From the IMG/VR virus record IMGVR_UViG_3300029309_000030, positions 1 to 59,587 of that record: a stretch of 59,587 bases of DNA. One strand, written 5' to 3'. The position numbers and the translations under genes were made by a program. Below are positions 1 to 59,587 of this stretch, in pieces. How positions within the stretch are numbered: the stretch's first letter is position 1; each line of letters starts with the position of its first letter. The notes beneath the pieces were generated by a model. That model ran no database searches. It was not told the DNA's origin and saw only the letters and a list, made by a program, of their open reading frames with translations. The DNA is from a virus.

Positions 1-3000
1 TTAATGTGAGTTGCTTTGACCTTATACCTTTCATAGCCAAAAATACAGGTATGACTCTAGTGCCGTCAGGAGTATCAAAAAATGTAGAAGACTCTATACT
101 ACTACTGTCTATGACTCGGTGTTCTGCGGTAGCGTCACCAGTTGAAGCCACAGCCGGGTTTGTTCTACTGCTATAACTGTCTTTGGCTATATCTACTAAT
201 CCCCCTATATTGTGTTCCGATATACCTCCAGTGACGCTTTCATTATGTGTCGAGGCATGAGCGTAACTCGCCTCTATAAAATCAGATTTGGTAGTAGTGT
301 TCATTCTCTTGTTCTGACTAGGGAAACCAGCAGCAACATCTAATTGTGTGCCAGAATCTGCCACTGTGTTTTTTACAACTCCTGTTTTATTGGTATCTTC
401 TTCACTAATTCTAGCAGCGGCGGGACTTGACTGAACTTGCATGTGTAAGTCTTGGAACGCAATAAATTCTCTATCACCTTTAACATCGTATAACAATATT
501 CTAACGAAATCGTCTGTGCACTGATACGGGTCCAAGTAAGCGACGACAGGTGCAGTAGTAGTCGCAGCGAACAACTCAGCGTAATTTAACTCAACTGTTT
601 TGTTGATATGTTGGACTAAATTCTTAGCCGTTTCTATACAACTGTTTCCAATTAAGAAATTTTCAATAGCCACGCTATCTCTTGGATTGCCGCTTGCACT
701 AGCCATACCGCCGTTAAACCCTGTCCATACTTCGCCTTCATTTAGTGTCCCTCGACTTTTACAAAACAAACCTTCTACTGCATAAGGATTAGTGTAATGC
801 ATGTTCATCCATACAGTATCGCCCTGTCTTAGTCCACCCACACAATAAGGATGAGACCAAGCCCTGTTGAGGAATGTTTCTTTCACCTTTGGCCAAGTGC
901 TAGCAGAAGTAGCGTGCAAATCCTCTATAGATATTTCATCACCTACTGCCGGGGTGAACCCACTATCGGGACTTACTATAGTAAGCACATTGCCTACTCT
1001 ATTATCATAGAAACCACGATTAACTGTACCGCTGGCATTTCTAAATACGACTCTGAATTTATAATCAGAGTCAGGAGAACTAATAGGAAACTGACTAGCA
1101 TCGTCTAGTGTAAGGGATGTAGCAGGACTTCCGGTCACTGCGATAACTTTTGCTCTCGGCCTTTTACTGACAATCTTGGGTAAGTGGGGGTTAGTTGTCG
1201 GACCTGCTCTGAGTTCGATGGCACTAACATATTGTCTGAGACCATAATCTACATTGCCACCTTGAGTCATCACACTAGACCTATCAAAGTAGAATGAGCG
1301 ACGATTTTCATACCCTGCGCTAATCAGACTTGGGTTGTCAGCAATACTGCTGTAATTCATATCCTGATAGCCGGGTGCGGGTGTCAGATGTGCACCTACA
1401 GTTAAGTCACGGAAGAAGTTTTCACTGGCTATGAAGTCATCACCGTGAGCGCCTACAACTTCTAAGTAATGGTCGCTGGTGTTTCTACCATCATAAATAA
1501 CCCATTCGCCATTGGGTAAGAAAGCCCTACGATATCTGGCTCCGCCAGCAATACCTGCCACATCTACGGCTGGGGCTGTCGGTATCGGGAATATGTTAGC
1601 ATTCTCAACATATATTTTATGACCGCTAGTGGTGTATGGTCTGGTAACTTTCGTGCCACTCCTGTGACTGCCAGACTGTATTGTAAAAGAAAACGGTCCA
1701 AATATTTCAGGGTCTTGAGGTGACACACTATCAACTCTTCTACCAACCGGACTAGGGTTCCATGAGTGAGCAGTATGTGTAGCGTCGATGTGTAGTTTCA
1801 TGCTGTTATCGGGACCGGGAAATATACTTTCCTCTGGATTGTCGAAAAAGAAATCTTCAAACAGCGGTATCTCTACAAGTGCCCTAGTGCTTGCATATTG
1901 ACTACCCAACTGATAATCGTGTTGAACTGTATCTAATGTTTGGAACAGTCTATCGTTGATGGTAGTTCCGTCATTGCACATTGACTCTTCACTAAACTTA
2001 TCATCAACATGTAAAACACTACCCTTAGTTATACTAGTGGAGGTAATCCAATCAGCGAGACTTGCTGCCTCGCTACCGTCTGCCAAAACAAATTTACCTG
2101 AGCCTTGGTGAGTCGCACCACTAGCAAAAGTAAACACATCACCAGATTTACTAGAATATTCTGCACTAGCAAATTGTTTTTGCTCTCCTTGATTACCAGA
2201 CAGTTCCAAGTAAATTCTACCGGTTGCAGGGAAACAGTATGTTCCCCACGATTGTAAATCAGTAGCCTTATTGTTGAGAGGCAACACTGTAACGGTAGTA
2301 GAACTAGTTGCGCTAACAACCGTTTGACAGTCTCTACGAGTATTCCAAGCAAGTCGTGTAAGAGGCGCCGGGTCCCAAGTCTCTTTTGTGTTGACTGCTC
2401 CTTGGCCGCCACCACCTAACATCATTGTGACCACTGGTGCGCCCGGCATGATTTCTTTGACAATGTGAGAATCTGGACTGGCTGAACCCTTTATATCGAC
2501 GGTTGATGATGCTATATCACTGAGTAAACCATGTGCTCTTAGTACAGAGTTATCGTCTTCACCGTCTGAAAAAGACAAAACTCTGGCCTTTGACATCAAA
2601 TGTTCTACGCTGATGTGATTTCGCATTTCGGTATCTTTTATCATTTTAGATAATTGAGCAAAACGACTTCTGTCAGTAGGTTGAATGACTAAACTAGTAA
2701 TATTGTTTCTTGACTTGTGTTCTATGATGTCAAAGTACTCGTGAACAGCAGTGCTTTGATTGGTGCTCCCTCTCCCGGCTGCTTGTGGCTCTAAGAAGAG
2801 TTCGTCTTTGTTGACCACAGCATCGCTCGTACCTGCACCTATGGTGATACTGCTACTGGTAACAGCAGTAACTGTACCCAATTGTTTACCATTCGCCTTG
2901 AAAATCACATCATCGACTGATATTATATCGCTAACAACACCTCCTGATACATTCATTGCACTAGTTGTAGACGCAGAATGGTCAGCAGCAAATGTAAGAC

Positions 3001-5569
3001 CCAACCTTTGCCTTGTCCCATTAGTAGTTTTCCTTAACTTTACATTGGCTAGTTCATCATAATCAGAAGATTTGACAAAATGATTGCGAACTAAAGTACG
3101 ATGAAAAACCGATGACCTATTTGCTAACTCAGTTTGAGACAAACTTATACCTCTTGGTGTAGTTTGTGGCGAGTCTGTACCAACTGATGGTAAATAGTTA
3201 GCCGGGCACAAACTAAGGTCAAGTTGGTTTTCACCTACCAAACCTTCTGCATCGTCGCCTTCTAATTGGCCGTCATCGAATGGAAACAAATTAGGAGTTT
3301 TGAAGGTCAACAGACCACCGGGTGAAACAACAGTTAGTGGTTTAGTGTTAGCGGATGTCCTTATCAAGTCTAATATGCTAGTTGTTCCGGTTAGGATTGT
3401 GCTTACATCAGGTAAAGTTTTGCTAACAAGCAACTTAGGCGTTTGGTCTGATAACTTTACAATTGCATTTGATATAGCAGCGCTGTTAAAATTACTATTA
3501 TTAGGAGTAGCAGAAAACACTATTGTCTTCGCAGAATGACTTATGGTAGCGGTTTGATTAGTATAAGAAGTAAATGGAGTATGACCGTCTATTGATATTC
3601 TACTAGCAGGTATTGTAGCGTTATCTACATCAAAGCCTTTTACACTTTGAAGCGTTAATGTAGCAGTAGATATATTCGCTGTCAATCGAGATGTTGCTCT
3701 TACATTGAAGTGTTCTCCTGTTCTGTCTATAGCATTGTAGTGAATCTGAATGAACGGTGCATAATTATAAGTGCTCAACTCAGGTAAGATTAATGTTGCT
3801 ATCCTATTTTGGTTAGAGGGTATCAGTGCTTTGATATCGTTACTAGCATCGGTAGAAGATATAGACTTCAGCAAAAAAGGCTCAGTATCAAACTGTGGTC
3901 CACCTATCGCTAATAGGCCCCTTTGCGAATCATCAATATCAGCCATACCGTTTTCTACAAAGATAGAAGCAACGGATGAATAAACTAAGTCGTTTACTGG
4001 TATAGTACCGTGAGTATCAAAACTCGATATTATGCTATTTGCAGGAACCAAATCTTTGACATTAGCAAACTGAGGCATAAATGTAGCACTGACTATATCA
4101 CTACCAGCATCCAATTTTTTCTCTACATTATGCGACTCTGGAGGCGGTAATAAACCCATAAATGGGTGACTGATAACATGATTTAGTATATGCCTGCCAC
4201 AATGCCCTATCAAAAAATCTGTTCCCATATTTGTGGTAGTTGCAGAAAACTGATTATATTCATGTGAATCTATTGCCATACTCATAGAGAATACTATACC
4301 ATGGTTCTCAAAATCACTCTCGTCTATAACTACTTGACCTTGGCGTTGAGAAAATTGTGTGCCGCTGCCTTGTGGCTGAAACACATTACCGTTACCAGCG
4401 TCTACAATGCAATCTCCGGTAATGACAACAAACTCACCAGCATCGTGAGCCATTAGTAACCCTCTTCGACCATTACTAGTCGCACCAAAATCAAGATGGA
4501 TAGACTCTACTACTATAGCCCCGGTGCTACCATTTATAGAAATCAATCTGACTCTTTCAGGGGCCTTATTGGTAGGTTTACCCGTCTTTATATTATAGCC
4601 CAAAGGATTTATCAATAGGTTGTAAGGTACTTTTGGAATGGATATGTCACTAGTAGAAGTCGCTGCATATTTCTTAACGATGTAATTCCCAGAACTCCAA
4701 GGAGTAGTAGTAAAGTCTACAGAAGCCAATCCAATTTGACCAGTTAATTCTTGAATCAAAGACTGTGCAGATGCAGTGTTTATTGTAAAAGTGGACGATG
4801 CCGATGTACTTGCCGTTAGTGAGGGAGTTATTACTCTAGTAGATATTGGGTTAATTGGCTCTTCAAACCTCCATAGACCTATCGTGTTATCGCCTTTGAC
4901 AGCGGTAAACTGCTGCCTACCAGATGTAAGCGCACTGGACGACAAATGTATGGTTTCAAGTGTGCCTCTAAAGTCACCGCCTCTGCCACCCAAAAACATC
5001 TGACTTTGTTGAGGTACTAACTCGTGCTCTTCTTCTAGCACTTGTTCAACAAGTAAATCACCATTGACATGCATACTAAGTATTCTTCTATCAAATGTTA
5101 CAGTTACATTTAGTAATTCTCTTGTGCCCTCTGCAAAAGCAGTGACATCGTTACTGTCGACATCTGAACCTAAGTTTGCAGAGTTGATAGTAGAATTATT
5201 AGTTGGGAAAAGAATACCATCCCAATAAGCAAGTAATCCGTTTGCCTTGTTTATGGCTTTAGCACTACTCAAAGTAAACACATTGTCTTTCCCGTTGCTT
5301 TTATTTCTTAATCTAATTTCAAAGAAAGCAGGTGCTGCACTGCTCGGTGACCCTACAGTCAGCCTCATGACATTGTCTTGCTCAAATATAGTTCCTCCAG
5401 AATCCGGTATAAACCATGTCTCTAAAGTAAAGGAACTCATGGAAGTCGGCAGCCTCTTTCTTTCTTTATCTTGTATACCGTGTAAATTATTGTGGTCAGT
5501 TGGCACCAATACGCTATCGCTGATACCATTGAATTTCAATCCATATCCGGCGTCTATTAGTAAACTCAT
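1..5569 (-). CDS. Giant LamG-type tail fibre/receptor-binding protein (3' end cut off)
   Basis: The reading frame opens at ATG 5569 and stays open to the window edge, giving at least 1856 residues; the stop lies outside. An AGGTG ribosome binding site sits just before the ATG, 1 nt after the stop of the upstream gene. Residues about 10-235 look like a LamG/concanavalin-like sandwich (FTLETWF near residue 47, GLWRFEEP near 228). The rest is Ser/Thr/Gly/Asn-rich beta-type sequence with a GGGGQG stretch near 1053, and the short pieces 'VTAVTSS.ITI' and 'FLEP' recall the tail protein at 7599-10112. As the last gene of the tail module it is probably a fibre or adhesin that contacts the host surface glycans. 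The specific ligand is unknown. Confidence 0.8.
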   Translation of the reverse strand, partial: MSLLIDAGYGLKFNGISDSVLVPTDHNNLHGIQDKERKRLPTSMSSFTLETWFIPDSGGTIFEQDNVMRLTVGSPSSAAPAFFEIRLRNKSNGKDNVFTLSSAKAINKANGLLAYWDGILFPTNNSTINSANLGSDVDSNDVTAFAEGTRELLNVTVTFDRRILSMHVNGDLLVEQVLEEEHELVPQQSQMFLGGRGGDFRGTLETIHLSSSALTSGRQQFTAVKGDNTIGLWRFEEPINPISTRVITPSLTASTSASSTFTINTASAQSLIQELTGQIGLASVDFTTTPWSSGNYIVKKYAATSTSDISIPKVPYNLLINPLGYNIKTGKPTNKAPERVRLISINGSTGAIVVESIHLDFGATSNGRRGLLMAHDAGEFVVITGDCIVDAGNGNVFQPQGSGTQFSQRQGQVVIDESDFENHGIVFSMSMAIDSHEYNQFSATTTNMGTDFLIGHCGRHILNHVISHPFMGLLPPPESHNVEKKLDAGSDIVSATFMPQFANVKDLVPANSIISSFDTHGTIPVNDLVYSSVASIFVENGMADIDDSQRGLLAIGGPQFDTEPFLLKSISSTDASNDIKALIPSNQNRIATLILPELSTYNYAPFIQIHYNAIDRTGEHFNVRATSRLTANISTATLTLQSVKGFDVDNATIPASRISIDGHTPFTSYTNQTATISHSAKTIVFSATPNNSNFNSAAISNAIVKLSDQTPKLLVSKTLPDVSTILTGTTSILDLIRTSANTKPLTVVSPGGLLTFKTPNLFPFDDGQLEGDDAEGLVGENQLDLSLCPANYLPSVGTDSPQTTPRGISLSQTELANRSSVFHRTLVRNHFVKSSDYDELANVKLRKTTNGTRQRLGLTFAADHSASTTSAMNVSGGVVSDIISVDDVIFKANGKQLGTVTAVTSSSITIGAGTSDAVVNKDELFLEPQAAGRGSTNQSTAVHEYFDIIEHKSRNNITSLVIQPTDRSRFAQLSKMIKDTEMRNHISVEHLMSKARVLSFSDGEDDNSVLRAHGLLSDIASSTVDIKGSASPDSHIVKEIMPGAPVVTMMLGGGGQGAVNTKETWDPAPLTRLAWNTRRDCQTVVSATSSTTVTVLPLNNKATDLQSWGTYCFPATGRIYLELSGNQGEQKQFASAEYSSKSGDVFTFASGATHQGSGKFVLADGSEAASLADWITSTSITKGSVLHVDDKFSEESMCNDGTTINDRLFQTLDTVQHDYQLGSQYASTRALVEIPLFEDFFFDNPEESIFPGPDNSMKLHIDATHTAHSWNPSPVGRRVDSVSPQDPEIFGPFSFTIQSGSHRSGTKVTRPYTTSGHKIYVENANIFPIPTAPAVDVAGIAGGARYRRAFLPNGEWVIYDGRNTSDHYLEVVGAHGDDFIASENFFRDLTVGAHLTPAPGYQDMNYSSIADNPSLISAGYENRRSFYFDRSSVMTQGGNVDYGLRQYVSAIELRAGPTTNPHLPKIVSKRPRAKVIAVTGSPATSLTLDDASQFPISSPDSDYKFRVVFRNASGTVNRGFYDNRVGNVLTIVSPDSGFTPAVGDEISIEDLHATSASTWPKVKETFLNRAWSHPYCVGGLRQGDTVWMNMHYTNPYAVEGLFCKSRGTLNEGEVWTGFNGGMASASGNPRDSVAIENFLIGNSCIETAKNLVQHINKTVELNYAELFAATTTAPVVAYLDPYQCTDDFVRILLYDVKGDREFIAFQDLHMQVQSSPAAARISEEDTNKTGVVKNTVADSGTQLDVAAGFPSQNKRMNTTTKSDFIEASYAHASTHNESVTGGISEHNIGGLVDIAKDSYSSRTNPAVASTGDATAEHRVIDSSSIESSTFFDTPDGTRVIPVFLAMKGIRSKQLTL

Positions 5570-5570
5570 A

Positions 5571-7589
5571 TTACACACCTATTACAAAGTCCGATGCTGA
5601 CAATAGCAAATTGTAAGCGTAGTAGTTGTTCCCAGCATCATAACGCACATGAAGTTTCTCCGGTATTATCCTAATACCGCCTTCATTTGCACTAGAAAGA
5701 TTAGTTTGCAGAGTCAGCCATATTGCATCCTTGCCTATACCGACCAAAAAGCCAAATAGAGATTCTATCTCATTAGGAGTAATTGCTTTTAATTTTCTTT
5801 CAAACCAACTGTCTGGACTGTCGTCTGTTTGAAACCCTGTCATGTTCAAAAGTAAATTGTCCATTTTTTGAGAAGCAGGGCGATTGTTACTCGCTGAGCC
5901 TTTGTCCAATACGGGCACTTCACCAAAAGTCAAAAAGAAATTGCGGGCTACTCCAGTTACTCCAGAACTTTGTATCAAACTGTCATAAGGTATCTGTATA
6001 CCTCTCAGCAAATCTACTGTTCGGTCTGAATTAGAAACCAAACCTATCAAATCTTGCGCCTTATCGCCTGCTGACTTTCTTGACTCTACAGGGGTATTCC
6101 CCGAACTTTGAAATTCTTGTTCGTCAAACAGCGCTTTCAAGTCAGCGCTTATTATAGAAGGATGTAATATTGGTTCTGGCGGGTTGTGAACTTGTTCAAA
6201 AGTCAATATAGTTCCGTTTTGGATTACTCTAAATGCGTCACTTAACTTTCGACCTGCGCCAAGAGTGTTGTTAGGTTTTTTCAAAAATCCAGTATAAAGT
6301 GAACTAGTTACAATTGCATCGCCGTTTAACTCAAATGCTGCCTTCACTCTGTTAGCCATTTCTAAAGCAGGATTGTCAACTGTATGTATGTCTTGGATTG
6401 GTAAATTGATTACAGCGTCATATTTCGCTGCATCAAGAGCGTTACCTACTCTCCCCTGAAATGCTTTAAGCGCTATAGTCGGAGCATTTGTATAAGGGCT
6501 TCCTATATCAAATTGTATTCTGACTCCTATTCTTGGGACTGAACTGGACATGGTAGATGTAGAAAAACTAGTAAGATTACTATCCATCGAACTGTCGTGA
6601 GTAACGATAGACTGGGCGTTAACTTTGTCAGGATTAGAAAGCCAAAAACTTGGAATTAGTTTTATAGCCTGACCATCAAACCGATTTGCTAATATTTGAT
6701 TACTCAAGTCTACTTGTAACAAGGAATTGCCTAATATTATAGATTCATTATTAGAATAAAGTTTTATTGTGTAAATTGCTTTGTCACCGTCTGCTACACT
6801 TGGGTCATCTACAATAAATTGTATATGTCCCACAAAATCTCCAATATGATTAAACAATTGTGTGGCTATGTGTATTTGTTTATTAGCCGGTAAACTGTTA
6901 GATAAGTTTCCGGTGCAAGTAATAGTATTGCCAGAAACAGATTGAACAATGCCTATCTCAGTGCCATCTTCTTGTACTAATTTATCTCCCACTTCAAATA
7001 TCTGTTCAGCAGTCAAAGTTGCACCAAAGCCAGTGTAAGAAACTGTAAATACACTGACACTGGTGGAAAAAAGAGCAGTTGATTTGAACATCATGTCCGG
7101 GTTAATTCCAAGTTGCGCTGTATGCGTGCTAGCAAATTCAATTGTAGTGCCGGGTAAAGCCGTAACAATTATACTGTCAGTCTGCCCTTTATTGTGTGCG
7201 TTTACAGAAGAAAATTGATGCATGCCAAGACCTTTGGCGTTATATCTGTTATGAGAAGAAGTAAACGGAACACCAGTATGCCTACCACCAATTACCGGTG
7301 ACCTACGATTATTAGTAGGGAAAAACGCACCAAAATTAATTGCGTTTCTCATGGGCTCTGCCTCAAATATACCGTCAGAATTAGCGCTCACTCCTTCGTC
7401 ATCAACGAATATACCATTTACTTCTATCTGTATTTGAGGAGTGTTAGTGTCTATTGCGAATCGCTTGAGCATGTTGTCTGGAGTAGGAAAAGCACTGGCT
7501 TTCCTATCAACTGACATGTCTATACTTTGAGCAACCAAATCAATCTGGTCTTTGCCGTTAGCAAGTAATAGTCTGATTGGTATCGCCAT
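5571..7589 (-). CDS. Distal tail protein, paralogue of the 7599-10112 product
   Basis: This 672-residue protein starts at ATG 7589 behind a strong GAGGTGA site. Its N-terminus (IRLLLANGKDQIDLVAQSID, then IQIEVNGIFVDDEG) matches the upstream protein (VRLVQENGETISLDATSID, then VAIEIQGVFADDTG). The C-terminal third also matches: DKAQDLIGLVSNS, LRGIQIPYDSL and RNFFLTFGE against DKTQDIIGILANS, IRGIQIPYNSL and RNFFLTTEG. The middle is unrelated. Position after the tape-measure-like gene and before the fibre suggests a baseplate, hub or distal tail component. No enzymatic motif was seen. Confidence 0.75.
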   Translation of the reverse strand: MAIPIRLLLANGKDQIDLVAQSIDMSVDRKASAFPTPDNMLKRFAIDTNTPQIQIEVNGIFVDDEGVSANSDGIFEAEPMRNAINFGAFFPTNNRRSPVIGGRHTGVPFTSSHNRYNAKGLGMHQFSSVNAHNKGQTDSIIVTALPGTTIEFASTHTAQLGINPDMMFKSTALFSTSVSVFTVSYTGFGATLTAEQIFEVGDKLVQEDGTEIGIVQSVSGNTITCTGNLSNSLPANKQIHIATQLFNHIGDFVGHIQFIVDDPSVADGDKAIYTIKLYSNNESIILGNSLLQVDLSNQILANRFDGQAIKLIPSFWLSNPDKVNAQSIVTHDSSMDSNLTSFSTSTMSSSVPRIGVRIQFDIGSPYTNAPTIALKAFQGRVGNALDAAKYDAVINLPIQDIHTVDNPALEMANRVKAAFELNGDAIVTSSLYTGFLKKPNNTLGAGRKLSDAFRVIQNGTILTFEQVHNPPEPILHPSIISADLKALFDEQEFQSSGNTPVESRKSAGDKAQDLIGLVSNSDRTVDLLRGIQIPYDSLIQSSGVTGVARNFFLTFGEVPVLDKGSASNNRPASQKMDNLLLNMTGFQTDDSPDSWFERKLKAITPNEIESLFGFLVGIGKDAIWLTLQTNLSSANEGGIRIIPEKLHVRYDAGNNYYAYNLLLSASDFVIGV

Positions 7590-7598
7590 TTACTCACC

Positions 7599-10112
7599 TC
7601 ACAATATTATATCAGCCGCTATGAATTTCAAACTAAAATCATAGGCTTTCATTTCCGCTTCTCGATGGACATTGAAATCTGTGACTATACCGCTTATGCC
7701 ATTTTTGAAATGACCTTCTGCTGTATGAGAAAACAAGCGAGATGCGTGTACACTGTTTATTGATGACAACTTGTCACTAGTGTTACCCTCAGTAGTCAAG
7801 AAAAAGTTTCTTTGTGCTACTTCTGAATCGAGATTAGACTTACCTTTTGTAGCCAGCGAGTTATAGGGTATCTGTATACCTCTGATATAATCACCCTGTG
7901 CTTCTGGCGTGTTGTAAATGGTATCTTGGACAAAACCGCTTGCTACATCTATTACCTTAGCAATTCTGTTACTAGGCTGGAAGTTTAAAAAGTTATTACT
8001 GTTAGCCAATATACCGATTATATCTTGTGTTTTGTCACCGCCGCTTTTTACTTTCTTACCAGATTTACCGCCGGAAAAACCTTCGATTACAGGCGCTTGC
8101 CCTACTCCTAAGTTAGTGTTTATTGTATCTGCTAACAACCCTAAAGATGTTTCATGGCTTTGGGTAACTGTCAATCTCGAATTGTGACCACTGGAAGATT
8201 GACTAATGGATGTCGTGAACGCTTTGTCAAGAGTTAAATTACCAACCGCATTAACCGCTTTACCTAAAGTAATGTAGTCGCTAGTTATTGCTTTAGAAAA
8301 CAAATAAGCAATATATTCATCAGTTCTATCTAACCCTCCACCTGTATCTCTGGCAGCACCATTTTGGTGTGCGGGAAACTCAGGACCGACTGCTTTGTTG
8401 GGCAGAGCACTTTCCTCGAATGTGTCAGCGTTTTTGACAGGTATAATCAAAACCGGAGACAAATCGTTACCGTTTAAACCAGACGCATCACCGTAATCGA
8501 AAGGCTCTATCCAAACTTGGTCTCCAGTAGCATGAGTCGCACTACCTTGAGACAAATTGACAGTTATTTGATTAGAAGTAACAGCAGTGACTGTTCCAAA
8601 ATATTCTTGACCGCCGCTGGTTTTACGATAACTTGCAGCGTTGTCGCTTTCCTTGAATACTATTCTCATGTTTCTATTGTTTTCTGTAAGTTCAAACCAT
8701 TCTCTTGGGTCTCCACCAGTAACAGGTAAGACAGCGGCACCCGATGATATAGAACCTAACACCATGTTAGTCTTTCTTCTTTGATTGAGAAAACCATGTG
8801 GCTCTTGAACCGAGCCGACTAACTCTTTGTCGAACCCTACCCTCAAGTGCTTATGGTCGTAAGAGTATTGTGCTAACCCTTCGTATTTACCTTCTAGTAA
8901 ATGTAATCCGTATTTCCTAGCAAGATAACCTTCAATTTGATTTCTTTCGTCTGTAGTAATTACCCTGTTGTAAATCAGGACTTCTTGAACAGCCCCATCT
9001 AAACTAGTGGTAGTATCATGACCTATATGCAATACACCGCTAGTAGCGGGCGTGTAATCTACACCTGATGTTTTACTACCAACTTCTTCGCCACGAGAAT
9101 ATATTTTGACTGTATCTGCTTCTGCGTTAGCGTCGGTATCATCCATTGTATAACATATTAGTTGAGTGCTAAAACTTCTGCTGCTACCGGTACTAGACGC
9201 CTGTGTATCAGCGACACCAGATTCGTCCCAGCCAGCCACAACTCTTGTGTTACCTTGGTCGAAGGATAATGAATAACCACCCGTAGCGGATTTTAAAATA
9301 GGTTTTACACCTGTAGAGAAGTTTCTCGCAATGACAAATATAGAAAATTCTTCGGAGTTTAGAAATGCACTGTAAGGTATGTCTAGTCTATCAGAGCCGT
9401 TGAATACTACTTCGGCCAACCCTCCAGTAGATGCAATTCTATGAAACGGCCTTAGACCAGCAATAGACTGAGTAGCATGTCTACCGTTACCACTAGCATC
9501 GTTCCATGTTTCTACAGATGTGTTCGGATTGCCGATTATGTTTTCAGGCTTAAGCCACAACTGTAAGCCAGCCTTGACAGGGTTGTCTAACAAAGTGGCT
9601 TGCTCTACCCAATAACCTATAGGTAAGTCGATGTATCTCTTGCTCCAATGTTGAAGTATACGATTACCTAAGTCAGAACTGCTTGTGGGATGGCCGCCCA
9701 AACCTCCGCCGAAGCCACCACCGAAACCGCCAGAAAAACCACCTCCGCTACCTAAACCAGTGCTACCTATGGCAGATACTCCCATAGCACCTTGAGTGTT
9801 AAAAGCAGACGGTATTGAACCACCTGTCATGCCTCCGCCACCTCCGCTGTCGGGTCTGGGTGTAAACAATTGCTGAGGTTGGTAGAAGTCAAAAAACGCA
9901 ACGGCGCTACTAGTTTCTTCTTGACCGGTGTCATCAGCAAATACGCCCTGTATCTCTATAGCAACCGCTGCTTGGTTCAAGTCTATACCTAACTTTTTGG
10001 CGTCGAAAAAGGGTATACCGAAATTACTAATCTGCCGTTCAACGACTATGTCAATACTGGTAGCATCGAGAGAGATAGTTTCGCCGTTTTCTTGAACTAA
10101 GCGAACTGGCAT
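7599..10112 (-). CDS. Distal tail protein with inserted LamG (Laminin_G_3-like) domain
   Basis: The start is taken at ATG 10112 (MPVRLVQ) because this aligns with the N-terminus of the downstream paralogue and has GGAG just upstream; a TTG at 10178 would overlap the previous gene by 44 nt. The protein has about 837 residues. A glycine-rich linker (GGGFSGGFGGGFGGG) leads into a concanavalin-like domain with typical strings GLQLWLKPENI, VETWNDASGNGRHATQ, VFNGSDRLDIP and AVQEVLIYNRVIT. Laminin_G_3-like domains bind glycans in many phage tail proteins. The N- and C-terminal parts are shared with the 5571-7589 product, so this looks like a duplicated tail protein that gained a carbohydrate-binding insert. 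Confidence 0.75.
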   Translation of the reverse strand: MPVRLVQENGETISLDATSIDIVVERQISNFGIPFFDAKKLGIDLNQAAVAIEIQGVFADDTGQEETSSAVAFFDFYQPQQLFTPRPDSGGGGGMTGGSIPSAFNTQGAMGVSAIGSTGLGSGGGFSGGFGGGFGGGLGGHPTSSSDLGNRILQHWSKRYIDLPIGYWVEQATLLDNPVKAGLQLWLKPENIIGNPNTSVETWNDASGNGRHATQSIAGLRPFHRIASTGGLAEVVFNGSDRLDIPYSAFLNSEEFSIFVIARNFSTGVKPILKSATGGYSLSFDQGNTRVVAGWDESGVADTQASSTGSSRSFSTQLICYTMDDTDANAEADTVKIYSRGEEVGSKTSGVDYTPATSGVLHIGHDTTTSLDGAVQEVLIYNRVITTDERNQIEGYLARKYGLHLLEGKYEGLAQYSYDHKHLRVGFDKELVGSVQEPHGFLNQRRKTNMVLGSISSGAAVLPVTGGDPREWFELTENNRNMRIVFKESDNAASYRKTSGGQEYFGTVTAVTSNQITVNLSQGSATHATGDQVWIEPFDYGDASGLNGNDLSPVLIIPVKNADTFEESALPNKAVGPEFPAHQNGAARDTGGGLDRTDEYIAYLFSKAITSDYITLGKAVNAVGNLTLDKAFTTSISQSSSGHNSRLTVTQSHETSLGLLADTINTNLGVGQAPVIEGFSGGKSGKKVKSGGDKTQDIIGILANSNNFLNFQPSNRIAKVIDVASGFVQDTIYNTPEAQGDYIRGIQIPYNSLATKGKSNLDSEVAQRNFFLTTEGNTSDKLSSINSVHASRLFSHTAEGHFKNGISGIVTDFNVHREAEMKAYDFSLKFIAADIIL

Positions 10113-10134
10113 TCTCTCTCCAGCGTCTACCAAC

Positions 10135-10545
10135 TTAACCACTCCTGTTGAAACCACTTTGTGTAAGAGAGCCGCCAATCTTTGATTTCAATTCTTTACT
10201 AACCATAGCACTTACTTCTTTGGCTAATGTGCGCTTATCGGTTTTATCGGTAACTCCACTGACATCTATTTTTAGATTGACGGTAACATTAGTTTCTTGG
10301 CTTACACCACCGCCAGCAACAGCGGAGCCACCGTCACCCATGCCTTGTTGCATAGGTTCTGTTCTGCTCATATCTTTGAGTGATTTAGTTAAGTCGATGG
10401 TATTAGTTTTGGTCATAGCCATTGATTTAGTAAACTTGTCCATTTGTTGCTGCAACTCTTGCATGTGTTCTTTGGCCTCTTTGCTATACTCGCTAAAATT
10501 TTTCATCGACTCTACTGTCTTAGGGTCTATATTATCGTCTACCAT
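10135..10545 (-). CDS. Very short tape-measure-like coiled-coil protein
   Basis: The product has 136 residues. The first 65 are heptad-rich (YSKEAKEHMQELQQQMDKFTK), followed by a Gly-rich linker and a C-terminal segment of the type VNLKIDVSG...LAKEVSAMVSKELKSKIGG, which resembles the extreme C-terminus of many tape-measure proteins. It sits where a tape measure belongs, after the chaperones and before the distal tail proteins, but it is far shorter than usual (family members often exceed 600 residues). It overlaps the stop of the preceding gene by 7 nt. It may be a remnant, one part of a split tape measure, or a real ruler for a short tail. Confidence 0.6.
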   Translation of the reverse strand: MVDDNIDPKTVESMKNFSEYSKEAKEHMQELQQQMDKFTKSMAMTKTNTIDLTKSLKDMSRTEPMQQGMGDGGSAVAGGGVSQETNVTVNLKIDVSGVTDKTDKRTLAKEVSAMVSKELKSKIGGSLTQSGFNRSG

Positions 10546-10814
10546 TCATCTTCCCCCATGATACCCACTAAGTCATAGCCCAAATAAACTGCGTTTTCAG
10601 CAACCTGCTCTTCACCTTGCATGGCTTGTGCCCAATAAAGAAGTTGCTTAGCATCGTCTATGTCCAACTCTCTCACATCCTTTAGATTCATACCGTAGTG
10701 CGTCATTAGTAAATATTCCATTGCTTGTTTTTGGTAGCGAAGTCGGTCACTCACTGGTCTCCCGTTGATGAAGAACTTGATTTGTCCGACTTCGCTGGCC
10801 GAAAAACTAACCAT
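10539..10814 (-). CDS. Putative tail assembly chaperone, second component
   Basis: The product has 91 acidic residues and no recognised domain. It overlaps the preceding gene by 64 nt in the -1 frame relative to it, which is the geometry of the lambda G/GT tail chaperone pair. An ATG at 10814 with a weak AGGT upstream could also start it independently. Position between tail tube and tape-measure-like gene supports the role. The sequence contains DVRELDIDDAKQLLYWAQAM, a helical acidic segment seen in chaperones of this sort. Confidence 0.55.
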   Translation of the reverse strand: MVSFSASEVGQIKFFINGRPVSDRLRYQKQAMEYLLMTHYGMNLKDVRELDIDDAKQLLYWAQAMQGEEQVAENAVYLGYDLVGIMGEDEW

Positions 10815-11086
10815 TCCATAACCTGACTTGGGTCTGGTAAGAGGCTGGTAAGTTTCTTACCGTCTTCGGGCGATAGGCTTTCTACATCAATTTCTATAGA
10901 TTGCCCGGCTGGGTTTGTATAATGAAGCCAGTGGCTAAAAGCATGTCGCCAGTAGTCCGAAAAGTCTAGGCTACCGTGAGTCATTAACGGTGCTACTTTT
11001 TGAATATGATAAAAAGTCAAACGCCGCTTACTAACTTCTATTGGTTTACCATTTATTGTTATTTTACTCTTGTTCTCCTGTGACAT
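10751..11086 (-). CDS. Putative tail assembly chaperone, first component
   Basis: The product has 111 residues and starts at ATG 11086 inside the end of the upstream gene (23 nt overlap). The N-terminus (SKITINGKPIEVSKRRLTFYHIQKVAPLM) resembles the start of phage tail assembly chaperone or tail-tube-associated proteins. It ends in a low-complexity Ser-rich tail (KSDKSSSSSTGDQ). A T5 run within the overlap with the next gene could allow slippage, but no canonical slippery heptamer is present. Function is inferred from position. Confidence 0.55.
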   Translation of the reverse strand: MSQENKSKITINGKPIEVSKRRLTFYHIQKVAPLMTHGSLDFSDYWRHAFSHWLHYTNPAGQSIEIDVESLSPEDGKKLTSLLPDPSQVMEWLVFRPAKSDKSSSSSTGDQ

Positions 11087-11282
11087 ACTTACTCACTTCC
11101 TCGTCGGATAGTGCCTCTTCCGAGGGGCTATCCTCCAGTTTCAGGTGAGCGAATGGGTCATCACTGGCTCGTCCTGCTTCTGGGTCAAAGAGGTATTCTC
11201 CTCCCTCTTCCTCTTCTTCGATTGCTGACGGTAATCTAAACATGACGAATGGGTTGAGCGAAATTCTCTCTCTCATCGGCAT
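11064..11282 (-). CDS. Small acidic protein of the tail chaperone region
   Basis: The product has 72 residues, rich in Glu/Asp, with runs such as EEEEEGGEYLF and PSEEALSDEEVSKYV. It starts at ATG 11282, about 10 nt after the tail tube gene. The composition is like small acidic assembly factors or a chaperone subunit. Nothing identifies it further; its location between the tube gene and the putative chaperone pair is the only functional hint. Confidence 0.55.
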   Translation of the reverse strand: MPMRERISLNPFVMFRLPSAIEEEEEGGEYLFDPEAGRASDDPFAHLKLEDSPSEEALSDEEVSKYVTGEQE

Positions 11283-11291
11283 GTCAGTCCC

Positions 11292-13352
11292 TCAGCAATG
11301 GTAAATGGTATCTTCACTAATTACTTTAACATTCTGTGGTTTTAGTTTCAAAGTAGTAAACAATAGACCTTTGTCGTCAGGCACAGGTATTGCTAAATCA
11401 GTGATGATGTAATCGTCTATAATTATTCTAATACTAGGTATGGTATCAGAGCCAGTCGTTGTTGGTTTAGTGAAGTGCAACATGATTGTACCGCCAGTAG
11501 AATTTATTGCGCCGCCGCCTCGCTGCGTGTGAGTCCTCAATTCGTGAAATAACGCAGCGTCTTGAAGTGCTAGCGTCACCTCCATTTCAAACTGCTCTCT
11601 ACCTTCTCTGATTATCGAAGCGTTACGGGTTCCACCATATGGCACTTGTTTCAGACTCAGACCATTAGTGTCTACGCTTTCTGCCACTGGATTACTTTGT
11701 ATAGTGTGAAAGACCTCTACTCCAGTCTTACCTCTAAGTTCAAAGGCACTAACCAATCCTAAGTTTTGGTCAAACGCTGTAACACTTCCGTTGTAAAACA
11801 TAAACGGCTTTTCTGAGCCTTTGGCTATACCAGATGCCTTCCTACCTCTAAGCGTATCGGCAGTATTTTGAAACATTCTGTGAGCAGTATACCTGTCGCC
11901 TTTGTTACTCGCTTCTAGTCTACCCGTATCAGTGAAACAAGACAATGCGTCGAATATTGCACGATACTTCAACTCAGCATCAATAGTGCTTGATATCTCG
12001 TATTCAACTATTTTACAACCTCTAAATATCCGAGTAAGTTGTTTAGTGTCACCTGTAGCACCCGGAGCGATAGTGGTTTCATTGGTAGCGTTAAACGAAC
12101 CAGCATCTCGTGTTCTGACGCTATGTTCTAAGCAGAAACTCGGTATTGTATCACCAGAAAACAGCAGTCTGTGCACATGGTTGTCAATCTGTCGGTTAGA
12201 TTCTACATGAGGACTGCCGTCAGAATCATCGTCACGGTAGTGTCTCAACTCTAATGTGTCAGCGGTAGTGTGTTCAAACTGCCAATTACCGTCTACATAC
12301 AATCTAAATTTATTGCTACCTAGACTTTCTATTGCACTTATTCTTCTACACTCGTTGCTCTCTGCCCATTCAAAATGATGAGCGTCGCTGCTTAAATTAG
12401 AACTCGACTCATGTGGCCAATACTTGTCAGTATCAAGCGTTGGTGTTTTGTAAGTAGTCATAGGAACCAAGGTGCTATCTTTGATAAGTAAGTAGTCACC
12501 CACGGCTGCATCGGTGTTACTGCCAAATCGAACACTTGCAGATTGACTACTTAAGACATCAATATAACCTTGGCCGGGAGATACAGAGGCTACTATGCTC
12601 GGCACAGGACTAGTGCTGTGCACACGGTCTCCGCACTTCTCTTTGCTAACCACCTCCCTGCCCAAACTATAGAACAACCATTTAGGGCTATGCAAAGGCA
12701 TCTCGATTGCTCCACCCATGTGATGCACTTTGCCTGTTTGTTGGACTGCGACTTGTCTGCCCAAGCCTACGACATAGTAACTGTGCAAATCTACTTTGGT
12801 ATCGGGCAGCGTCATAAACGAAGCAAGTCCAATAAAACCGTCAATCAGACTGACCTCTTTAGAAGATGCTGCTGCCGTATTCATAACAGAATTAGTATCA
12901 CCTTGCACTGTCGGTAAACCAACTGAATGAATGAGAATAGCATCGCCTGTGCCGCTATTGACAGACGCTTGAAATGGTGTCAAAGCAGGTACAATCTTAA
13001 TTTTAGTAGAGTTACTGTCGAGTGTGTGGTCTATTATAGTGTAGACTTTGCTATTCAAGTCTGTATAGTAATAAGAAGAAAAATTGTTCGTGCCGACAGC
13101 AGAAGAATGGAATGTCATTTTTTGACCAATTAGCATGCCCAAAGGCATTTTCAAAATAGGCAGGGCTGGCTCAAATATACTTGTGTTGCCAGCGGCACTT
13201 GTACCGACAAACTGTATTTCAGTAAAGTCTGGAGATGAACTACTTGTAGTAGCAGTCCAAGTCCGTGGTATGTTATGTTCAATGAATAAACTAGTTTCCT
13301 GTCCCATAACAACTTCGGAGACATCTCCTTTGTAATGGGCACCAAAACTCAC
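11292..13352 (-). CDS. Probable major tail tube protein, enlarged
   Basis: The 686-residue product starts at GTG 13352 with GGAG upstream and overlaps the end of the tail-terminator gene by 4 nt. The C-terminal 60 residues (IPSIRIIIDDYIITDLAIPVPDDKGLLFTTLKLKP) read like the closing strands of a tail tube domain, and the N-terminus starts SFGAHYKGDVSEVV. The bulk is beta-rich, probably inserted surface domains, and much longer than a standard 150-300 residue tube protein. Placement between terminator and chaperones supports the call. It could instead be a sheath or a tube-sheath fusion, and no separate sheath gene was found. Confidence 0.6.
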   Translation of the reverse strand: MSFGAHYKGDVSEVVMGQETSLFIEHNIPRTWTATTSSSSPDFTEIQFVGTSAAGNTSIFEPALPILKMPLGMLIGQKMTFHSSAVGTNNFSSYYYTDLNSKVYTIIDHTLDSNSTKIKIVPALTPFQASVNSGTGDAILIHSVGLPTVQGDTNSVMNTAAASSKEVSLIDGFIGLASFMTLPDTKVDLHSYYVVGLGRQVAVQQTGKVHHMGGAIEMPLHSPKWLFYSLGREVVSKEKCGDRVHSTSPVPSIVASVSPGQGYIDVLSSQSASVRFGSNTDAAVGDYLLIKDSTLVPMTTYKTPTLDTDKYWPHESSSNLSSDAHHFEWAESNECRRISAIESLGSNKFRLYVDGNWQFEHTTADTLELRHYRDDDSDGSPHVESNRQIDNHVHRLLFSGDTIPSFCLEHSVRTRDAGSFNATNETTIAPGATGDTKQLTRIFRGCKIVEYEISSTIDAELKYRAIFDALSCFTDTGRLEASNKGDRYTAHRMFQNTADTLRGRKASGIAKGSEKPFMFYNGSVTAFDQNLGLVSAFELRGKTGVEVFHTIQSNPVAESVDTNGLSLKQVPYGGTRNASIIREGREQFEMEVTLALQDAALFHELRTHTQRGGGAINSTGGTIMLHFTKPTTTGSDTIPSIRIIIDDYIITDLAIPVPDDKGLLFTTLKLKPQNVKVISEDTIYHC

Positions 13353-13822
13353 GGTATCGACTCCGCTAATATTACAACTTCTACCTGAAAGGTATGTCTA
13401 AAGAGTTTCTTAGTTCGGTCAGACAAGTCAGTTCTGGTTTTCAAAACCATACGGTCAAAGTTAGCGCCGTCGCCTTTACGACTCGTGTGTATAATTCGGC
13501 GCATTTCGTTTTCCATTTTTCTCAACCTTGACCTACCCCTTGCAGTTCTCATGTCAATAGTTATGTTATAGCGGGTTGTAACAAAGTTGTAGAACAAATC
13601 TGGCACTCGCTCTTCTTCGGCAGTTTCGTAACAAAGAATGAAGTCGTGCCTTTGTAAATCTAACCTCTTACCTCTTTCCGGGCCCTCGCTAGCAATGTCT
13701 ATGATTATTGGTTTTACATTGTCAGTGTTACCTCTGTTCCAACCTGTACCAGTGCCAGCATCATGGTTGGCTTTTAACAAGTCGATGACTGTCTCCAGCG
13801 GCTCTTTGAATGTGGCAACCAT
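13349..13822 (-). CDS. Probable tail terminator / tail completion protein
   Basis: The product has 157 residues, starting at ATG 13822 in a TAATG overlap with the adaptor gene. The layout fits tail-terminator proteins: an N-terminal helix (EPLETVIDLLKAN), then a basic region (KRLDLQRHDFILCYE), then strands and helix (YNITIDMRTARGRSRLRKMENEMRRII) and a closing strand (TFQVEVVILAE). Its place between the adaptor and tail tube genes matches conserved order in head-tail modules. No enzymatic motif was seen. Confidence 0.6.
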   Translation of the reverse strand: MVATFKEPLETVIDLLKANHDAGTGTGWNRGNTDNVKPIIIDIASEGPERGKRLDLQRHDFILCYETAEEERVPDLFYNFVTTRYNITIDMRTARGRSRLRKMENEMRRIIHTSRKGDGANFDRMVLKTRTDLSDRTKKLFRHTFQVEVVILAESIP

Positions 13823-15399
13823 TAGGCGAACACCACCACTTCTTTGTAGCGGGTCAATATGTCTGCGGCTTCTTTACGGAACAACTGGATTTTAGAACCT
13901 AAGTCGACATTCTGAGAGCCCTCTGGTATCAAAACGCTGCGGTCATCTGACATCAGTAAATCAGCCGCTACCATCTTAGTAGCAGCCTCTTCTATCGCTT
14001 TCTCCACATATCTTTCTCCGTAGATATAAGATACCTTGACAGAGTTGTGTTCAAAGAAAGGATATGAATTGTTGAAATAAACTATTCCCATCTCTGCATC
14101 TAGCCACCAATCACGCAGTCTTGCTTGGTCACCAGCGGTTCCTGCTTGTAAACTGAGTTGAAGCAAGTGCTGGGTAATAGTTCCACTAGGCGCTAGTGAG
14201 CCTACTACAATTGCACAATCTGTAAACGAAGTAGCAGTAATTCCTTCGTAACGGATTATATTGGTTCCATCTGTAAATACACCTGCCTTGGCAAACCCAT
14301 TCGTACTGTCTACATTTACTGTGCTACCTAAAAAACTAGTAACTGTAGCGGTGTTCTTAGTAACTCGTGTAAAGTCTATATCAGCAGAATTGCTGACTAT
14401 GCTACAAACTTCACCTGCTTTGGTCTGTTTCAGACTAGTGACTTTCAGTTGCCCGCTACCATAGTCAGCATTAGCGCTCGCAAAGAATTCTTGATTGACA
14501 TTTGCTGCGACATTATTTGAGCCCTCTGGATAAAAAATAGGTAAAAATGTCACAATTGACTTCCCTACTCTGTCTTCGTTGTTAATCAAATCAGCAAGGC
14601 TTTGTGCAGCACTGATTTTGTCAGTTTTAACTGACCATTTTAATCCGCTTACTCCTGTCGAACTTAAAGCCTCGGCCTCTAATTTTGCTGCACTACCGTT
14701 ACCGGGTGACAATACAATTGATTTACCTGCAAGTGCTCTCACATCATCTGGTAATTGTATACGAACCTCAGCGCCACATATCTCTCTATAGTTTTCACCT
14801 TGCCACATTTCTATCCTAAGCATTTGTTGAACATTTCTAAACAATAGAGGCGTAGTACCAACATAGTCAGTAAAATATCTGCGTCTGTATGGTTTGTATG
14901 TATCAAAGTTTAGGTATTCCGCCGAGACTAGATAAGGTCTCCAAGCATTATGAGTGATGTTGTCAATGCGGTCTTGTACTTCTTTGATTCTAGTCTCTAC
15001 GGTAGAGCGCTTCATACCACGAGTTTTACCATTAGTAAATGATGCTAAATTTTGTACATGTCCATTATCTGTGGTTTCGTAAAGACCGGGATTTATTGGA
15101 GCAATAAATGATAACTTGACACCACTTGCTGTAGAGGTTATGCTTGTTATCGGTCTTTCTAGTCCTAGCGGGTCAGCGTCGCTGTAAATTAATATTGTAT
15201 CTCCAGTCGAAAATCCAATGTTTCTGTAATCTCCGCCTGTAACAAACACTGCATTTGCCTCTGCATTTGCAGACATTAGTACTGCTTCACTAGGGCCTAT
15301 ACCAAGTAGGTCTGCAACTTTTTGAGCAGTAGTGTAAACTATTGCATCAGGGTCGAAAGGCCGAGTCTCAGGCTCTCCGGGTGAAAATACTACAGGCAT
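13822..15399 (-). CDS. Head-tail adaptor (connector) protein with inserted domain
   Basis: The 525-residue product starts at ATG 15399 in a TAATG overlap, with GGGGGA upstream. The ends look like a phage connector: helical N-terminal segments (TTAQKVADLLGI; RSTVETRIKEVQDRIDNITHNAW) and a helical C-terminus (YVEKAIEEAATKMVAADLL through IQLFRKEAADILTRYKEVV). A large beta-rich middle (about 90-440) makes it much longer than the roughly 100-150 residue adaptors of well known phages. It probably binds below the portal and joins the tail. Confidence 0.6.
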   Translation of the reverse strand: MPVVFSPGEPETRPFDPDAIVYTTAQKVADLLGIGPSEAVLMSANAEANAVFVTGGDYRNIGFSTGDTILIYSDADPLGLERPITSITSTASGVKLSFIAPINPGLYETTDNGHVQNLASFTNGKTRGMKRSTVETRIKEVQDRIDNITHNAWRPYLVSAEYLNFDTYKPYRRRYFTDYVGTTPLLFRNVQQMLRIEMWQGENYREICGAEVRIQLPDDVRALAGKSIVLSPGNGSAAKLEAEALSSTGVSGLKWSVKTDKISAAQSLADLINNEDRVGKSIVTFLPIFYPEGSNNVAANVNQEFFASANADYGSGQLKVTSLKQTKAGEVCSIVSNSADIDFTRVTKNTATVTSFLGSTVNVDSTNGFAKAGVFTDGTNIIRYEGITATSFTDCAIVVGSLAPSGTITQHLLQLSLQAGTAGDQARLRDWWLDAEMGIVYFNNSYPFFEHNSVKVSYIYGERYVEKAIEEAATKMVAADLLMSDDRSVLIPEGSQNVDLGSKIQLFRKEAADILTRYKEVVVFA

Positions 15400-15869
15400 T
15401 ACTGTCCCCCTGCGGGATATTGTGCATAATGGTCTTGCATAGTGTAATTATTTTGAGGGTCTATTGCGTTGTAATAACTAGCCTGTTCTATTTGTTCCTG
15501 CAATGTCGGAGGAGGTAAACCTCGCTGTTCACGAGTTCTGTAATTACCATAACCATCAGGGTCTCTTTGAAGAGGGGAATAGAAATGATTAGTCGGACTT
15601 GCATTAGCAAAACCTCCTCCCGCTAAAGGTATTCCCATTTCATCTAGTATGTCGCTTATAGCATTGCGTTCAGCCATCATAGAAAGAGTATTTCCTGCAT
15701 CTAGGGCTCTATCATAACCTGACAACTTTGTCCCAGCAGGATATCTTGCATCATAGCGGCTGGAATAAGGAAAAGTCTGTTTAACATTTCTAACAAATTG
15801 TTTGGGCGCAAAACTCTGAAAGTTTTGTATTGATTTCAACAAATCCCACGCTGCATCAAAAGCCCTCAT
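15399..15869 (-). CDS. AW-LLK motif protein near the connector genes
   Basis: The product has 156 residues, starting at ATG 15869 with a GGGGAGAG site. It opens with MRAFDAAWDLLK, the helix shared by many proteins at 44206-52339, followed by a Pro/Tyr/Gln-rich, probably disordered body (YYNAIDPQNNYTMQDHY). It lies far from the main cluster of such proteins, inside the head-tail module, which suggests that the helix has a role in virion assembly. No enzymatic feature is visible. Confidence 0.65.
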   Translation of the reverse strand: MRAFDAAWDLLKSIQNFQSFAPKQFVRNVKQTFPYSSRYDARYPAGTKLSGYDRALDAGNTLSMMAERNAISDILDEMGIPLAGGGFANASPTNHFYSPLQRDPDGYGNYRTREQRGLPPPTLQEQIEQASYYNAIDPQNNYTMQDHYAQYPAGGQ

Positions 15870-15913
15870 CTGCTCTCCCCCTAACTAAGCCATGATACGA
15901 TACATGATTAAAT

Positions 15914-16198
15914 CTACTGCTCTTTCACTCCTAGATTGAAGTCCATTTGCTTGCCGCAAGTCCTGCACTTATCGACCCAACAGAAGTAAAGCATACCGCA
16001 ATGTTTGCATCGTGTACCGCTACCAATGTTCAAGACATCACCAGCGTTCTTGTTACGGTTACGCTGCTTAAGAGTGACACCTTCTAACGGTCTTTCTTCG
16101 TCGGTTTTAATAGAAGTGCCGTATGATTCGTTGAGCCGAATACCACGCTTCTGTAAACGCTTGATATCGTCAAGTCCTAAACTACCAAACGCATCCAT
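15914..16198 (-). CDS. Zinc-ribbon protein of the neck region
   Basis: The product has 94 residues, starting at ATG 16198 with an AGGTGG site. The C-terminal part carries a four-cysteine ribbon (CKHCG, then CRTCGK about 14 residues later). The N-terminus is charged (GLDDIKRLQKRGIRL). The zinc ribbon probably binds DNA or protein, and the location between small capsid-type genes and the adaptor suggests a virion or assembly component. It is not assignable to a named family. Confidence 0.65.
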   Translation of the reverse strand: MDAFGSLGLDDIKRLQKRGIRLNESYGTSIKTDEERPLEGVTLKQRNRNKNAGDVLNIGSGTRCKHCGMLYFCWVDKCRTCGKQMDFNLGVKEQ

Positions 16199-16207
16199 TC
16201 AACCACC

Positions 16208-16381
16208 TCAAGATGTGGTTACGAATATGTAGATGTTACCAAGTATAACTTGAGGGTCGGCAGAAACACATGTGTTGCCACCTATAGCAGTACTTATTGC
16301 ATTTTGTATGGTAGTTTTTCCACTACTAGTGTTAAAGTCTGCCTGTGCAAACGGGCCAAGTATCGTTACTGTTGTTGCCAA
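16208..16381 (-). CDS. Small 57-residue protein with TTG start
   Basis: The frame starts at TTG 16381, directly after an in-frame TGA, with GGTGAT at the right distance, and ends at 16208. The product (ATTVTILGPFAQADF to IYIFVTTS) has the composition of neighbouring beta-type capsid proteins. It fills the otherwise empty gap between 16198 and 16387 and has a good ribosome binding site, so it is probably real. Its C-terminal strand (GNIYIFVTT) resembles the N-terminal 'GNL..VTG' element of the adjacent paralogues, but this similarity is short. Confidence 0.6.
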   Translation of the reverse strand: MATTVTILGPFAQADFNTSSGKTTIQNAISTAIGGNTCVSADPQVILGNIYIFVTTS

Positions 16382-16386
16382 TCAAA

Positions 16387-17193
16387 TCACCTTCTTCCTA
16401 TAATTATAAATTTAAAATGTCCAAATATTGCTCTTTGAGGTTCGCCTGTTTCAAACAACTGTGGAAGTTGTACACCGACTTGAGCGGCAGCGAATAAGCC
16501 ACCAACTTCAGTTAAGTCTTCATTCGTTACTGGTCCACGCAAATAGACTTTATTTCTTTCTTCAATGAATTCAACACCCGGTCTAGTAACCTGTCTAGCA
16601 GGTTGTGAAGATGTGTGATATATTAGGTTTTTAGCGGGGAGGTTGGCAGGAGAGATAAAGTGTTTATCGGTCATCATTCCTGCTGGGACTATTCGACATT
16701 TTGGCTTATCGGTTCCCGATGTAGTTGGTATATCTAGCGTCACTATTTCTCCTACCTGATAACCCCTTCCAGCAGCAGACTGCTCCGTTTTATCACTAGA
16801 ATAAATAAGATTACTGTCTTGTTTTTGCACCGTGTTAGCGACAAACCTAGTGTCAACCATAACTCGTGCAACTTGCATACCTGTACCACTGCCTCCAATC
16901 ACTGGCACATTGATGTATGTTTCATTTGTTCTACCACCTGATGAAAGTGCACCTGCGTCGTCATCAAGATTGGTCCCTAATGTCATATATTGAAGGTCTA
17001 TAGGCTGCGTTGAGACATATCTAAAAGATAAAACTTCTCTCATAAAGTTACTTACATCTATAAATCCTTTATTATGCGTAGCACCATCTGCTGTGTTGAA
17101 TATTTGACTGTTATCCACTCTACCAGTAACTATTATTAAATTACCCACCGCTTGGGGGGCATCGAATCTTATTCCTGCATTGACATTGCCCAT
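16387..17193 (-). CDS. Capsid-associated beta protein, member 1 of a paralogous set
   Basis: The product has 268 residues. Near the N-terminus it has VGNLIIVTGRVDN, then GFIDVSNFMREVLSF, and it ends FKFIIIGRR. The same landmarks (GNL..(V/L)(T/S)G, a (I/F)D(F/V/L)S segment and a final (I/M)G(R/K/S)R) recur in the next genes. It is larger because of an inserted middle part and may sit on the capsid surface or neck. The function is inferred from neighbours only. Confidence 0.6.
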   Translation of the reverse strand: MGNVNAGIRFDAPQAVGNLIIVTGRVDNSQIFNTADGATHNKGFIDVSNFMREVLSFRYVSTQPIDLQYMTLGTNLDDDAGALSSGGRTNETYINVPVIGGSGTGMQVARVMVDTRFVANTVQKQDSNLIYSSDKTEQSAAGRGYQVGEIVTLDIPTTSGTDKPKCRIVPAGMMTDKHFISPANLPAKNLIYHTSSQPARQVTRPGVEFIEERNKVYLRGPVTNEDLTEVGGLFAAAQVGVQLPQLFETGEPQRAIFGHFKFIIIGRR

Positions 17194-17194
17194 A

Positions 17195-17947
17195 TTATCG
17201 CTTCCCTATCAAAGTAAATTCACATGTTCTCTTAACATTTTCATTAGAGTCATTTAAAAGCCCGCCATTACCGCTGTCAGAATAAAAATTAATTATTTTG
17301 ATTTTGGTATTATTCAGTAAAAGAGGAAAAAATTGCGCTGCAAAAGCCGCATTGTTATTACTCGTATCATCTCCATAAGCCAATATTTCTGCCCCACTTC
17401 CGCCGCCCGGCGCTGCTACAGTTATTTTTTCCAAAAAATGATAACCAGTACCGTGTGTGGTTACATCTACTGAGGTTACGGTTCCGCCACTAACTATTAC
17501 CGTTGCACGCCCATTATTAGCACCACTGTCCTGCCCAGTTAAAACTTGGCCGGTGTGGGTTCCATTGGAGTAACCGCTTCCGCCGTTAACGATGGCTATT
17601 TTACGCTCAGTACCATCTACATATGTCTGCTGACCACCTATAAGACCTCTTTGACTACCGTTGCTTTGTGAGACAATGCTCGATACACAAGGGAAATTAA
17701 GTATTTGCTGATTACCTTCATTCTTTAATGGAGCGTGAACTTGTATTTGTTCTATCACAGTAGGACTAGAACTGCCCGCAATAAAATCAAAATCTAGTAT
17801 TCGACTGACATGGTCAGAAAAATCAAAACCGCCCCGGTCACCGACTACGAGACCGACAGCACCTGTACTTATGTCTAGTTCCCCGCTCAAGAAAACTAAA
17901 TTACCTATGACGGATTTTCTTGCGTTGATTATAGTAGGCTTCGGCAT
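17195..17947 (-). CDS. Capsid-associated beta protein, member 2 of the paralogous set
   Basis: The product has 250 residues, starting at ATG 17947 in a TAATG overlap. Landmarks are IGNLVFLSGELD, GGFDFSDHVSRILDF and the end CEFTLIGKR. The middle contains a Gly-rich YxxG-type segment (IVNGGSGYSNGTHTGQVL; VTTHGTGYHFLEKI) similar to repeats found in phage structural proteins. It is likely a virion surface or decoration protein. Confidence 0.6.
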   Translation of the reverse strand: MPKPTIINARKSVIGNLVFLSGELDISTGAVGLVVGDRGGFDFSDHVSRILDFDFIAGSSSPTVIEQIQVHAPLKNEGNQQILNFPCVSSIVSQSNGSQRGLIGGQQTYVDGTERKIAIVNGGSGYSNGTHTGQVLTGQDSGANNGRATVIVSGGTVTSVDVTTHGTGYHFLEKITVAAPGGGSGAEILAYGDDTSNNNAAFAAQFFPLLLNNTKIKIINFYSDSGNGGLLNDSNENVKRTCEFTLIGKR

Positions 17948-18399
17948 TATCTTCTACTCCCTATGACTGTTAGTATTACATCTGTATTGTCGTTTACTGG
18001 TACCGCTTCGTAAGGCGTTGCGTTACTAGTTACGATAATTAGTTTAGTTTCATCTGCGTCTATATATACAAATGGTTGGATATTGAACTTTTCGTTGGTC
18101 GATAGCCCTCGTAAATCAAATGCTCCTTGGTCTGGTCCATTTCTTTTGAATAAACTATTATCCGTCTGAGTGGGAACACCCCGTTTACCCCTAGAAATTA
18201 TGTTAGCACTAAAGACTTCCCGCAAGCCCAATCTGCTGATAGATATAGTCAGTTCTTTTTGAAAATGGGCATCTGTTCTACTAAACACACCTTGGTCAGC
18301 AGTACTCGCATCAGTATGTGCAGGTATATCTATAGTCAACATTGTCAATTTGCCAATGTTACTGGTATCAGTCACAGTGAAATTAGTTAGTTCTGGCAT
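17947..18399 (-). CDS. Capsid-associated beta protein, member 3 of the paralogous set
   Basis: The product has 150 residues. It has IGKLTMLTIDIP near the N-terminus, a helical segment, and ends DVILTVIGSRR. The shared end pattern and the tandem position link it to the two following and one preceding gene. It could be a decoration or minor head protein. No known domain is recognised. Confidence 0.55.
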   Translation of the reverse strand: MPELTNFTVTDTSNIGKLTMLTIDIPAHTDASTADQGVFSRTDAHFQKELTISISRLGLREVFSANIISRGKRGVPTQTDNSLFKRNGPDQGAFDLRGLSTNEKFNIQPFVYIDADETKLIIVTSNATPYEAVPVNDNTDVILTVIGSRR

Positions 18400-18411
18400 T
18401 CAGTCACCGCC

Positions 18412-18693
18412 TTAGTTGCGGCTCCCCATGGCAAACCATGTGCCGTCTTGACCGTTAACATTCTGTATAACCAAACTGCTTCCGTTGATTAAAGCAAAAA
18501 CTCCGTCAACACCTGCACCTGTCCCAGCAGTTGAACTACCAGCGTTAGCACCACATGCTACTATATTTACAAGTAAACCAGAAAGGTCTATACTACCACC
18601 AGCATCGCTGCCACCGTTAGTAAATGTTCCAGTAACCATCAATAAGTTACCTAATGTGTGAGGTCTTTCATCTATTGTGCTTGCGAATGCCAT
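18412..18693 (-). CDS. Capsid-associated beta protein, member 4 (shortest) of the paralogous set
   Basis: The product has 93 residues, starting at ATG 18693 in a TAATG overlap with the HeH-domain gene. It shows LGNLLMVTGTFTN, GGSIDLSGLLVNI and the end WFAMGSRN, the compact form of the pattern seen in the three downstream genes. Gly/Ser/Ala-rich loops fill the rest. The small size and tandem duplication are typical of capsid decoration proteins. Confidence 0.55.
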   Translation of the reverse strand: MAFASTIDERPHTLGNLLMVTGTFTNGGSDAGGSIDLSGLLVNIVACGANAGSSTAGTGAGVDGVFALINGSSLVIQNVNGQDGTWFAMGSRN

Positions 18694-19142
18694 TATTCTT
18701 CAACTCCGTCTGTCTCTACGATAGGGTCCTCGACTATAGTCTCTTCTACCACTTCTTCTGCTACAGGCTCAGGAGTAACCTTCTCAACCACTGGCTCTGG
18801 TGCCGGTGGATTGAGTGTAATCTTTACCTTGTCCAAGAGTTTTGCTTTAGTAGCATACCCTTTGATAGATACTCCTTTGTCCTTTAACCATGCTGTGATA
18901 TCCTTCTTAGTCCAGCCTTCATCAGGTAGTCCGTCGCCACCTTCGTCTACTGTGATACCTACTCCCGGTGTAGTCTTAGCATCGCCCTCGACTACGAACA
19001 CTGTTGGGTTAGTGCAGATAGCAGTACGGTAAGCGTCTAGCCATTCTTGAGAAACCTCTTTGACTTCTCTTCTTATCCAGACTTCTTTAGTACCCGGTAC
19101 TTTCCTATAGGCGTAGTTACCTATGTATGTAACTGTAGGCAC
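18693..19142 (-). CDS. HeH/LEM-like domain neck protein
   Basis: The product has 149 residues from GTG 19142 (site GAGGTG). The N-terminus (VTYIGNYAYRKVPGTKEVWIRREV) is a small beta unit. Residues about 76-110 (WTKKDITAWLKDKGVSIKGYATKAKLLDKV) match the helix-extended-loop-helix fold seen in SAP/LEM/HeH domains, which bind nucleic acid or mediate assembly in several phage structural proteins. The acidic Pro/Val-rich tail (PEPVVEKVTPEPVAEEV) is probably disordered. The location just after the capsid gene fits a virion protein. Confidence 0.65.
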   Translation of the reverse strand: MPTVTYIGNYAYRKVPGTKEVWIRREVKEVSQEWLDAYRTAICTNPTVFVVEGDAKTTPGVGITVDEGGDGLPDEGWTKKDITAWLKDKGVSIKGYATKAKLLDKVKITLNPPAPEPVVEKVTPEPVAEEVVEETIVEDPIVETDGVEE

Positions 19143-19152
19143 TTAAAGCACC

Positions 19153-19638
19153 TCAGTTAAGTAATAGTACTGTAATCTGACAAACTTGATTTGCGACTTC
19201 TGAATCTATGATAAGTGCCGGAAGAGTTCCTGAGCCAGTGGTTGGGGCTACTGTTGCATCTGCACCTGCCGTTCCTGTGTTATTCATTGTAATCGTTACA
19301 TCTTTAGCCGCAGTTGCCGAAGCGTATCCGACAATTCCAAGAATCTTTGATGCGCCCGCTGTAAAAACTAGCGGTTCAACAGTTGCTGCTTGAACAATAT
19401 TCACTGTGAAAGTGACCATTCTTAATCCGCCGTTAGCCAACCCGTCAGCGTTACTTGCAGTAAATCCTGTAAGGCTTCCGGGGTATGAACCACCGGAATT
19501 ACCGCTTAACCAACTTGTTTCGTCAACTGGGGTTCCTGTTCTCATATCAATATCAGCGAGAATATCAACAAGTGTAAAATCACTGTCTGCTACTTTGATA
19601 CTCAATCCTTTTTCTGTTTTGGTTGTTGTTGCTACCAT
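19153..19638 (-). CDS. Probable capsid decoration/stabilisation protein
   Basis: The product has 161 residues and is encoded directly after the major capsid gene. It has a very good site (AGGAGATGA before ATG 19638), indicating high expression. It is Ala/Thr/Val/Gly-rich and beta-type (TFTVNIVQAATVEPLVFTAG), with few charged residues in the second half. Small abundant proteins encoded next to the major capsid protein are often decoration proteins; this is inference from position and composition. Confidence 0.6.
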   Translation of the reverse strand: MVATTTKTEKGLSIKVADSDFTLVDILADIDMRTGTPVDETSWLSGNSGGSYPGSLTGFTASNADGLANGGLRMVTFTVNIVQAATVEPLVFTAGASKILGIVGYASATAAKDVTITMNNTGTAGADATVAPTTGSGTLPALIIDSEVANQVCQITVLLLN

Positions 19639-19675
19639 ATCTAATCATCTCCTAAAATATTTTCTCCATTAATCC

Positions 19676-20809
19676 TCACTGTAAGTCACGGATAGAACCT
19701 TGACCTCCAAAGAAAGTTGTCCATACTTCACCCATTGTTCGGTAAAGTCCCTCTTGACCGAGGCGGTTAATGGCGAATGGGTCTCCGGTTTCGATACCAG
19801 ATTCAAAGTATTGTGTTGGCTTTGCAGTGCTAAAGTATAGGTAGTCAGTATCAAGCATGTAAATTCTGCTGATGCCGTCGCTTGCCATCTCCTTGGTTGG
19901 GATAATTGGAACACCGTTGTAAGTTGCTACGATGAAACCTGCTTCCATACCCGGAACACCTTTTACACCGTTGAATGTCGGAACTACTCTCTTTTCTTCC
20001 ATGAACCTTTGTTGGCTTTGTAGAAGTTGTTGTATTCTCATCAAGGTGTCATATCCAGTTAGCATGACCTTTGGATTTCCACCACGAGTCCAGATAAGTC
20101 TAAACATCTCATCTAAGTGGTCAAGTGATAGAGTTCTGTTAGTAGAACTGCTGTTAGCGGAATCCTCAGCAAATGCCCAAGAGTTCCCGGCTGCACTTCT
20201 GTCGATTGAGTAAAGGTCTTCGTCACCAGCATCGTAGTGTGTTCCAGATGTCATTGAGTTGTTACCAGTGGTAATTCTGTCAAGTGATTCAAAGTCGTTA
20301 CCTGCTACAGTTGTTACATCCTCAGTTAGCATGTCGTTGATGTGCTCTGCGTGGTGCTTACCCATCTCTTCTTTCAAGACTGAACGAATGTCACCTAGAC
20401 CGTCGTCTTTGTCGTTTAGAAAAATTGCTACCTCAGACATATCGAATGAGTGAGCGATGGTTTTAGGCTTTGCTGCAACATTCTGGAAAGTAGGTTTGGT
20501 TGTGTCTGGTAGTGTACCGTTCTCTGCAATTCCGCCACCAACAGTCTTGGAAGGCTTAGCAGTAACTACTCTCCATCCACTTCTGTCCCATGGTTTCTTT
20601 GGTAGAATTGAAAATGCGTTGAATTCTTGGTTTAGTTGTGACCAAACTTTTCTACCGTAGATTGCTTGGTATGTTCCTGCTGTTGTGCTTAGCAATGGTG
20701 CGTCAGCCTTTAACAGTTCTGAGCCAGTGTATGAGTATCCCATACTTTGTCCAGCACCGTAGTAGTAACGCTCCATGTCATTGATTGTTCTCATGTAATT
20801 TCTTGCCAT
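19676..20809 (-). CDS. Major capsid protein, HK97 fold
   Basis: The 377-residue product is encoded immediately downstream of the protease-scaffold gene and has the strongest ribosome binding site of the leftward block (GGAGATGA, ATG 20809). It shows the expected plan: N-terminal arm, conserved W/F-rich region (GRKVWSQLNQEF...KPWDRSGWRV), a long spine-helix region (MSEVAIFLNDKD...VLKEEMGKHHAEHINDML), and a C-terminal A-domain (NPKVMLTGYDTLMRIQQLL; VATYNGVPIIPTKEM; FAINRLGQEGLYRTMGEVW). A possible protease site, ELLK-AD, lies at residues 31-36, so the N-terminal arm may be removed during maturation. Confidence 0.9.
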   Translation of the reverse strand: MARNYMRTINDMERYYYGAGQSMGYSYTGSELLKADAPLLSTTAGTYQAIYGRKVWSQLNQEFNAFSILPKKPWDRSGWRVVTAKPSKTVGGGIAENGTLPDTTKPTFQNVAAKPKTIAHSFDMSEVAIFLNDKDDGLGDIRSVLKEEMGKHHAEHINDMLTEDVTTVAGNDFESLDRITTGNNSMTSGTHYDAGDEDLYSIDRSAAGNSWAFAEDSANSSSTNRTLSLDHLDEMFRLIWTRGGNPKVMLTGYDTLMRIQQLLQSQQRFMEEKRVVPTFNGVKGVPGMEAGFIVATYNGVPIIPTKEMASDGISRIYMLDTDYLYFSTAKPTQYFESGIETGDPFAINRLGQEGLYRTMGEVWTTFFGGQGSIRDLQ

Positions 20810-20846
20810 ATCTTGTCATCTCCTTAATCTTATTTTATCCACCTAT

Positions 20847-22274
20847 TCAGTTATGAAATACGCTCCCAGCAAGGTTGTGAACTTCTGACCAGTCCATGCT
20901 CGCTAAGTCCTGTGTCGAAGGAACTTCGACAGTGGAAAGTTGCTTTCTAATTGTTGCTGCTTCTACTGAATCAGACGACTTACTGATATTGTCAATTCTT
21001 TCACTCAAGTCTGATAGAGCCTTTTCGATGTTAGCAAGTGGTGTTCTTGCGTCAAAGGAAGCGGCTTCTCTTGCTTGTGCTTCTGAGGTAAGTTCTTTGT
21101 TTAGTCTGTCAGCGAAAACATTTCCTAGATTGGATTTGAATTGTTCCTCTAGGGATGCTGCTTTGTAAACTTCGTATGCTGCTTCCAAATCAGACGCAGT
21201 GACTAAGTCTGGGTGCAAGTAGCCTTTTGCTACTTCGCCGCTTCCGCCACTGTTGAGTTTGCCGATTGCGTTAGTTGATGGGGAGCCACCTTCTTGTGCT
21301 CGACCCTTAACTTGTCCGCCGAAGTAATCTGCACCGTCACCAATAGATTCTGGTGTGCTTCCTAGATTAGCCTTAGAAACTTGGTCGAAGTGGTTTCTTG
21401 CACCTGCAATATCAACACCTGCTGATTTCAGAGTGTTTTCCATCCAGTTTAGATAATCGCTGGTGATAACATCAGAATATCCTTTTTCCATGTCACCATG
21501 CATACCCTTTTGTTCGTGCATGCCTTTGTGCTCAGAGCCGTACATTTTTTCTTCTTCATCTTTATCAGCCATTTCTTTCGCCTCGTCATCTTTCTTTTTG
21601 CCTTTCATATGTTCTTTCAGACCCTCTGGAATGTCTTTATCTTCTTTTTCCATAGCGTCTAATCTTCCATTCAGTCTATCCAATGTGCTCGACAGTTCAT
21701 TTAATACATTATCATCGTTCATGTTTGTGTCCTCCTTCAATATACGGAATGTCGCCTCCGGGTTAATACCTTTCTCACAAATAGTGACCTCGTGTAGTTC
21801 CAGTTTGGAGATTTCTGTGTAGTCACCATGTTGTTGGTCACTCTTTCGCATTCTCTTGAATGCTTGTCCTCCAATACTAAAACCTCTAAGGGCTCCTTTG
21901 CGAATTTCTTTGGCAACTTCTCTTGCCTTTTCTATGTCATCTCGTAGTTTGATGACTACGAACATACCAGCATCGTCAACGCCGGATTTCCAGACTCTAC
22001 CATCAGAGTCAGTATAAGATGGAATAACGCTTCCAACTTGTATATTTGAATGAGCGAGTTGGACATTTCTAAATCCGTCTGCTTTCATAAAGTCACCAAA
22101 TGCGTTTTTCAAAGCACCTCTGGTAATCAAATCTCCTTGCTTGTCTACCATCTCAACAGATGCATATCCAGCGATTACAAGGTCGTTGTCAGCCTTGACT
22201 ATACTAATAGTTCCACCGTGATTGACGGGGGAAGTTCTCAGTGAAGCCATCGCTGCCATTGGTTCTATAGACAA
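20847..22274 (-). CDS. Prohead protease (S78-type) fused to scaffold
   Basis: The product has 475 residues from TTG 22274; ATG 22259 or 22250 are alternative starts, and no candidate has a good ribosome binding site. Residues 30-170 are an HK97-family serine protease: IAGYASVEMVDKQGD, catalytic His75 in QLAHSN, Ser133 in GFSIGG and the closing strand LELHEVTI. The remaining 290 residues are a charged scaffold-like region (KEDKDIPEGLKEHMKGKKKDDEAK) with helical C-terminal segments. RILK-ED at 177-182 lies exactly at the protease/scaffold boundary. The protein would shape and then digest the prohead interior. The C-terminus DWSEVHNLA recurs in the 28569-28937 product. Confidence 0.88.
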   Translation of the reverse strand: MSIEPMAAMASLRTSPVNHGGTISIVKADNDLVIAGYASVEMVDKQGDLITRGALKNAFGDFMKADGFRNVQLAHSNIQVGSVIPSYTDSDGRVWKSGVDDAGMFVVIKLRDDIEKAREVAKEIRKGALRGFSIGGQAFKRMRKSDQQHGDYTEISKLELHEVTICEKGINPEATFRILKEDTNMNDDNVLNELSSTLDRLNGRLDAMEKEDKDIPEGLKEHMKGKKKDDEAKEMADKDEEEKMYGSEHKGMHEQKGMHGDMEKGYSDVITSDYLNWMENTLKSAGVDIAGARNHFDQVSKANLGSTPESIGDGADYFGGQVKGRAQEGGSPSTNAIGKLNSGGSGEVAKGYLHPDLVTASDLEAAYEVYKAASLEEQFKSNLGNVFADRLNKELTSEAQAREAASFDARTPLANIEKALSDLSERIDNISKSSDSVEAATIRKQLSTVEVPSTQDLASMDWSEVHNLAGSVFHN

Positions 22275-22290
22275 TGCTCATACTATTTAA

Positions 22291-25200
22291 TCAAGTATGG
22301 AAGACGGCCTTATCTGAATCTATTTCTAAAACACCGTTTGATACAGGTATAACCAAGTGCTTTTTATCCTCTTGGTCCTCTGTTTCCGGTTCTATAGTCG
22401 ATTCTTCACCGGGTCGTTTTTTGTTATCGTAATCAGGCATTGTCTTTTCATCATTAAGATTCGTCGGACCCATGGGCGATTCTATAGGCGTAGCATAATC
22501 TATACCCAGACCCATAGTGCCAGTGCTTGATTGACCTACAGCGCCCACTCCACTTTTCAAAAGTTTCTCTATCAACTGTAAGCCTTTGACCATTACCATC
22601 CGTTTGTCTGGTATTTTCCAGTCAGAGTCTTTGACTTTTTTAGGTGGGATTAGCGGTTTACCGTCACCCTTTGATTCGTGCACTTCTGCTTTATCTTCAT
22701 TGTCAGACTCAGCAATATCAAGATTGGCCTTGAGTAGTGCCCCCGCTATAGGACTCCAATATACTCTTTGACTTTCAGATAGTCTAATCAGGTAATTATT
22801 AGATGACAAGGGACTATGGACTGACCAATGCCCTTGAGATTCTGTGGCCTTGTAAACCACATCTCCTTGAGGCATCACTACTCGAATACCACTCTTAGCC
22901 CTATGAACTTCGCACATCCATTGTGAATCTAGTGACTTGGCAAGTAAACTTAGAGTTTCCCTACTAACAAGACCTTCGCCTTCTGCTTCACCGATTATTT
23001 CTGAGCCAGTCAAAGTGTAAACCGTTTCCTCATCTACCGATTCTACTTTAGTTACATTAGCCGCATTGACTCTAACATGGTCACCCTTGTTGTATTTTTC
23101 TTTGCTATTGAAAGCAACACCCACATCCATATAGGTTTCACCTTCTGACTCTACTGCTCGGTTGCCTATTTTTTCTGCCTGAGTAATCGGACCAGTACCT
23201 AGACGATATGTGTAAGGCCCGTTGCCTCTTCTGTCTAATACTCTTAACACTACATCCTTGCCGGGTTTGAGCATGACCCACTTAGGATGTCTTAGTTCAC
23301 CAGCCATATATGTCGACTTAGCGTCTCTTAGTAATACTGAGCCATGGTCTTTCCGTAAATCATCTACCGCTAACTTAAGCCCAGCATCATCAGTAAGCCG
23401 AGTATCACTAGCGCTTGGTAAATGTATATTGTCTATCCCTTCCATAGCACCCCTAAGTATCTTTATTCTGTCGTCAATAGGTATTTCATGGGTTTCTTTG
23501 TCATCGTACTCCAAGACATCAAAAATATAGTAACCATCTTTTGTTTTTATGACATCAGCGTGGTAATCTTCGTCTGCTACTTTCTTGAAATTTTCTTTGT
23601 CTTCGTCTGACAAATCGAAAGTAGGAGATGTAATTTTGTCATCGTCTTTCTTAACAAACCCTCTTTCACCCTCTGGCATAACAGAAACTATCCAGTCGCC
23701 TGTAAAGCCACGCAGATGTTCAAGGTCGTCGAGTTCAAAGATACGGTGCATCGGCTGTAGCGTAGGAACTTTTGGGCCCAAGTCTTTTCTGATAATATCA
23801 GGATTAGTTAAGTCTGCCAGACCGATGTCAGATTTAGTAGCCGACCTAGGTTTTTGATTGAGTGTCCGAGTAAACTCACCAGACTTGAACTGAGGGGCTC
23901 TCCTTTCGTTTATAGCCAATGATTGTCTTGCTTCTTGATGCTCAGGGCCGTAAAGTAAACTCTGCCAAGCAGGTGCCGCTACTGAAATCATCTTGTCCCA
24001 AAAGTGACTAGTCAGTGGAACTAAAGCCTGAGTATTATCTTCATTGGGGTCAACCATGGTAATCTTAGGAGTGCCGTCAGAGCCTATGTAGTAATTGAAA
24101 TTAGGTGAAAAATCATCTCCGAACTCATGTTTGAAACCACCTGAGTTATACAGACTCTTGACAGTATGTGTGTCGTGACCGTTTGGCCCGACTTTAACTC
24201 GACCAAGACCGGATTTAGTTTGAGTAATTTCCTGTGGAACTTCTACATCTGAAAAATTAGTAATCAATGAGTTAAGAGTTTGAATTACCCTGTGTTTAAC
24301 ATCTTCAAACCTAGCATCTTTTTTAGTCGAACTTCCAAAACTAGAACGCTTTGTATGTAAGTCTTCTTCAAACCTATCGTCTAAGTTATGTGCAAGTTGG
24401 AAACCAATACCAGTTTGTCGGTTTCTTTCTTCTGAACCTTTACTACCCAGAACTGCATATATCTGTTCCACTTTTTTAGCAAACTCTTTAGCATCTGGTT
24501 TACCTCTTCTATTTCTATTATTCAAATCTGTAAGCATAGCGTCGATGTCTATATCAGGATACATTTGACTAAACAATTGTCGACCTGTCATAACAGAAGG
24601 TATAGGTTTGTTTTCGTTGAGTCTGGGTAGTAGAGTATTGTCGACATAATCTCTTACCGTTTGTCGCAATCTATTATCAGACTTATCCAAACCAAGTGAA
24701 TCCATGAAGGAATCTTCATACTGGCGATTAGCCGCTTCATTTTGTTCGAGTAAGGCTTGTGCTTGTTCAGGGTCAACCTGCATGATAGCGCTGTTCTGTA
24801 TTTGTGAAATAGCATCCAGACCACTAACATAATTAAAGACATCATTATTGTCAAAAGCGCTACCAAAATTAGAAACCGTAGTTTTCATACCCGTAGCAAA
24901 GTCTGTAGTCGGCTTCGATTGACCTTTGACTTCAAACTTCGTGTTACCTAGTGTCATGATGTCGTGGCTATCTTCGGATGCTCTTTGTAAGAAATCATTT
25001 GACATTGCTGCCCACATACGCATGTTAGCAGCCGCTGTTTCGTGGTCAGCATTTGGGTTGAATATCTGAGCAAGTTGAGTCCTACCTTCTGGAGTCTGCC
25101 CAAGCATCCTGTATAGATGCTCACCTGCATCTGCAATCGCTTTGATATCAGCATCCAACTTTCTTTGTAGAGTATTATGATGACCTTTACCGCCATAATA

Positions 25201-28155
25201 ACGAGTCCCTTTGATATTCTGTCTCTCCCACGCTTCCATCTGGTTATCTAACTGATTCAACTCACCCTGTAAAGTCAGTCTTTCACCTTGTGTCAGACTA
25301 CCAGATTCTAACAACTCTTCTATTTCGCCAGCCCTATCCATCAGACCTTCAAAATACTGTGACTCTTCCTCAGCCGCCATCGGTCTTTGAGACGCAGACA
25401 GCCTCCTAGAAACCTGACCTTCTGGATTTAGTTCTCTAGGTATACCAAGATTAGTCATCATACCTATATCTACTGGTTGACCATCTGGACCGAGAACTTG
25501 GTTACCGATAGTGTGCTGTCTAAGTTTGTCATCCAAGTCAACAATCATTCTTTCTTTAGCCTTCGGTAACTCTTGTAGTTCTCCCATTAACAGATTTTTT
25601 TCAGTTGACAGCGCTCTATTAAACTCAATGAGTTCTTCATCTGTTAAGTTAGGTGGGGCTTTTCTTTGGTTTAGACTTTCAAGTTCTCGCTCTATCCGAC
25701 TTCTGGAGTTTTCTATACTATCCTCTATTTGTTGTTTTTCTTCTTTGATGTCGAACTCACCAAGTGTTTCAAATTTAGCACTGAGGTCGTTTACTAAATC
25801 ATTGTGGTCAGCAAGTGTAGAACGCAAGCCCGTTCCTTCTTGTAAAAGACCGGGGTCTTTGTAACTGATTACTCTTCTAAGCGGCTCCATTGGGTTATTA
25901 CCCATACCAACCATAGTGCCTATAGTGTGGTAACTATGAGCAGCACTTTGTTCAACTTCGTCGTTGTTGAATGTTCCTTGGTGTATATTGACCATTCTTA
26001 GATGGTCGGGAGTTTCACCACGCAGTTTGTCATGAGCATCTTTGGCAGCATCATCGTCACCTGATTCTCTCGCAGCGTGATAATCACTGTGTACCTCGTT
26101 ACTGTATTTACCATCAGTTCCACTAGAGTGTCTTTCGGTGTGAGCATTCTGACCGCCTGCACCTTTTATGCCTGAAGAAGCAACAGCACTCTGTGGGTTC
26201 ATCAAGGAACTAGGTCGGGCAAAGTCACCTCTGAACGCTGTAGTTTTGCCCTCGGCATCGGGAAACAAATTCAACCCACCCTGTCCAAATGGTCCAAAGA
26301 AAGCATCCATGCTCTTACCGCCGTCAATATGCTGTATACCTATTCTATTGCCAGTCTTTTCAAAGAATAAACTCACTTCTTTGTCACCCATCATGGTTCT
26401 TTCCGTCGTAGGCTCAAATTCTCCGACTTGTTCTCCATCTGCACCGATGTCTTGTAGGTAATCGCCAAAACGCTCTCTCAAAGCCTGAGAGTCTGCTGAT
26501 TGTTCTGTCTCTACAGGTCTGTAAGCCAGAGTATGATGATGTAGCAAATTGAATAATTCATTGGCTTTCTTACCCATCCCGCCTACTTGGAAAGGTCTTT
26601 TCCAATGAGTAGCGAGTGTATCATGGTCATCAAGATAATCATAGTGGTCAGGGTGCATATGAGTGCCATAATTTATCGCACCGTGATTTCGAGCGACCCT
26701 GCCTGCCGCCCTCATCTTGATAGACTCGTCTCGCCTCTTTTTCATAATTTCATCGAGTTCTTCTTGGCTAAATGGCGAATCGGCCTTTTTCCAAGCAGGT
26801 CCCCAAACAGGATGTTCCCCGTCTTCATGTAACTTACCTTCACTATCAATATTGAGCATATGTCTTAGCATAGGTTCACTAAGGTAATTCTGTTTCTTAC
26901 CGTTACCAATAGATTGTTTTCTCCAATGTATTTCGTTTCTCTTATCGTCGAAATAAGGGACATGGCTATAACTAAAAGCATCAGCATCTGGATTATACAT
27001 TCTATACATTTTGTTATAATGGTCTACTGCTCTTTCCCAGTCTCTTTTCTTTCCAAGACTACTATCTTGCATTGCCATCCAATTGTGAACTCTTTGAATA
27101 TTCTCAGTATCTTCTGGCAAACGCTTTGGTTTGATTGCTAAAGGATGCTGAGAGTGTTCAGGGACTCTAGTCCACCAGTCGTATAAACCAGAAAATCTTT
27201 GTTGGAAATTGCGTTTTAGTCTGGGTAAAAAATCTTGTATTTGTGGGCTGCTATCAAAAGTCAAAAGTCTAGTGCTATCTGCCCCTCCATAGTCATACAA
27301 GTGCCGATAGGCTTTTTCTCTTTCTTCTGGACTAAACCATTCCATGCCAAGAAAGTAATCCATAAAGCCTAGACTCTGTTGCCAATCTCTTTTGGCATCT
27401 TCCATATGAATTTGCTTCAACTCATGGTCAATTTCTGCCTCCGATAAACCTTGTTCTTTTCTATCTGCTCGAACTTTATCGACTATATCTCGATTACTTT
27501 CTTCCCACCTTTTGTAGTGATTAAGATAGAGTTGATGATTAGTGGCATCTTCGTTTAACTCACCGAGATGCAAAGGTGTTTGTAAAAAACTGTGGTCATT
27601 CTTTGCGGCGTGTTCTTCCCAAGCAAGTTCTTTCTTAGCGTCTATTTGGCTTTGAGAATCGCTGCCAGCCTCGTTTGCTAAATAAAAATCTGCTAAGATT
27701 TGATGATAATTACCGTGTAAAGGATTGAAACCTTGACCTAACGGGTTGCGTGCTCGATAGGGGTCGTTTGCCTCGCCATTAATTACCGTGAAGGGTCTAC
27801 CAGAATATCTTAAATCGTCTGCGTTAGGTGGAACAACTCTGTCTGAATTGATAGATGGGTTGTCGGCTAATTCCATACCAGCAGTATAATCTATTTCAAA
27901 GCCCATTTGTTGCTCACTAATGTTGGTATGCTTTTGAGGAGCCCACTTGTCTTCATCTTCTTGTTTCTGTATAACAGAACTAAACATGTTCAGCAAGCCT
28001 TTGTCATGACCTGATAACTCGTAACCCTTTCGCTCAGCGCTAACGGCTGCAAAGTAAAACTCAGCACCAGCGTCTGCTTTACCAATGCCATCTAATAGAG
28101 ACTTAACGAACACACCTCGTGTTCTATCAAGAGTCTCTAATGGCCCTTCTCTCAA
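22291..28155 (-). CDS. 1954-residue protein with degenerate DNA-ligase-like domain
   Basis: The start is TTG 28155 with GGTGATG upstream. Residues about 1-760 are charged and His/Trp/Tyr-rich without a recognised domain. Residues about 770-960 are coiled coil (EEKQQIEDSIENSRSRIERELESL). Residues about 1480-1700 resemble an ATP-dependent DNA ligase nucleotidyltransferase domain: DWIVSVMPEGER at motif I, GYYIFDVLEYDD at motif III, HGSVLLRDAKSTY at motif IV and KWVMLKP at motif V, then a possible OB-like segment (YNKGDHVRVNAANV). The motif I lysine is replaced by Met and the motif IV Glu by His, so adenylyl transfer is unlikely. Lying between portal and protease genes, it is probably an internal virion or assembly protein. 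ALLK-AN and KLLK-SG near the end are possible processing sites. Confidence 0.8.
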   Translation of the reverse strand: MREGPLETLDRTRGVFVKSLLDGIGKADAGAEFYFAAVSAERKGYELSGHDKGLLNMFSSVIQKQEDEDKWAPQKHTNISEQQMGFEIDYTAGMELADNPSINSDRVVPPNADDLRYSGRPFTVINGEANDPYRARNPLGQGFNPLHGNYHQILADFYLANEAGSDSQSQIDAKKELAWEEHAAKNDHSFLQTPLHLGELNEDATNHQLYLNHYKRWEESNRDIVDKVRADRKEQGLSEAEIDHELKQIHMEDAKRDWQQSLGFMDYFLGMEWFSPEEREKAYRHLYDYGGADSTRLLTFDSSPQIQDFLPRLKRNFQQRFSGLYDWWTRVPEHSQHPLAIKPKRLPEDTENIQRVHNWMAMQDSSLGKKRDWERAVDHYNKMYRMYNPDADAFSYSHVPYFDDKRNEIHWRKQSIGNGKKQNYLSEPMLRHMLNIDSEGKLHEDGEHPVWGPAWKKADSPFSQEELDEIMKKRRDESIKMRAAGRVARNHGAINYGTHMHPDHYDYLDDHDTLATHWKRPFQVGGMGKKANELFNLLHHHTLAYRPVETEQSADSQALRERFGDYLQDIGADGEQVGEFEPTTERTMMGDKEVSLFFEKTGNRIGIQHIDGGKSMDAFFGPFGQGGLNLFPDAEGKTTAFRGDFARPSSLMNPQSAVASSGIKGAGGQNAHTERHSSGTDGKYSNEVHSDYHAARESGDDDAAKDAHDKLRGETPDHLRMVNIHQGTFNNDEVEQSAAHSYHTIGTMVGMGNNPMEPLRRVISYKDPGLLQEGTGLRSTLADHNDLVNDLSAKFETLGEFDIKEEKQQIEDSIENSRSRIERELESLNQRKAPPNLTDEELIEFNRALSTEKNLLMGELQELPKAKERMIVDLDDKLRQHTIGNQVLGPDGQPVDIGMMTNLGIPRELNPEGQVSRRLSASQRPMAAEEESQYFEGLMDRAGEIEELLESGSLTQGERLTLQGELNQLDNQMEAWERQNIKGTRYYGGKGHHNTLQRKLDADIKAIADAGEHLYRMLGQTPEGRTQLAQIFNPNADHETAAANMRMWAAMSNDFLQRASEDSHDIMTLGNTKFEVKGQSKPTTDFATGMKTTVSNFGSAFDNNDVFNYVSGLDAISQIQNSAIMQVDPEQAQALLEQNEAANRQYEDSFMDSLGLDKSDNRLRQTVRDYVDNTLLPRLNENKPIPSVMTGRQLFSQMYPDIDIDAMLTDLNNRNRRGKPDAKEFAKKVEQIYAVLGSKGSEERNRQTGIGFQLAHNLDDRFEEDLHTKRSSFGSSTKKDARFEDVKHRVIQTLNSLITNFSDVEVPQEITQTKSGLGRVKVGPNGHDTHTVKSLYNSGGFKHEFGDDFSPNFNYYIGSDGTPKITMVDPNEDNTQALVPLTSHFWDKMISVAAPAWQSLLYGPEHQEARQSLAINERRAPQFKSGEFTRTLNQKPRSATKSDIGLADLTNPDIIRKDLGPKVPTLQPMHRIFELDDLEHLRGFTGDWIVSVMPEGERGFVKKDDDKITSPTFDLSDEDKENFKKVADEDYHADVIKTKDGYYIFDVLEYDDKETHEIPIDDRIKILRGAMEGIDNIHLPSASDTRLTDDAGLKLAVDDLRKDHGSVLLRDAKSTYMAGELRHPKWVMLKPGKDVVLRVLDRRGNGPYTYRLGTGPITQAEKIGNRAVESEGETYMDVGVAFNSKEKYNKGDHVRVNAANVTKVESVDEETVYTLTGSEIIGEAEGEGLVSRETLSLLAKSLDSQWMCEVHRAKSGIRVVMPQGDVVYKATESQGHWSVHSPLSSNNYLIRLSESQRVYWSPIAGALLKANLDIAESDNEDKAEVHESKGDGKPLIPPKKVKDSDWKIPDKRMVMVKGLQLIEKLLKSGVGAVGQSSTGTMGLGIDYATPIESPMGPTNLNDEKTMPDYDNKKRPGEESTIEPETEDQEDKKHLVIPVSNGVLEIDSDKAVFHT

Positions 28156-28171
28156 CTACATCACCAGCCGC

Positions 28172-28567
28172 TTAATTTAGACGGCTGGCTAATCGGTCAA
28201 TAGACTTCTTTAGTTCTGACAAGGTTGGACCGTCACCACCTTTGAAGTTCTCAAGTGCACCTGTTGTGCTAAACGCTGTAGGATAGTAAGGTGACTCTCT
28301 TGTTAGTACATCGCTGTTCTCTGAGATTGCACCTTTATTAGCGACATCTTGTACATCGTTAAGCAATACATTGTTGGTGTTATAATAAGCATTAGGTACA
28401 CCAGAAGGCTGTGCTTCAAATCGAGCATATCCTACAGTAGCCCCTTCGGGTTGACTTGTATAATCTGGCATACTACCTTCTTTCTTAGCGATACGACTTT
28501 CTAAGTTCTGCGCTGCTTTTAGCAGGTCATACACTTCTTTACTTGCTTGTTCAAATCTTGGCTTCAT
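28172..28567 (-). CDS. Small helical protein of the head module
   Basis: The product has 131 residues. The N-terminus FEQASKEVYDLLKAAQNLESRIAKKE is a charged helix that partly matches the F-E-x-A-x-x-LLK helix of the 44-52 kb proteins. The middle is Asn/Gly/Tyr-rich and probably extended, and the C-terminus is a helix (LSELKKSIDRLASRLN). The gene is in tandem with two other small genes between portal and the giant protein. A scaffold or internal head role is plausible but not shown. Confidence 0.6.
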   Translation of the reverse strand: MKPRFEQASKEVYDLLKAAQNLESRIAKKEGSMPDYTSQPEGATVGYARFEAQPSGVPNAYYNTNNVLLNDVQDVANKGAISENSDVLTRESPYYPTAFSTTGALENFKGGDGPTLSELKKSIDRLASRLN

Positions 28568-28568
28568 A

Positions 28569-28937
28569 TTATTCCATTCCTATTTCGTTTCCTATTGCAC
28601 CGCTGCTCTTTGCTTGGTCAGCCAGTGCGTGAATTTCACTCCAGTCTGTCTTGTAAAAGTCTTGATTGGTCTTTGGTATCTCTATTGGATTGCCGTCTTC
28701 CTTCAACAATACATCATCAGAGTCGCCTCTAAATACATCAGGCATAACATCTTCTGGCATATTGTTTCTAGCAGATACAAAACCAGCCTTTCTGAGTAAT
28801 ACTGCTGGGTTTAATAGTGCTTTTTTGAGTTCGGCGTTTTCGGCTTTCAACAATTGAAGACCTGCATCCATATTTTCCATTTTAGTGATGAGCGCACCCA
28901 TCAACTTTTCAGCGACATTTCCCCTCTCTTCGCTCAT
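28569..28937 (-). CDS. Small coiled-coil protein sharing a C-terminal motif with the scaffold
   Basis: The product has 122 residues from ATG 28937 with an AGGTGA site. The N-terminal half is a coiled coil (LITKMENMDAGLQLLKAENAELKKALL). Near the C-terminus it has DWSEIHALADQA, closely matching DWSEVHNLAGSV at the end of the protease-scaffold protein. A shared terminal motif in two head proteins suggests a common binding partner, perhaps the capsid protein. Otherwise unrecognised. Confidence 0.6.
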   Translation of the reverse strand: MSEERGNVAEKLMGALITKMENMDAGLQLLKAENAELKKALLNPAVLLRKAGFVSARNNMPEDVMPDVFRGDSDDVLLKEDGNPIEIPKTNQDFYKTDWSEIHALADQAKSSGAIGNEIGME

Positions 28938-28946
28938 TTAATCACC

Positions 28947-29294
28947 TCAAACTGTACGGTTTGACAATCTTCGGTGCGTCGGTCCTGCTCTTGTGGTTCT
29001 AATCATGCCCGGCAACACATCGTTCTGCGCTGTGTGAACATTTTGAGCAGAGCCTGACTTAAGAACAGGTACTCCGCCGACATAGATGTCATTGATACCA
29101 GTGACTTGCACTGTATCAGACTTTGAGATTGTAGTCTCGATATCCTTGTTTAAGTAATCTGCGTACTTGATAACTTCTGTAATGTGACTTCTTGCCGAGA
29201 TACCGTCTTGTTGCTCTAGTGCTTTGTAAAATGCGTCAACATGACTTCTCATTTTTCTAGCCATTGGGTCCAATTTCTTAAGGTCCATGCTCAT
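28947..29294 (-). CDS. Small unknown protein downstream of portal
   Basis: The product has 115 residues. ATG 29294 is chosen because GGTG lies 8 nt upstream; TTG 29300 is too close to that site. The first 60 residues are helical (MARKMRSHVDAFYKALEQQDG; SHITEVIKYADYLNKDIE). The C-terminal part is basic and extended (GMIRTTRAGPTHRRLSNRT). The gene is part of a tight set of three between portal and the giant protein. Function unknown. Confidence 0.6.
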   Translation of the reverse strand: MSMDLKKLDPMARKMRSHVDAFYKALEQQDGISARSHITEVIKYADYLNKDIETTISKSDTVQVTGINDIYVGGVPVLKSGSAQNVHTAQNDVLPGMIRTTRAGPTHRRLSNRTV

Positions 29295-29323
29295 CTCCAA
29301 TACACCACTTGACTTTAAACTTC

Positions 29324-31072
29324 CTAAGCCCCTCTTGGGTTTCTAGCATCTAATATATTTTGACTAGCCTGTTGAACCCCAGTGGGTTGGGGGCCTCTTT
29401 GTTGAACGCTTGACATCGGGGCACCAGCGCCCATACTGGTTCTATTTTGAGGACTTGCTGGGCCTCTATTTCTAAGTCCCATACCTTCTCCACCGGGCTG
29501 AGACATACCCATTTGCGCTTGTCTAGCCATTTGAGCAGCGCCTTGAGGACTAATATTACGGCTTGGAAGCGCACCCGGAGTACCCATGCCGCCACCCATT
29601 TGCATGCCGCCCATAGGCATACCCTGTGGAGGTGGCTGTTGAGCAGGGTCAACTGGGTCAGGTTGCTTATAGATAAAGCGAATATCACGATTTGCATCTT
29701 CGGATAGTGTAGGCTTGTAACCCATCATCATCATTCTTTGTGCAATATTGACTTCCATCTCATCACGGCGTAGTCGAGTAACTTCATCTTCTTCTTCGTT
29801 TGGATACAATGTTAGTTTCCAATCTGTGACATCCAGTTCTTCCATTAGTCTTGGGAACAAGTGGTCGGTGTATACTTTGTGACCAAACTCTACTGCTCTA
29901 TTAGTGACTAATATCTGCATACCTTCGTTGTTTAGTCCACCGGATTTACCAGTGTCCATCATAAATACATTAGATACGCCATAGAAAGCAGCGATTCTTT
30001 GTCGCATCTCGTCTCTTGCAGGTATATATTGCATCTCTTCAAGACTGTCCATTAGTTTGACCCAGTTAATACCGCCTCTACCACTACCAGATTCAATACC
30101 AATCTTAGGTATATAATGCGGGTCACGCTCTAACTTTTCGTCGGTAGCCTTGAAAAACGACTTCATAGACTCAAGATTATCAGTGGTAACGCTCAATATA
30201 CCTCTTGGTATTCTACGCTTTGAATAAGCAGTGTACATGTAATTATCCATCGCTGTCAAAGTCATGGCTTGTCGCCAAAGAGTAGACACTGGGCTTCTAC
30301 CGTATAGTTTGGAAGGTTGATATTTACTAACATGTATTACCTCGCCTTGCAAATAATATTGGGTTTTACCGCTTCCAGCAGTATTGACATGGTGTACATC
30401 AAGCATTTCTGTGCCACATGTAGGACAACTCTTGTTGTCTTCTGAGTACGACTTAACTTCATTACGATGAATAGGGCAAACTCTGAATCGACCTCCTCTT
30501 ACACCACGCTTGTCAGCAATAATACGCATAAAGATAGGGTCACCTCTAACAATTTCTTTGATTCTGTAAAACGCTAACTCGTTTGTTTCTGGGTCCATAT
30601 AATATTCTTTGATAAGAATCAAGAATGCATCGTCTGTAATATTCAAATCGTATTCTACTTCCCTAAGTACATCCATAAAGGTCTGCTCCATAGAGTTTCT
30701 TTGCTCGATTAACCAACGAGGATATACTAATTGGTCAGGGTTAGGTTCTGCTAAGTTTGTATCGCCGCATTCTCTGCATTCGTCGACATCGTGCTGGAAC
30801 TCAGCATCACAAGAAGTACATTTCTTTTGGAATTTCTTTTCCCAGTAGTAACCACGACGAAATATTTCTTGTTGAAGTGTAGAAAGAACGGTTCTAAGAA
30901 TAAGGTTTTCATTAGCAACTGCGTACAATGCAGGTATAGTGATACCCTGTACTAACACAGGCTCTTGTATACCTGTAGTCCAAAGCGGCATCTGTGGCTC
31001 TGGTGTCCTTCTTCTTCGGAACGGATTGCCGATTGATTCTATGAGTTTACCTATTCTGCCCTTTTCTGCCAT
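29324..31072 (-). CDS. Portal protein with two zinc-ribbon insertions
   Basis: ATG 31072 is preferred: it follows GGAGG and overlaps the upstream stop as TAATG. The 582-residue protein has portal features: IPALYAVANENLILRTVLSTLQQEIFRRG, DVLREVEYDLNITDDAFLILI, YGRSPVSTLWRQAMTLTAMDNYMYTAY in part, and MRQRIAAFYGVSNVFM with GLNNEGMQ. It forms the dodecameric DNA-entry ring. Unusually it carries two metal-binding knuckle pairs, Cys85/88/99/102 and Cys199-His202-Cys216/219. The C-terminal 110 residues are Met/Gln/Pro/Gly-rich and probably disordered. Confidence 0.85.
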   Translation of the reverse strand: MAEKGRIGKLIESIGNPFRRRRTPEPQMPLWTTGIQEPVLVQGITIPALYAVANENLILRTVLSTLQQEIFRRGYYWEKKFQKKCTSCDAEFQHDVDECRECGDTNLAEPNPDQLVYPRWLIEQRNSMEQTFMDVLREVEYDLNITDDAFLILIKEYYMDPETNELAFYRIKEIVRGDPIFMRIIADKRGVRGGRFRVCPIHRNEVKSYSEDNKSCPTCGTEMLDVHHVNTAGSGKTQYYLQGEVIHVSKYQPSKLYGRSPVSTLWRQAMTLTAMDNYMYTAYSKRRIPRGILSVTTDNLESMKSFFKATDEKLERDPHYIPKIGIESGSGRGGINWVKLMDSLEEMQYIPARDEMRQRIAAFYGVSNVFMMDTGKSGGLNNEGMQILVTNRAVEFGHKVYTDHLFPRLMEELDVTDWKLTLYPNEEEDEVTRLRRDEMEVNIAQRMMMMGYKPTLSEDANRDIRFIYKQPDPVDPAQQPPPQGMPMGGMQMGGGMGTPGALPSRNISPQGAAQMARQAQMGMSQPGGEGMGLRNRGPASPQNRTSMGAGAPMSSVQQRGPQPTGVQQASQNILDARNPRGA

Positions 31073-32379
31073 TAAAATTCCTCCAGCCAATTAACTACTG
31101 TATCACGGTCTACATCCCACTTCATTAGTAACTTGTCGCCCTTGGCAGTACCTTCCGCATTAGTATACTGTAGAAACTTCTTGACTTTACCCTTTGTGTC
31201 TTTGTTATCAGAGTTGACATAAGTTATCATAGCCTTAGCCAAGTCTCCCTTTATTCTCAAGTTAGGATAGATATTTTGTAAAAACTGAGCAACATCTTCT
31301 GATTTCAAAAATGTAACTCGGTGTTGAGATTGCTCGGAGTCTTGGTATACCTTTTGGTCAAGTTGTAAAGTTCCAAATCCTATACCTTTGTACAACTGTT
31401 CACAATGCATCCTACCCGCTTTACCTTTGGTAACCAAACCAACCTTGGGCTCACCACGGTCTGATATGTTTACATAACCGTTAGAATCAAAGAAACCAGC
31501 AGCATAAGACCAAGGGTCTTTGATAACAAGACCGTCTCGGTCTATACACATATATTCGCCTTTACGGTGAGCCTTGACTATGTTTATTTCTTCGCCATAC
31601 ATATTAAGAAGTTTAGACAGTCTGTTAGAATTCAGTCTTGGTACGCCCTTTTCTATGAGATTTTCAGTAATCGCTCTAGCAGACATTGAGCCGTGATTAC
31701 TTACTTCTTCTTTAGCGAGCCTCATCCATTTCTGCTGCTCTTTGGAAAGGTTGTCGATTTGATGTAGCGAACTCTTCCACATCTTACGAGCGTCTTGTTT
31801 AGTTTCCATAGCGTTAACCCAAGCCATTTTTTCTTCTTCGCCCCAAACATCTTCAAACTCGTCTAACTTAGCAAGTGCATCTTCTGCGCTTTCCCATAAA
31901 TTACAAGCACGAAGTAGACTAGATTGTCTGGATTTGCCAAATAATCTAAGCGAGCGTAGGTCTTTGTCGGCTAATCCCATTTTTCTCATAGTATCGTAAT
32001 GAGGTTTACCCCAAGATATCATGGCTAGAGTTGCATCTACTTCTGCACTTTTGAGGGCCCTAACATTGGATATGATATTGTCAATCTCGTCCTTACTGTC
32101 CTTCATGACTCTTCTTGCTTTTCGCAAATCTTTGATGATTTCGTTAGCACTTTTACCAATTCTATCTTCAAACCAACCGTCACCAGTAGGTGCAAAAGGC
32201 GCGTACTGCGGCTCAGGTAACCTTTCTTCTTCAAACATTACAGTCTGAGAAGCAATCGACTTGGCCACTGTTTCGTCTACTCTCGGATGTGCCATGAGAT
32301 TGATTGCTATATCGTTAAGAATACTGTGACCCATGTCTATGGCATGATTAGTGTTTGTTACATTTAGACTCGGCCACAT
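31072..32379 (-). CDS. Packaging-region protein with catalytically altered LAGLIDADG domain
   Basis: ATG 32379 is chosen because GGAG lies about 7 nt upstream. The 435-residue product has a helical N-terminal 220 residues, a winged-helix-like part (SARAITENLIEKGVPRLNSNRLSKLL, about 233-258) and a C-terminal LAGLIDADG-type domain: AAGFFDSNGYVNI at 293-305 and NIYPNLRIKGDLAKAMITYV further on. In active homing endonucleases the acidic residue before the final Gly binds metal; here it is Asn300. The gene lies between TerL and portal, overlapping the portal start. A DNA-recognition role in packaging is inferred; a degenerate homing endonuclease is the alternative. Confidence 0.7.
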   Translation of the reverse strand: MWPSLNVTNTNHAIDMGHSILNDIAINLMAHPRVDETVAKSIASQTVMFEEERLPEPQYAPFAPTGDGWFEDRIGKSANEIIKDLRKARRVMKDSKDEIDNIISNVRALKSAEVDATLAMISWGKPHYDTMRKMGLADKDLRSLRLFGKSRQSSLLRACNLWESAEDALAKLDEFEDVWGEEEKMAWVNAMETKQDARKMWKSSLHQIDNLSKEQQKWMRLAKEEVSNHGSMSARAITENLIEKGVPRLNSNRLSKLLNMYGEEINIVKAHRKGEYMCIDRDGLVIKDPWSYAAGFFDSNGYVNISDRGEPKVGLVTKGKAGRMHCEQLYKGIGFGTLQLDQKVYQDSEQSQHRVTFLKSEDVAQFLQNIYPNLRIKGDLAKAMITYVNSDNKDTKGKVKKFLQYTNAEGTAKGDKLLMKWDVDRDTVVNWLEEF

Positions 32380-32408
32380 AATACTCTCCAACTTTTGGTG
32401 TCATTTAA

Positions 32409-33890
32409 TTATATCGTGAACCAAGATGCACCTGCTACATTTCTTTGTGAAACATCACCAAACCAATCATTGAATCCGTCGAGGTAATCATCAAGCATAA
32501 CCATAGTACCCTTGAATTCTTTAGTAGCCCAGTTAGCCAAAGCCAGACCCATGGCTAAGTCATCATGAGTACCTACTGACTCTAGTCTACCGTTCTTTTG
32601 CATACCGAATCTACTCAATTGCGTTTCAAGAGCACGAGTAAACTCTTTGCTTCTTTCGTCGCCCCAAGGTGTTTTTATCTTACCTTGCTCAAAAGCCATC
32701 AGTAGAGACATAAACATACTCTCTTTCTTTTGACGAGTAGTCATAAATGTCTTGATAGGAATGTCGTCACGCATTTCTTTCAGTTCCGCCTCAAACATTC
32801 TTTGGAAGTTGTTACCTTCAAGTTCGATAAGGTCTGGTCTAAATCGACTGTTGAGCATAATTATCTTTCTTTTTTGTGCGTTGCTACCTAATCCCTTTTC
32901 ATTAACTATATGTATCAATTGCTTTTCGTCACCTTCTGGTAACATCCTCAACACAACCATAGCGGTGTAATCAGCATTTGCATCTGACGCAATAGCCGGG
33001 TCCCAGCCGATAAAGTGCTGACCGAACACACCAGACGGGTCGCCGTTTTCATCAAACTCTTGTTCTGCTTTGTCAATCAAAATCAAATCTTTGTCCCTTG
33101 CTTTTTCTAACAAAGTCATCGGGAACATACTCGACATGTCGTGAATAGGCTCACAAAGATACTCACGAGCGAACTTAATGGCTGGCATCGACTCTTCTCG
33201 TACCTTTAGTGCATCCAGTGGCCATCTACCGGGCCAAAGAGGTTCACCGTTGGGCAATATAGCAGGGTATGTCTCGACCCTAAATGCAGGCTTGTCCTCT
33301 AATTCAGCATACAGGTCGTTGTAACTGAACGGTGTGCCAACCATCATCAGTCTACCTGTGTGGTGCAGAACCGGAAGTAGAACAGTATAGAACCAGTCAG
33401 CGGCTCTTTGTAATTCAGAACTAGTAGTACCCCACAAAATATCGTCACATACTACAACATCAGGGTGGAAACCACGAGTAGCACCACCAACTGACTTAGC
33501 CATGATACGGCTACCATTAGTGAATTCAAAGTAAGACTTAGCCCAAGGCTTACCTGTTGGCTTTAATTCTTTCAAAATATCAGCGCTTTCGATGTTGTTA
33601 CGGATGAATCGCATGTGTTCAAGCGTCTGCTCAAGGCTGTGACTGAATACCATGATGTGAGTATTGGGGTTAAAAGCAGCCAACCAAAGTGCATAAGACA
33701 TAAAAAATACTGATTTACCATGGTCACGGCTTGCTTTGACGCAGTATCTTCTACTTTCACTTAGACCTGCTAACCAATCTCGGTGGTGGTTTGAAAAATC
33801 AAACTCTAAGATTTCAGTAAAGAAATACTTGAATGACTTTTTGGACATCTCTATGTCCATGTCTCGGATGAGGTTGTTGACATCACTCAA
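32409..33890 (-). CDS. terL: Terminase large subunit
   Basis: The 493-residue packaging ATPase-nuclease starts at TTG 33890, with GGAGG 7 nt upstream, overlapping the preceding stop. The ATPase domain has Walker A ASRDHGKS (53-60), Walker B DVVVCDD (144-150) and a coupling motif VGTPFS (184-189). The RNase H-like nuclease domain begins at GWDPA (Asp297), with further acidic residues at LIELEGN and the C-terminal THDDLAMGLALA. It binds the portal and pumps DNA into the prohead. The length is typical of the family. Confidence 0.92.
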   Translation of the reverse strand: MSDVNNLIRDMDIEMSKKSFKYFFTEILEFDFSNHHRDWLAGLSESRRYCVKASRDHGKSVFFMSYALWLAAFNPNTHIMVFSHSLEQTLEHMRFIRNNIESADILKELKPTGKPWAKSYFEFTNGSRIMAKSVGGATRGFHPDVVVCDDILWGTTSSELQRAADWFYTVLLPVLHHTGRLMMVGTPFSYNDLYAELEDKPAFRVETYPAILPNGEPLWPGRWPLDALKVREESMPAIKFAREYLCEPIHDMSSMFPMTLLEKARDKDLILIDKAEQEFDENGDPSGVFGQHFIGWDPAIASDANADYTAMVVLRMLPEGDEKQLIHIVNEKGLGSNAQKRKIIMLNSRFRPDLIELEGNNFQRMFEAELKEMRDDIPIKTFMTTRQKKESMFMSLLMAFEQGKIKTPWGDERSKEFTRALETQLSRFGMQKNGRLESVGTHDDLAMGLALANWATKEFKGTMVMLDDYLDGFNDWFGDVSQRNVAGASWFTI

Positions 33891-34969
33891 GCCTCAACCT
33901 CCGACTCAAAATTCCTCAATTTATTTTCAATGCCGGTTCGCAACATACTAGATGGTGGTTGTTGTCCTCCCTCTTCCTCATCAGATTCCGGTTTCATCTG
34001 GTTGTATGTATCCATAGGGGTGTTAACTCTAGTGTTCGGAGGTATTGGTTCTTCCTTGGCATCGGCAGCACCCATGTCGTCAGAAGGAGGCGGTATATTA
34101 CGCATGGCGGTCATTGCATCCCCACTTCCCACTACACCTATTTTTTTACCGGCTACATTTACAATAGGTCGTTCAGATTGAGAAGGCTTCGTCACATTTA
34201 CATCCCCTTCTTGAGGCATAACAGTTTGTAACTCTTGTTCTATATCCGCCATCAGTTCGGGATTTTGAAGAGCAAACTGATTGGGTAATTCTACTTGCGG
34301 CTGAGGCAAATTAATCATTTCTGGAACATCTATTCTATTTCCTAGTTGTGCACCTGCCATTCCCAACTGCTTAATGTTGCCCAAAATACCTTGACCTTGT
34401 TGCAAAGTTAAGTCTTCTGGTCTTTCTCCAAGCATTCCGCCAGCCATATTGAACACTTCTTGACCCAAAGCAGCGTTTCTAGCAGCCCTTTCGTCAGCAA
34501 GTCTTCTTTGCACATTTGCTTCATACAATTCTTGTTCTTGCTGACCAGCAGTCATAAAGTTACCACCAGTTAACCTGTCGAACATACCTCTTTGTCTTGC
34601 CTCAGCAGGGGATTCTTGTGACCTATAAGCAGCGTATTGATTAGCGAGGTCTGCTGCTCTGTTGGCTCTTATTTTTTCTCTGCGACCTGACAACCCTCTT
34701 CTTAAACCACGAGCGTCTCTAGCACCTTCAAACATACCATATCTTATGTTGTTGATTAACTGGGACAAAGAATTTACTGGTTGAGTAAGAGCCAAACCAG
34801 CACCTGCTGCACCGCCTAAAATACCAGCCAACCTTTCTCCTCTTACAGGTGCACCTTCTTTTGTAGAAGGAGTCGATAATAACACTGGGTTACCAAAAGC
34901 ATCGAAAGCATAATTACTTTTGACTAACACCTTACCGGGAAGAGCAGACTTAACTAATACTCTTCCCAT
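33887..34969 (-). CDS. Ala/Gln-rich protein upstream of terminase
   Basis: The product has 360 residues from ATG 34969 (TGATG overlap). The N-terminus repeats VLVKS (GRVLVKSALPGKVLVKSNYAF). A Gly/Ala hydrophobic patch follows (LAGILGGAAGAGLAL), then a long Arg/Ala/Gln helical region (RREKIRANRAADLANQY) and an acidic Pro/Gln-rich C-terminus. The general design (hydrophobic Gly patch followed by Ala/Arg helices) resembles the 42848-44206 product. It may be an internal or ejected virion protein; no domain is recognised. Confidence 0.6.
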   Translation of the reverse strand: MGRVLVKSALPGKVLVKSNYAFDAFGNPVLLSTPSTKEGAPVRGERLAGILGGAAGAGLALTQPVNSLSQLINNIRYGMFEGARDARGLRRGLSGRREKIRANRAADLANQYAAYRSQESPAEARQRGMFDRLTGGNFMTAGQQEQELYEANVQRRLADERAARNAALGQEVFNMAGGMLGERPEDLTLQQGQGILGNIKQLGMAGAQLGNRIDVPEMINLPQPQVELPNQFALQNPELMADIEQELQTVMPQEGDVNVTKPSQSERPIVNVAGKKIGVVGSGDAMTAMRNIPPPSDDMGAADAKEEPIPPNTRVNTPMDTYNQMKPESDEEEGGQQPPSSMLRTGIENKLRNFESEVEA

Positions 34970-36831
34970 CACTTTAGCCCCCTTAGAAATCCGTCAAAGT
35001 ATCCAATCTTTTTCTTGATTGCATCCATCCCACTGGCTACATCGAAGGAGCGATTCATTATGAAACCATTGTCACCAAATGTTAACTGATTGTCAGGTAT
35101 ACCTTGAGGATAGCCCCTGCTACCCAGTGCTCTTCTTGTCAAATCTGCTGGATTACTTGACTGAACCTGCAATGGGGGTGCTGGTAAATCAATCATCGAA
35201 GGAACTTGCGGAGGCATGGCGGGGGCAGTAGTTTCGGGTCTTGGATAAGATGGCTCTACACGGGCTTCGTCTCCAGTAGGTGCCATCTCGTGTTCACCAA
35301 GCGCTATACGGTCATGGCCATCTGGCCCCCAGTGGTCAGGTGCAGCGTAGTGCGGGAACTCCGGCATAGGAGTAGCAATACTTTGTGTCGCAGCGTCTGT
35401 CGGTATCTCGCCTAAAGAGAATCTTTCGTGCCCAGTAATGTCCATCATACCGGCAATCAGACCTTCAACATCTCGTCTTAGGCCCTCTTTTGGTCCTCGA
35501 TATGCTCTTTCGTAATGATTTACTTTCGATTCTCGCATCTGTCTGGCTATCTGTTCTTTAGCCTCTTCTTGACCCATGCCTTGTGCTATCAATTTACCTG
35601 CGGCGTTACTCATGTGCGCCCCTATCTTTCTAGCAACCAGATTAGCCCTTTTGTGAAAATTAGTTTTTTCGTGACTAGGTGCTCGCTCGATGTGATTTCT
35701 ATGTAGACTATATGTTTCGTCATCGTGATGAGAATCTATATCGTTAAGTAAGCCCCTAGTCAACATTTTTACTGACCCCTTACCCGAATCGCTATTGATA
35801 TTGTGAGTGTCTTGGAACAAAAGTTTCATAGCCCTAGTGCTAGCGATTTCATTTAAGTCTTCATCACTATAATTGTGACTTAGTCCCATACCTTCAAGTT
35901 CCTCTCGTAGCCTTTCACCTGACAATCCACCTGCGGCTATGTTGAAAGAAGCAGGATAATAAAAAGAATCAGGTAACAATTCGGCAATCTGATGAGCATG
36001 TATTTCTGGATGCATCCTTTGGTCACTGATTTGTTGCACTTGCTCGTCACTAAGATATTGATTAGGTAGTATACCTGTTTTCAAGTATTCTTTACCGTCT
36101 CTCGGAGATATAGACTGAACCAATCCACCAGAAAGTGAACCCGGCTTCAAACCGTTGTATTGAACATAGTTCAAACCGTTGACAACATCAGCAGGTGCAC
36201 CTAACTCTTGTAACACCTCACCAATTTCTTGGTTCATGTGAATAAGACCGCTGTCTATCCATCGACCAGTTGCGCCGCCCTCAACATTACCTTGGTTGTA
36301 AGCGTAAGTAATCAAAGGTCTTGGGCCACCGGGTTGTTGAGGTTCACCTCTTCTGGCTTTTCTCATGTGAGTTTCCATATTGTGCTCGTACCAAGGGCCA
36401 ACATGCACTTTACGCCACTGATTACTGTTGAAATCAGGCAAAGTATGTTGGCTGTCATCACCATATTCATCTTGATGCTTCTGATTATATCTGTCGATAG
36501 ACATTTGTAAAACATACTTGGCTTCTTCTGGAGTAAGTTTAAACCGCCTTACTAAGTCATCTCTTACGAAATCAATGGTGTGCTTACCGCCCGGTAACAA
36601 TTCTCCTGTTTCAGGGTGATGATTCCAAGGTGGGTGGTCAGGCTCTTCCGGGTCTTGGCTTATACCGGCATCCGTTGGTGCCCAACCGTGAGGTACTTGT
36701 CCTCCATCACCAACAAAAGTAAGACCAAATGATTTCAATAAAGGCTTGAAGTAAGCCTTGTGGAAATCATCGCTGCCAAAAACCAACAACTTAGGTTTAG
36801 TGTAGTTGACAGGAAAATGTATCTTAAACAT
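34969..36831 (-). CDS. Large His-rich unknown protein of the packaging region
   Basis: The product has 620 residues from ATG 36831 (TGATG overlap). It has a basic N-terminus (KIHFPVNYTKPKLLVFGSDDF), several helical parts (TPEEAKYVLQMSIDRYNQKHQ; REELEGMGLSHNYSDEDLNEIAS) and a Pro-rich tail. His, Asp and Gly content is high, resembling the giant 22291-28155 product in style. No enzyme motif is recognised. The genomic position suggests a virion or packaging-associated protein. Confidence 0.6.
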   Translation of the reverse strand: MFKIHFPVNYTKPKLLVFGSDDFHKAYFKPLLKSFGLTFVGDGGQVPHGWAPTDAGISQDPEEPDHPPWNHHPETGELLPGGKHTIDFVRDDLVRRFKLTPEEAKYVLQMSIDRYNQKHQDEYGDDSQHTLPDFNSNQWRKVHVGPWYEHNMETHMRKARRGEPQQPGGPRPLITYAYNQGNVEGGATGRWIDSGLIHMNQEIGEVLQELGAPADVVNGLNYVQYNGLKPGSLSGGLVQSISPRDGKEYLKTGILPNQYLSDEQVQQISDQRMHPEIHAHQIAELLPDSFYYPASFNIAAGGLSGERLREELEGMGLSHNYSDEDLNEIASTRAMKLLFQDTHNINSDSGKGSVKMLTRGLLNDIDSHHDDETYSLHRNHIERAPSHEKTNFHKRANLVARKIGAHMSNAAGKLIAQGMGQEEAKEQIARQMRESKVNHYERAYRGPKEGLRRDVEGLIAGMMDITGHERFSLGEIPTDAATQSIATPMPEFPHYAAPDHWGPDGHDRIALGEHEMAPTGDEARVEPSYPRPETTAPAMPPQVPSMIDLPAPPLQVQSSNPADLTRRALGSRGYPQGIPDNQLTFGDNGFIMNRSFDVASGMDAIKKKIGYFDGFLRGLK

Positions 36832-38192
36832 CAACCTACTCTCCCACTACCTCTTGCTGCAAACATAGTGGAAGGTGCGCCCCAACTGTCAGGTAAATCA
36901 ATAGTGTCAGTACCACCAGTTGGTTTAGTTGTTTTATTTTGCGCCTCCATATGACCTGCCTCTCTATTATTACCGTGACCGCCTTGCTTGGCGGCCTTTA
37001 GTCTGCGCTCTTGTCTTTCAACTGAATTTTTCAATTGAGAAAGCAATCTTCTAATTTGATTAAATTTCATATAGTCGACTTTCTTTTTGAGGGCTTCGAT
37101 GTCCTTTCTAAGCAAGTTGGTTGATTTAGATAACTTTTGACCTCGAAGTTTAGGTTCGCCCGGCTCTCTAATAGGTCTACCTTTAGGAGAAGATAATTTG
37201 TGAGGTTTTGGATTATATCTACTTTCTGGACCAAGAGCATGACCGGCTTGTGCTTGTGGTACATTTGCTAGTAATTGTCGCTTTTGTTGAGTACCTAACT
37301 GTTGGTCGTAATCTCTAGGAAACAAACGAAGCGGTTGCTTTGTCTTGATACCGAGGTGAGAATAATCTACACTATGAGGGCTCAAATCAAGTCCTCTGTT
37401 TTTCATAGGTGACATCTGACGAGATGTTCTTTTGGCTCTACGAGTATTGGCAGTAGTAATATCAGCGCCACCGGGTTGAATTTCAAACTGCTCTCTTGAA
37501 AACGGTTTTTGCTCTTTACCTTTTATCTTGTCAAGTCTGCTCTTAGTCAAACTAGACCAAGCATTATCCATTGGCTCACCTGTAGTAAAATAATCAGGAT
37601 TGCCGTAAGCAGTAGGTGGAAACTTGTCAGTTTCTCTTGTTTCTATTACATTTTCGTCTGCCAGTCGTCTATAACGATTAATATCTATGTCTGGATTATA
37701 TGTGGCTCTAGGAATTTTTTTCGGCTTAGTGAATTTCTTAGGGTCAGGCTTTTCATCGTCTTCCTCGTCTTCTTTCATTAAAGTAGACCAAGCATCTTCC
37801 ATGGGTTCACCAGTGGCAAGCATACCACCGGGTTGAGGCATTGTACCTGTAGCGTTGCCAATACTGAGATTACCCATGTCAGGCATTCCTGTCATAGCAC
37901 CGAACTGTTGACCTTCGTTAAACTGGTCATCCATCATAAGAGGGTCATCTTCCTCTTCCATCAAACCGGGAAGTTGAGGTATTTCTGGCTTAGGTACAGA
38001 TAATTGTAAATGAGGCAGTTGAGACATTTCGCTTGGCTTATCTTTTTCAGCCATTTTTTTATCTTTAATTTCCTCCATATGTTCGGGGTCACCGACACCA
38101 TACTTGTAGTCATCATCGTCTTTTGAGTAGCCCATATTAGATTCACTTCGAGGACTGTACATCCTAGTATCTGAACCTGTAATCATTGGCAT
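36831..38192 (-). CDS. Disordered linker protein with two internal AW-motif copies
   Basis: The product has 453 residues from ATG 38192; TTG 38201 is possible. It is low in hydrophobics and rich in Lys/Asp/Glu/Pro/Met. Two repeats stand out: LATGEPMEDAWSTLMKED and FTTGEPMDNAWSSLTKS, both variants of the shared A-W-x-x-L helix and each preceded by (A/T)TGEPM. The C-terminus has a basic coiled segment (LLSQLKNSVERQERRLKAAK). This suggests a flexible protein that binds a common partner twice, such as a scaffold or core component. Confidence 0.65.
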   Translation of the reverse strand: MPMITGSDTRMYSPRSESNMGYSKDDDDYKYGVGDPEHMEEIKDKKMAEKDKPSEMSQLPHLQLSVPKPEIPQLPGLMEEEDDPLMMDDQFNEGQQFGAMTGMPDMGNLSIGNATGTMPQPGGMLATGEPMEDAWSTLMKEDEEDDEKPDPKKFTKPKKIPRATYNPDIDINRYRRLADENVIETRETDKFPPTAYGNPDYFTTGEPMDNAWSSLTKSRLDKIKGKEQKPFSREQFEIQPGGADITTANTRRAKRTSRQMSPMKNRGLDLSPHSVDYSHLGIKTKQPLRLFPRDYDQQLGTQQKRQLLANVPQAQAGHALGPESRYNPKPHKLSSPKGRPIREPGEPKLRGQKLSKSTNLLRKDIEALKKKVDYMKFNQIRRLLSQLKNSVERQERRLKAAKQGGHGNNREAGHMEAQNKTTKPTGGTDTIDLPDSWGAPSTMFAARGSGRVG

Positions 38193-38202
38193 TTTTCTCA
38201 AC

Positions 38203-38904
38203 TCACAATAAATCCATTATGTCTTCATCTATTTTACCGTCTGCTTGTGCAAGTAAACCGGCTTTGACTCGCTTCCAAGTTTCGGGGCTCTCCTTACCTA
38301 ACTCCACTTTAAGCACATTGATAGTATTGTTGGCAATATTCTGTGTTGGCTCTGCCCATTTTTCTTGGTAAGTCGTTAAATCTTTGAGAGTTTCTCTTAC
38401 CTCTTTATGCAACCTAACCATATCAGATATGACACCGTCATCATGTATGCTTGTTTCTTCCATAAACTGTGCAAGTTTACCGTTTAAGCCTTGTACATTG
38501 TTTCGCAATATATTAACTTCCTCTCCTACTTTTATAGATACAAGAGCGGTAGAACTTTTCTTTACCAAGGGTTGGAAATGGTGCTTCATATGTCGATAAA
38601 CTGCTTCTTCACTACACTCTAATTGTTGAGCAATTTCTTCTGTGGTGATATTACCTTCAAAGTAATCTACTTCTAATATTCTTCTGTTATCGTCAGTGCA
38701 TACTTTACACGAATGATTTGCACCCTCGTGGTATTCACCTACATGATTTTTCATGTGTCGTTCTGCGGTATTGGCTCTCCAACCCATATCTTTGTCCAAA
38801 ACTTGAGGGTTAGCAATGCCGTCAATGATGTTCTGCTCTAACATTTCACGGTCACCGTGTTGACAAAAAGGACATGACCGTTTAGTCTGACGCTGACCCG
38901 CCAT
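38203..38904 (-). CDS. Tandem zinc-HTH protein, candidate small terminase
   Basis: The product has 233 residues. Two repeats have identical spacing: Cys11/14 with His50/54, and Cys66/69 with His105/109, that is C-x2-C-x35-H-x3-H. Between the cysteines and histidines are helix-turn-helix segments (ITTEEIAQQLECSEEAVYRHMKHH is the clearer one). The C-terminal half is coiled coil (VNILRNNVQGLNGKLAQFMEET; DMVRLHKEVRETLKDL). DNA-binding HTH plus oligomerising coiled coil, upstream of TerL, fits a small terminase. A transcription regulator is an alternative. Confidence 0.65.
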   Translation of the reverse strand: MAGQRQTKRSCPFCQHGDREMLEQNIIDGIANPQVLDKDMGWRANTAERHMKNHVGEYHEGANHSCKVCTDDNRRILEVDYFEGNITTEEIAQQLECSEEAVYRHMKHHFQPLVKKSSTALVSIKVGEEVNILRNNVQGLNGKLAQFMEETSIHDDGVISDMVRLHKEVRETLKDLTTYQEKWAEPTQNIANNTINVLKVELGKESPETWKRVKAGLLAQADGKIDEDIMDLL

Positions 38905-38964
38905 AGAAAGCCCATGGTATTTACACGGATAACCCTTTTGAACAAGAAGCCCCAGTCAAGATGT

Positions 38965-39300
38965 ATGAAACTGCCTAGAATACAGCCTAAAATTATGGGC
39001 GTACCCGTTTCTATAGAGACTGCTAGAAATCTAGCAAAGGCTGGTAGAGACATAGCAATGAAAAGATATGTTCCAGATGATGTGAAAAGAAGCAGAATGG
39101 AACATTGCATGATATGTCCAAGTTGGGAACACAGAAGTAACAGATGTTTAGAGTGCGGTTGTCAAATGAGAGTAAAAACTAGTCTCACATCAAGTGAGTG
39201 CCCTCTTGGAAAGTGGGGTAGATTAGTAATATTAAATACTGGAAATTCTGCTATAGATGCCGCCGAGCATAAAGAAAGCGCCGAACAAACCAGCAACTAG
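38965..39300 (+). CDS. Lone rightward gene: cysteine-rich zinc-binding protein
   Basis: ATG 38965 (MKLPRIQPKIMG) is preferred over ATG 38914, since the extra residues look uncharacteristic; neither has a clear ribosome binding site. The 111-residue product has a helical N-terminus and a cysteine cluster HCMICPSWEHRSNRCLECGCQM...ECPLGKW. C-x2-C...C-x2-CGC...CPLGKW is a pattern found in small phage proteins of unknown function. It is the only gene on this strand left of 52 kb, and its 3' end overlaps the convergent membrane gene by 69 nt. Confidence 0.6.
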   Translation: MKLPRIQPKIMGVPVSIETARNLAKAGRDIAMKRYVPDDVKRSRMEHCMICPSWEHRSNRCLECGCQMRVKTSLTSSECPLGKWGRLVILNTGNSAIDAAEHKESAEQTSN

Positions 39301-39477
39301 GTAAGCCATAGTATCACTACTCAGATTATCAGCACCTGTGACTAAAATAAGACCAAGTGTAACTATTATCGCTAGTAATTGAACCATGACCATATCAATG
39401 ATAACACTTTTCATAGGAGAAAATATGCCCATGGCAGTGTTTGAAATGCTGTAAAGTGGATTATTATCTATCATCAT
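39232..39477 (-). CDS. Two-helix membrane protein
   Basis: The product has 81 residues with two strong transmembrane segments (VQLLAIIVTLGLILV and MAYLVAGLFGAFFML). It overlaps the end of the convergent rightward gene. It follows the Gln/Met-rich gene with a 4 nt overlap and closes the membrane/GTPase group, so it may act with that set in the host membrane. A holin-like role is possible from size and topology but not supported by any signature. Confidence 0.65.
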   Translation of the reverse strand: MMIDNNPLYSISNTAMGIFSPMKSVIIDMVMVQLLAIIVTLGLILVTGADNLSSDTMAYLVAGLFGAFFMLGGIYSRISSI

Positions 39478-40118
39478 CTCATCCCCATCATCCTACCCAT
39501 GAAACTACCCGCAGCAGTGCCTGCTCTGTTCATGAATCCTTCATCCTGTAAAGCAGCGCTTAGCGCACCGCCCATCATAGACTGCTGTGCCATTGCTACA
39601 ATCTGCTGTTGTTGCATTTCGGCGTTTTGTATGTTTTGCTGACTTGCCATTTTGAGGGCATTGAATTGGTTGGATACATTTTCTCCACTCATAGTCTGTA
39701 GATTCTGAGGCAAACTTGTTACATCCATCTGCATAGTACCGCCCTCTTCGTCAATAACAAACTTGGCATTTTTCAGTATCTCTAAAACTGAAAAACTAAC
39801 TAAATCATTGAGTAACTGTAGTAATGTTTGCATTTGTGTGCCCGCAATGAATCTGTCAGCAGGCGCTAGGCTTTTCATCAAAGCCAACAATATATCAGTT
39901 TCACTAGGTGGCATCATAGGTTGACTCATCATGCCTTGTTGCATACCAGCGCCACCCATCATACCCGACATGAACGGATTTTGTGCAGCCTGCTGCATCA
40001 TTCCGCCTTGTGGAGCAAATGGATTTTGGGTCTGACCCTGTACAGGCATTTGTCCCGGTTGACCTACGCCTAAGTTTAGTTTTCCGCTACTTTGCTGATT
40101 GTTTCCGAATAATCCCAT
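39474..40118 (-). CDS. Gln/Met-rich protein
   Basis: The product has 214 residues from ATG 40118 with a GGTGATATA site. The N-terminal third is Gly/Gln/Pro/Met low-complexity sequence (NPFAPQGGMMQQAAQNPF). A compact hydrophobic centre follows (LLQLLNDLVSFSVLEILKNAKFVIDEEGG), then a Gln/Met-rich helix (QQNIQNAEMQQQQIVAMAQ). It is co-transcribed with the zinc protein and GTPase. No known family is recognised; the ordered middle could be a dimerisation unit. Confidence 0.6.
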   Translation of the reverse strand: MGLFGNNQQSSGKLNLGVGQPGQMPVQGQTQNPFAPQGGMMQQAAQNPFMSGMMGGAGMQQGMMSQPMMPPSETDILLALMKSLAPADRFIAGTQMQTLLQLLNDLVSFSVLEILKNAKFVIDEEGGTMQMDVTSLPQNLQTMSGENVSNQFNALKMASQQNIQNAEMQQQQIVAMAQQSMMGGALSAALQDEGFMNRAGTAAGSFMGRMMGMR

Positions 40119-40126
40119 TATATCAC

Positions 40127-41152
40127 CTATTGTTGAGGGAGGCTCATCTGTTCTGATTGTTCCAAGGTGTTTTGATTGATAACACCATTGGTTGTATTAT
40201 TTACTGCCATACCAACCGAGCCTCCGGCACTTGGGACGACATTTTGTGTAATTCCTAAATTAGCAATCGCATCACTGAGTTGGGGATTGGCTGCTAATAT
40301 TTCTTTTTGAAATAACCTCAAATCGAAATATATTGCAGTTATATCATTGATTCCGGTTTCTGGGTTTTTGTAATGCATTAGGCTAATACCGGCCTGTGTC
40401 TTAGAATCTTTTTCGAGTTCCATAAAGAACGGCTCATACTTTTTTAGAAACTCAGGAGTGTTATCTTTTTTCTTGACTATAGAAATTGGCACTGCGATTG
40501 TTGATACACCCTTTTTAACCATCTCTTTCATACCAGTTTTAGTCTTATTATGCTCTTTGTCAGCCTCTAGTTCCCATTTGCACAATAGATGGTAAAGATG
40601 CAAGTGCTCAGGACAATAAGTACCTTTCATTTTCCTACCGTTAGTCACTTGCTCTCTAGCAACAAACGGTTCCGGTGTTTGTGTCACCGGATTTCTCCAA
40701 TACAAATCCCAAAGACTTTGACCAGACTCTTCGTCAGTGATTTTTGCATAGAGATTATCATACTTGATTAGTTCTTCGCAGTTGCATCCGTCAACCACGC
40801 ACAAGTTACTCTGTCTGTTGTAACGGTATTTGCGACCCCATATCCATCTGATGGGGTTATACCAAGCCCGTTTTGTCGGTGTTAATAATTTTCTAGCCTG
40901 CTTAATATCTTGCTTTCTTGCTTTTCTTGGGTCAGGATGTCTACTTGGATAAAAATTAACTTTTGGTACTTCGATGTTTTGTTTAGTTGCGACTTCTTTC
41001 ATACCCTGTTGTGCTGCTTGCATCTCAAGCAACTGCTCATGACTAGCGTTACCCTGCTGTCCCAATGCTGCTAAATGAGCCTGACTCATGTTTGCCAAAT
41101 TTACATCGCCCTGTGGCACCCTTCCGTATCCTCCAAATCCCCAATTGTTCAT
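40127..41152 (-). CDS. Zinc-finger protein next to the GTPase
   Basis: ATG 41152 (MNNWGFGG) follows AGGTGATAAG, so the upstream in-frame codons are left out. The product has 341 residues: a Gln-rich N-terminus, a basic amphipathic stretch (KQARKLLTPTKRAWYNPIRWIWGRKYRYNRQ) and a metal site CVVDGCNCEE...YCPEHLHLYHLLCKW, then an alpha/beta C-terminal domain ending in a Gln/Asn-rich tail. The same kind of C-x4-C...C-x-E-H finger occurs in the 44378-46123 product. The basic Trp-rich stretch may contact membrane. Function unknown. Confidence 0.6.
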   Translation of the reverse strand: MNNWGFGGYGRVPQGDVNLANMSQAHLAALGQQGNASHEQLLEMQAAQQGMKEVATKQNIEVPKVNFYPSRHPDPRKARKQDIKQARKLLTPTKRAWYNPIRWIWGRKYRYNRQSNLCVVDGCNCEELIKYDNLYAKITDEESGQSLWDLYWRNPVTQTPEPFVAREQVTNGRKMKGTYCPEHLHLYHLLCKWELEADKEHNKTKTGMKEMVKKGVSTIAVPISIVKKKDNTPEFLKKYEPFFMELEKDSKTQAGISLMHYKNPETGINDITAIYFDLRLFQKEILAANPQLSDAIANLGITQNVVPSAGGSVGMAVNNTTNGVINQNTLEQSEQMSLPQQ

Positions 41153-41160
41153 CTTATCAC

Positions 41161-41880
41161 CTAACTTAATAAATCCAACATCGTATTTTCTACATTCCAT
41201 CCTATTTTTGTTGCCATCATACCACGCTTTGTTGGCACCCCAGCCTTTTGAAGCCTAACCAAATCTTCTCTAAATGGGTCAAATATTTTATGTTCGCCCA
41301 GTCTTTGTTGTTGCCAAAGCACATTCGCTTGCTCATCCCACCACTGGTCAGCCTTGTTAGCAACTAACATAATTAACTTTGGTGCATATTTTTTACCTCT
41401 GAACCAAGCCTTGAATTTACGATAACGATATTGTCTGTGTAATATAGCATCGACTAAATACTTGAAGCCGCCGACGGCCTGTACTGCCTCATCGCCACCT
41501 TTGCCACTTCTGTGGTCAATTAAGAAAATCACCGCTTCTACTTGTCTATTGACCAAATCGTCAACCCAAAGATTCCAAAAGCGTTCTTCACCACCAATGT
41601 CAGAAGAATAAACTACTCTCGTATCGCCTTTGTAGGTGACTCGCTTTCTACTTGGTCTGGGTAACAAAAAATGATTAATGCCGGGGACCTTGAAATGTTT
41701 TGTTCTGTCTGCTAAAGGTATTTCTTCCATTTCTCCCGGCGTAGTCATGTATCTGTCTAAAGTAGTTTTACCTACCATAGTAGGTCCATACACTCCAACC
41801 TTCCTTGGTTTCCAATAATGCCACAACTCTTTAGCAAATACCACTCCACCAACAAGAGCAGAACCACCTAATGCTGACAT
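41161..41880 (-). CDS. Arf-like small GTPase with N-terminal hydrophobic anchor
   Basis: The product has 239 residues from ATG 41880 with a GAGGTG site. G motifs are clear: G1 GPTMVGKTT (32-40), G3 SDIGGEERFWNLW (93-105), G4 NKAD (175-178) and a possible G5 ATKIGW. DIGGEE followed by F-W-x-L-W is closest to Arf/Sar/SR-beta GTPases (DVGGQ-type). Residues 3-20 are hydrophobic (GGSALVGGVVFAKELWHYW), suggesting a membrane anchor as in SR-beta. All GTP-contacting residues expected at G1, G3 and G4 are present, so it is probably active. The neighbours are membrane proteins and a zinc-finger protein. Confidence 0.8.
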   Translation of the reverse strand: MSALGGSALVGGVVFAKELWHYWKPRKVGVYGPTMVGKTTLDRYMTTPGEMEEIPLADRTKHFKVPGINHFLLPRPSRKRVTYKGDTRVVYSSDIGGEERFWNLWVDDLVNRQVEAVIFLIDHRSGKGGDEAVQAVGGFKYLVDAILHRQYRYRKFKAWFRGKKYAPKLIMLVANKADQWWDEQANVLWQQQRLGEHKIFDPFREDLVRLQKAGVPTKRGMMATKIGWNVENTMLDLLS

Positions 41881-41889
41881 AATTACACC

Positions 41890-42138
41890 TCAATCGAAAA
41901 TAGAGTTAGACCAACTCTGTAATTTTTCTTTCAACCAGTTGCCTGTAGATTCCCAAAGGTTCCAATCAGTATAATATTCAAAAGCACTGATAGTAAAGGC
42001 TGTTGCTGTAGAAAAAATCACTACTTTAATCCACCCCATACCTCTTTCATAGGCCACATCAACAGTATTCGCTATATGCATACTCCTCAAAGTTTCTTCA
42101 ACAGCATCGTCGCTGGGAGTCTTGAAGATTCGACCCAC
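41890..42138 (-). CDS. Single-pass membrane protein of the GTPase group
   Basis: The product has 82 residues from GTG 42138 with an AGGAGTGA site. One membrane segment (IKVVIFSTATAFTISAF) is followed by a Trp-rich amphipathic C-terminus (YYTDWNLWESTGNWLKEKLQSW). The gene is spaced 9 nt from the GTPase gene, so the two are likely made together. The amphipathic tail may lie on the membrane surface. No family is recognised. Confidence 0.6.
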   Translation of the reverse strand: MGRIFKTPSDDAVEETLRSMHIANTVDVAYERGMGWIKVVIFSTATAFTISAFEYYTDWNLWESTGNWLKEKLQSWSNSIFD

Positions 42139-42144
42139 TTAGGT

Positions 42145-42699
42145 TCACTCCTTTTTCTTGTATCTACCATCAGCGCCTCTAACTTTACCAGACTTGTCTT
42201 GCTTTTCTTCGGCAAAGTCAACCCCAAGTGTCAACGGATTCTTTGCTTTAGGTGTTTCGGGAACAAAATCGGCGGTTCCTAAAGTATCACCATACATTCG
42301 AGCCTCTATCCAAGGGGGAGTTTCGCCCGGATGCTCTTCCATCCACTTTAGTTCAGCCTCTAATTGGGCTTCTTGCATACGCATTTCCATGTCTTGTCGC
42401 CTACGGTCAAAGGTAAACTCCATACTTCGATATCGGTTTCTGCGCTCTCTTTCTTGCGCTGCCATTCTTGCTCTTTCATCCATGCCTTGTTGAAAGAACA
42501 TTTTGAATAAATAATAGGCTAACCCTTGAACAGCAAATGCTGCCATGGCGTAGGTGACCCCGTTGGTAGTAGGATTGTCTAAATCAATCCATAGCGCAGC
42601 GTCAAAAACACCTACTGCTATACCTATACTCACTGCTTGGGTCAATATAAGACCCATCAATCTAATCTCTGCTTGGTCGTGCTCACGATTGGCTTCCAC
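42145..42699 (-). CDS. Two-helix membrane protein with charged coiled-coil tail
   Basis: The product has 184 residues from GTG 42699, with GAGAGGG 5-11 nt upstream. Two membrane segments (LILTQAVSIGIAVGVFDAALW and VTYAMAAFAVQGLAYYLFKMFF, about 15-65) precede a highly charged helix (RARMAAQERERRNRYRSMEF...MRMQEAQLEAELKWMEEH). This first gene of the membrane/GTPase group has its own likely promoter upstream. The topology suggests a membrane-anchored cytoplasmic rod that could serve as docking site for the GTPase or virion parts. Confidence 0.65.
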   Translation of the reverse strand: MEANREHDQAEIRLMGLILTQAVSIGIAVGVFDAALWIDLDNPTTNGVTYAMAAFAVQGLAYYLFKMFFQQGMDERARMAAQERERRNRYRSMEFTFDRRRQDMEMRMQEAQLEAELKWMEEHPGETPPWIEARMYGDTLGTADFVPETPKAKNPLTLGVDFAEEKQDKSGKVRGADGRYKKKE

Positions 42700-42744
42700 A
42701 CTAATCCCTCTCAGTCAGTCCACCTTTGATATCATAAATAAAGT

Positions 42745-42760
42745 GATACTATAAAATTTT
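42745..42760 (-). promoter_or_regulatory. Possible archaeal TATA box for the membrane/GTPase operon
   Basis: On the leftward strand the sequence TTTTATAG lies about 26 nt before a position that would give a 27-nt leader containing the GAGAGGG site of the 42699 gene. The 148-nt gap it lies in is the longest within this part of the leftward block and follows a terminator-like hairpin. This is inferred from spacing and composition only. Confidence 0.35.
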
Positions 42761-42779
42761 AAGTATAACTAAAATAAGA

Positions 42780-42818
42780 TGGGTCGAAGTTTGCGAGAGG
42801 GTTGCTCCCTCCGACCCA
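42780..42818 (-). terminator. Hairpin terminator after the AW-motif gene cluster
   Basis: The outer arms TGGGTCG (42780-42786) and CGACCCA (42812-42818) and inner arms GAGGG (797-801 of the 42 kb stretch) and CCCTC (807-811) form a bulged stem, read on the leftward strand after the stop at 42848 and followed by TCTTATTTT. It probably ends or attenuates transcription of the 52-43 kb operon. Confidence 0.5.
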
Positions 42819-42847
42819 TTAATGCTATGCACTAATATGTCTTGAAA

Positions 42848-44206
42848 TTAATCGTCTTTATTTTCAGAATCTAATTTTTGCCTTTTACCATTCTTTGAAG
42901 GGCCGGGACCTGCTTTTGAACCAATAACAATAACCATACCATGAGCAGGTTTCTTGTCATCTTTCTTTTTCATATCCTTAGCACCCTTACCATCAGCAGC
43001 AAACTTTGGTACTTTCTTACCACCATGTTCGACCATCTCTAAGCCTTCTGCTTTTCTTTCTCCCATGCAGTGGGCTTTACCCAAACAATCTTTTTTCTTA
43101 CACGCCGAGCACTCTGCTTTCTGTTCTGTACCACAGTGCGCTTTGTGTATTCTATACTTAATTTCGCTTATCATTTCGTTTCCTAATCTATTTGTAAACA
43201 TATTATCACTCTTTAGTAATCTGTTAGCAATGTGCATTTCTTCCCCGGTGGCCACTGCCTTACCGCCGTATTGTGCGCTGTCCTCCACTCCCTGCCATAT
43301 TTTTTTCCGTCTGGTAGGGTCTTGGTTACCCAAGACTGGAGTATTAGTTGCGCCAGTTGCCCCGGCTGATGATGTAGAAGAACCGTAGCCAGATGTATCT
43401 ACGCCACCTGCGCTAGGTAGAGCACCTTGTACGAATGGTGCGACAGCGGCAAGGGCTAATTCGGGAACACCTTGCTGTATACCTTGTCCTATGACTTGCG
43501 GTATTCTTGCTGCTGTTCCATATTGCTGATAAGCAGTAGGTTGCTGAGCAATCTCGTCTAATCTACTGGCTTTTCTTCCTAACTTATTGCTTCGCCTAGC
43601 AGCCTGTGCTGCTAATTCAAACTGCGCTTCGGGTGCACGAGATGCAATGCGTTGATTTAATGCATTGACATCTCTGAAATTGATAGGAACGCCTGCTTCC
43701 CGTAGACCCAAAAGTTCGTCACGCTCAGCACGAGCGGCCATCCGGTTTTGAACAGCCCCCCTTGCGTCAGCCGCTGTTCTTGTCGATGCTTCTCTTGCAG
43801 CCTTGGCTCTGTTGGCTGCTCGTTGTGCTCGCTGTGCTCGACTTAAACCAACAGTACTCCTTGCACCTCTGGCAATCCCCCCTGTAATAGCAAGTGGATT
43901 AAGACCTTGAAGTGCACCGAAAGCACCACCTGCAAGTCTACTTCTCCCGGAACTACCTAATTCGTGGTCCATAAGTATACCACCAGTAAGAGGGTCATGA
44001 AGCGCAGCGTCTGCATGAATACCGGGGTCAAATTTACCAGTTTTTGGATTGATGAATCTGCCACCAGCACCGCTATAGGCACCTAATAAACCAAACCCCG
44101 CTCCAACTGCCAAAGGGATTAAGGGAACAATTTTTTCTATCTTATCATCGTTTTGTAACAACGACCATGCAGAATCAATCGCATATGATGATTCCGACAT
44201 GTTCAT
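42848..44206 (-). CDS. AW-motif protein with Gly-rich hydrophobic patch and Cys-rich tail
   Basis: ATG 44206 is chosen because GGTG lies 8 nt upstream. The product has 452 residues. It begins MNMSESSYAIDSAWSLLQND, a copy of the shared helix, and has a second, TGEEMHIANRLLKSDN, at about residue 330. After the first copy comes a hydrophobic Gly patch (IPLAVGAGFGLLGAYSGAG), a long Arg/Ala helix region (RAQRAANRAKAAREAS), then a cysteine cluster (CGTEQKAECSACKKKDCLGKAHC) and a Lys-rich tail. The layout suggests an internal virion protein with membrane-active and DNA-binding parts; this is inference. Confidence 0.65.
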   Translation of the reverse strand: MNMSESSYAIDSAWSLLQNDDKIEKIVPLIPLAVGAGFGLLGAYSGAGGRFINPKTGKFDPGIHADAALHDPLTGGILMDHELGSSGRSRLAGGAFGALQGLNPLAITGGIARGARSTVGLSRAQRAQRAANRAKAAREASTRTAADARGAVQNRMAARAERDELLGLREAGVPINFRDVNALNQRIASRAPEAQFELAAQAARRSNKLGRKASRLDEIAQQPTAYQQYGTAARIPQVIGQGIQQGVPELALAAVAPFVQGALPSAGGVDTSGYGSSTSSAGATGATNTPVLGNQDPTRRKKIWQGVEDSAQYGGKAVATGEEMHIANRLLKSDNMFTNRLGNEMISEIKYRIHKAHCGTEQKAECSACKKKDCLGKAHCMGERKAEGLEMVEHGGKKVPKFAADGKGAKDMKKKDDKKPAHGMVIVIGSKAGPGPSKNGKRQKLDSENKDD

Positions 44207-44378
44207 TCGCACGACACCACTCATCATAAGCCTGTTGGATAAATTGATAATGGTCAGCAGCCTCCATCAATAAACTGAGGCTTTGTGAAGAGCCATCACA
44301 GTGATGCTCTATCTTGCCCAAATTCCACAAAGCAACATGTAGCATTTCTTCAAAGAGTTCTTTCCACCAGTCCATCAT
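44175..44378 (-). CDS. Small helical unknown protein
   Basis: The product has 67 residues from ATG 44378, overlapping the previous stop as TAATG, and ends 31 nt inside the following gene. It is predicted helical with Trp-rich start (MMDWWKELFEEMLHVALWNLGKIEHH) and a Cys near each end. The tight coupling on the 5' side supports it as real. No function can be assigned; it may be a distant, rearranged version of the shared W-containing helix. Confidence 0.5.
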   Translation of the reverse strand: MMDWWKELFEEMLHVALWNLGKIEHHCDGSSQSLSLLMEAADHYQFIQQAYDEWCRANEHVGIIICD

Positions 44379-46123
44379 TACAATCTACCTGTGGTAACGA
44401 GAACCAACTCCCGGTCAATAGGCTTTGTGCTTTTAAGCGTACCTCTTTCCTTGAAATGACGGGCTCGGTTAGTATGCGGGTCTTCTGCAACCAGCGTATG
44501 CCGCTTAGTATGACTCATGTCAGGGCCACCCTTGCCGTAAATGCCTCTTCTTCGTCGCTCACGATTTAACTCTTCACGATATTTTACACGCTCAGGTGTA
44601 GATTCATACTTTTTGTCATACTCTAACTTATGACGCTTAGCCTCTGGACTTACCGGATTCTTGAGAAGTCGCCAAGAAAGGTCTATTGGCTCACCTGCTT
44701 GTATCATTTCTTCTTCCTGTTCTTCTAACATAGGTGAATCTTCCATAAGTCCAACTGGAGTATTCAGATAATCTGTCATTCTTTGCTTCATTCTGCCAAA
44801 CTTGCCCGTAGGTAAATCTGGATTACCTCTTACATCTCCGAACCCAGAACCATACTGATTTATTGTAGTAAATGCTCGTTGAGTTTTTGGAGGTTGCATT
44901 TCAAACATGTCGGGTTGTTGTCTAATTCTACCTTGTAATACTCTTACAGAATTGTTCAAAACATTGAAATCATTTTCTAACTGAGGGGTTCGCCTACCAC
45001 CGGACATCATCATAGTCTCTGGAATTCTCGAAACAAAATCTTTGGCTTTTTGCTGAGATAAAGGGAACGGTAACTCTCCACCCTGATAAGAAGGTGGGCG
45101 AGCCATAACTTGAGAATCCGGTTTAACAAACTTACCTGTCAAATAAGGAACTAATAAATCTCTAATTGTAGCGTTGGGATTATTTCTTAGATGAGTTTGT
45201 AACAAGTCATAATCCATTTCGGTAGGTAAGTGACGAGCGTAGTCACCTCGCCTAACTGATTTTATTATCGAGTTCATTTTTTGCACAAGCACTTGAGCAA
45301 GGTCTGGCTCATACTGCATGGCATGCTCAGTGCACATATGATGGGTATAATCTACGCTTCTTAGCGGGTTGGCATACCTTGCTTTCATCATAGGAGGATT
45401 GTTACAACCGGGTATCGTGCAAGTTTCTGGAGCGTCTACGCCTAGCATACTACCCACACTAATTAACTCTGGAGAAGCATCAGGCATGTTTTCAGGAAAC
45501 TCGCCTTGTTTCAATACCAGCACTGATTTTTTCATTTGTTTAGTTTTCTTTTTCTGTTGTTCGATAAAGTTTCTATAGACACCGGCCTCTTTGGTTTTAC
45601 CCATCTCTCTTGCCCTTTGTTCCATGGCAATGGCTGCCTGTGTTTTGTGAGCGTGACTGCGACTACTATTTTTGATTTTACTAACTGATTGCTTTGCTTT
45701 AGCCGGGTCTTTGAAGCCAAGCCCGTGAATAGTACCTTTTGGATTCTCATCAGTATACAAATCGGAATGTTTCTTCGAGCCTGCGGGCTGACCTTTCTTA
45801 CGAGGTATACGAGGTGCTTTTATCAACACGCTTTTCACAACTGTTGGTTTACCACCAACTCCTTGTTTCTTGGCTCGCTTACGCTTGGTCGCTGCTCGCT
45901 TTTGTCCACTAGTCATCTCGCCGCTAGTCTTTGGAGTCTTACTCGATACTCTTACACTTGGTCGACACTTTGGATAACCTTTACTACCTTTCTTGGCTTT
46001 CGACCTGCCACAAGGTGGGTGTTTACCATCTTTACCTCGACGACTGACATCAACCCACTTTTCTTTGAACCACCTGTTAAGGTTCTTGACAATAAGAACA
46101 TCATGACAGGTGCATTCTGACAT
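44378..46123 (-). CDS. DUF5872-type basic protein with AW motif
   Basis: The product has 581 residues. Residues about 10-95 (NRWFKEKWVDVSRRGKDGKHPPCGRSKAKKGSKGYPKC region, then GEMTSGQKRAATKRKRAKK) match the small basic domain annotated DUF5872 in marine phages and giant viruses. A zinc-finger-like part follows (CTIPGCNN...MCTEHAMQY, about 235-275). Near residue 470 it has QAGEPIDLSWRLLKNP, an internal copy of the shared helix. The C-terminus is basic (KYREELNRERRRRGIYGKGG). It probably binds nucleic acid and is carried in or assembled with the virion. Confidence 0.7.
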   Translation of the reverse strand: MSECTCHDVLIVKNLNRWFKEKWVDVSRRGKDGKHPPCGRSKAKKGSKGYPKCRPSVRVSSKTPKTSGEMTSGQKRAATKRKRAKKQGVGGKPTVVKSVLIKAPRIPRKKGQPAGSKKHSDLYTDENPKGTIHGLGFKDPAKAKQSVSKIKNSSRSHAHKTQAAIAMEQRAREMGKTKEAGVYRNFIEQQKKKTKQMKKSVLVLKQGEFPENMPDASPELISVGSMLGVDAPETCTIPGCNNPPMMKARYANPLRSVDYTHHMCTEHAMQYEPDLAQVLVQKMNSIIKSVRRGDYARHLPTEMDYDLLQTHLRNNPNATIRDLLVPYLTGKFVKPDSQVMARPPSYQGGELPFPLSQQKAKDFVSRIPETMMMSGGRRTPQLENDFNVLNNSVRVLQGRIRQQPDMFEMQPPKTQRAFTTINQYGSGFGDVRGNPDLPTGKFGRMKQRMTDYLNTPVGLMEDSPMLEEQEEEMIQAGEPIDLSWRLLKNPVSPEAKRHKLEYDKKYESTPERVKYREELNRERRRRGIYGKGGPDMSHTKRHTLVAEDPHTNRARHFKERGTLKSTKPIDRELVLVTTGRL

Positions 46124-46659
46124 TAATTAAAACCTCTTATTCTCTTCAAATCACGAGCGACTTCTTCGTCAGTGACAGGTTTGTTAGTTTTGCGACGGTA
46201 TGAATCAGGTACAATTGATTGTCTAGCAGCGCTTCTTATTGTAGCAAAGAAGTTCTGTAATTCTTCGTCACTCATTGGTGTATTGAAATCTCTTGGTTCG
46301 TCACTAGCAACGGGCGGTGCGTTAAGTTGGGCTTCGAGTGCTGCTGCCTGTTCTCTAAACCTACGAGCATCGCCGGGGTTGCGAGAAAAGTCTGCTTGTG
46401 TATTGAGGTCAAGAACTTGTAAATCTGGCTGTGTTTCATAAATTCTAGTTCCACCAAGAGAGGGGAAGCCGCCAAAAAAAGGACCGGGTTTTGCGCCACT
46501 AGGTCCGTAACCTAATGTATTACCACGAGGTGTATAGGTTTCTCGCATTTGCTGCATAGTTTGAAAGTGCCTCATGTCTTTTTCTGGTGTATCTTCAAAG
46601 TCTAGCACGCTAGGTTGAAGAGCCTTAAGGACAGACCAAGCAGATTCAAACGGATTCAT
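46123..46659 (-). CDS. AW-LLK motif protein
   Basis: The product has 178 residues from ATG 46659, with GGGGGAG upstream and a 4-nt overlap with the preceding stop. It starts MNPFESAWSVLKAL, then an acidic stretch, a Gly/Pro-rich extended middle, and a helical C-terminus (DEEVARDLKRIRGFN). No catalytic motif was seen. It belongs to the run of genes whose only common feature is the N-terminal helix. Confidence 0.65.
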   Translation of the reverse strand: MNPFESAWSVLKALQPSVLDFEDTPEKDMRHFQTMQQMRETYTPRGNTLGYGPSGAKPGPFFGGFPSLGGTRIYETQPDLQVLDLNTQADFSRNPGDARRFREQAAALEAQLNAPPVASDEPRDFNTPMSDEELQNFFATIRSAARQSIVPDSYRRKTNKPVTDEEVARDLKRIRGFN

Positions 46660-47303
46660 TTCTTCTCCCCCTTTTTCTTACGGAATTTGCCTCGGCAGTA
46701 TTGCACCGCCCAGCCGTTCGCATAAGCAGAGGGGTAAACTTTGAACTTACGCTTGGCTGCTGCTTTACCAGCAGGGCACAACTTTTTTTCTAAGAAGTCA
46801 AATGCATTGTCTATACCAACACAGTGCCCACAATCGCAACCCTTAGCCATGTCATCGGTAGGCTCGTGAGTATAGATGTCGCCATCTTCGTGAACAAATA
46901 TTTTACCTTGACGAATCATATCGTTAAGAGTAGATTTTAATTTTTCTTCATCGGGCACCACCTTTCTAAGATTTTTCATACCCAAAGCGCCACCTTCTTT
47001 TTCTATTTCACGCAAGATAACCTGCTCAGTATCTTCCATAGCCTTTTTCAACTGAGGATGAAACTTCATAGTTACCTTTTTAGCATCTTTTTTGACTGAT
47101 TTACCGTCGACTAATACTTCGATTGGATATGGTTCGTGTTTATCATACCAATAGGCCATTTCGTAGCCACCGTTCTTTAACAGTTTAACAAGTAAGCCTC
47201 TTTCATAATCTTTATCTTCGGCTTGAAGCACCATTTCTTTACCTCTCGGTAAAGTCAAATCTGGGTCTTTTTGCTTCTTTAGAAGTTCCCACCACGCTGT
47301 CAT
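46656..47303 (-). CDS. AW-LLK motif protein with CPAGKAAAKRKF-type C-terminal domain
   Basis: ATG 47303 is chosen: AGGTGG lies 8 nt upstream and it overlaps the previous stop as TAATG. The 215-residue product opens MTAWWELLKKQKDP. A beta/helical middle (LVKLLKNGGYEMAYWYDKHEPYPIEVLVDGKSV) and a winged-helix-like segment (EEKLKSTLNDMIRQGKIFVHEDGDIY) follow, then CDCGHC and a basic end (CPAGKAAAKRKFKVYPSAYANGWAVQYC). The latter is a small recurrent domain in marine phage and giant virus proteins. Nucleic-acid binding is likely. Confidence 0.7.
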   Translation of the reverse strand: MTAWWELLKKQKDPDLTLPRGKEMVLQAEDKDYERGLLVKLLKNGGYEMAYWYDKHEPYPIEVLVDGKSVKKDAKKVTMKFHPQLKKAMEDTEQVILREIEKEGGALGMKNLRKVVPDEEKLKSTLNDMIRQGKIFVHEDGDIYTHEPTDDMAKGCDCGHCVGIDNAFDFLEKKLCPAGKAAAKRKFKVYPSAYANGWAVQYCRGKFRKKKGEKK

Positions 47304-47644
47304 TAACAATTCCACCTTTTCAATGCCGCACCTTTCGGTGTCAATTTGCCACCTTTACTAGTTGGACCCTTAACTCCACTCATACGAGCGCAGAACGATT
47401 TACGCCTCTTGGCTTTCTTAGAGCCGGGTTTGAGTTTACTCGGTTTGGTTGTAACTGGTCTTTTCAGGTTTGCACCTGTTTTGCGCTTAGCCTCAGCACG
47501 ACCTTTAGCACTCAGGCCGCCTGTCCGAGCATGTTTCTTTTTATTATAGCCATGGAACGGTTTTGACTTTGCTTTTAACACTTCAAAAGCGAGTTCAGCG
47601 GGACTACAACAGTCACAAAACTGAAACTCAAAGTCTCCGCCCAT
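47303..47644 (-). CDS. DUF6321-type basic protein with AW-like helix
   Basis: The product has 113 residues from ATG 47644. It starts with CDCCSPAELAFEVLKAK, a variant of the shared helix with Phe in place of Trp, followed by a strongly basic domain: ARTGGLSAKGRAEAKRKTGANLKRPVTT, then KAKRRKSFCARMSGVKGPT and ALKRWNC. This matches the DUF6321 pattern seen in cyanophages and giant viruses. It is likely a DNA-binding or virion-packaged protein. It forms a trio with the two adjacent basic-domain genes. Confidence 0.75.
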   Translation of the reverse strand: MGGDFEFQFCDCCSPAELAFEVLKAKSKPFHGYNKKKHARTGGLSAKGRAEAKRKTGANLKRPVTTKPSKLKPGSKKAKRRKSFCARMSGVKGPTSKGGKLTPKGAALKRWNC

Positions 47645-47770
47645 ACTGCGCCTAAGTAAGAACTAAACAAAAAGATAGTGGTCGTGCGGGGAAAAGAGGT
47701 TATAGGATGAAGAAAACCGAACATCAGGGAAATACCAAAAACCGCAGACCAAACTCGGCTTTGCTTTCGT

Positions 47771-47780
47771 ATATATAAAC
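47771..47780 (-). promoter_or_regulatory. Possible TATA box for the basic-domain gene set
   Basis: On the leftward strand GTTTATATAT lies about 130 nt before the ATG at 47644, in a gap of about 136 nt with no coding frame. If used, transcripts would begin near 47750 with a leader of about 105 nt. The evidence is composition and the gap only. Confidence 0.3.
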
Positions 47781-47924
47781 TCAACTCATGTCTAAAGTAA
47801 ATTCACCGCATTCTGTACAGAACCAAGCGATACCACGGAAGATGCCCGACTTTTTGATGTAAACCCGCTTTGTGGGATGGTAGCCACAATGAGAACATTC
47901 CTTACTTCTTTGTTTGCCTTTCAT
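47781..47924 (-). CDS. 47-residue zinc-ribbon protein
   Basis: ATG 47924 has GGTGAAAAAG upstream and overlaps the end of the preceding gene by 23 nt. The product has two knuckles, CSHCG (10-14) and CTECG (36-40), with a basic hairpin between them (PTKRVYIKKSGIFRGIAWF). Four cysteines in a 47-residue protein make a classic zinc ribbon, perhaps binding RNA polymerase, DNA or another viral protein. The coding pattern and ribosome site make it credible despite its size. Confidence 0.7.
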   Translation of the reverse strand: MKGKQRSKECSHCGYHPTKRVYIKKSGIFRGIAWFCTECGEFTLDMS

Positions 47925-48144
47925 CTTTTTCACCTTGCTTCAACTTCTCCATGGCGTTGTATCTGAGTACTCTGACCATCGAAGACAAATCTTTGACTTC
48001 TGACTGAGTAGATTCTAATTTTTTAGCAATAGTATAGATTGCCAAGGCTAAAGCGACTATACTTAGGCCAGTAATTAAATCCCAGAACATGCTTGTGGGT
48101 AAACGATACCCTACTTGAACTTTGGTGTCACTTAGTAACTTCAA
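47902..48144 (-). CDS. Single-pass membrane protein with coiled-coil tail
   Basis: The product has 80 residues from TTG 48144, overlapping the previous stop; the start is uncertain because no clear ribosome site is seen. One membrane segment (MFWDLITGLSIVALALAIYTIA) is followed by a charged coiled coil (KKLESTQSEVKDLSSMVRVLRYNAMEKLKQGEKDE). Its topology resembles small phage lysis or virion-anchoring proteins, but no signature was recognised. Confidence 0.6.
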   Translation of the reverse strand: MKLLSDTKVQVGYRLPTSMFWDLITGLSIVALALAIYTIAKKLESTQSEVKDLSSMVRVLRYNAMEKLKQGEKDERQTKK

Positions 48145-49067
48145 GCAGTTTGGTCAACAGCGGTTTGTCGAGCGCCGCCTTGCTTTCCAAGTTGCCTCGC
48201 AAGTTCCATTAACCTTACTTGACTCATGGCCTGTGGGTCAACAGTTCTCCTAAGTCTTGTTTGTAGTGGGATTACTCTTTCATTCATAGGTGCTGAGCGA
48301 GGCCCCATACCTTGAGGTTGGTCTGGTCTCATGGTAAATCCGGTCATAGACTCTTGGGGTCTGAAAGGGTTGGGTTGATTATCAATTGATTGCCGTGTTC
48401 TAATTCCTCTTCGACCTCCACGACCTGCTGTTTCTAATTGTTCGTTGATTCCGCCAGACTTTGGTTCAGGCTTCAAGTCTACTTCTGCTGGTCTGTCAAA
48501 CTCAGTGCTCTGCTGTTGAGCAAACTGTTCGAGTATATCTGCTGTATTTTGAGCAACGGTAGGCTTGCCTGTTCTTTCTTGTTGAGTTTCTACAGGTTTA
48601 GTATCTCTTCTAAGCCTTGTTGGACTTGCTACACCGACATTTGTTCGGAGCATGCCTTCTTTCATTCGGTAAGGAGTAAAGCCTTGTTCGCCTCTAGCAC
48701 CGCTTTCCATCCTACGCCTTGCAGCACCTACTCCTCTACGAGCCATACCTCTTTCCGGTTGAGTCATAAAGGCTTCTTCCGGCATAGTTTCTGTGATTGG
48801 TATAGATTCATATGCGTCAAGGTTTCTACCGCTGCCCATTCTTGACATGGTAGTCTCACCTAATGGAGTAATGTCTTGCATGACTGTGGGGTAGCCCTGC
48901 CTTGTTGCACCAGAAAAGTCAACAAAAGGAGGTAGACCTTGTGCGCCTTCTCTTCTTTGCCTTTCTATCATGCTAATCAAGGTATCAGGTCGCAAAGACC
49001 CCATTCCACCTTGTGCCAAAGGGTCTGCCTTTAGTAATGCCCACGCCTGCTCAAAGGCTCTCATCAT
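48141..49067 (-). CDS. AW-LLK motif protein, Arg/Gln-rich
   Basis: The product has 308 residues from ATG 49067 (a second ATG follows). It opens MMRAFEQAWALLKADP, one of the clearest copies of the shared helix. The remainder is Arg/Gln/Pro/Met/Gly-rich and probably disordered (RRGVGAARRRMESGARGEQG; RTRQSIDNQPNPFRPQ). The high basic content suggests nucleic-acid contact. It is directly downstream of the lyase gene, with 17 nt between. Confidence 0.65.
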   Translation of the reverse strand: MMRAFEQAWALLKADPLAQGGMGSLRPDTLISMIERQRREGAQGLPPFVDFSGATRQGYPTVMQDITPLGETTMSRMGSGRNLDAYESIPITETMPEEAFMTQPERGMARRGVGAARRRMESGARGEQGFTPYRMKEGMLRTNVGVASPTRLRRDTKPVETQQERTGKPTVAQNTADILEQFAQQQSTEFDRPAEVDLKPEPKSGGINEQLETAGRGGRRGIRTRQSIDNQPNPFRPQESMTGFTMRPDQPQGMGPRSAPMNERVIPLQTRLRRTVDPQAMSQVRLMELARQLGKQGGARQTAVDQTA

Positions 49068-49084
49068 GTGTGGCGTAGGAACAC

Positions 49085-49912
49085 CTAAGATAAAAGAACA
49101 TTGGTTAAAGAACGAGCGATTCGAGCAGCATCAGCGAGGTCTTCTTCCTGTAAACCACAGTCAAAACCCCATGCGTTTAGATGGCGTACCAAGGTCTGAG
49201 TGCTTAGGTTAGCCCCACTACCCTCGGCAAACGGACAGCCGCCAAGTCCGTTAATACTACTGTCAAACTGCTTGATGCCATTGAACAAACCGCTTCTTAC
49301 CAAAGCAAGCGCTCGCTGCTCATCTCCTTTGTGATGTAAATGTAAGCCCGGCACTAGTCCTTCGTCAAGTGCCATCTCAGCCCAAAGTGCAACTTCTTGT
49401 TCACTTGCTACGCCGACAGTATCGGCAAACACTACAGTGTTGCCAAACATCTTAGCATCTCTCAGACAAGAAAACATGGTCTGTGGCTTGATAACTCCAC
49501 TGTAAGGGCTACCGAAAGCCATGCTGATGTAAACTCTGACATTTTCTTTGGGCACTTTGTCCATGAAAGTTTTGTACATCAAAACTATTTCTTGCCGTGT
49601 CTTACCCATATTGTTAATGTTAAAAGTCTCACAGGGGCTAAAAACTATGTTAATTTTTTCTACACCAGTTTTGACAGCCCGGTCATAGCCCCGCTTATTC
49701 ATTACCAACCCGGCACCAAAGCCAGTGAACACTTTTTCCGCATCAGCCATTTGAGGTAAACGCTTAGGATGTGCAAAACTAACTTCTTCGATGTTTTCTA
49801 TACCTGCTCTATAAAGTGCGTTAATGAGATTCTTTTTGTCGTCTGTGTCGATGATGTGCTCAAGGTATTGTAAACCGTCACGAGGACCGACCTCATAGAC
49901 GGTTACTTTCAT
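49085..49912 (-). CDS. HMG-CoA lyase-like DRE-TIM metallolyase
   Basis: The 275-residue TIM-barrel enzyme starts at ATG 49912, overlapping the upstream stop by 4 nt. Hallmarks of hydroxymethylglutaryl-CoA lyase are present: VGPRDGLQ (Arg11, Asp12), His191 and His193 in GLHLHH, the signature GLGGCPFA with Cys226, and Asn235 as a further likely metal ligand. In that family these cleave HMG-CoA to acetoacetate and acetyl-CoA. The complete catalytic set suggests an active enzyme, either on HMG-CoA or a related 3-hydroxy-acyl substrate. As an auxiliary metabolic gene in a virus it could redirect host leucine breakdown or isoprenoid precursor supply; the true substrate cannot be read from sequence. 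Confidence 0.85.
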   Translation of the reverse strand: MKVTVYEVGPRDGLQYLEHIIDTDDKKNLINALYRAGIENIEEVSFAHPKRLPQMADAEKVFTGFGAGLVMNKRGYDRAVKTGVEKINIVFSPCETFNINNMGKTRQEIVLMYKTFMDKVPKENVRVYISMAFGSPYSGVIKPQTMFSCLRDAKMFGNTVVFADTVGVASEQEVALWAEMALDEGLVPGLHLHHKGDEQRALALVRSGLFNGIKQFDSSINGLGGCPFAEGSGANLSTQTLVRHLNAWGFDCGLQEEDLADAARIARSLTNVLLS

Positions 49913-50085
49913 TCAATCCCCTTCCTCATACCGTCAAAACAAGCCTGATGAAACTTTTCAACTTCTTCGTCACTACTAAAGACTTTGAAGTCAGTAGTTT
50001 TGTCATTAATTATCGCAAACCAAGCCCATGCGTAGCCTATAAGAAAGGCCACTAAAAAATATCCAAGTAGTGTAACAGCACCCAT
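49909..50085 (-). CDS. 58-residue membrane protein coupled to the lyase gene
   Basis: The ATG at 50085 opens a frame ending in an ATGA overlap with the lyase start. The N-terminal membrane helix (VTLLGYFLVAFLIGYAWAWFAII) is followed by a short acidic cytoplasmic tail (FSSDEEVEKFHQACFDGMRKG). No strong ribosome binding site was found. The stop-start overlap and protein-like composition support it. Function unknown. Confidence 0.6.
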   Translation of the reverse strand: MGAVTLLGYFLVAFLIGYAWAWFAIINDKTTDFKVFSSDEEVEKFHQACFDGMRKGIE

Positions 50086-50116
50086 GTCGGAGCCTAAAGT
50101 GGTTTAAAAATTAAAC

Positions 50117-50656
50117 TTATTGGTCGAACTGTAGTGGTTGAGGTCCACTACCAGCCCTAACTTTTGCCAGCGCTTGTCCTAAAGGTGTCATACTCTGCCT
50201 TAACTGTTCAAGGTCAGGTCTGAAAGGTGCAGGGGTTAAACTACCTGCCATACCGATGTTAGCAGGCGGAGCGCTGCTCGGTACATCAGGTAGTTCTATT
50301 CCTTCTGCTTCAATATCTTCCGCTGCTCGCTGTCTTTGTAAATCAACCATTGGACCCACATTTTGGCTCGCTACATCAATATCCCTATCATAGTCGTCGG
50401 CAAAAAGGTTTGATTCTCGAATAGCATTTAAGAGGTTATCTGTGTGTTCATCTCGTGAATAAAAATCTTTTGAGTAGCCGGGAATAGAAAGATGTCGACC
50501 TAGTTCTTGAACAAGTAATTTTCGTCGGTCAGTCTCGTCGACTCTAGCATCAATCAAATCTTGCAGGTTTTTAATTTCGTCTTGTTCCATTTCTGGTCGA
50601 TAAATTTCGTGCCCACGCTGCTTAAGCAGTGTCCAAGCGTGGTCGAATGCTGTCAC
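50117..50656 (-). CDS. AW-LLK motif protein
   Basis: The product has 179 residues from GTG 50656, overlapping the previous stop. It opens MTAFDHAWTLLKQRG, then an acidic helical region (QDEIKNLQDLIDARVDETDRRKLLVQELG) and an acidic Pro-rich C-terminal half ending in a possible helix (LEQLRQSMTPLGQALAKV). It is the third of four consecutive genes with the same N-terminal helix but otherwise unrelated bodies. Confidence 0.65.
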   Translation of the reverse strand: MTAFDHAWTLLKQRGHEIYRPEMEQDEIKNLQDLIDARVDETDRRKLLVQELGRHLSIPGYSKDFYSRDEHTDNLLNAIRESNLFADDYDRDIDVASQNVGPMVDLQRQRAAEDIEAEGIELPDVPSSAPPANIGMAGSLTPAPFRPDLEQLRQSMTPLGQALAKVRAGSGPQPLQFDQ

Positions 50657-51111
50657 TGTTGTTGGCCTCCACCTAGTGGACCAAACCTTTTAGGTCTACC
50701 TACATCATGGAATTGAAAATCAGTAAACCTTTCTGGGTCTCCTCCTCTTGAAACACTCATTCCGGGTGCAACGCCTAATTTTTTAGGACCAGCGGGTAAA
50801 CCGAGGACTTTAGGCTGGTCAACGCTTCTACCACGATAGGAAAAAAACGGTGTTTCGTGTATGTAAGGGTCAAATTTGTCACCGTAGTAAAGTCGATTAA
50901 TGTCTGCTGCGATAAGTTCTGTCGTCATTGCGTCTATAGCCGCCCGTTCTATTTCATCTCTCGTTGCTCTACCGTCTGGGCCGGGCTCATCTGGTGCATT
51001 TCTTGCCATATCCATATATGCTGCTGCGTGTGAACGACCTAAGCCTTCTCCACCTGATAAATCACTAAAGTCTGCTTTTAAAAATGCCCATGCTTGCTCG
51101 AATGCTGTCAT
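50653..51111 (-). CDS. AW-LLK motif protein
   Basis: The product has 152 residues from ATG 51111 with GGTGAACA upstream. It opens MTAFEQAWAFLKADF. The body is acidic and helical (ATRDEIERAAIDAMTTELIAADINRLYYGD), with a Gly/Pro-rich C-terminus. No catalytic motif or membrane segment is visible. Confidence 0.65.
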   Translation of the reverse strand: MTAFEQAWAFLKADFSDLSGGEGLGRSHAAAYMDMARNAPDEPGPDGRATRDEIERAAIDAMTTELIAADINRLYYGDKFDPYIHETPFFSYRGRSVDQPKVLGLPAGPKKLGVAPGMSVSRGGDPERFTDFQFHDVGRPKRFGPLGGGQQQ

Positions 51112-51117
51112 TGTTGT

Positions 51118-51765
51118 TCACCGTCTTGAAAAAGATGTTCCGAGTCCAGCCTGTTGTAAATTTCCACCAGTGGAATATGGGAACCTATTGGTTTCCATAA
51201 TAGAAGGTGCGTTTGCACCGAAAGTCAACGCTCTTTGTTGCTCAGGTGTAAGTTCTGGCTCTAGTGAAGGTGCGTAATCATCCATAAGATGTTCTCCGGC
51301 TTCTATCTGTTCGGGCGTGAATTGACTCATGAAAAGTTTATCCATCAATTCCTGTGTAGAGCCTGCTGGCGGCCTGTGAGTTCTTGGGACCCCACCGGCG
51401 TAAGTTTCTTGTCGATAATTTAGCGGCACTGGTGGATGAACGCCCGGATTCTCTGCAACAAATCGTGCTCTTCGGTCAGGATACATAAGTGGTCCTTGGT
51501 CAAACTGTTGAACTCTTGACATACCTTCTCTAGGTGCAAGAGGGAAACTACCTAACTGTTCTCTAAACATGGCAGCCGCTAAATCTGTATGGGGATGCAT
51601 AGCCCTGCGACCTGATTCTGTAACAGTATCAATACCTCCGAACCTATTTGGTTTACCAAGTTCCCTTGCCGACTCCTTTAATCGTCGACGCTCTATATCA
51701 AAAGTCGAGCCGGGGCCCGTAAATTGTTTGAGGACTGTCCATGCTTGCTCAAAAGCCCCGACCAT
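51118..51765 (-). CDS. AW-LLK motif protein
   Basis: ATG 51765 places the shared helix (MVGAFEQAWTVLKQF) at the N-terminus as in its neighbours; the frame is open further upstream to 51858 but those residues look uncharacteristic. The 215-residue body is Arg/Pro-rich and extended (PREGMSRVQQFDQGPLMYPDRRARF) with one acidic helix (FTPEQIEAGEHLMDDYAP). Function unknown. Confidence 0.65.
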   Translation of the reverse strand: MVGAFEQAWTVLKQFTGPGSTFDIERRRLKESARELGKPNRFGGIDTVTESGRRAMHPHTDLAAAMFREQLGSFPLAPREGMSRVQQFDQGPLMYPDRRARFVAENPGVHPPVPLNYRQETYAGGVPRTHRPPAGSTQELMDKLFMSQFTPEQIEAGEHLMDDYAPSLEPELTPEQQRALTFGANAPSIMETNRFPYSTGGNLQQAGLGTSFSRR

Positions 51766-51799
51766 GTAAGCCCTATGACCGTTGAAGATAAAAGCGTTA

Positions 51800-52339
51800 C
51801 TAGATATTATCGTAGACCGCATCGGTAGGCAGGCCGTGATAATCAGCGTAGTCTTCACTTAGTTCATGGCTCCAAGGTTGCTTGCTTTCTTTGTCGTAAG
51901 CATAAACAAAATGCTGGTCTCCATCTAAGTTGGTGCGTATGTGAGGGCGTTCATGAGCACCGTCGAGCACACCCTCGTCAACTAATTTGTTCCAATAACC
52001 AGCCGAATGCCTCTCAACATTGGTTACATGTGTGCCATCTAATTCGTGTTCAAAATGTGCGTGTCCTTGGTCAATCATGTCTTGAATATACTGACGAGAC
52101 TTGTTCTGTCCCCTAACTGGTTCAGCCATCTCAAAATTATTTATCAGCAAACTGTTTAGATAATAATCAGGTCTCATGGTGCCACGAGCCATGCCGTCTT
52201 CTGACTGCCACATGAACCCGCCCATCTGGTCAAGATAGGGCAACATCTTGTAGTGACGACTCTGCTGCATAGGTGGTGGATTGTCATCCGTATAGACAGG
52301 AGCCTTGAGCAAACGCCAAGCCTGCTCGAAAGGGCTCAT
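51800..52339 (-). CDS. AW-LLK motif protein, first gene of the leftward block
   Basis: ATG 52339 gives MSPFEQAWRLLKAP; upstream in-frame ATG 52351 and TTG 52366 are possible but would extend through the iteron. The 179-residue product is His/Tyr/Asp-rich (QGHAHFEHELDGTHVTNVERHSAGYWNKL; LDGDQHFVYAYDKESKQPWSHEL) and seems folded, unlike some of the later ones. A TCTAAACCC iteron ends 1 nt before the ATG, so this gene adjoins the control region. No known family is recognised. Confidence 0.65.
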   Translation of the reverse strand: MSPFEQAWRLLKAPVYTDDNPPPMQQSRHYKMLPYLDQMGGFMWQSEDGMARGTMRPDYYLNSLLINNFEMAEPVRGQNKSRQYIQDMIDQGHAHFEHELDGTHVTNVERHSAGYWNKLVDEGVLDGAHERPHIRTNLDGDQHFVYAYDKESKQPWSHELSEDYADYHGLPTDAVYDNI

Positions 52340-52340
52340 G

Positions 52341-52588
52341 TCTAAACCCATGAGCGAACAGGACAAAAAGCCATCGGTTTGTTTGGTATACCAAAATTTT
52401 TCTAAAAATTTTTTTTGGTCGAGCGCCGTGTGTGGTTAAAAGGAGTCTAAACCCACATCTAAACCCAAGCCTCCGCCTAAGCGTCTAAACCCAGCGCCGT
52501 CTAAACCCGGCGTGGGTTGCAGACTAGGCGAACAGGCTCGCAGTACATCGGTCTATAGAGAAAAGGGTTTAGGCTGAAACCTAAACCC
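52341..52588. repeat. TCTAAACCC iteron cluster
   Basis: TCTAAACCC occurs at 52341, 52446, 52458, 52484 and 52500. A near copy CCTAAACCC is at 52580 and an inverted GGGTTTAG at 52565. The four central copies lie within 63 nt. Such a cluster at the junction of two divergent gene blocks is typical of initiator or regulator binding sites at a replication origin or operator. Confidence 0.7.
52390..52420. repeat. AT-rich imperfect dyad
   Basis: CCAAAATTTTT, a CTA centre, then AAAAATTTTTTTTGG form an imperfect inverted repeat made almost wholly of A and T. It lies between the first iteron and the main iteron cluster. It could be an easily melted origin element, or a promoter region for the leftward genes. 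Confidence 0.5.
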
Positions 52589-52662
52589 TAACGCAGTCAC
52601 TCGTTCTATAGAACGCTGCCCGTCGCTGCTGTCGGGCTCGCAGTGTTGCATTCTATAGAACG
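52551..52662. repeat. Three TCTATAGA palindromes
   Basis: GTCTATAGAG is at 52551, the perfect 12-nt palindrome GTTCTATAGAAC at 52603-52614, and TTCTATAGAACG at 52651. The last two are followed by similar context (CGCT). They are spaced 45-55 nt and lie just beyond the iterons, suggesting dimeric protein binding sites. Confidence 0.6.
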
Positions 52663-52764
52663 CTTCACTCATGCGTATCTAACTAAGCGGAAATTCGAGC
52701 GGGCTCCATGATAGTCATTTACAGGGGGCTAAACGCTGTACTGCGAGCCATTCGGCTGGTTCGG

Positions 52765-52796
52765 TATATAAAGAACTAATAAAGGTTAGGTAGTGA
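52765..52796 (+). promoter_or_regulatory. 32-nt promoter cassette, copy 1
   Basis: The copy begins TATATAAAGAACTAATAAAG and ends in AGG...TGA, exactly 32 nt. It is the most divergent copy in its last third. No start codon occurs 5-7 nt after it, unlike the gene-linked copies, so its transcript may be noncoding. Confidence 0.7.
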
Positions 52797-52920
52797 GAAT
52801 CACCACATCAACCAACCAACGAACCAACCAACCCGACTTGGTCGGGTCGGGTCGGCTCAGTTTTGAGCCGGTTCGCTGGGATTGGTTCGCAGTGTGGTGG
52901 TTTTCTGCTCGACCATCCGG
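52797..52920 (+). ncRNA. Possible structured RNA from promoter copy 1
   Basis: Between two promoter cassettes lie two adjacent perfect hairpins: ACCCGAC (52831-52837) with GTCGGGT (52841-52847), and CGGCTCA (52853-52859) with TGAGCCG (52864-52870). Upstream is an unstructured AACCAACC-rich segment. A 43-codon GTG frame also fits here but its product is not protein-like. No start codon follows the cassette at the usual distance. A short structured RNA is inferred. Confidence 0.35.
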
Positions 52921-52925
52921 TTGAG

Positions 52926-52957
52926 TATATAAAGAACCAATAAAGAATAGGTGCTGA
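52926..52957 (+). promoter_or_regulatory. 32-nt promoter cassette, copy 2
   Basis: The copy begins TATATAAAGAACCAATAAAG, then has AGG and TGA at the same positions as the others. It is again not followed by a start codon at 5-7 nt. It directly precedes the second hairpin-containing noncoding stretch. Confidence 0.7.
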
Positions 52958-53180
52958 CTAACCTCGGTTTGGTCGGAGAGCGCCTCCGAACCCGACCCAC
53001 TACCCAACCTCGCCACGCTCAGTCATTATCATGCGTTCTTATTCACATAAGCAAACGCTTTACTGCTAAGCAATTCATATTATTATCATATTATTATTAC
53101 AATTATTACAAGTATTACACTATTACATTCTATAATATATATCTCTAGGGAGTTACTGTAATCATCATAACTATTCCAAT
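52958..53180 (+). ncRNA. Possible structured RNA / leader from promoter copy 2
   Basis: A GC-rich 5' part can fold (CGGAG with CTCCG around 52974-52990, flanked by complementary GGTTTGGTC-like and GAACCCGACC segments). It is followed by the AT-rich tract. A 65-codon GTG frame exists but gives a low-complexity Tyr-rich product and looks spurious. Whether this is an RNA gene or a long leader for the tiny frame at 53182 cannot be decided by eye. Confidence 0.3.
53075..53150. other. AT-rich tract, candidate DNA unwinding element
   Basis: About 75 nt consist almost only of TTA/ATT-type repeats (attattatcatattattatt and similar), ending in TATAATATATAT. Together with the iterons and palindromes 500-700 nt away it makes this region a candidate replication origin. 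No initiator gene was identified in the window. Confidence 0.4.
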
Positions 53181-53181
53181 T

Positions 53182-53262
53182 ATGACTATTGAACACCTTG
53201 AAAACATCATAAACGGCTTACTGCGAGCCGACTCAATTGTAATATTCACATTCACTATATAA
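53182..53262 (+). CDS. Possible 26-residue peptide
   Basis: ATG 53182 starts a 26-residue frame (helical start MTIEHLENIINGLLRAD) whose TAA stop is formed by the TATA box of the next promoter cassette (TATATAA). The same stop-in-TATA arrangement ends the better supported gene at 53451. There is no ribosome site at the usual distance (GGGAG is about 30 nt away), so the call is weak. Confidence 0.3.
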   Translation: MTIEHLENIINGLLRADSIVIFTFTI

Positions 53263-53287
53263 AGAACCAATAAAGATAAGGAAGTGA
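53256..53287 (+). promoter_or_regulatory. 32-nt promoter cassette, copy 3
   Basis: TATATAAAGAACCAATAAAG is followed by ATAAGGAAGTGA. A TTG start follows after 5 nt (53293). It is identical to copy 4. Confidence 0.75.
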
Positions 53288-53292
53288 TTGAC

Positions 53293-53451
53293 TTGTATAG
53301 AATCAACCAACACGGAGTAGCAATAATGATATGTTGCGAAAACGACATGGAATTAGACTGCCAAATTGATTGGCGTGGTGTCTACGATTACTGGCGATGC
53401 CGAACCTGTTTCAAAAGGATTACAGACCGTGAAGAAGAATTCAATATATAA
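53293..53451 (+). CDS. 52-residue zinc-knuckle protein, first early gene
   Basis: TTG 53293 lies 5 nt after the TGA of the promoter cassette, the spacing used by the other cassettes; ATG 53326 is an in-frame alternative with GGAG upstream. The product has Cys pairs CC (13-14) and CRTC with a further Cys between, suggesting a small zinc-binding fold. The TAA stop is inside the TATA box of the next cassette. The function is unknown. Confidence 0.55.
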   Translation: MYRINQHGVAIMICCENDMELDCQIDWRGVYDYWRCRTCFKRITDREEEFNI

Positions 53452-53476
53452 AGAACCAATAAAGATAAGGAAGTGA
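53445..53476 (+). promoter_or_regulatory. 32-nt promoter cassette, copy 4
   Basis: TATATAAAGAACCAATAAAG followed by ATAAGGAAGTGA; ATG of the next gene is 5 nt downstream. Its TATA box overlaps the stop of the preceding gene. Confidence 0.85.
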
Positions 53477-53481
53477 AAAAT

Positions 53482-53796
53482 ATGGATAATGTAAGAACAG
53501 TACCTGCACCTAACAGCGAGCGAGGCAAAGAATACATTGTAGAAATAAGAACATGGTTTGACAAAGTCAACGGTAACAGTTATTTCTCAGCAAGGATATA
53601 CGATTTGAGAATGAACTTACTCAAGGTAGTGCCGTTCCAATACGGATACGGTAGCCATCCGAGGGATGTCTGTGTGGCTCACATTCAAGCAATGAACAAA
53701 GTTCATCAGCACAAATTTGAGATATCAAGAAAGACATACTTCAATGAAATGAAGTCACTAAAGAGAGACTGCGTAGCATTTGGAGAGGAAGAATGA
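53482..53796 (+). CDS. Small unknown early protein
   Basis: ATG 53482 follows cassette 4 by 5 nt. The 104-residue product is mixed alpha/beta: a strand-rich first part (KEYIVEIRTWFDKVNGNSYFSARIYD), then a helix with HIQAMNKVHQHKFEI. It ends in an ATGATG overlap with the next gene. No family recognised. Highly regulated expression from its own promoter is likely. Confidence 0.65.
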   Translation: MDNVRTVPAPNSERGKEYIVEIRTWFDKVNGNSYFSARIYDLRMNLLKVVPFQYGYGSHPRDVCVAHIQAMNKVHQHKFEISRKTYFNEMKSLKRDCVAFGEEE

Positions 53797-53930
53797 TGAC
53801 ACACAAACAAATCTTGACTAATTCATGGCAGAACGAATCGGAGTATAGAGAATATTGGATTTGCCATCGCTGTGGAAATGCAGAATTTGTAAAAATATGG
53901 AATCAAAGAGGAACTATAAACACATTTTGA
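53793..53930 (+). CDS. 45-residue protein with one CxxC knuckle
   Basis: ATG 53793 overlaps the previous stop and has GGAGAGGAAG upstream. The product (TNSWQNESEYREYWICHRCGNAEF...) holds a single C-H-R-C-G knuckle, suggesting a dimeric zinc site or half a ribbon. It is second in a two-gene operon from cassette 4. Function unknown. Confidence 0.55.
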   Translation: MMTHKQILTNSWQNESEYREYWICHRCGNAEFVKIWNQRGTINTF

Positions 53931-53936
53931 ATTCAA

Positions 53937-53968
53937 TATATAAAGAACCAATAAAGAAAAGGAGATGA
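53937..53968 (+). promoter_or_regulatory. 32-nt promoter cassette, copy 5
   Basis: TATATAAAGAACCAATAAAG followed by AAAAGGAGATGA, the most common version (copies 5, 6 and 7 are identical). ATG follows after 6 nt. Confidence 0.85.
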
Positions 53969-53974
53969 AAAAAT

Positions 53975-54412
53975 ATGGAACTGAAACACCTAAGAGCATT
54001 TAACATTGAATTGACAAACGACTTTCAAAATAACTGTCGCACTATAACGATTCTCGATAACCGACATCACCACCGAGTCGAACTGACGACATGGGATTGG
54101 GGTCTAAGTCTTAGAGGCATTGCAGACAGATGGTTCAAATATATGGATATTGAAATTGAATCCTTTACTTACCTAAAAGATGAACATTTGGTATATCTAA
54201 CCAAAGATTTCAGAACCCAAATTTATGACGAGAAGGCTTTACACATACCACAATGGATTGGAGGCACTCTCATTCAAATAGTTATTGACTTCCCAAGTGG
54301 AAAGGTTGAGATTCTTGCAGAAAGAGAGCCGTCAAAGATATACAGAACTGATTGTATCTATCAAGAAAATTACATAAAAGAAAAAACTGAGTTTGATGAA
54401 TGGCATTTATGA
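53975..54412 (+). CDS. Unknown early protein, 145 residues
   Basis: The gene is monocistronic under cassette 5. The product has alternating strands and turns (CRTITILDNRHHHRVELTTWDWGLSL; GGTLIQIVIDFPSGKVEILAE) and an acidic C-terminus. No motif or membrane segment is seen. It may be one of several host-takeover proteins encoded in this strand. Confidence 0.65.
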   Translation: MELKHLRAFNIELTNDFQNNCRTITILDNRHHHRVELTTWDWGLSLRGIADRWFKYMDIEIESFTYLKDEHLVYLTKDFRTQIYDEKALHIPQWIGGTLIQIVIDFPSGKVEILAEREPSKIYRTDCIYQENYIKEKTEFDEWHL

Positions 54413-54419
54413 AATTCAC

Positions 54420-54451
54420 TATATAAAGAACCAATAAAGAAAAGGAGATGA
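54420..54451 (+). promoter_or_regulatory. 32-nt promoter cassette, copy 6
   Basis: Identical in sequence to copy 5. It starts 8 nt after the preceding stop; ATG follows after 6 nt. Confidence 0.85.
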
Positions 54452-54457
54452 ACAAAC

Positions 54458-54691
54458 ATGACATTTGACCATGATATAGAACCAATTGACGGCTTTCACC
54501 CTAAGTATAAATCATTAGCATATTATGAAATCGAACCGCACTACGGAAGTTATATCTTAACTTCGCCTGCTAAAGAAGGTTCGATTTTAATGAGCGAGGA
54601 TGATGCAAGGTGGATGTTTGAAGATAGATTCGATGACAGATATGGCTACTTCGTAGATGATTACCTAGACCATTTTGAAACAGAAGAATGA
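54458..54691 (+). CDS. Small acidic early protein
   Basis: The 77-residue product is very acidic and aromatic (SEDDARWMFEDRFDDRYGYFVDDYLDHFETEE). Such highly acidic small proteins in viral early regions are often DNA mimics or inhibitors, but no specific similarity is recognised. It is monocistronic under cassette 6. Confidence 0.65.
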   Translation: MTFDHDIEPIDGFHPKYKSLAYYEIEPHYGSYILTSPAKEGSILMSEDDARWMFEDRFDDRYGYFVDDYLDHFETEE

Positions 54692-54698
54692 GATTCAA

Positions 54699-54730
54699 TA
54701 TATAAAGAACCAATAAAGAAAAGGAGATGA
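54699..54730 (+). promoter_or_regulatory. 32-nt promoter cassette, copy 7
   Basis: Identical to copies 5 and 6; it starts 7 nt after the preceding stop. ATG 54736 follows after 5 nt. Confidence 0.85.
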
Positions 54731-54735
54731 GAAAA

Positions 54736-55053
54736 ATGAAAATACAAGAATTTGAATACAAGAATGACAGCAAAGCAGCAATAAAAAAACTAAGGCAATT
54801 ATGCAAAGAAAAAGAAACTAAAGAAGTCGGAGTCCGAATGAAAACAGATGTGTGGGATTCAGTCAATGTACACATACCGATTAAATACGCTTGTAACTAT
54901 ATCAACGCAGTAGTCAGTGATGTTAACGAGCATAGGAATTGGGAATGGGTACAGTCAGCAGATTTGAAAATAAACATTTCAACAAGTCGGTTTTTTGTAT
55001 ATGTCAATGCATCATGTGAAGTAACTCGCATGCCAAAGAATGAAGAGGAGTGA
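54736..55053 (+). CDS. Unknown early protein, 105 residues
   Basis: ATG 54736 is chosen by the 5-nt rule; an in-frame ATG at 54727 is part of the ribosome-binding element. The product has a basic helix (KAAIKKLRQLCKEKETKE), a central segment (VNVHIPIKYACNYINAVVSDVNEH) and two cysteines. It is the first of four co-directional genes under cassette 7. Function unknown. Confidence 0.65.
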   Translation: MKIQEFEYKNDSKAAIKKLRQLCKEKETKEVGVRMKTDVWDSVNVHIPIKYACNYINAVVSDVNEHRNWEWVQSADLKINISTSRFFVYVNASCEVTRMPKNEEE

Positions 55054-55058
55054 ATCAA

Positions 55059-55205
55059 ATGTTCGAAGATATCAAAGACGCTGTGCTAGACATGACACTA
55101 TCACACTTGAACACAGCACTACATTATCACATCATCGAATTGATGGAATCAATCAATCAGACTCTTGACGAGTTTCAAGAATTAGCGGAGACAATAGGTG
55201 AATAA
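55059..55205 (+). CDS. 48-residue helical protein
   Basis: ATG 55059 follows the previous stop by 5 nt with GAGGAG upstream. The product is a nearly continuous amphipathic helix (LSHLNTALHYHIIELMESINQTLDEFQELAETIG), so a small coiled-coil dimer is likely. It might modulate a partner protein, but nothing identifies it. Confidence 0.55.
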   Translation: MFEDIKDAVLDMTLSHLNTALHYHIIELMESINQTLDEFQELAETIGE

Positions 55206-55207
55206 AT

Positions 55208-55576
55208 ATGACAGAACCATGTAAATGCGGAAGCACAGAACACGAAGCAGTCACAAGTAAAGGACTAGGAGGCATGACTACTATTACATCATGCCCTCTT
55301 GAAATAGCGAAGGTACATGAAGCGATAAAAAAACCCGTTAGAATGTATAGTCGTATCAGTTCTAGTGGTGTCAAGCATTACCACGATGAAGAAGGTTGGC
55401 AAGAAAGATATCAAGCAGATGTAGATAAAGCAGAAGCGAGATTCTTTGATGAGTCAAGTTACACAATACTACACCTTCATTATCAATTAGATATGAGCCA
55501 AAAAGGTTTCAGCAATATCACGCCACAGCACTTAGAAGCAGCCAAACTTAGAGATATAGAATTAGGAGAGGAATAA
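55208..55576 (+). CDS. Unknown early protein with N-terminal Cys/His cluster
   Basis: ATG 55208 follows after 2 nt, with GGTGAATAA upstream. The 122-residue product begins CKCGSTEHEA...SCPLE, a likely zinc site, and continues with a central basic segment and helical C-terminal half (QADVDKAEARFFDESSYTILHLHYQLDM). It belongs to the cassette 7 operon. Not assigned to a family. Confidence 0.6.
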   Translation: MTEPCKCGSTEHEAVTSKGLGGMTTITSCPLEIAKVHEAIKKPVRMYSRISSSGVKHYHDEEGWQERYQADVDKAEARFFDESSYTILHLHYQLDMSQKGFSNITPQHLEAAKLRDIELGEE

Positions 55577-55577
55577 A

Positions 55578-55826
55578 ATGACATGGAGAACACAATACTG
55601 TTACAGCAAAGAAGAAGGAATAACGCTAATGAATGGCAATCATATCATAGGTGGTAGATACCCTCCTCAAGCGAAAGGATTGACAGCGAAATACGGAGAA
55701 GTTACTCACTTTCCCACTGTTAGAGGATTACTCAAGTATTTGAGAACTCAATACCCTCAATGGGTTTGGAGGTCTAAATTAACACACTACTACGGCACTA
55801 TTGTCGAGATACAAACGAAAATGTAG
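55578..55826 (+). CDS. Small unknown early protein
   Basis: The 82-residue product starts at ATG 55578 after GGAGAGGAATAA. It looks compact and alpha/beta (YCYSKEEGITLMNGNHIIGGRYPP; HFPTVRGLLKYLRTQYPQWVWRSKL). It is the last gene of the cassette 7 operon. No recognised motif. Confidence 0.6.
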   Translation: MTWRTQYCYSKEEGITLMNGNHIIGGRYPPQAKGLTAKYGEVTHFPTVRGLLKYLRTQYPQWVWRSKLTHYYGTIVEIQTKM

Positions 55827-55833
55827 ATTTGAA

Positions 55834-55865
55834 TATATAAAGAACCAATAAAGATAAGGAGATGA
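55834..55865 (+). promoter_or_regulatory. 32-nt promoter cassette, copy 8
   Basis: TATATAAAGAACCAATAAAG followed by ATAAGGAGATGA; ATG of the ArdC-like gene follows after 5 nt. Confidence 0.85.
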
Positions 55866-55870
55866 AAATT

Positions 55871-56821
55871 ATGGCAAAAAGCAAGAGAAAATACAACCCA
55901 CAGAAATCAAAAGAATGGAATGACAAATGCGAAAAAGAATGGTTTGACTCATTCGCTGAGGCAATTCAGACAGGTAATCTTCCGTGGCAAAAGCCGTGGA
56001 AGCCTAACGGTACTGGATTTGACGGCATCCCAATGAACTTAGCAAGCAAGAAAGAGTATCGAGGTGGTAACACCATGAGGCTTATGATTGAAGCAATGTT
56101 TAGAGGTTGGACTGACCTAAGATTCGCTACAAGAAAGCAACTAATCAACGCAGGACTTTCTATTAAAGGGCTCAAAAGTGGTACTGGTTGCATCGTCAAG
56201 TATGCCGAGCGAAAGCCATACGAAGAAGAGCAAGACGACGGCACTATCGAAATCAAATACCGATGGATTAGAAAGTGGTATGAGGTATTCAACATTGAAC
56301 AATGTGAGGACTACGAAGCACCAAAGCCCGACCCGACAGCAGAAGTCAAGCCGACTCATGATATGATGAAGCACTTTAACGACTACATCAAGAACGAAGG
56401 TATCACCTTCAAGACTGGTGGCAACCGGGCTTTCTATCGAAGCAGTGCTGACCTTATCCAACTACCTACCCATGACTCTTTCATCACTCCAATCGGTGAG
56501 GTCATGACAGCATTCCACGAAGCAGGACATTCAACTGGTCATACAAGCAGATTGAAGCGGCCACTAGGCAACGGTTTCGGCACCAAAGCATACGCCTTTG
56601 AAGAACTGATAGCGGAACTATCATCCATGCTTGTAGTCATGCGACTCGGTGGCGAATTCGTACCGGATTCAGTACAAGAAGAGAACGCTAACAATGTGGC
56701 TTATCTACAGTCATGGTTGAAATCCTGTGAGGACAAAGATGAGGCTCTAGGTCTAGCATTCCACGAAGCCCAAAAAGCGGCTGACTACATGATTGAATCA
56801 ATCAAAAAAGGAGAGGAATAA
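55871..56821 (+). CDS. ArdC-like antirestriction protein with zincin-type peptidase domain
   Basis: ATG 55871 is 5 nt after cassette 8; the in-frame ATG 55862 lies within the ribosome-binding element. The 316-residue product has the ArdC N-terminal ssDNA-binding domain (FAEAIQTGNLPWQKPW, then GIPMNLASKKEYRGGNTMRL) at about 25-145 and a C-terminal metallopeptidase domain with HEAGH (216-220), His224 and downstream EELIAELSS. In plasmids ArdC-type proteins protect incoming ssDNA from restriction; in phages the same fusion is common. An early promoter fits protection of entering DNA. It heads an operon of five genes. Confidence 0.85.
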   Translation: MAKSKRKYNPQKSKEWNDKCEKEWFDSFAEAIQTGNLPWQKPWKPNGTGFDGIPMNLASKKEYRGGNTMRLMIEAMFRGWTDLRFATRKQLINAGLSIKGLKSGTGCIVKYAERKPYEEEQDDGTIEIKYRWIRKWYEVFNIEQCEDYEAPKPDPTAEVKPTHDMMKHFNDYIKNEGITFKTGGNRAFYRSSADLIQLPTHDSFITPIGEVMTAFHEAGHSTGHTSRLKRPLGNGFGTKAYAFEELIAELSSMLVVMRLGGEFVPDSVQEENANNVAYLQSWLKSCEDKDEALGLAFHEAQKAADYMIESIKKGEE

Positions 56822-56823
56822 AT

Positions 56824-57009
56824 ATGAATATAGAACAAAATGAGATTTTCAATGGCAGACACAAAGAACTAGACGAGAACAAATTTAACAGCATCATAAA
56901 AGACATTGAGGATTTTGCTGAATTGGCAAAGTATAGCGATACGGCTCTTTGGCGACTAATGAATATCATGATGGTCGCAAAGGTAGAATATGAAATAGTA
57001 AGGAGATGA
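56824..57009 (+). CDS. Small helical early protein
   Basis: The 61-residue product starts 2 nt after the ArdC-like gene, with GGAGAGGAATAAAT upstream. It is predicted mostly helical and acidic (FNSIIKDIEDFAELAKYSDTALWRLMNIMMVAKVEYEIV). It could act with the ArdC-like protein, being translated from the same message. No family recognised. Confidence 0.6.
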   Translation: MNIEQNEIFNGRHKELDENKFNSIIKDIEDFAELAKYSDTALWRLMNIMMVAKVEYEIVRR

Positions 57010-57015
57010 AGAATA

Positions 57016-57246
57016 ATGACAAAAATAAGATGTGCAAAGTGCTGTAAAATAACAGATGTAGATGATGAAGATATGTGGCAAGGAGAATTAGAGGATGTGG
57101 CCGATGGTCACCTATCCTTTAGATTCACACATTATTGTGAGAACGAAATAAGAGAAGGTGAGGACTGGGAAGAATGCGGTCACACAATCGAAGTCATAAG
57201 ATACGCTAAACTACAAGACTACAGGGATATTGAACAGGAGGAATAA
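57016..57246 (+). CDS. Small zinc-binding early protein
   Basis: The 76-residue product starts at ATG 57016 after AAGGAGATGA, the same ribosome-binding element as in the cassettes but without a TATA box. It has CAKCC near the N-terminus and later Cys residues in HYCENE and EECGH, together a plausible zinc site in an otherwise acidic protein. Function unknown. Confidence 0.6.
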   Translation: MTKIRCAKCCKITDVDDEDMWQGELEDVADGHLSFRFTHYCENEIREGEDWEECGHTIEVIRYAKLQDYRDIEQEE

Positions 57247-57248
57247 AT

Positions 57249-57578
57249 ATGAGTGTTAATACTAAAGATAATTACCTAAGTTATGAGATACCGAAAGGCG
57301 CAACTGACTACCATGATGACCATGAGAACCACAAGTATTACTGTATAGATGATGACAGATATGATGATAACGACATCTACGAACAAGAACACTACGACTT
57401 TGAAACACTCGGAAAATACTTAGAGTACATCAAGTTCTTCAACAATTCATTCACAGATGTAGAGCCTCTTCTTGAGAAGGCAATATTGTGGGCTAATGGT
57501 GACGAGAGTATTGTTACAGAAAGAATGAACCACATGAAGAGACTTATGGAGAGACGACAATGGAGGCTCAAAGTATGA
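57249..57578 (+). CDS. Acidic early protein, 109 residues
   Basis: The start is 2 nt after the previous stop, with CAGGAGGAATAA upstream. The first half is rich in Asp/His/Tyr (DYHDDHENHKYYCIDDDRYDD), the second helical (LGKYLEYIKFFNNSF; HMKRLMERRQWRLKV). The charge asymmetry (acidic start, basic end) is notable. No motif of known function. Confidence 0.6.
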   Translation: MSVNTKDNYLSYEIPKGATDYHDDHENHKYYCIDDDRYDDNDIYEQEHYDFETLGKYLEYIKFFNNSFTDVEPLLEKAILWANGDESIVTERMNHMKRLMERRQWRLKV

Positions 57579-57889
57579 AAATTGGAACGGATGAATTATG
57601 GTTGACAGACGAAGAGAAAGGATGGATGCTACATGCTATTTATTTAGGTGAGGATAATATGATATTATTTTCAGAAAAAACATGGAAATGGATTGCCGAG
57701 CCGATGGTAAATACTCCAATACATCAACAATGCAATTTCTATCAACAATATATTAAATTCGGAGGCTTAGATGATTTGACATACAATAATGAAGAGGCTT
57801 TGAAGAAAACTATTGAATATGCCAACGACAAAATCACGAAGATTTTTCGATTCATTGAATCGTTTTTTGAACTCTACAACCAAGGTTGA
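57575..57889 (+). CDS. Unknown early protein, 104 residues
   Basis: ATG 57575 overlaps the previous stop (ATGA) and is preferred to the upstream ATG 57560. The product is acidic and aromatic (DELWLTDEEKGWMLHAIYLGEDNM; KTIEYANDKITKIFRFIESFFELY). It is the last gene of the cassette 8 operon; its TGA stop is immediately followed by cassette 9. Confidence 0.6.
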   Translation: MKIGTDELWLTDEEKGWMLHAIYLGEDNMILFSEKTWKWIAEPMVNTPIHQQCNFYQQYIKFGGLDDLTYNNEEALKKTIEYANDKITKIFRFIESFFELYNQG

Positions 57890-57890
57890 C

Positions 57891-57922
57891 TATATAAAGA
57901 ACCAATAAAGAAAGGGAAGTGA
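57891..57922 (+). promoter_or_regulatory. 32-nt promoter cassette, copy 9
   Basis: TATATAAAGAACCAATAAAG followed by AAAGGGAAGTGA; it starts 1 nt after the preceding stop. ATG 57928 follows after 5 nt. Confidence 0.85.
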
Positions 57923-57927
57923 GAAAA

Positions 57928-58167
57928 ATGGAAATAACATTACAAGAACTAAACGAAATAATCGAGCAAGCAAAGAACGAAGCAGAAGTAACCATGCGTA
58001 GCAAGATAGCGAAGTATATCAATCAAGGTTACACTACCAACGGAATACTAAACCTGCTTAGCGAATTTAACCTTGTTACAGGTTACAGACATAAGAATCA
58101 AATTCAGATAGACGGCTTCAACTCAGATAAGCCAGTCATGATAATCAATCCGAGGGATGAAGAATGA
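57928..58167 (+). CDS. Small helical early protein
   Basis: ATG 57928 is set by the 5-nt spacing; the GTG at 57919 is within the ribosome element. The 79-residue product begins with a charged coil (LQELNEIIEQAKNEAEVTMRSKIAKYINQG) and continues with a segment like a small DNA-binding helix pair (YTTNGILNLLSEFNLVTGY). It is the first of five overlapping genes under cassette 9. Confidence 0.6.
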   Translation: MEITLQELNEIIEQAKNEAEVTMRSKIAKYINQGYTTNGILNLLSEFNLVTGYRHKNQIQIDGFNSDKPVMIINPRDEE

Positions 58168-58253
58168 CACCATGTAATATTTGTAATGGGTGGAATGATT
58201 CCAAAAACCAAACATGTAGTAATTGTGGTTGTCTAACGGAGGAAGAAAGATGA
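58164..58253 (+). CDS. 29-residue zinc-knuckle peptide
   Basis: The frame opens at ATG 58164 in an ATGA overlap and closes at 58253 in an overlap with the next ATG. The product carries CNIC (4-7) and CSNCGC (19-24), a four-cysteine mini zinc ribbon. The two-sided stop-start overlap argues that it is a true gene rather than chance. Confidence 0.5.
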   Translation: MTPCNICNGWNDSKNQTCSNCGCLTEEER

Positions 58254-58381
58254 TTATTTTTTGCCCTACATGCCATTCAGCAATTACATATCTTAATGCT
58301 CGGAAGAGCATTACATTTGAACCATGCGAATGTATGGAGAAAATTGGATTAACTGAACCTATTATGAGTGATGAAGTATGA
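58250..58381 (+). CDS. 43-residue zinc-knuckle protein
   Basis: ATG 58250 has GGAGGAAGA upstream and overlaps the previous stop. The product has CPTCH (5-9) and CEC (26-28), a second mini zinc site directly after the previous peptide. It ends in an ATGA overlap with the next gene. Function unknown. Confidence 0.55.
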   Translation: MIIFCPTCHSAITYLNARKSITFEPCECMEKIGLTEPIMSDEV

Positions 58382-58548
58382 AGTCGGAAACAATACAAGC
58401 ACTCTACGATGATTACAAGGAATATCAAGAATGGTATTATCAAAACCACGGATGGGTCATGGAAGAAACTTTCCGTGAATATGTCCAACGCTGTATTGAC
58501 AACGACGAACTAGAATTACTTAGACAAATAGAAAACGGGAGAGATTGA
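58378..58548 (+). CDS. 56-residue helical early protein
   Basis: ATG 58378 overlaps the previous stop. The product is highly charged and helical, with aromatic residues (YDDYKEYQEWYYQNHGWVMEETF) and one Cys. It is compatible with a small regulatory protein; no family recognised. Confidence 0.5.
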   Translation: MKSETIQALYDDYKEYQEWYYQNHGWVMEETFREYVQRCIDNDELELLRQIENGRD

Positions 58549-58549
58549 A

Positions 58550-58705
58550 ATGGCTATGATTATTGAAAACTTTGAAACTGACAGATATAATAAAGAACAA
58601 ATTATTTCGATATTGAAACTATATGTAGAACAAACTGATTGGCTTTATCTTACAAGAGAAGAGGCAATGGAAAACGGTTGGACTTACGAGGATGCTCAAA
58701 TTTGA
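58550..58705 (+). CDS. 51-residue helical early protein
   Basis: ATG 58550 is 1 nt after the previous stop, with GGGAGAG upstream. The product has helices (NKEQIISILKLYVEQTDWLY; TREEAMENGWTYEDA). It closes the cassette 9 operon and its TGA is directly followed by cassette 10. Confidence 0.5.
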   Translation: MAMIIENFETDRYNKEQIISILKLYVEQTDWLYLTREEAMENGWTYEDAQI

Positions 58706-58706
58706 G

Positions 58707-58738
58707 TATATAAAGAACTAACAAAGAAAGGGAAGTGA
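58707..58738 (+). promoter_or_regulatory. 32-nt promoter cassette, copy 10
   Basis: TATATAAAGAACTAACAAAG followed by AAAGGGAAGTGA, a slightly diverged copy with the same length. ATG 58744 follows after 5 nt. Confidence 0.8.
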
Positions 58739-58743
58739 AAGAA

Positions 58744-59031
58744 ATGGAATACACAGCAGAACAAAAAGAGCAATACCCTCAATTCAAGAGGCAAGAAGAA
58801 TTTGACGATAACGAAACCTGTCAAGTAAGTGGCACTGGTAAGTATCGGTTCAACCAGTACGGTACAAACGGCTTTGCTTACTGGCAACATAGATTCAAGA
58901 CCAAAGATGAGGCTATCGAATGGCTATGCCATTCAAGGCCACAGAACCTTCGTAGAGTCGACCCTACTGACCCTCAATATGAGGTCATGGTTTGGGATGG
59001 TAAGACAAGAACAAGGAGGCTTAAGAAATGA
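58744..59031 (+). CDS. Unknown early protein, 95 residues
   Basis: ATG 58744 follows cassette 10 by 5 nt. The product has a compact aromatic core (YRFNQYGTNGFAYWQHRFKTKDEAIEWLCHSRP) and a basic end (WDGKTRTRRLKK), which could bind nucleic acid. It overlaps the next gene by 4 nt. No family recognised. Confidence 0.6.
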   Translation: MEYTAEQKEQYPQFKRQEEFDDNETCQVSGTGKYRFNQYGTNGFAYWQHRFKTKDEAIEWLCHSRPQNLRRVDPTDPQYEVMVWDGKTRTRRLKK

Positions 59032-59288
59032 GTTACGAAGAAGATGAAGAATATATTTACGAAAACGGAGACTGCGAAGTGATAGATGACTATTACATTT
59101 GTGAGACTATACTATGGGAAGCAAGGGATAAGATTGACCCACCTCACAGGAACTATGTAATGTTTGCATCAAGTTCTCCCGAAACAAATGTGCAACACTT
59201 AGTGGAAAATGAAGGAATAGACCTTAAGGATATCTCAGTGGTCATCATAGGTTGCCATGAAACTATTTGGTATAAGAAGGAGGAATGA
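59028..59288 (+). CDS. Acidic early protein, 86 residues
   Basis: ATG 59028 overlaps the preceding stop. The product starts very acidic (EEDEEYIYENGDCEVIDDYYICE) and ends with a hydrophobic strand (ISVVIIGCHETIWY). Three cysteines are present. Function unknown; second gene under cassette 10. Confidence 0.6.
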   Translation: MSYEEDEEYIYENGDCEVIDDYYICETILWEARDKIDPPHRNYVMFASSSPETNVQHLVENEGIDLKDISVVIIGCHETIWYKKEE

Positions 59289-59291
59289 AGA

Positions 59292-59531
59292 ATGATTGAC
59301 ACAGACAAATACGAAGGGCATGATAATTGGGAAGGCACTAAAGTCAATATGGCTAACGAGGCAAATAAATTACTCATAGCCGACGCACCACTTCTTCTAC
59401 AGGAAGTCAAGCGGTTGCGTGAAGAAAACAATCGCTATCTTGACTTTATCCTTTGGCTCGGTATAGAACATAAAGGAAAAAAACTCGCATGGGAATATGG
59501 AGATGAAAAAATAGTGGAGATGGTTGAATGA
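59292..59531 (+). CDS. Coiled-coil early protein, 79 residues
   Basis: ATG 59292 has GGAGGAATGAAG upstream. The product carries a long helix (ANEANKLLIADAPLLLQEVKRLREENNRYLDFILWL), a pattern common in small phage proteins of unknown role. It overlaps the next frame by 4 nt. Confidence 0.6.
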   Translation: MIDTDKYEGHDNWEGTKVNMANEANKLLIADAPLLLQEVKRLREENNRYLDFILWLGIEHKGKKLAWEYGDEKIVEMVE

Positions 59532-59587
59532 TGACATTGAATGAAATGATAGCGCACATTCTCGGTATAGAAAATTACCAAGACCCG
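59528..59587 (+). CDS. Start of another early gene (cut by window end)
   Basis: ATG 59528 overlaps the previous stop and the frame stays open for the remaining 20 codons (TLNEMIAHILGIENYQDP). It is too short to characterise. Confidence 0.45.
   Translation, partial: MMTLNEMIAHILGIENYQDP

Follow-up and report, generated by a model that had tools for sequence, protein, structure and literature searches.

A LAGLIDADG-domain protein encoded beside the portal gene of magrovirus-like archaeal viruses, with apparent loss of the metal-binding aspartate in two lineages

The LAGLIDADG DNA-cutting fold is known mainly from selfish genes. In I-CreI, Asp20, Gln47 and Lys98 are active-site residues, and the change of Asp20 to Asn abolishes cleavage. 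Among LAGLIDADG enzymes as a whole, conservation extends only to the second Asp (PMC6950143). Regarding packaging, the HNH protein gp74 of phage HK97 stimulates cos cleavage by the large terminase, TerL (PMC9410871), and a survey of phage homing genes describes genes of this kind as able to serve in packaging while also being homing-like elements (PMC10448857). Here we describe a LAGLIDADG gene in a stretch of viral DNA of 59,587 bases, called the window below, which corresponds to positions 1 to 59,587 of the virus record IMGVR_UViG_3300029309_000030. The gene lies downstream of TerL and upstream of the portal gene, and its features are collected in Table 1.

Table 1. Coordinates of the features discussed, in positions of the window
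Feature	Coordinates	Strand	Basis or remark
Portal protein, two zinc-ribbon-like Cys clusters	29324..31072	-	PHROG 18178, 9.6e-68
TAATG, stop TAA overlapping the portal ATG at 31072	31070..31074	-	sequence
435-aa protein with helices at its N-terminus, then a winged helix and, at the C-terminus, a LAGLIDADG domain	31072..32379	-	ORF, conserved M-W N-terminus, model
LAGLIDADG domain, residues 286-435	31075..31524	-	alignment, model, structure comparison, domain profile
Codon AAA, Lys318, aligned with I-CreI Gln47	31426..31428	-	Thr in 126 and Lys in 0 of 130 Asp-type proteins
Motif AAGFFDSNG, residues 293-301	31477..31503	-	sequence
Codon AAC for Asn300, the counterpart of I-CreI Asp20	31480..31482	-	Asp in 130/142 homologues
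Predicted winged helix, residues 213-280	31540..31743	-	structure comparison, best Z 8.8 (modest); DUF5609 under its cut-off
Predicted helical region, about residues 60-205	31765..32202	-	model; known relative not found
Large terminase (TerL) with intact ATPase and nuclease residues	32409..33890	-	PHROG 38, 5.5e-64
233-aa HTH protein, candidate small terminase	38203..38904	-	weak match to a PHROG TerS (E 0.0028), alongside further HTH families; conserved in relatives

The gene, its protein and its fixed place

From gene content and kinship, on which the group name is based, we infer a magrovirus-like tailed virus of archaea as the source of the window; abundant ocean archaea are thought to be the hosts of these viruses. 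Of the 14 records searched, a gene of the Cpn60/thermosome family is present in 13 and one for a family B polymerase (PolB) in 12; the window fragment has neither, and the polymerase is missing from one further record. This content agrees with the description of Magrovirales, in which chaperonin and family B polymerase genes stand beside a Caudoviricetes module (PMC10768690). The nearest isolates by portal are the Druskaviridae haloviruses (identity about 28-30%), which the same ICTV profile also names as relatives of Magrovirales. The window also carries an HMGL-like lyase gene at 49085-49912, and such a gene is noted for magroviruses by ICTV (PMC10768690).

The reading frame of the LAGLIDADG gene is undamaged. 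Counted from the first TTG it spans 31072-32391 on the minus strand (439 aa), and the near-invariance of M1 and W2 in an alignment of 61 relatives indicates that the true start is the ATG at 32379, which gives 435 aa and leaves the numbering of Asn300 correct. The portal Cys clusters (window 29324-31072) resemble zinc ribbons, with Cys invariant in 14 aligned relatives. For the N-terminal region of the 435-aa protein the searches gave no match to a known family; the matches listed in a structure comparison spanned only the winged helix (residues 207-283, Z about 7-9), and the helical region was barely covered.

The C-terminal domain almost certainly has the LAGLIDADG fold. An AlphaFold2 model built with 61 aligned relatives (mean pLDDT 87.5) has one LAGLIDADG motif per chain and the element order alpha-beta-beta-alpha-beta-beta-alpha of LAGLIDADG homing endonucleases. 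Superposition of its residues 285-423 gives Z 13.7 with I-CvuI (rmsd 2.5, 118 residues), 13.6 with I-MsoI and about 12-13 with I-CreI, and the I-CreI D20N/DNA entry 1t9i is matched with Z 12.1 and rmsd 2.2 over 114 residues. A profile of the domain alone matches I-CreI variants at 1.6e-11 for the whole sequence, which is a two-copy design, the best single stretch reaching 1.9e-4. The Pfam LAGLIDADG_3 match is under its cut-off (E 0.12), and the best PHROG is PHROG 5046, labelled 'HNH endonuclease' (1e-5). The domain profile also matches designed 'Pizza' propellers via one short repeat, which we take as spurious. A chance motif is ruled out by the whole-domain fold match together with the profile matches. 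BFVD yielded one match, the 533-aa protein A0A516LD89, with 423 columns aligned (2e-16). Three members used as queries had no relative among 50,697 phage records, and none was found in GTDB contigs. An earlier note on this DNA had described a LAGLIDADG domain with Asn at the catalytic position, belonging to a larger protein with a winged-helix-like segment, coded between terminase and portal in an undamaged frame that overlaps the portal start codon. All of this is borne out by the flanking PHROG matches, the intact ORF and its TAATG, the predicted winged helix at residues 213-280, the superposition and domain profile, and the codon at 31480-31482.

Because loci anchored on the LAGLIDADG gene contain it by construction, searches were also anchored on the portal, and these loci were used for presence counts. 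The gene is directly upstream of the portal in all 80 loci examined (best 80 of 356 portal relatives), at a distance within 60 nt in 79 of them and of about 297 nt in L319. With another portal query, headed by a more distantly related member, the result was again 80/80 (best 80 of 392), the two sets of 80 overlapping. Wherever TerL was found in a locus it is upstream of the gene (117/117), adjoining or up to about 3 kb off; in a sister clade, L074-L100 and similar loci have up to about 3 kb extra between the two. All 14 records have a single copy. The scattered presence and several sites that mark LAGLIDADG homing endonucleases as mobile were not found. Judged from these sequences, the gene is not mobile and is vertically kept as a single copy, and in all probability it is a fixed member of the packaging block.

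The metal-binding aspartate and selection on the domain

The 414 loci used, many of which share contigs, gave 142 distinct proteins. Position 300, where the LAGLIDADG motif has its metal-ligand acidic residue, is Asp in 130 of these, Asn in 7, His in 2, Ser in 2 and Cys in 1. The acidic residue is thus present in most relatives and absent in the window. The Asn proteins are those of the window, to which L015 is identical, and of L001-L006, and they come from separate contigs; the five His, Ser and Cys proteins form another clade, apart from that of the window. A portal tree (quick method, 123 rows) places each Asp-less group on one branch and has two losses of Asp; a tree of the residues N-terminal to the domain (142 rows) also has two, with a long-branch warning for L101 and for the L091 group. 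As Asn is nested among Asp-type viruses in these trees, Asn300 is read as a derived loss; on this evidence the loss of Asp is derived in the window's clade and, independently, in one more clade.

Two further positions vary together with position 300. Gln380 is lost in all 12 Asp-less proteins, to Leu in the window's clade, and retained in 129 of the 130 Asp-type proteins. Position 318 is Lys in 11/12 Asp-less proteins and in 0/130 Asp-type ones; since only two independent losses exist, this is not a significant correlation (sign test, p = 1). The exception within the window's clade, L006, has Asn300 and Leu380 but retains Thr318, which suggests that Thr318 changed to Lys later than the other two positions. 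Lys377, aligned with I-CreI Lys98, is found in 142/142, so that the Lys98 equivalent of LAGLIDADG enzymes is present throughout. A third lineage (L442 and L444) has, directly before the portal, a partly degenerate domain with the last Asp retained, the motif ADFLESDGF, a low domain score and an altered C-terminus. Separately, the Ser300 protein of L101 (G010, 62991-63371, minus strand) has an in-frame TGA inside its LAGLIDADG match, which could be a frameshift, decay or sequencing error; L101 may therefore be decaying.

Compared with the N-terminal region, the domain of Asp-type proteins is the better conserved part, with a median domain/N-terminal distance ratio of 0.65 over 6,055 non-independent pairs. 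The reverse holds in the Asn clade (ratio 1.51, 6 pairs) and in the His/Ser/Cys clade (1.15, 7 pairs). For the domain, dN/dS lies at about 0.02-0.12 within the Asn clade, and at 0-0.08 in the computable ones among 21 Asp-type pairs. The domain of the Asp-less lineages is relaxed yet clearly kept, under purifying selection; the faster evolution in both lineages would also fit slow decay. A damaged pseudogene is ruled out by the intact frame and the dN/dS of about 0.02-0.12.

These results bear unequally on the view, put forward in the earlier note, of a recruited, cleavage-dead domain. That the domain was recruited and kept agrees with its presence in both portal-anchored sets and with the purifying selection on it. 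The cleavage-dead part fits the window's clade, where all seven proteins have Asn, but not the family, in which 130/142 keep Asp. Of the two features that would have counted against that view, an intact acidic residue in homologues is the common state, whereas a free-standing, mobile distribution was not found.

Proposed role and rival explanations

Our main reading, to which we give a probability of about 0.55, is that of a domesticated LAGLIDADG packaging-module protein, ancestrally a nuclease, which was disarmed to a DNA-binding part in the window's clade. The core protein of magrovirus-like viruses would combine the helical region, the winged helix and the LAGLIDADG domain and be encoded immediately before the portal. 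Its ancestral form would have nicked or cut viral DNA for TerL, in the way the HNH protein gp74 aids cos cleavage by TerL in HK97. The window's clade would have exchanged Asp300 for Asn and Gln380 for Leu and then, judging by L006, Thr318 for Lys; metal-dependent cleavage would have been lost and the domain retained for DNA binding, assisting terminase and portal in engaging viral DNA, with Lys318 perhaps replacing the metal. The parts of this reading differ in strength. Going by its residues, the protein of the window's clade very likely no longer cleaves DNA, and the Asp-less protein probably now only grips it. From its gene position, its co-inheritance and its fold the protein would be an accessory of packaging, and position and co-inheritance make it rather likely that it takes part in packaging. 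That it reads a defined packaging site is a more tentative idea. Bolder still, and in our estimate unlikely, is the full scenario in which a LAGLIDADG meganuclease was domesticated by magroviruses to make the cut that initiates packaging, and two lineages independently disarmed it, through replacement of the metal-binding Asp and a Lys in the position of Gln47, into a metal-free DNA clamp, a natural counterpart of engineered I-CreI D20N.

The ATPase and nuclease residues of TerL, which we take to be those of the standard TerL motifs, are intact in all 112 TerL proteins. TerL could thus cut alone, and losing a second nuclease need not be fatal. The same count rules out a lost and replaced TerL nuclease, and a substitute HNH in Asp-less viruses is ruled out by the absence of HNH (PF01844) from all 14 records. 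Regarding genome ends, direct overlaps occur in three of nine long records (G001, G002 and G004), with longest exact stretches of 83-127 bp, and neither in the other six nor in the window. They are compatible with terminal redundancy or circular permutation, and because they are few and the ends lie at different places of the genome, no cos or pac site could be named from the record ends.

Several other explanations deserve weighing. A homing endonuclease gene could be parked beside the portal and inherited passively, with the window copy degenerating: the fold of the domain is that of a homing endonuclease, evolution is faster where Asp was lost, HVTV-1 has an HNH gene at exactly this slot and HCTV-1 has none, and homing endonucleases often adjoin terminase genes, with 35% of T5orf172 neighbourhoods given in PMC10448857. 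We consider it improbable all the same, because the gene is never missing from the portal-anchored loci (80/80 and 80/80) and is single-copy in 14/14 records, because the domain is fused to a conserved helical and winged-helix region, and because whole Asp-less genes persist in seven distinct proteins of the window's clade with dN/dS far under 1. Alternatively, the 435-aa protein could itself be the small terminase, its winged helix and LAGLIDADG domain recognising pac/cos DNA and its helical region binding TerL. Adjacency to TerL, two DNA-binding folds and universal conservation would fit such a role. This too seems improbable, since a separate conserved HTH protein with the weak TerS match is encoded several genes upstream of TerL, profiles show no similarity between the 435-aa protein and the HTH protein that Druskaviridae encode upstream of TerL, and the ICTV profile lists a TerS on its magrovirus map (PMC10768690). 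No similarity of the 435-aa protein to known TerS was found in PHROGs, PDB or by profile; the HTH protein at 38203-38904 has none to that of HCTV-1. As the ICTV map lists both TerS and an endonuclease (PMC10768690), the 435-aa gene may already carry one of these labels there.

Two explanations remain. WhiA shows that a dead LAGLIDADG domain with an HTH can regulate (PMC3781837), and the protein might be a WhiA-like regulator of transcription or replication that lies in the structural operon by chance; the Asp kept by 130/142 relatives, unlike WhiA, and the tight linkage to the portal make this very improbable. Just as improbable is a protein of the window's clade that still acts as a nuclease via Asn300 or other ligands. 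Lys377 and Asp298 are retained and purifying selection is strong, but the change is the same as in the I-CreI D20N protein crystallised with DNA (1t9i), and the loss of Gln380 goes jointly with the gain of Lys318.

Comparison with known systems

In the literature on magroviruses, LAGLIDADG packaging genes and domesticated homing endonucleases that we covered, most subscription journals lying outside this coverage, no published description of this protein was recognised. The single-motif homing endonucleases I-CreI, I-MsoI and I-CvuI share with it the fold (Z about 12-13.7), the motif helix and the Lys at the Lys98 position; here, however, the domain follows a helical region and a winged helix in one fused chain, is fixed beside the portal, has Asn at the Asp20 equivalent and is not mobile. 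WhiA (DUF199) likewise joins an HTH to a LAGLIDADG domain stripped of metal and catalytic residues, but it is a cellular transcription factor, described as degenerate as a family, with the order LAGLIDADG then HTH (PMC3781837). A LAGLIDADG motif has also been claimed in a terminase protein, HCMV pUL56 (PMC6950143); this is a short sequence pattern in a different protein, whereas here a whole domain is predicted.

The closest parallels in position involve HNH genes. HVTV-1 (Druskaviridae), among the closest isolated relatives by portal, has the HNH gene gp111 in the same slot between TerL and portal; its nuclease fold is HNH, and in HCTV-1 the gene is absent and the slot empty. In HVTV-1, TerL is bracketed by two HNH genes, gp109 and gp111 (L364), for which HCTV-1 has no annotation at this place; the pattern is homing-like. 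The gp74 type of HK97 resembles the present case as a homing-type nuclease within the terminase block. A gene in the terminase/portal block is found here as well, and an HNH domain is not: the domain is LAGLIDADG, encoded between TerL and portal in archaeal viruses and apparently inactivated in two lineages. Where a homing-type nuclease lies next to a terminase, the usual description is of an HNH or GIY-YIG gene whose benefit is unclear; in the present case it is a LAGLIDADG protein that belongs to the packaging block, fixed in place and single-copy across a whole group of archaeal viruses. With its natural Asp-type and Asp-less versions at one locus, one can ask how the task divides between cutting and DNA recognition, and whether such nucleases are servants or parasites of the viruses that carry them.

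Follow-up and report, generated by a model that had tools for sequence, protein, structure and literature searches.

The window, a virus fragment of 59.6 kb (59,587 nucleotides) devoid of the replication part of the genome, carries at positions 41161-41880 on the minus strand an open reading frame of 239 amino acids with an ATG start, a predicted small GTPase gene. The plus strand of the same interval has 12 stops in the same frame. The first-pass annotation had picked out this open reading frame without giving its strand; it is real, and the strand is minus. The three peptides quoted there were located in the translation, GPTMVGKTT at residues 32-40, DIGGEERFWNLW at residues 94-105 and NKAD at residues 175-178, and elements G1 to G5 follow one another along the protein in the correct GTPase order.

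Conservation of these elements was read from an alignment of 132 distinct homologues with a minimum pairwise identity of 48%; in IMG/VR, three queries led to 176, 211 and 239 confirmed related stretches, respectively. The P-loop (G1, GPTMVGKTT, 41761-41787) retains G37, K38, T39 and T40 in 131 of the 132 homologues, the sole exception being truncated at that region. Thr60 (41701-41703), which lies inside an invariant RT-x-H and is the probable switch I residue of G2, an assignment made by position only, is present in all 132, as are D94 and G97 of the G3 motif DIGG (residues 94-97, 41590-41601), with G96 in 123/132 and L104-W105 in 132/132. G4 (NKAD, 41347-41358) and G5 (M222-A223-T224, 41209-41217, in the context MAT-x-x-G-W-N-V-E, residues 222-231) are likewise found in 132/132. 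Since the motifs are retained in 131-132 of 132 distinct homologues, their pattern is not due to chance. Comparison of the window with the relative L087 gave a dN of 0.058 and a dS of 1.28, and the gene is under purifying selection.

Searches with the single sequence gave matches to Pfam Arf (E 0.024) and NCBIfam small_GTP (E 0.013), both sub-threshold, and the family consensus as query matched Pfam Roc (E 0.001); nearly all sub-threshold profile matches pointed toward GTPase families. Sequence searches of the PDB with the protein and with the profile yielded nothing relevant, and the consensus produced a weak Arl match only (E 1.4). An AlphaFold2 model built from 26 family members (pTM 0.74, mean pLDDT 73) displayed the Ras-like order of strands and helices, with a six-stranded Rossmann-like fold and an antiparallel beta-2, and was least confident around the P-loop and switch I (residues 31-60, mean pLDDT 44-58). 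When this model was compared with the PDB using Foldseek, 804 matches were obtained at E<=0.001, and the best 50 of the 804 were small GTPases or complexes containing one, albeit with moderate TM-scores of 0.4-0.5 by query length. The top match was the small-GTPase chain of a tubulin-cofactor complex, which we take to be Arl2, followed by Rab, Rho and Ras. Among predicted viral proteins (BFVD), those matched at E<=0.001 came from large eukaryotic viruses and were GTPases and translation factors. The same fold search with a model of the neighbouring Z357 protein, which served as a negative control, gave zero matches at E<=0.001.

These results bear on the reading of the protein as some other P-loop NTPase, terminase-like, SIMIBI or AAA, rather than a small GTPase. 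The sub-threshold single-sequence matches would leave room for it, but NKAD and DxxG stand at G-protein spacing, beta-2 is antiparallel and the confident fold matches listed are exclusively small GTPases. Structure prediction returned a G domain and no terminase or SIMIBI fold, and this alternative is thus largely refuted and extremely improbable. The earlier proposal that the virus encodes a small GTPase was therefore borne out by the motifs, the model and the fold matches, which point to a G domain complete with switch regions. Taken with the distribution described below, it is very probable that the protein is a single-domain Ras-like small GTPase and that its gene belongs to the fixed core of tailed viruses of the magrovirus type.

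The family varies at residue 98 (41587-41589), the position of Ras Gln61, which is Gln in 74 homologues, Glu in 45, among them that of the window, Asp in 12 and His in one. This switching among Q, E, D and H took place at least nine times on the tree while the nucleotide-binding motifs stayed fixed. Such drift at the catalytic position could be envisaged in a protein that binds GTP without switching and uses its G domain as a structural scaffold. However, a dead scaffold would have no use for the essentially invariant G1 to G5 and switch Thr seen here, and Ras Q61E retains GTPase activity, so that we regard this explanation as very improbable.

The first-pass annotation had assigned the protein to the Arf-like branch. 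The family does possess Arf-type traits, namely DxGG[Q/E/D], ..LW in helix 2, 'AT' in G5 and a residue other than Gly, mainly Thr, Ser or Pro, at the Ras Gly12 position. In profile-profile comparisons its best match was to an Asgard Arf group (probability 94.0 over 126 columns, 27% identity), nearly tied with two Ras/Rab groups (93.2 and 92.7) and followed by Arf-like (89.1), ArvA (70.0, over 35 columns only), Rag (58.8) and IF2 (0.85). The comparison set consisted of 27 Arf-profile matches from one Asgard genome and three from two bacterial MAGs, two of the latter three being IF2 proteins that were used as controls, together with 19 Asgard ArvA proteins found via their partner ArvB. The best profile scores were about 12 bits, against 6.9 for the top of 40 shuffles per cellular protein. 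The Pfam Arf cut-off (PF00025, 22.3 bits) was not reached either by the window protein (14.5 bits) or by the consensus (9.4 bits).

A tree of the virus family with the 30 Arf-profile matches and eight ArvA proteins recovered the virus proteins as one clade (support 100/100) on a branch of length 4.04, but its placement relative to the Arf and ArvA sets was unsupported (39/58). In topology tests neither a virus+Arf grouping (p-AU 0.18) nor a virus+ArvA grouping (p-AU 0.26) was rejected, and virus+Rag was nearly rejected (0.067). The Arf-like assignment is thus favoured by the Arf-type motifs and the best profile match, but the near tie with Ras/Rab, the sub-cut-off Pfam score and the unsupported tree placement leave it tentative. 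Because of the near-tied profile scores, the unsupported placement and the two unrejected groupings, the protein is described here, without a narrower branch or a donor, as a Ras-like small GTPase with Arf-type motifs.

Compared with the known families, the viral proteins share with Arf/Sar/Arl (PF00025, including the Asgard Arf-like proteins) the best profile match, the top fold match, the motif traits listed above and an N-terminal helix. They differ in having two basic inserts, a Gln that is often Glu or Asp and a position 2 that is usually not Gly, and the tree leaves them unjoined to Arf. ArvA (OapA) is also a small GTPase with an N-terminal helix and a Zn-ribbon protein in its operon, acts on the membrane (PMC10927574) and shows a local likeness to the viral family through G1-G2 (IYG..GKTTL ... 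IP..xRT), but its G3 is DxPG where the viral family has DxGG, and overall profile similarity is weak. The SR-beta label that had also been attached to the gene was not supported. SR-beta resembles the viral protein in general plan only, as a GTPase behind an N-terminal membrane segment, and there was no match to SRPRB (PF09439), even at E<=10 with the consensus, the N-terminal helix of the viral protein is of moderate hydrophobicity only, and no SR-alpha partner was seen. The Rab/Ras GTPases of giant eukaryotic viruses (BFVD) are likewise virus-encoded Ras-like G domains, but they belong to another realm, have approximately 8-17% identity to the viral family, are Rab/Ras by annotation and are not known to be core genes.

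The N-terminus had been called hydrophobic, as in membrane-anchored members. A helix predicted at residues 3-23 (41812-41874), modelled with low confidence at its start and followed by PRK/PRR, is moderately hydrophobic, with a best 19-residue Kyte-Doolittle mean of 1.24 (family median 1.09), but falls under the usual transmembrane threshold and is too weakly hydrophobic to be called a membrane span. It could therefore either lie on the membrane or span it weakly. Two strongly basic segments are conserved in charge, an insert between switch I and beta-2 (residues 63-80, 41641-41694, net charge +5; family +3 to +8) and a linker between helix 3 and beta-5 (residues 149-168, 41377-41436, net charge +9; family +6 to +12). 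Together the helix and the basic segments suggest membrane contact; the basic segments could alternatively bind nucleic acid.

The GTPase gene lies in a block with the order M184 - M82 - GTPase - Z357 - P214 - M81 - TerS-like, which was complete, collinear and on the same strand in 68 of 84 sequences. All its members in the window are on the minus strand. M184 (42145-42699, homologues in 78/83 loci), the first gene of the block, is predicted from its hydropathy peaks to form a two-TM hairpin with a long, charged, helix-like tail. M82 (41890-42138, 75/83 loci) is a small protein with one weakly predicted TM segment whose gene ends nine bases before the GTPase start, the median M82-to-GTPase gap in the family being 1 nt. 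Z357 (40127-41152, 82/83 loci) probably starts at 41152, beyond the stop codon of the GTPase gene, within an open reading frame that extends to 41200; its invariant Cys/His motifs, C..DGC and TYCPEH.H.YH, indicate that it probably binds Zn. P214 (39474-40118, 83/83 loci) is a conserved Q/M-rich protein, and M81 (39232-39477, 79/83 loci) is a small protein with a predicted two-TM hairpin (Kyte-Doolittle peaks 2.61 and 1.79). The next conserved gene (38203-38904, 81/83 loci) encodes an HTH protein that, from weak HTH and TerS matches, may be the small terminase subunit. The remaining five neighbours in the block, this TerS-like gene excepted, had no convincing Pfam or PHROG match. The hydropathy of M184, M82 and M81 and the conserved block thus bear out the view that the gene is embedded among viral membrane proteins. 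M81 would be holin-like in size and topology only, and any lysis or egress character of the small membrane proteins is likewise suggested by size and topology only.

No GAP- or GEF-like partner was recognised among the neighbours in domain searches or in the fold search with Z357. A role of Z357 as GAP or GEF was also considered from its predicted structure and set aside, the model being weak (pTM 0.47) and having no PDB fold match. Nor did the neighbours tested include a match to an MglB (roadblock) partner. An opposite-strand ORF (38914-39300, plus strand) lies between M81 and the TerS-like gene and has homologues in 52/83 loci, and in contig L163 an extra small ORF (3708-3911), AbrB-like by eye, lies between the GTPase and Z357 genes; together with gaps of up to approximately 1 kb at the same point in other relatives, the latter suggests an insertion hot spot between these two genes.

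The window also encodes a large terminase, a portal, a prohead protease, an SU10-type MCP and an HMGL-like enzyme (HMG-CoA lyase), and the block sits in the morphogenesis half of the genome with the first four of these. Magrovirus gene content includes terminase, portal, protease, MCP and HMG-CoA lyase (PMC10768690), and the head genes and HMG-CoA lyase of the window, along with the PolB of its relatives, are shared with the Magrovirales (Aoguangviridae, Apasviridae and kin), which are marked by HK97-type head genes and genomes of 90-110 kb. By gene content, therefore, the window is part of the genome of a tailed virus of the magrovirus type. The magrovirus literature gives Poseidoniales archaea as hosts, and the host named here would follow from that attribution. 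At the left end of the window, a very long ORF (2-5578, minus strand) of at least 1859 aa runs off the stretch.

The large terminase subunit (32409-33890, minus strand; Pfam Terminase_6N, 1.9e-7) was used as an independent bait for related contigs. All 49 terminase-recruited contigs that reached far enough carried the GTPase, which lay 7.6-9.4 kb upstream of the bait, and it was present in 72/72 contigs recruited through Z357 with a distant member leading. Among the GTPase-bearing relatives of 96-118 kb, 11/11 encoded a single GTPase together with a family B DNA polymerase. The gene is thus fully conserved in related viruses, and given its presence in all of the terminase- and Z357-recruited contigs, it is a fixed core gene and not a sporadic acquisition.

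Outside this group, searching 50,697 phage records with the consensus, a set that lacks both ICTV exemplars of the magroviruses, gave no GTPase homologue even at E 10, and none was found in PHROGs; a gut-phage match (E 0.2) and a microvirus match (E 2) were dismissed as chance. Three matches to GTDB genomes lay on 8-18 kb contigs (L162, L163 and L164) in unrelated MAGs, named as Maricaulis, an Asgard group archaeon and Cytophagaceae. They were considered as cellular homologues and rejected, since the viral gene block is clear in L163, and the three contigs are apparently mis-binned virus DNA rather than host genes. The acquisition from an archaeal host put forward in the first-pass annotation is a hypothesis; the family forms one clade on a very long branch, and these contigs are its sole genome matches.

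As to function, we give about even chances to a membrane-associated GTP switch that acts with the membrane proteins of its operon late in infection. Such a protein would cycle between GTP and GDP at the inner surface of the host membrane, held there by its N-terminal helix and two strongly basic segments; GTP binding and membrane attachment are steps that we infer, and late expression is presumed from gene position. In its GTP form it would engage a partner from the same operon, M184, M82, M81 or Z357, and this engagement would determine when or where a late step at the membrane occurs, most likely the egress of virions or a remodelling of the membrane. That purpose appears the most plausible by analogy with ArvA, an archaeal small GTPase which drives vesicle formation in Haloferax and whose Zn-protein neighbour was proposed as its GAP (PMC10927574). 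A specific role in egress or membrane remodelling is a tentative proposal, and on balance somewhat unlikely; the part in virion exit or protein targeting suggested in the first-pass annotation is likewise a hypothesis.

The position of the block beside the terminase genes makes a packaging or virion role possible, and this is the main rival. As a virion or assembly component, the GTPase would be in or on the particle and could, for example, govern the order of head assembly, genome packaging or the ejection of DNA through the membrane. It is part of the morphogenesis cluster, at the distance from the large terminase given above, it shortly precedes the HTH/TerS-like gene, and its basic segments could touch DNA. 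The tightest neighbours, however, are small membrane proteins, and we know of no tailed-virus packaging or ejection machine with a Ras-like GTPase. In addition, the GTPase does not have the N-terminal AFExAWxLLK-like motif common to several ORFs of the structural region. Overall we consider a virion role unlikely.

This short motif, of the form M-x-A-F-E-x-A-W-x-L-L-K, occurs mostly at or near the N-terminus of otherwise different structural-region ORFs (15399-15869, 46123-46659, 48141-49067, 50117-50656, 50653-51111, 51118-51858, 51800-52366, 42848-44227 and 44378-46123, all minus strand). The AFExAW-type motif was matched nine times, whereas 0.4 matches were expected from shuffled sequences and none of 200 shuffles gave more than 3; it resembles a tag that targets proteins to the capsid or scaffold. 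The last of these ORFs (44378-46123) encodes a 581-aa protein with an N-terminal DUF5872 (E 4.6e-11), and its C-terminal part separately matches a PHROG (E 2e-19).

It could also be envisaged that the viral protein imitates a small GTPase of the host, for instance ArvA, or interferes with it. Vesicle formation, protein targeting or polarity of the host cell would then be redirected or blocked, and the protein would not itself drive a viral membrane step. The ArvA pattern through G1-G2, the unrejected virus+ArvA clade and the control of vesiculation in Euryarchaeota by ArvA (PMC10927574) would be consistent with this. Against it, the ArvA profile match is weak and ranks under those to Arf and Ras/Rab, and no match to ArvB (PF09846) or ArvC (PF09845) was found among the viral neighbours tested. 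Host-takeover genes are also usually less conserved. Host mimicry thus seems quite improbable.

The GTPase is absent from the accessible descriptions of the Magrovirales and goes unmentioned in the accessible magrovirus literature, and may have been annotated in Philosof 2017, Zhou 2023 or Prabhu 2025; literature searches for small GTPases of phages or archaeal viruses found nothing relevant. The fold is a known one, but its universal retention in a viral role is unexpected. In the boldest reading, which we consider improbable, release in a whole order of tailed archaeal viruses would depend on remodelling of the host membrane by a Ras-like GTPase that these viruses encode themselves, its regulators and membrane effectors lying in the same operon. 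This would be the viral equivalent of Arf/ArvA vesiculation, and the first example of such a switch among prokaryotic viruses.

Switches of the Ras/Arf type are best known for the control of membranes in complex cells. A widespread group of archaeal viruses of the ocean carries a protein of this type in every genome examined, so that a switch of the Ras-like kind, long familiar in the membrane traffic of eukaryotes and now in archaeal vesicles, is fixed in a major group of prokaryotic viruses. A universally kept GTPase adjoining small membrane proteins offers a concrete, testable handle on these viruses, and a viral GTPase of this kind is relevant to how small GTPases spread early on.

Follow-up and report, generated by a model that had tools for sequence, protein, structure and literature searches.

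The window analysed here is a whole IMG/VR record of 59,587 nt (59.6 kb). On its minus strand, positions 49085–49912 hold an HMG-CoA-lyase-like (HMGL) gene, which is intact, with an ATG start and no internal stop, and codes for a protein of 275 aa with R11, D12, E42, H191, H193, C226 and N235 as catalytic candidates. Directly upstream on the same strand lies tm58 (49909–50085), the gene of a small single-helix membrane protein of 58 aa. The overlap of HMGL with a small membrane protein gene, pointed out in an earlier note made from the sequence alone, is present and amounts to 4 nt, the stop of tm58 running into the HMGL start as ATGA. A Shine-Dalgarno-like AGGAAGGGG (49918–49926, minus strand), read from the sequence, overlies the final codons of tm58, with 5 nt separating it from the ATG of HMGL. 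A promoter-like element, AATAAGTTTAATTTTTAAACCACTTT (50096–50121, minus strand), is located ~30 nt upstream of the tm58 start and is kept upstream of the cassette in relatives.

The cassette is flanked on the same strand by two genes that lie outside it and serve as context: a downstream one at 48141–49067 and an upstream one at 50117–50656, whose 3′-end overlaps the promoter-like element. Both carry the AW motif (FEQAWALLK at 49055 and FDHAWTLLK at 50647), and there are others. HMGL thus lies among AW-motif genes and is itself free of the motif, as had been noticed before. The motif (FEQAWALLK type) occurs at 12 sites in otherwise unrelated proteins, at the N-terminus or in an internal or C-terminal position, and is absent from HMGL and tm58. 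The regions with the motif, all on the minus strand, are 15399–15869, 36831–38201, 42848–44227, 44378–46123, 46123–46659, 46656–47315, 48141–49067 and 50117–52366. It looks like a targeting or packaging tag.

The encoded protein belongs to the HMGL subfamily

The protein matches the Pfam HMGL-like family with an E-value of 2.2e-21 (76.9 bits, above the gathering cut-off of 29) and the NCBIfam hydroxymethylglutaryl-CoA lyase profile NF004283 with 5.7e-61, at 206 bits below the curated cut-off of 246. These matches are far above chance and confirm the HMGL homologue proposed earlier. Every other DRE-TIM family in NCBIfam scored at most 32 bits, versus 206 for HMGL. When a profile of the viral sequences was compared with PDB, all top matches were HMGLs (human HMGL, 1e-57; homocitrate synthase, 6e-10). 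An AlphaFold2 model of the window protein (pLDDT 94.2, pTM 0.92) retrieved human HMGL 2cw6 as the first Foldseek match (E-value 1.5e-25, TM 0.89). HMGLs occupied ranks 1–14, and other DRE-TIM enzymes appeared from 4e-14, an E-value some eleven orders of magnitude above that of the first match. The profile, PDB and Foldseek scores rule out homocitrate synthase, isopropylmalate synthase, citramalate synthase and 4-hydroxy-2-oxovalerate aldolase as identities. Placement with homocitrate/isopropylmalate synthase or aldolase groups, which the earlier note had named as grounds against its assignment, did not occur, both profile and fold pointing to the HMGL subfamily. The window protein is an HMGL-subfamily enzyme, no other DRE-TIM enzyme being as near to it as HMGL, and its identity to characterised enzymes is ~32%. 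Judged from its sequence, it is likely to be catalytically active and to cleave HMG-CoA or a closely similar compound.

Catalytic residues are kept and neighbouring positions have changed

The residues R11, D12, H191, H193, C226 and N235, singled out before as those of an HMG-CoA lyase, are all present and invariant in 21 aligned viral relatives. In a joint alignment of the viral set with 79 cellular sequences and human HMGL, positions R41, D42, E72, N138, D204, C266 and N275 (human numbering) are conserved in both the viral and the cellular sets. The R-D pair, E72, N275 and the cysteine of the signature loop (GLGGCP) are invariant across them. Fixed within the viral set are E37, R41, D42, Q45, E72, N109, D204, T205, G262, G265, C266, P267 and N275. 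In work on HMGCL ternary complexes, human R41, D42, H233, H235 and C266 reportedly act in catalysis.

Fixed or nearly fixed viral differences comprise N46-E47 after GLQ, which is replaced by S/A/Y-L, S201 by V, A130 by P and A272 by S. The S201 position is S in 65% of cellular HMGLs and V in the viruses. The cellular HxHDT (or HxHNT) motif reads HxHHK in the window and HxHH, HxHK or HxHE in all viral members. N46-E47, A272 and the D-T after HxH are almost fixed in cellular HMGLs and changed in the viruses, and the acyl or CoA part of the substrate may therefore differ. Some bacterial homologues also vary at the sites changed in viruses, and one of them departs from HxHDT.

The metal ligands can be assigned in two registers. 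In the ungapped HMMER and MAFFT alignments, H193 falls on human H233 and K195 on H235, a register shifted by two. We prefer H191/H193 (equivalent to H233/H235), as originally proposed, as putative metal ligands, since no other histidines are kept throughout the viral set, down to its divergent members (HLHK, HLHE, HMHH), and both fall in a strand predicted at 187–194 in the AlphaFold2 model.

A recurrent cassette with its own promoter-like element

A one-helix protein of 50–60 aa whose gene ends exactly 4 nt into HMGL was found at 35 of 45 loci, as well as in the window. Among representatives at 90% identity, tm58 with the exact 4-nt overlap was present in 23 of 45 (24 were scored; L303 turned out to be a different ORF). 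The relatives have Shine-Dalgarno sequences (GGAGAGG, GGAGGGG and similar) in the last codons of the small gene, shortly before the HMGL start. The conserved MRRG ending of the small protein is partly explained by this location. About half of the viral representatives are without tm58, so the small protein is not required in every virus. The remaining neighbours of HMGL differ from locus to locus. A tm58 profile matched in three of 28 records, each time next to HMGL, and in none of 15 HMGL-negative relatives; no convincing Pfam or PHROG family match was found for tm58. At two loci (L025, L034) an extra small gene, zinc-ribbon-like or with the AW motif, separates tm58 from HMGL, which shows that the two need not overlap. 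At three others, from two lineages (L018, L052, L232), a different small ORF (MTRCxLLDxW...) replaces tm58 before HMGL.

The promoter-like element was detected in 24 of the 45 representatives (90% identity) and in none of 144 control stretches. AAGTTTAATTTYTACACYGC is positioned ~30 nt upstream of the start of the small gene, a spacing that would fit a TATA-like box if the archaeal transcript is leaderless. In the tm58-less lineages L046, L267 and L301, a similar element is found ~31–38 nt ahead of HMGL itself. The element is the only strong copy in the window, the next-best score (12.3) being the same as in shuffled sequence. It differs from the TATATAAAGAACCAATAAAG promoters, which are repeated ten times along the right arm. 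We regard the gene overlap as the most informative feature of the locus, one that points to a recurrent, apparently translationally coupled cassette with a promoter-like element of its own.

The right-arm promoters form a 42-nt block, TTCAATATATAAAGAACCAATAAAGAAAAGGAGATGA, present in ten copies before the genes at 52760–58743 (plus strand), in which the TATA box comes first and a Shine-Dalgarno-like sequence and the start come after it. Where the two oppositely transcribed arms meet (52539–52664), there are three 26-nt repeats (CGCAGT...TTCTATAGAACGCT), possibly a regulatory site or an origin.

Sampled viral HMGLs form one clade

A search in related viral contigs, as suggested in the earlier note, revealed HMGL relatives with 54–99% identity in at least 80 IMG/VR contigs (52 loci in an IMG/VR scan with the window protein; 80 out of 174 relatives retained in an alignment scan). 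All homologues are intact, and pairwise dN/dS values of 0.037–0.157 (11 pairs) indicate strong purifying selection, which together rule out a decaying gene. Among 30 long records picked by MCP similarity, 15 carry HMGL; five of these HMGLs are clearly divergent (217–273 bits when re-scored), and one is cut at the contig end.

The nearest cellular relatives are bacterial, with 32–39% identity, and none exceeds 39% among the best 80 of 582 matches (GTDB species). In a maximum-likelihood tree of 116 proteins, among which there are no Poseidoniales homologues, the 35 viral HMGLs, divergent ones included, make up one side of a branch supported at 100/100 and recovered in all bootstrap trees. No cellular row falls inside this clade, and all 79 bacterial sequences lie outside it. 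Long branches make the root of the tree and the position of the divergent viral members less certain. The phylogenetic placement proposed earlier was obtained with respect to bacteria. A recent capture from a bacterium is ruled out by the tree and by the low identities, which stay at or below 39% in the best 80 of 582 cellular matches. Given low dN/dS and the single viral clade, HMGL has been retained as a working protein through a long viral history. The viral HMGLs are most likely an old virus-specific branch, a clade in this tree of viral and bacterial sequences without Poseidoniales. In its host-derived sense, the term 'auxiliary metabolic gene' is at present a candidate label for sequences that appear to form a deep clade of their own.

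HMGL was also sought in isolated phages and this source was set aside: INPHARED matches (31–32% identity) were limited to one Acinetobacter record pair and one unannotated contig. One of these records (L240, CAKLQH020000001.1), a 328-kb 'Acinetobacter phage', contains an operon of the leucine-breakdown type with acetyl-CoA carboxylase, enoyl-CoA hydratase and an HMGL labelled leuA_2, and is probably a bacterial chromosome.

The virus is most likely a magrovirus

The MCP of the window (19676–20809) is nearest to those of the haloarchaeal tailed viruses HVTV-1 and HCTV (31–33% identity), and an S78-type prohead protease, a portal and a terminase are also encoded. Neither PolB nor tRNA genes were found in the window, a genome fragment of 59.6 kb. 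Among 30 records (the window and 29 HMGL-carrying contigs), PolB is present in 16 and an MCP match in 27; a 101-kb relative with PolB has an MCP 95% identical to that of the window. Hallmarks of magroviruses are PolB, portal, terminase, MCP and prohead protease, in genomes of 90–110 kb (PMC10160649, PMC12999244). Based on MCP, portal, terminase and protease in the window and PolB in its relatives, we consider the virus to be most likely a tailed virus of marine archaea, namely a magrovirus of Poseidoniales.

Several other features were observed. An ArdC-type anti-restriction protein with a zincin-like metallopeptidase domain is encoded at 55862–56821 (plus strand), and an ORF adjoining the terminase (31072–32391, minus strand) has an HNH endonuclease match (phrog_5046, 1e-5). 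In a lineage with more distant MCPs (L013, L017, L038, L040 and L042; G015, G005, G025, G010 and G026, respectively), PolB matches come in separate pieces. In several records the pieces are on different ORFs ~1.5 kb apart, as in a split gene or an insertion.

Comparison with known HMGLs

With cellular HMGLs (EC 4.1.3.4; human HMGCL 2cw6/3mp3; bacterial 1ydo, 2ftp and 6nds; NF004283) the viral enzyme has in common the TIM-barrel fold, the R-D pair, E72, the GLGGCP loop cysteine, N275 and an HxH that is putatively equivalent. It differs from them in having HxHH(K) rather than HxHDT, S/A/Y-L rather than N-E after GLQ and V in place of S201, in being shorter and only ~32% identical, and in scoring below the curated cut-off. 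A virus-encoded HMGL-like protein of the same fold is known from Klosneuvirus KNV1 (BFVD A0A1V0SKU2), which is, however, a giant virus of eukaryotes, and its protein is 28% identical in structural alignment. An archaeal protein annotated as HMGL is encoded on a Haloferax plasmid (WP_282351703.1); it has 29.7% identity, is without GLGGCP and sits on a long branch among bacterial sequences.

The presence of HMGL in magroviruses is already known, since Xu et al. 2023 (PMC10160649) count HMGCL as an auxiliary gene of magroviruses and assign it to leucine degradation. This is the same kind of gene, most likely from the same virus group as the window. In the available text of that paper it bears a KEGG label only, and neither a phylogeny nor an operon partner, a promoter or an analysis of sites is given. 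No report was found in the searchable literature of a viral HMGL clade, of altered motifs in its members, or of the two-gene cassette with its promoter-like element. The probably ancient viral branch and the compact promoter/tm58/HMGL cassette seem to be new here.

Discussion

We favour, at a probability of roughly 0.55, the explanation that a magrovirus HMGL of an old viral branch is expressed from the cassette and splits HMG-CoA; within it, we infer the substrate, the timing, the role of the partner and the effect on the host. The private promoter-like element would drive both genes of the cassette. The membrane-anchored protein of 50–60 residues would be made first and the lyase next, by coupled translation through the Shine-Dalgarno sequence and the 4-nt overlap. 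Using a divalent metal (D12, H191 and H193, with N235 nearby), R11 and the C226 loop, the enzyme would convert HMG-CoA or a close 3-hydroxy-3-methyl-acyl-CoA to acetyl-CoA and acetoacetate. It would thereby tap the host pool of HMG-CoA from which mevalonate and archaeal isoprenoid lipids are made, and the carbon would come back as acetyl-CoA. The probable task of the small membrane protein is to assist or position the lyase. Against this explanation speak the HMGL score under the curated threshold, the changed sites, the absence of tm58 from about half of the representatives and the lack of a second HMG-CoA-pathway gene among the two families looked for. Of the interpretation offered in the earlier note, an HMGL-subfamily enzyme with its catalytic residues kept, in what is likely an archaeal tailed virus, stands, while activity on HMG-CoA, the cut in lipid synthesis and capture from a host are as yet proposals.

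What splitting of HMG-CoA would be for is less clear. The usual bacterial role of HMGL is leucine breakdown, and the mislabelled Acinetobacter match sits in just such an operon. The viral enzyme could carry out the last step in degrading leucine (or isovalerate) in a protein-degrading host, yielding acetyl-CoA and acetoacetate as a supply of carbon and energy during infection, with no anti-lipid purpose, which is how Xu et al. 2023 (PMC10160649) read the magrovirus gene. Poseidoniales, the probable host group, are described in published work as degraders of protein and lipid, which would suit such a supply; HMG-CoA and leucine are not mentioned in the Poseidoniales genome literature searched. 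However, carbon supply would depend on upstream host steps, the membrane partner offers it no obvious benefit, and no acetoacetate CoA-transferase was found in 18 related viral records, which also yielded no HMG-CoA reductase. As a complete account we hold it to be on balance unlikely. Between lipid interference and carbon supply we are undecided, as sequence does not tell them apart. The lack of a reductase or CoA-transferase alongside HMGL, together with the membrane partner, slightly favours lipid interference, whereas the bacterial role and the annotation already published favour carbon supply. That the enzyme is an HMGL-fold lyase or aldolase acting on another 3-hydroxy-acyl-CoA or a non-CoA acid appears rather unlikely. 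The virus-specific differences at N46-E47, S201, A272 and HxHDT, the score below the HMGL cut-off and the ~32% identity to characterised enzymes would agree with a changed substrate, but equivalents of R41, D42, E72, N138, Y167, S169, C266 and N275 are retained, the nearest solved structures are all HMGLs, and some bacterial homologues vary at the same sites.

Two further alternatives concern the history of the gene and its partner. Several transfers from Poseidoniales hosts, with the single viral clade an artefact of missing host sequences, would be compatible with a tree that has no Poseidoniales genome and draws its cellular relatives from the best 80 of 582 GTDB matches. We think this improbable, as the clade takes in viruses that share just ~46% identity in their MCPs and no cellular relative among those best 80 of 582 exceeds 39% identity. 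It is also conceivable that tm58, which comes first and directly behind the promoter-like element, is the effector, acting for instance in lysis or superinfection exclusion, with HMGL carried along as a passenger. Yet HMGL occurs without tm58, sometimes behind the same element (L046, L267, L301), tm58 was never found without HMGL (none of the 15 HMGL-negative relatives), and HMGL is under strong purifying selection, which makes a passenger role very improbable.

Magroviruses are widespread, and their hosts, the Poseidoniales, rank with the most numerous archaea in surface waters of the ocean (PMC10160649). A more specific and distinctly doubtful extension of HMG-CoA splitting by a cassette-borne viral HMGL is that the promoter, tm58 and HMGL make up a dedicated module against membrane lipids, in which a membrane-tethered lyase would destroy HMG-CoA, isoprenoid lipid synthesis would stop and acetyl-CoA would be freed for the virus. 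If true, this would be a viral attack on a lipid pathway on which archaea depend. Archaeal membrane lipids are made by way of HMG-CoA, so whether viruses shut down their synthesis would be open to direct testing. A long-kept HMGL branch under strong selection, with its own promoter-like element and a partner, points to a metabolic node that has repeatedly been worth controlling.

Follow-up and report, generated by a model that had tools for sequence, protein, structure and literature searches.

Repeated, likely archaeal-type promoter cassettes that appear to evolve as one unit in magrovirus-like genomes

The window studied here (a virus record, analysed over its whole 59,587 bases) carries ten copies of a short cassette, and the reading we consider likely is that this is one archaeal-type core promoter, copied in front of early genes and small operons and read by the host, with transcription starting around cassette position 29-31 and an internal block, AACCAATAAAG, probably read by a regulator. 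Within each virus genome the copies seem to change together, as a single evolving unit. The first-pass annotation had described a promoter-like unit repeated before genes, and this description was borne out, the cassettes being intergenic and occupying the same gene sites in other lineages.

Genes for the capsid protease, major head protein, portal and terminase form a minus-strand block that extends to about 52.4 kb. The opposite arm carries the cassettes; it is composed of small genes together with an ArdC-like anti-restriction gene and presumably holds the early genes. The portal gave 11 matches in the phage collection, 11/11 to records with archaeal hosts, the HVTV-1 group being the best. 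Of 14 records, 13 encode a thermosome-family chaperonin; the window, which is a fragment, is the single one without it. Since the relatives carry this chaperonin, and since a chaperonin and a host among the marine archaea have been described for the magrovirus family Aoguangviridae, none of whose members has been cultured (PMC10768690), we call the window magrovirus-like; its host would belong to the Poseidoniales. Relatives were located with the ArdC gene as a handle and through capsid relatives. The family analysis covered the 26 related records except G005, G011, G015, G016, G020, G023, G024 and G026; several other related records were analysed in part, and G011 was represented by L095 alone. 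TCTAAACCC recurs several times in the gap between the two gene arms (52366-52760), which also has three TCTATAGA palindromes and by eye is origin-like. A family of small genes starting MIDT-KYEG, with the repeated word GAATGATTGACACAG, recurs at 59292 in the window and in G013, G018 and G019.

All ten cassettes lie at the positions originally given for them, every copy on the plus strand. The 20-mer said to be common to the ten is exact in eight, cassettes 2 (52926-52957), 3 (53256-53287), 4 (53445-53476), 5 (53937-53968), 6 (54420-54451), 7 (54699-54730), 8 (55834-55865) and 9 (57891-57922), but cassette 1 (52765-52796) carries the variant AACTAATAAAG, with one mismatch, and cassette 10 (58707-58738) the variant AACTAACAAAG, whose two mismatches give the form found in related viruses. 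The TATA box TATATAAAG is present in 10/10, as are the GG at positions 25-26 and the TGA at 30-32 of the 12-nt end, and some copies have this end in common too. The rest of the 59,587-base record gave zero further matches within three mismatches; chance controls gave 0 matches in 100 dinucleotide shuffles and 0 for the reversed pattern. The stop codon of the upstream gene often lies at -4 to -16 from the TATA box, and a small number of cassettes share some bases with the end of the frame before them.

As had been noted, seven of the ten cassettes are followed by an ATG after 5-6 nt (53482, 53975, 54458, 54736, 55871, 57928 and 58744, behind cassettes 4 to 10 respectively), with further in-frame ATGs at 54727 for cassette 7 and 55862 for cassette 8, and cassette 3 is followed after 5 nt by a TTG at 53293 that opens a 52-codon frame. 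Behind cassette 8 stands the ArdC-like anti-restriction gene (55862-56821, plus strand; ArdcN and MPTase-PolyVal). The start codon is missing behind two copies: cassette 2 has no close one, and cassette 1 has no open reading frame behind it and is followed by an inverted repeat. The frame behind cassette 3 (53293-53448) contains cysteine pairs that by eye are zinc-ribbon-like, and it had no Pfam match.

The inverted repeat behind cassette 1 (52795-52905 on the plus strand, about 52793-52925 overall), the outer stem of which runs from cassette position 31, has a fold z of -7.2 and is kept, with partial breaks, in two relatives. An Rfam search with it gave no match, and no compensatory change was seen in the three sequences in which it was looked for. 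It may be a viral small RNA or, equally, a DNA-level inverted repeat.

The degenerate form of the 20-mer, TATATAAAGARYYAAYAAAG, was matched in 21 stretches, of which L099, L107, L111 and L115 were left out for having a single isolated divergent copy each; a search for the exact 20-mer found it in no other viral contig. At one mismatch or fewer the cassette was absent from the host-order genomes (0/292), and we therefore take it to be the virus's own. Other lineages have different cassettes, each likewise repeated on one strand, with the forms TTCAC-TACTTAAAG-CAGCATCAA, TTGAC-TATATAAAC-CGAGATTGAA, TTGAC-TACTTAAAC-AAAGAATGAA, TGGTTATAAAG-AAACAATAAAG, GGTTATAAAT-AAACAAGAGA, GATTC-TATATAAAG-AAATGAA, TTATAAAAGACCAATAAAG and TTATAAACTGACAATAAAG, and up to 13 distinct copies occur per record. 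In 8 genomes from 4 families such a lineage-specific cassette precedes ArdC, and in 11 genomes from 8 families one precedes an RFC-like clamp-loader gene, a putative label taken from the P-loop, the length and in part an EKYRP motif, most so for the B-D families. In G021 no cassette family was found, and none at its RFC-like gene; G022 has three cassette sites only, and in G007 no cassette lies directly in front of ArdC. Some lineages have ACTGA upstream of the TATA box, which in some cases, not in all, is a stop codon.

Comparison with these relatives also redefined the extent of the unit. Conservation within each genome includes positions -5 to -1, upstream of the first base originally assigned to the cassette, which read TTSAV in most copies of the window's lineage and are not a textbook BRE. 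Mean identity within a genome and between families was 0.97 and 0.70 at positions 1-9, 0.91 and 0.54 at 10-18, 0.56 and 0.39 at 21-28, and 0.41 and 0.35 at 35-45, the within-genome values being partly high by construction (the sites were picked by a search motif with 3-4 mismatches allowed), so that the telling features of the profile are the contrast at 10-18 and the fall past 20. Positions 5-8 are close to invariant across families. On this profile the conserved unit spans about -5 to 20 (~25 nt), and the earlier idea of one recognised unit of exactly 32 nt is not supported: the relatives conserve this part only, and in them the leader and ribosome site are free to vary in length. A constant length of 32 nt characterises the window's lineage and not the system as a whole.

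The spacing between TATA box and start codon was analysed in hosts and viruses. Four genomes of the host order (Poseidoniales; L197-L216) supplied the host sample of about 610 kb. Among the 161 host genes without a Shine-Dalgarno sequence, TATA words peak at 27-29 nt ahead of the ATG, where 37 were counted and about 14 would be expected from positions -60 to -30, with the first ATG taken as gene start, upstream stretches containing N dropped, and counts that are non-independent as the words overlap; genes with a Shine-Dalgarno sequence (n=88) have no TATA peak at -29 to -27. Strong TATA hexamers are rare before host genes (2 matches in 95 upstream stretches) and the host TATA words are weak, so that the typical host promoter looks weaker than a viral cassette. 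Four tRNA genes were seen in the first host sample. The viral start-codon table held 117 distinct cassettes from seven families, with G007, G017 and G022 left out, and 106 of them have an ATG-led frame of at least 30 codons. The ATG falls at cassette positions 20-28 in 1, 29-33 in 18, 34-40 in 58 and at least 41 in 29, and hence 105 of the 106 frames begin at position 29 or later, under a start-choice rule that favoured ATGs with a ribosome site and set aside a further in-frame ATG at 24-28 at four sites; the lone exception is a 48-codon frame over a hairpin. Because the lower bound for the ATG is at 29 and the host TATA peak is at -29 to -27, we place the start near 29, in agreement with the earlier argument that standard archaeal spacing puts it on or after the ribosome-binding element. 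Judged from this spacing, transcription probably starts near position 29-31, on the Shine-Dalgarno sequence, the ribosome site of the window (about 24-32) overlapping the predicted start.

This overlap bears on whether the same promoter could have an unusually short TATA-to-start distance, with a start at about 18-22 and the Shine-Dalgarno sequence in an ordinary mRNA leader. Ribosome-site words look functional since they track the start codon: they occur at 20-28 in 43 of the 58 cassettes with an ATG at 34-40 versus 12 of the 29 with an ATG at 41 or beyond (11/18 with an ATG at 29-33 and 5/11 without an ATG), and in the window the word stands 5-6 nt before the ATG. A functional-looking ribosome site would be odd if absent from the local transcript, a conflict that a start near position 20 would remove. 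However, start codons stop abruptly at position 29 (1/106 earlier), the G012 and G014 lineages place their ATG at 29 with no ribosome site, and host genes without a Shine-Dalgarno sequence peak at the same spacing, which makes the short distance unlikely. Under the start near 29 that we prefer, ribosome sites at 22-28 would work in mRNAs running in from upstream; in the lineages where the array start was recognised (G008, G009, G010, G013 and G014) the first gene has its ribosome-site word at position 29 or later, these genes being likely orthologues in part and not independent. Gene-less cassettes of the window's lineage keep the GG at 25-26 and YGA at 30-32, with GGA changed to GGT, and part of the 25-32 region may therefore belong to the initiator.

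A second alternative concerns the uniformity of the copies, which could result from copying alone (a promoter module duplicated recently or spread by short gene conversion), without a special reading factor. The copies are indeed near-identical, down to the 12-nt end in some of them. Compared with their orthologues in G001 or G002, the cassettes at 52926, 53256, 55834 and 57891 differ exactly at positions 13 (T to C) and 16 (C to T), the direction being inferred from the majority form among relatives, and their near flanks are kept; cassette 52765 is changed at position 16 only. At 52926 both flanks are identical to those of the G002 orthologue, are site-specific and differ from the flanks of other copies, yet only 13 and 16 changed, as at the three other sites, and a conversion tract there would need to be confined to ~20 nt. 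Copying alone is thus a possible but less likely account, and the changes at 13 and 16, as read from these alignments, speak for selection by something that would read all copies. Far less probable, to the point of being very improbable, is that the cassette is the promoter of a virus-encoded T7-like RNA polymerase or, as the first-pass annotation had offered, a -10 or late-type element of a bacterial phage. Promoters of T7-like phages are short, genome-specific and repeated through one gene block, and a genome-specific promoter of ~23 nt repeated on one strand resembles them. Against this, the single-subunit RNA polymerase (PF00940) was matched in 0/20 viral records, several of them fragments, with the phage T7 control at 9.9e-110, which leaves a T7-type polymerase promoter without support; the portal matches, all to archaeal-virus records, speak against a bacterial-phage element.

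Under the host-read promoter that we favour, the virus would have placed copies of one archaeal-type core promoter before early genes and small operons. Host TBP would bind TATATAAAG and host TFB the TTSAV element just upstream, host RNA polymerase would start near cassette position 29-31, as the spacing suggests, and the block would then lie at about -20 to -10. Because the block is uniform within a genome and different between lineages, it is most likely read by something scanning all copies, for which a viral regulator switching the early genes together would be a candidate. In the window's lineage local transcripts would have leaders of 7-10 nt that lack the Shine-Dalgarno sequence, and this sequence would act chiefly in mRNAs that read through from cassettes further upstream.

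The suggestion that a viral factor binds the block is compatible with the concerted evolution described above, but no trans factor was found in the window's lineage. Viral TFB (PF00382) was detected in 0/14 records at E<=1e-3; at E<=10 there was one weak match among 16 records (G009, 0.005), and PF08271 gave weak matches under the cut-off in 8/16. The weak PF00382 match corresponds to a family of 94-112 aa in G008, G009, G010, G012, G013, G014 and G022, which was not detected in the window's lineage. The cyclin-fold protein (L238:1405-1740) has homologues in L174, L178, L120, L132 and L151, in several cases near the RFC-like gene. The model of the 94-112 aa protein is a single cyclin fold whose best Foldseek match is archaeal TFB (E 0.08, none at E<=0.001), with VIA-align Z of 8-10, below the tool's guide for helical folds, and we regard it as a candidate TFB-like protein. 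A TFB is listed in another magrovirus in the ICTV profile (PMC10768690). The first-gene products of other lineages had no Pfam match naming a regulator. A more ambitious and rather doubtful proposal is that each lineage has its own early-promoter code, in which a viral factor that co-evolves with the -20 to -10 block would read it; in some lineages this factor might be the TFB-like cyclin-fold protein. If so, a shift in the specificity of the factor would move all cassettes, and the changes at 8 of 10 sites in the window would mean that such a shift is almost complete there.

The closest precedent is the halovirus HF2, likewise a tailed archaeal virus with TATA-containing intergenic repeats. 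Its class I and II intergenic repeats (58 and 29 bp) are proven promoters with measured activity and start sites, active without other viral genes; the motifs are confined to the repeats in the genome, contain a TATA from -26 and are conserved among related viruses, and viral regulators were proposed by the authors (PMC8707807). The predicted start near 29 is therefore within the known archaeal range. HF2 carries its class I repeat seven times and its class II repeat twice, against up to 13 distinct copies per record here; the present system, known from sequence alone, also has a block that differs by lineage and a ribosome site lying over the predicted start. Relative to HF2, our results add the scale, the lineage-specific block, the change of its copies in concert and this overlap. 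The SAS (13 bp, at the start codon) and ESAS (17-bp inverted repeats) of cluster K mycobacteriophages are also short asymmetric repeats, mostly in one orientation, just before start codons, and the consensus of the extended part differs in each subcluster; the unit here, in contrast, centres on a TATA box (PMC3203893). A literature search for magrovirus or Poseidoniales/marine group II promoters found no paper on the subject, one on intergenic repeat promoters of archaeal viruses found HF1/HF2-type viruses only, and a word search of the main text of the magrovirus survey found neither promoter nor TATA (PMC10160649). The repeated promoters of T7-like phages are similar, but no single-subunit RNA polymerase was found here in the 20 records.

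The cassettes show directly where the early transcription units of magroviruses are likely to lie and supply a spacing rule for the promoters of their hosts. They also constitute a natural, lineage-specific promoter set with which to study the takeover of the host transcription machinery by archaeal viruses.
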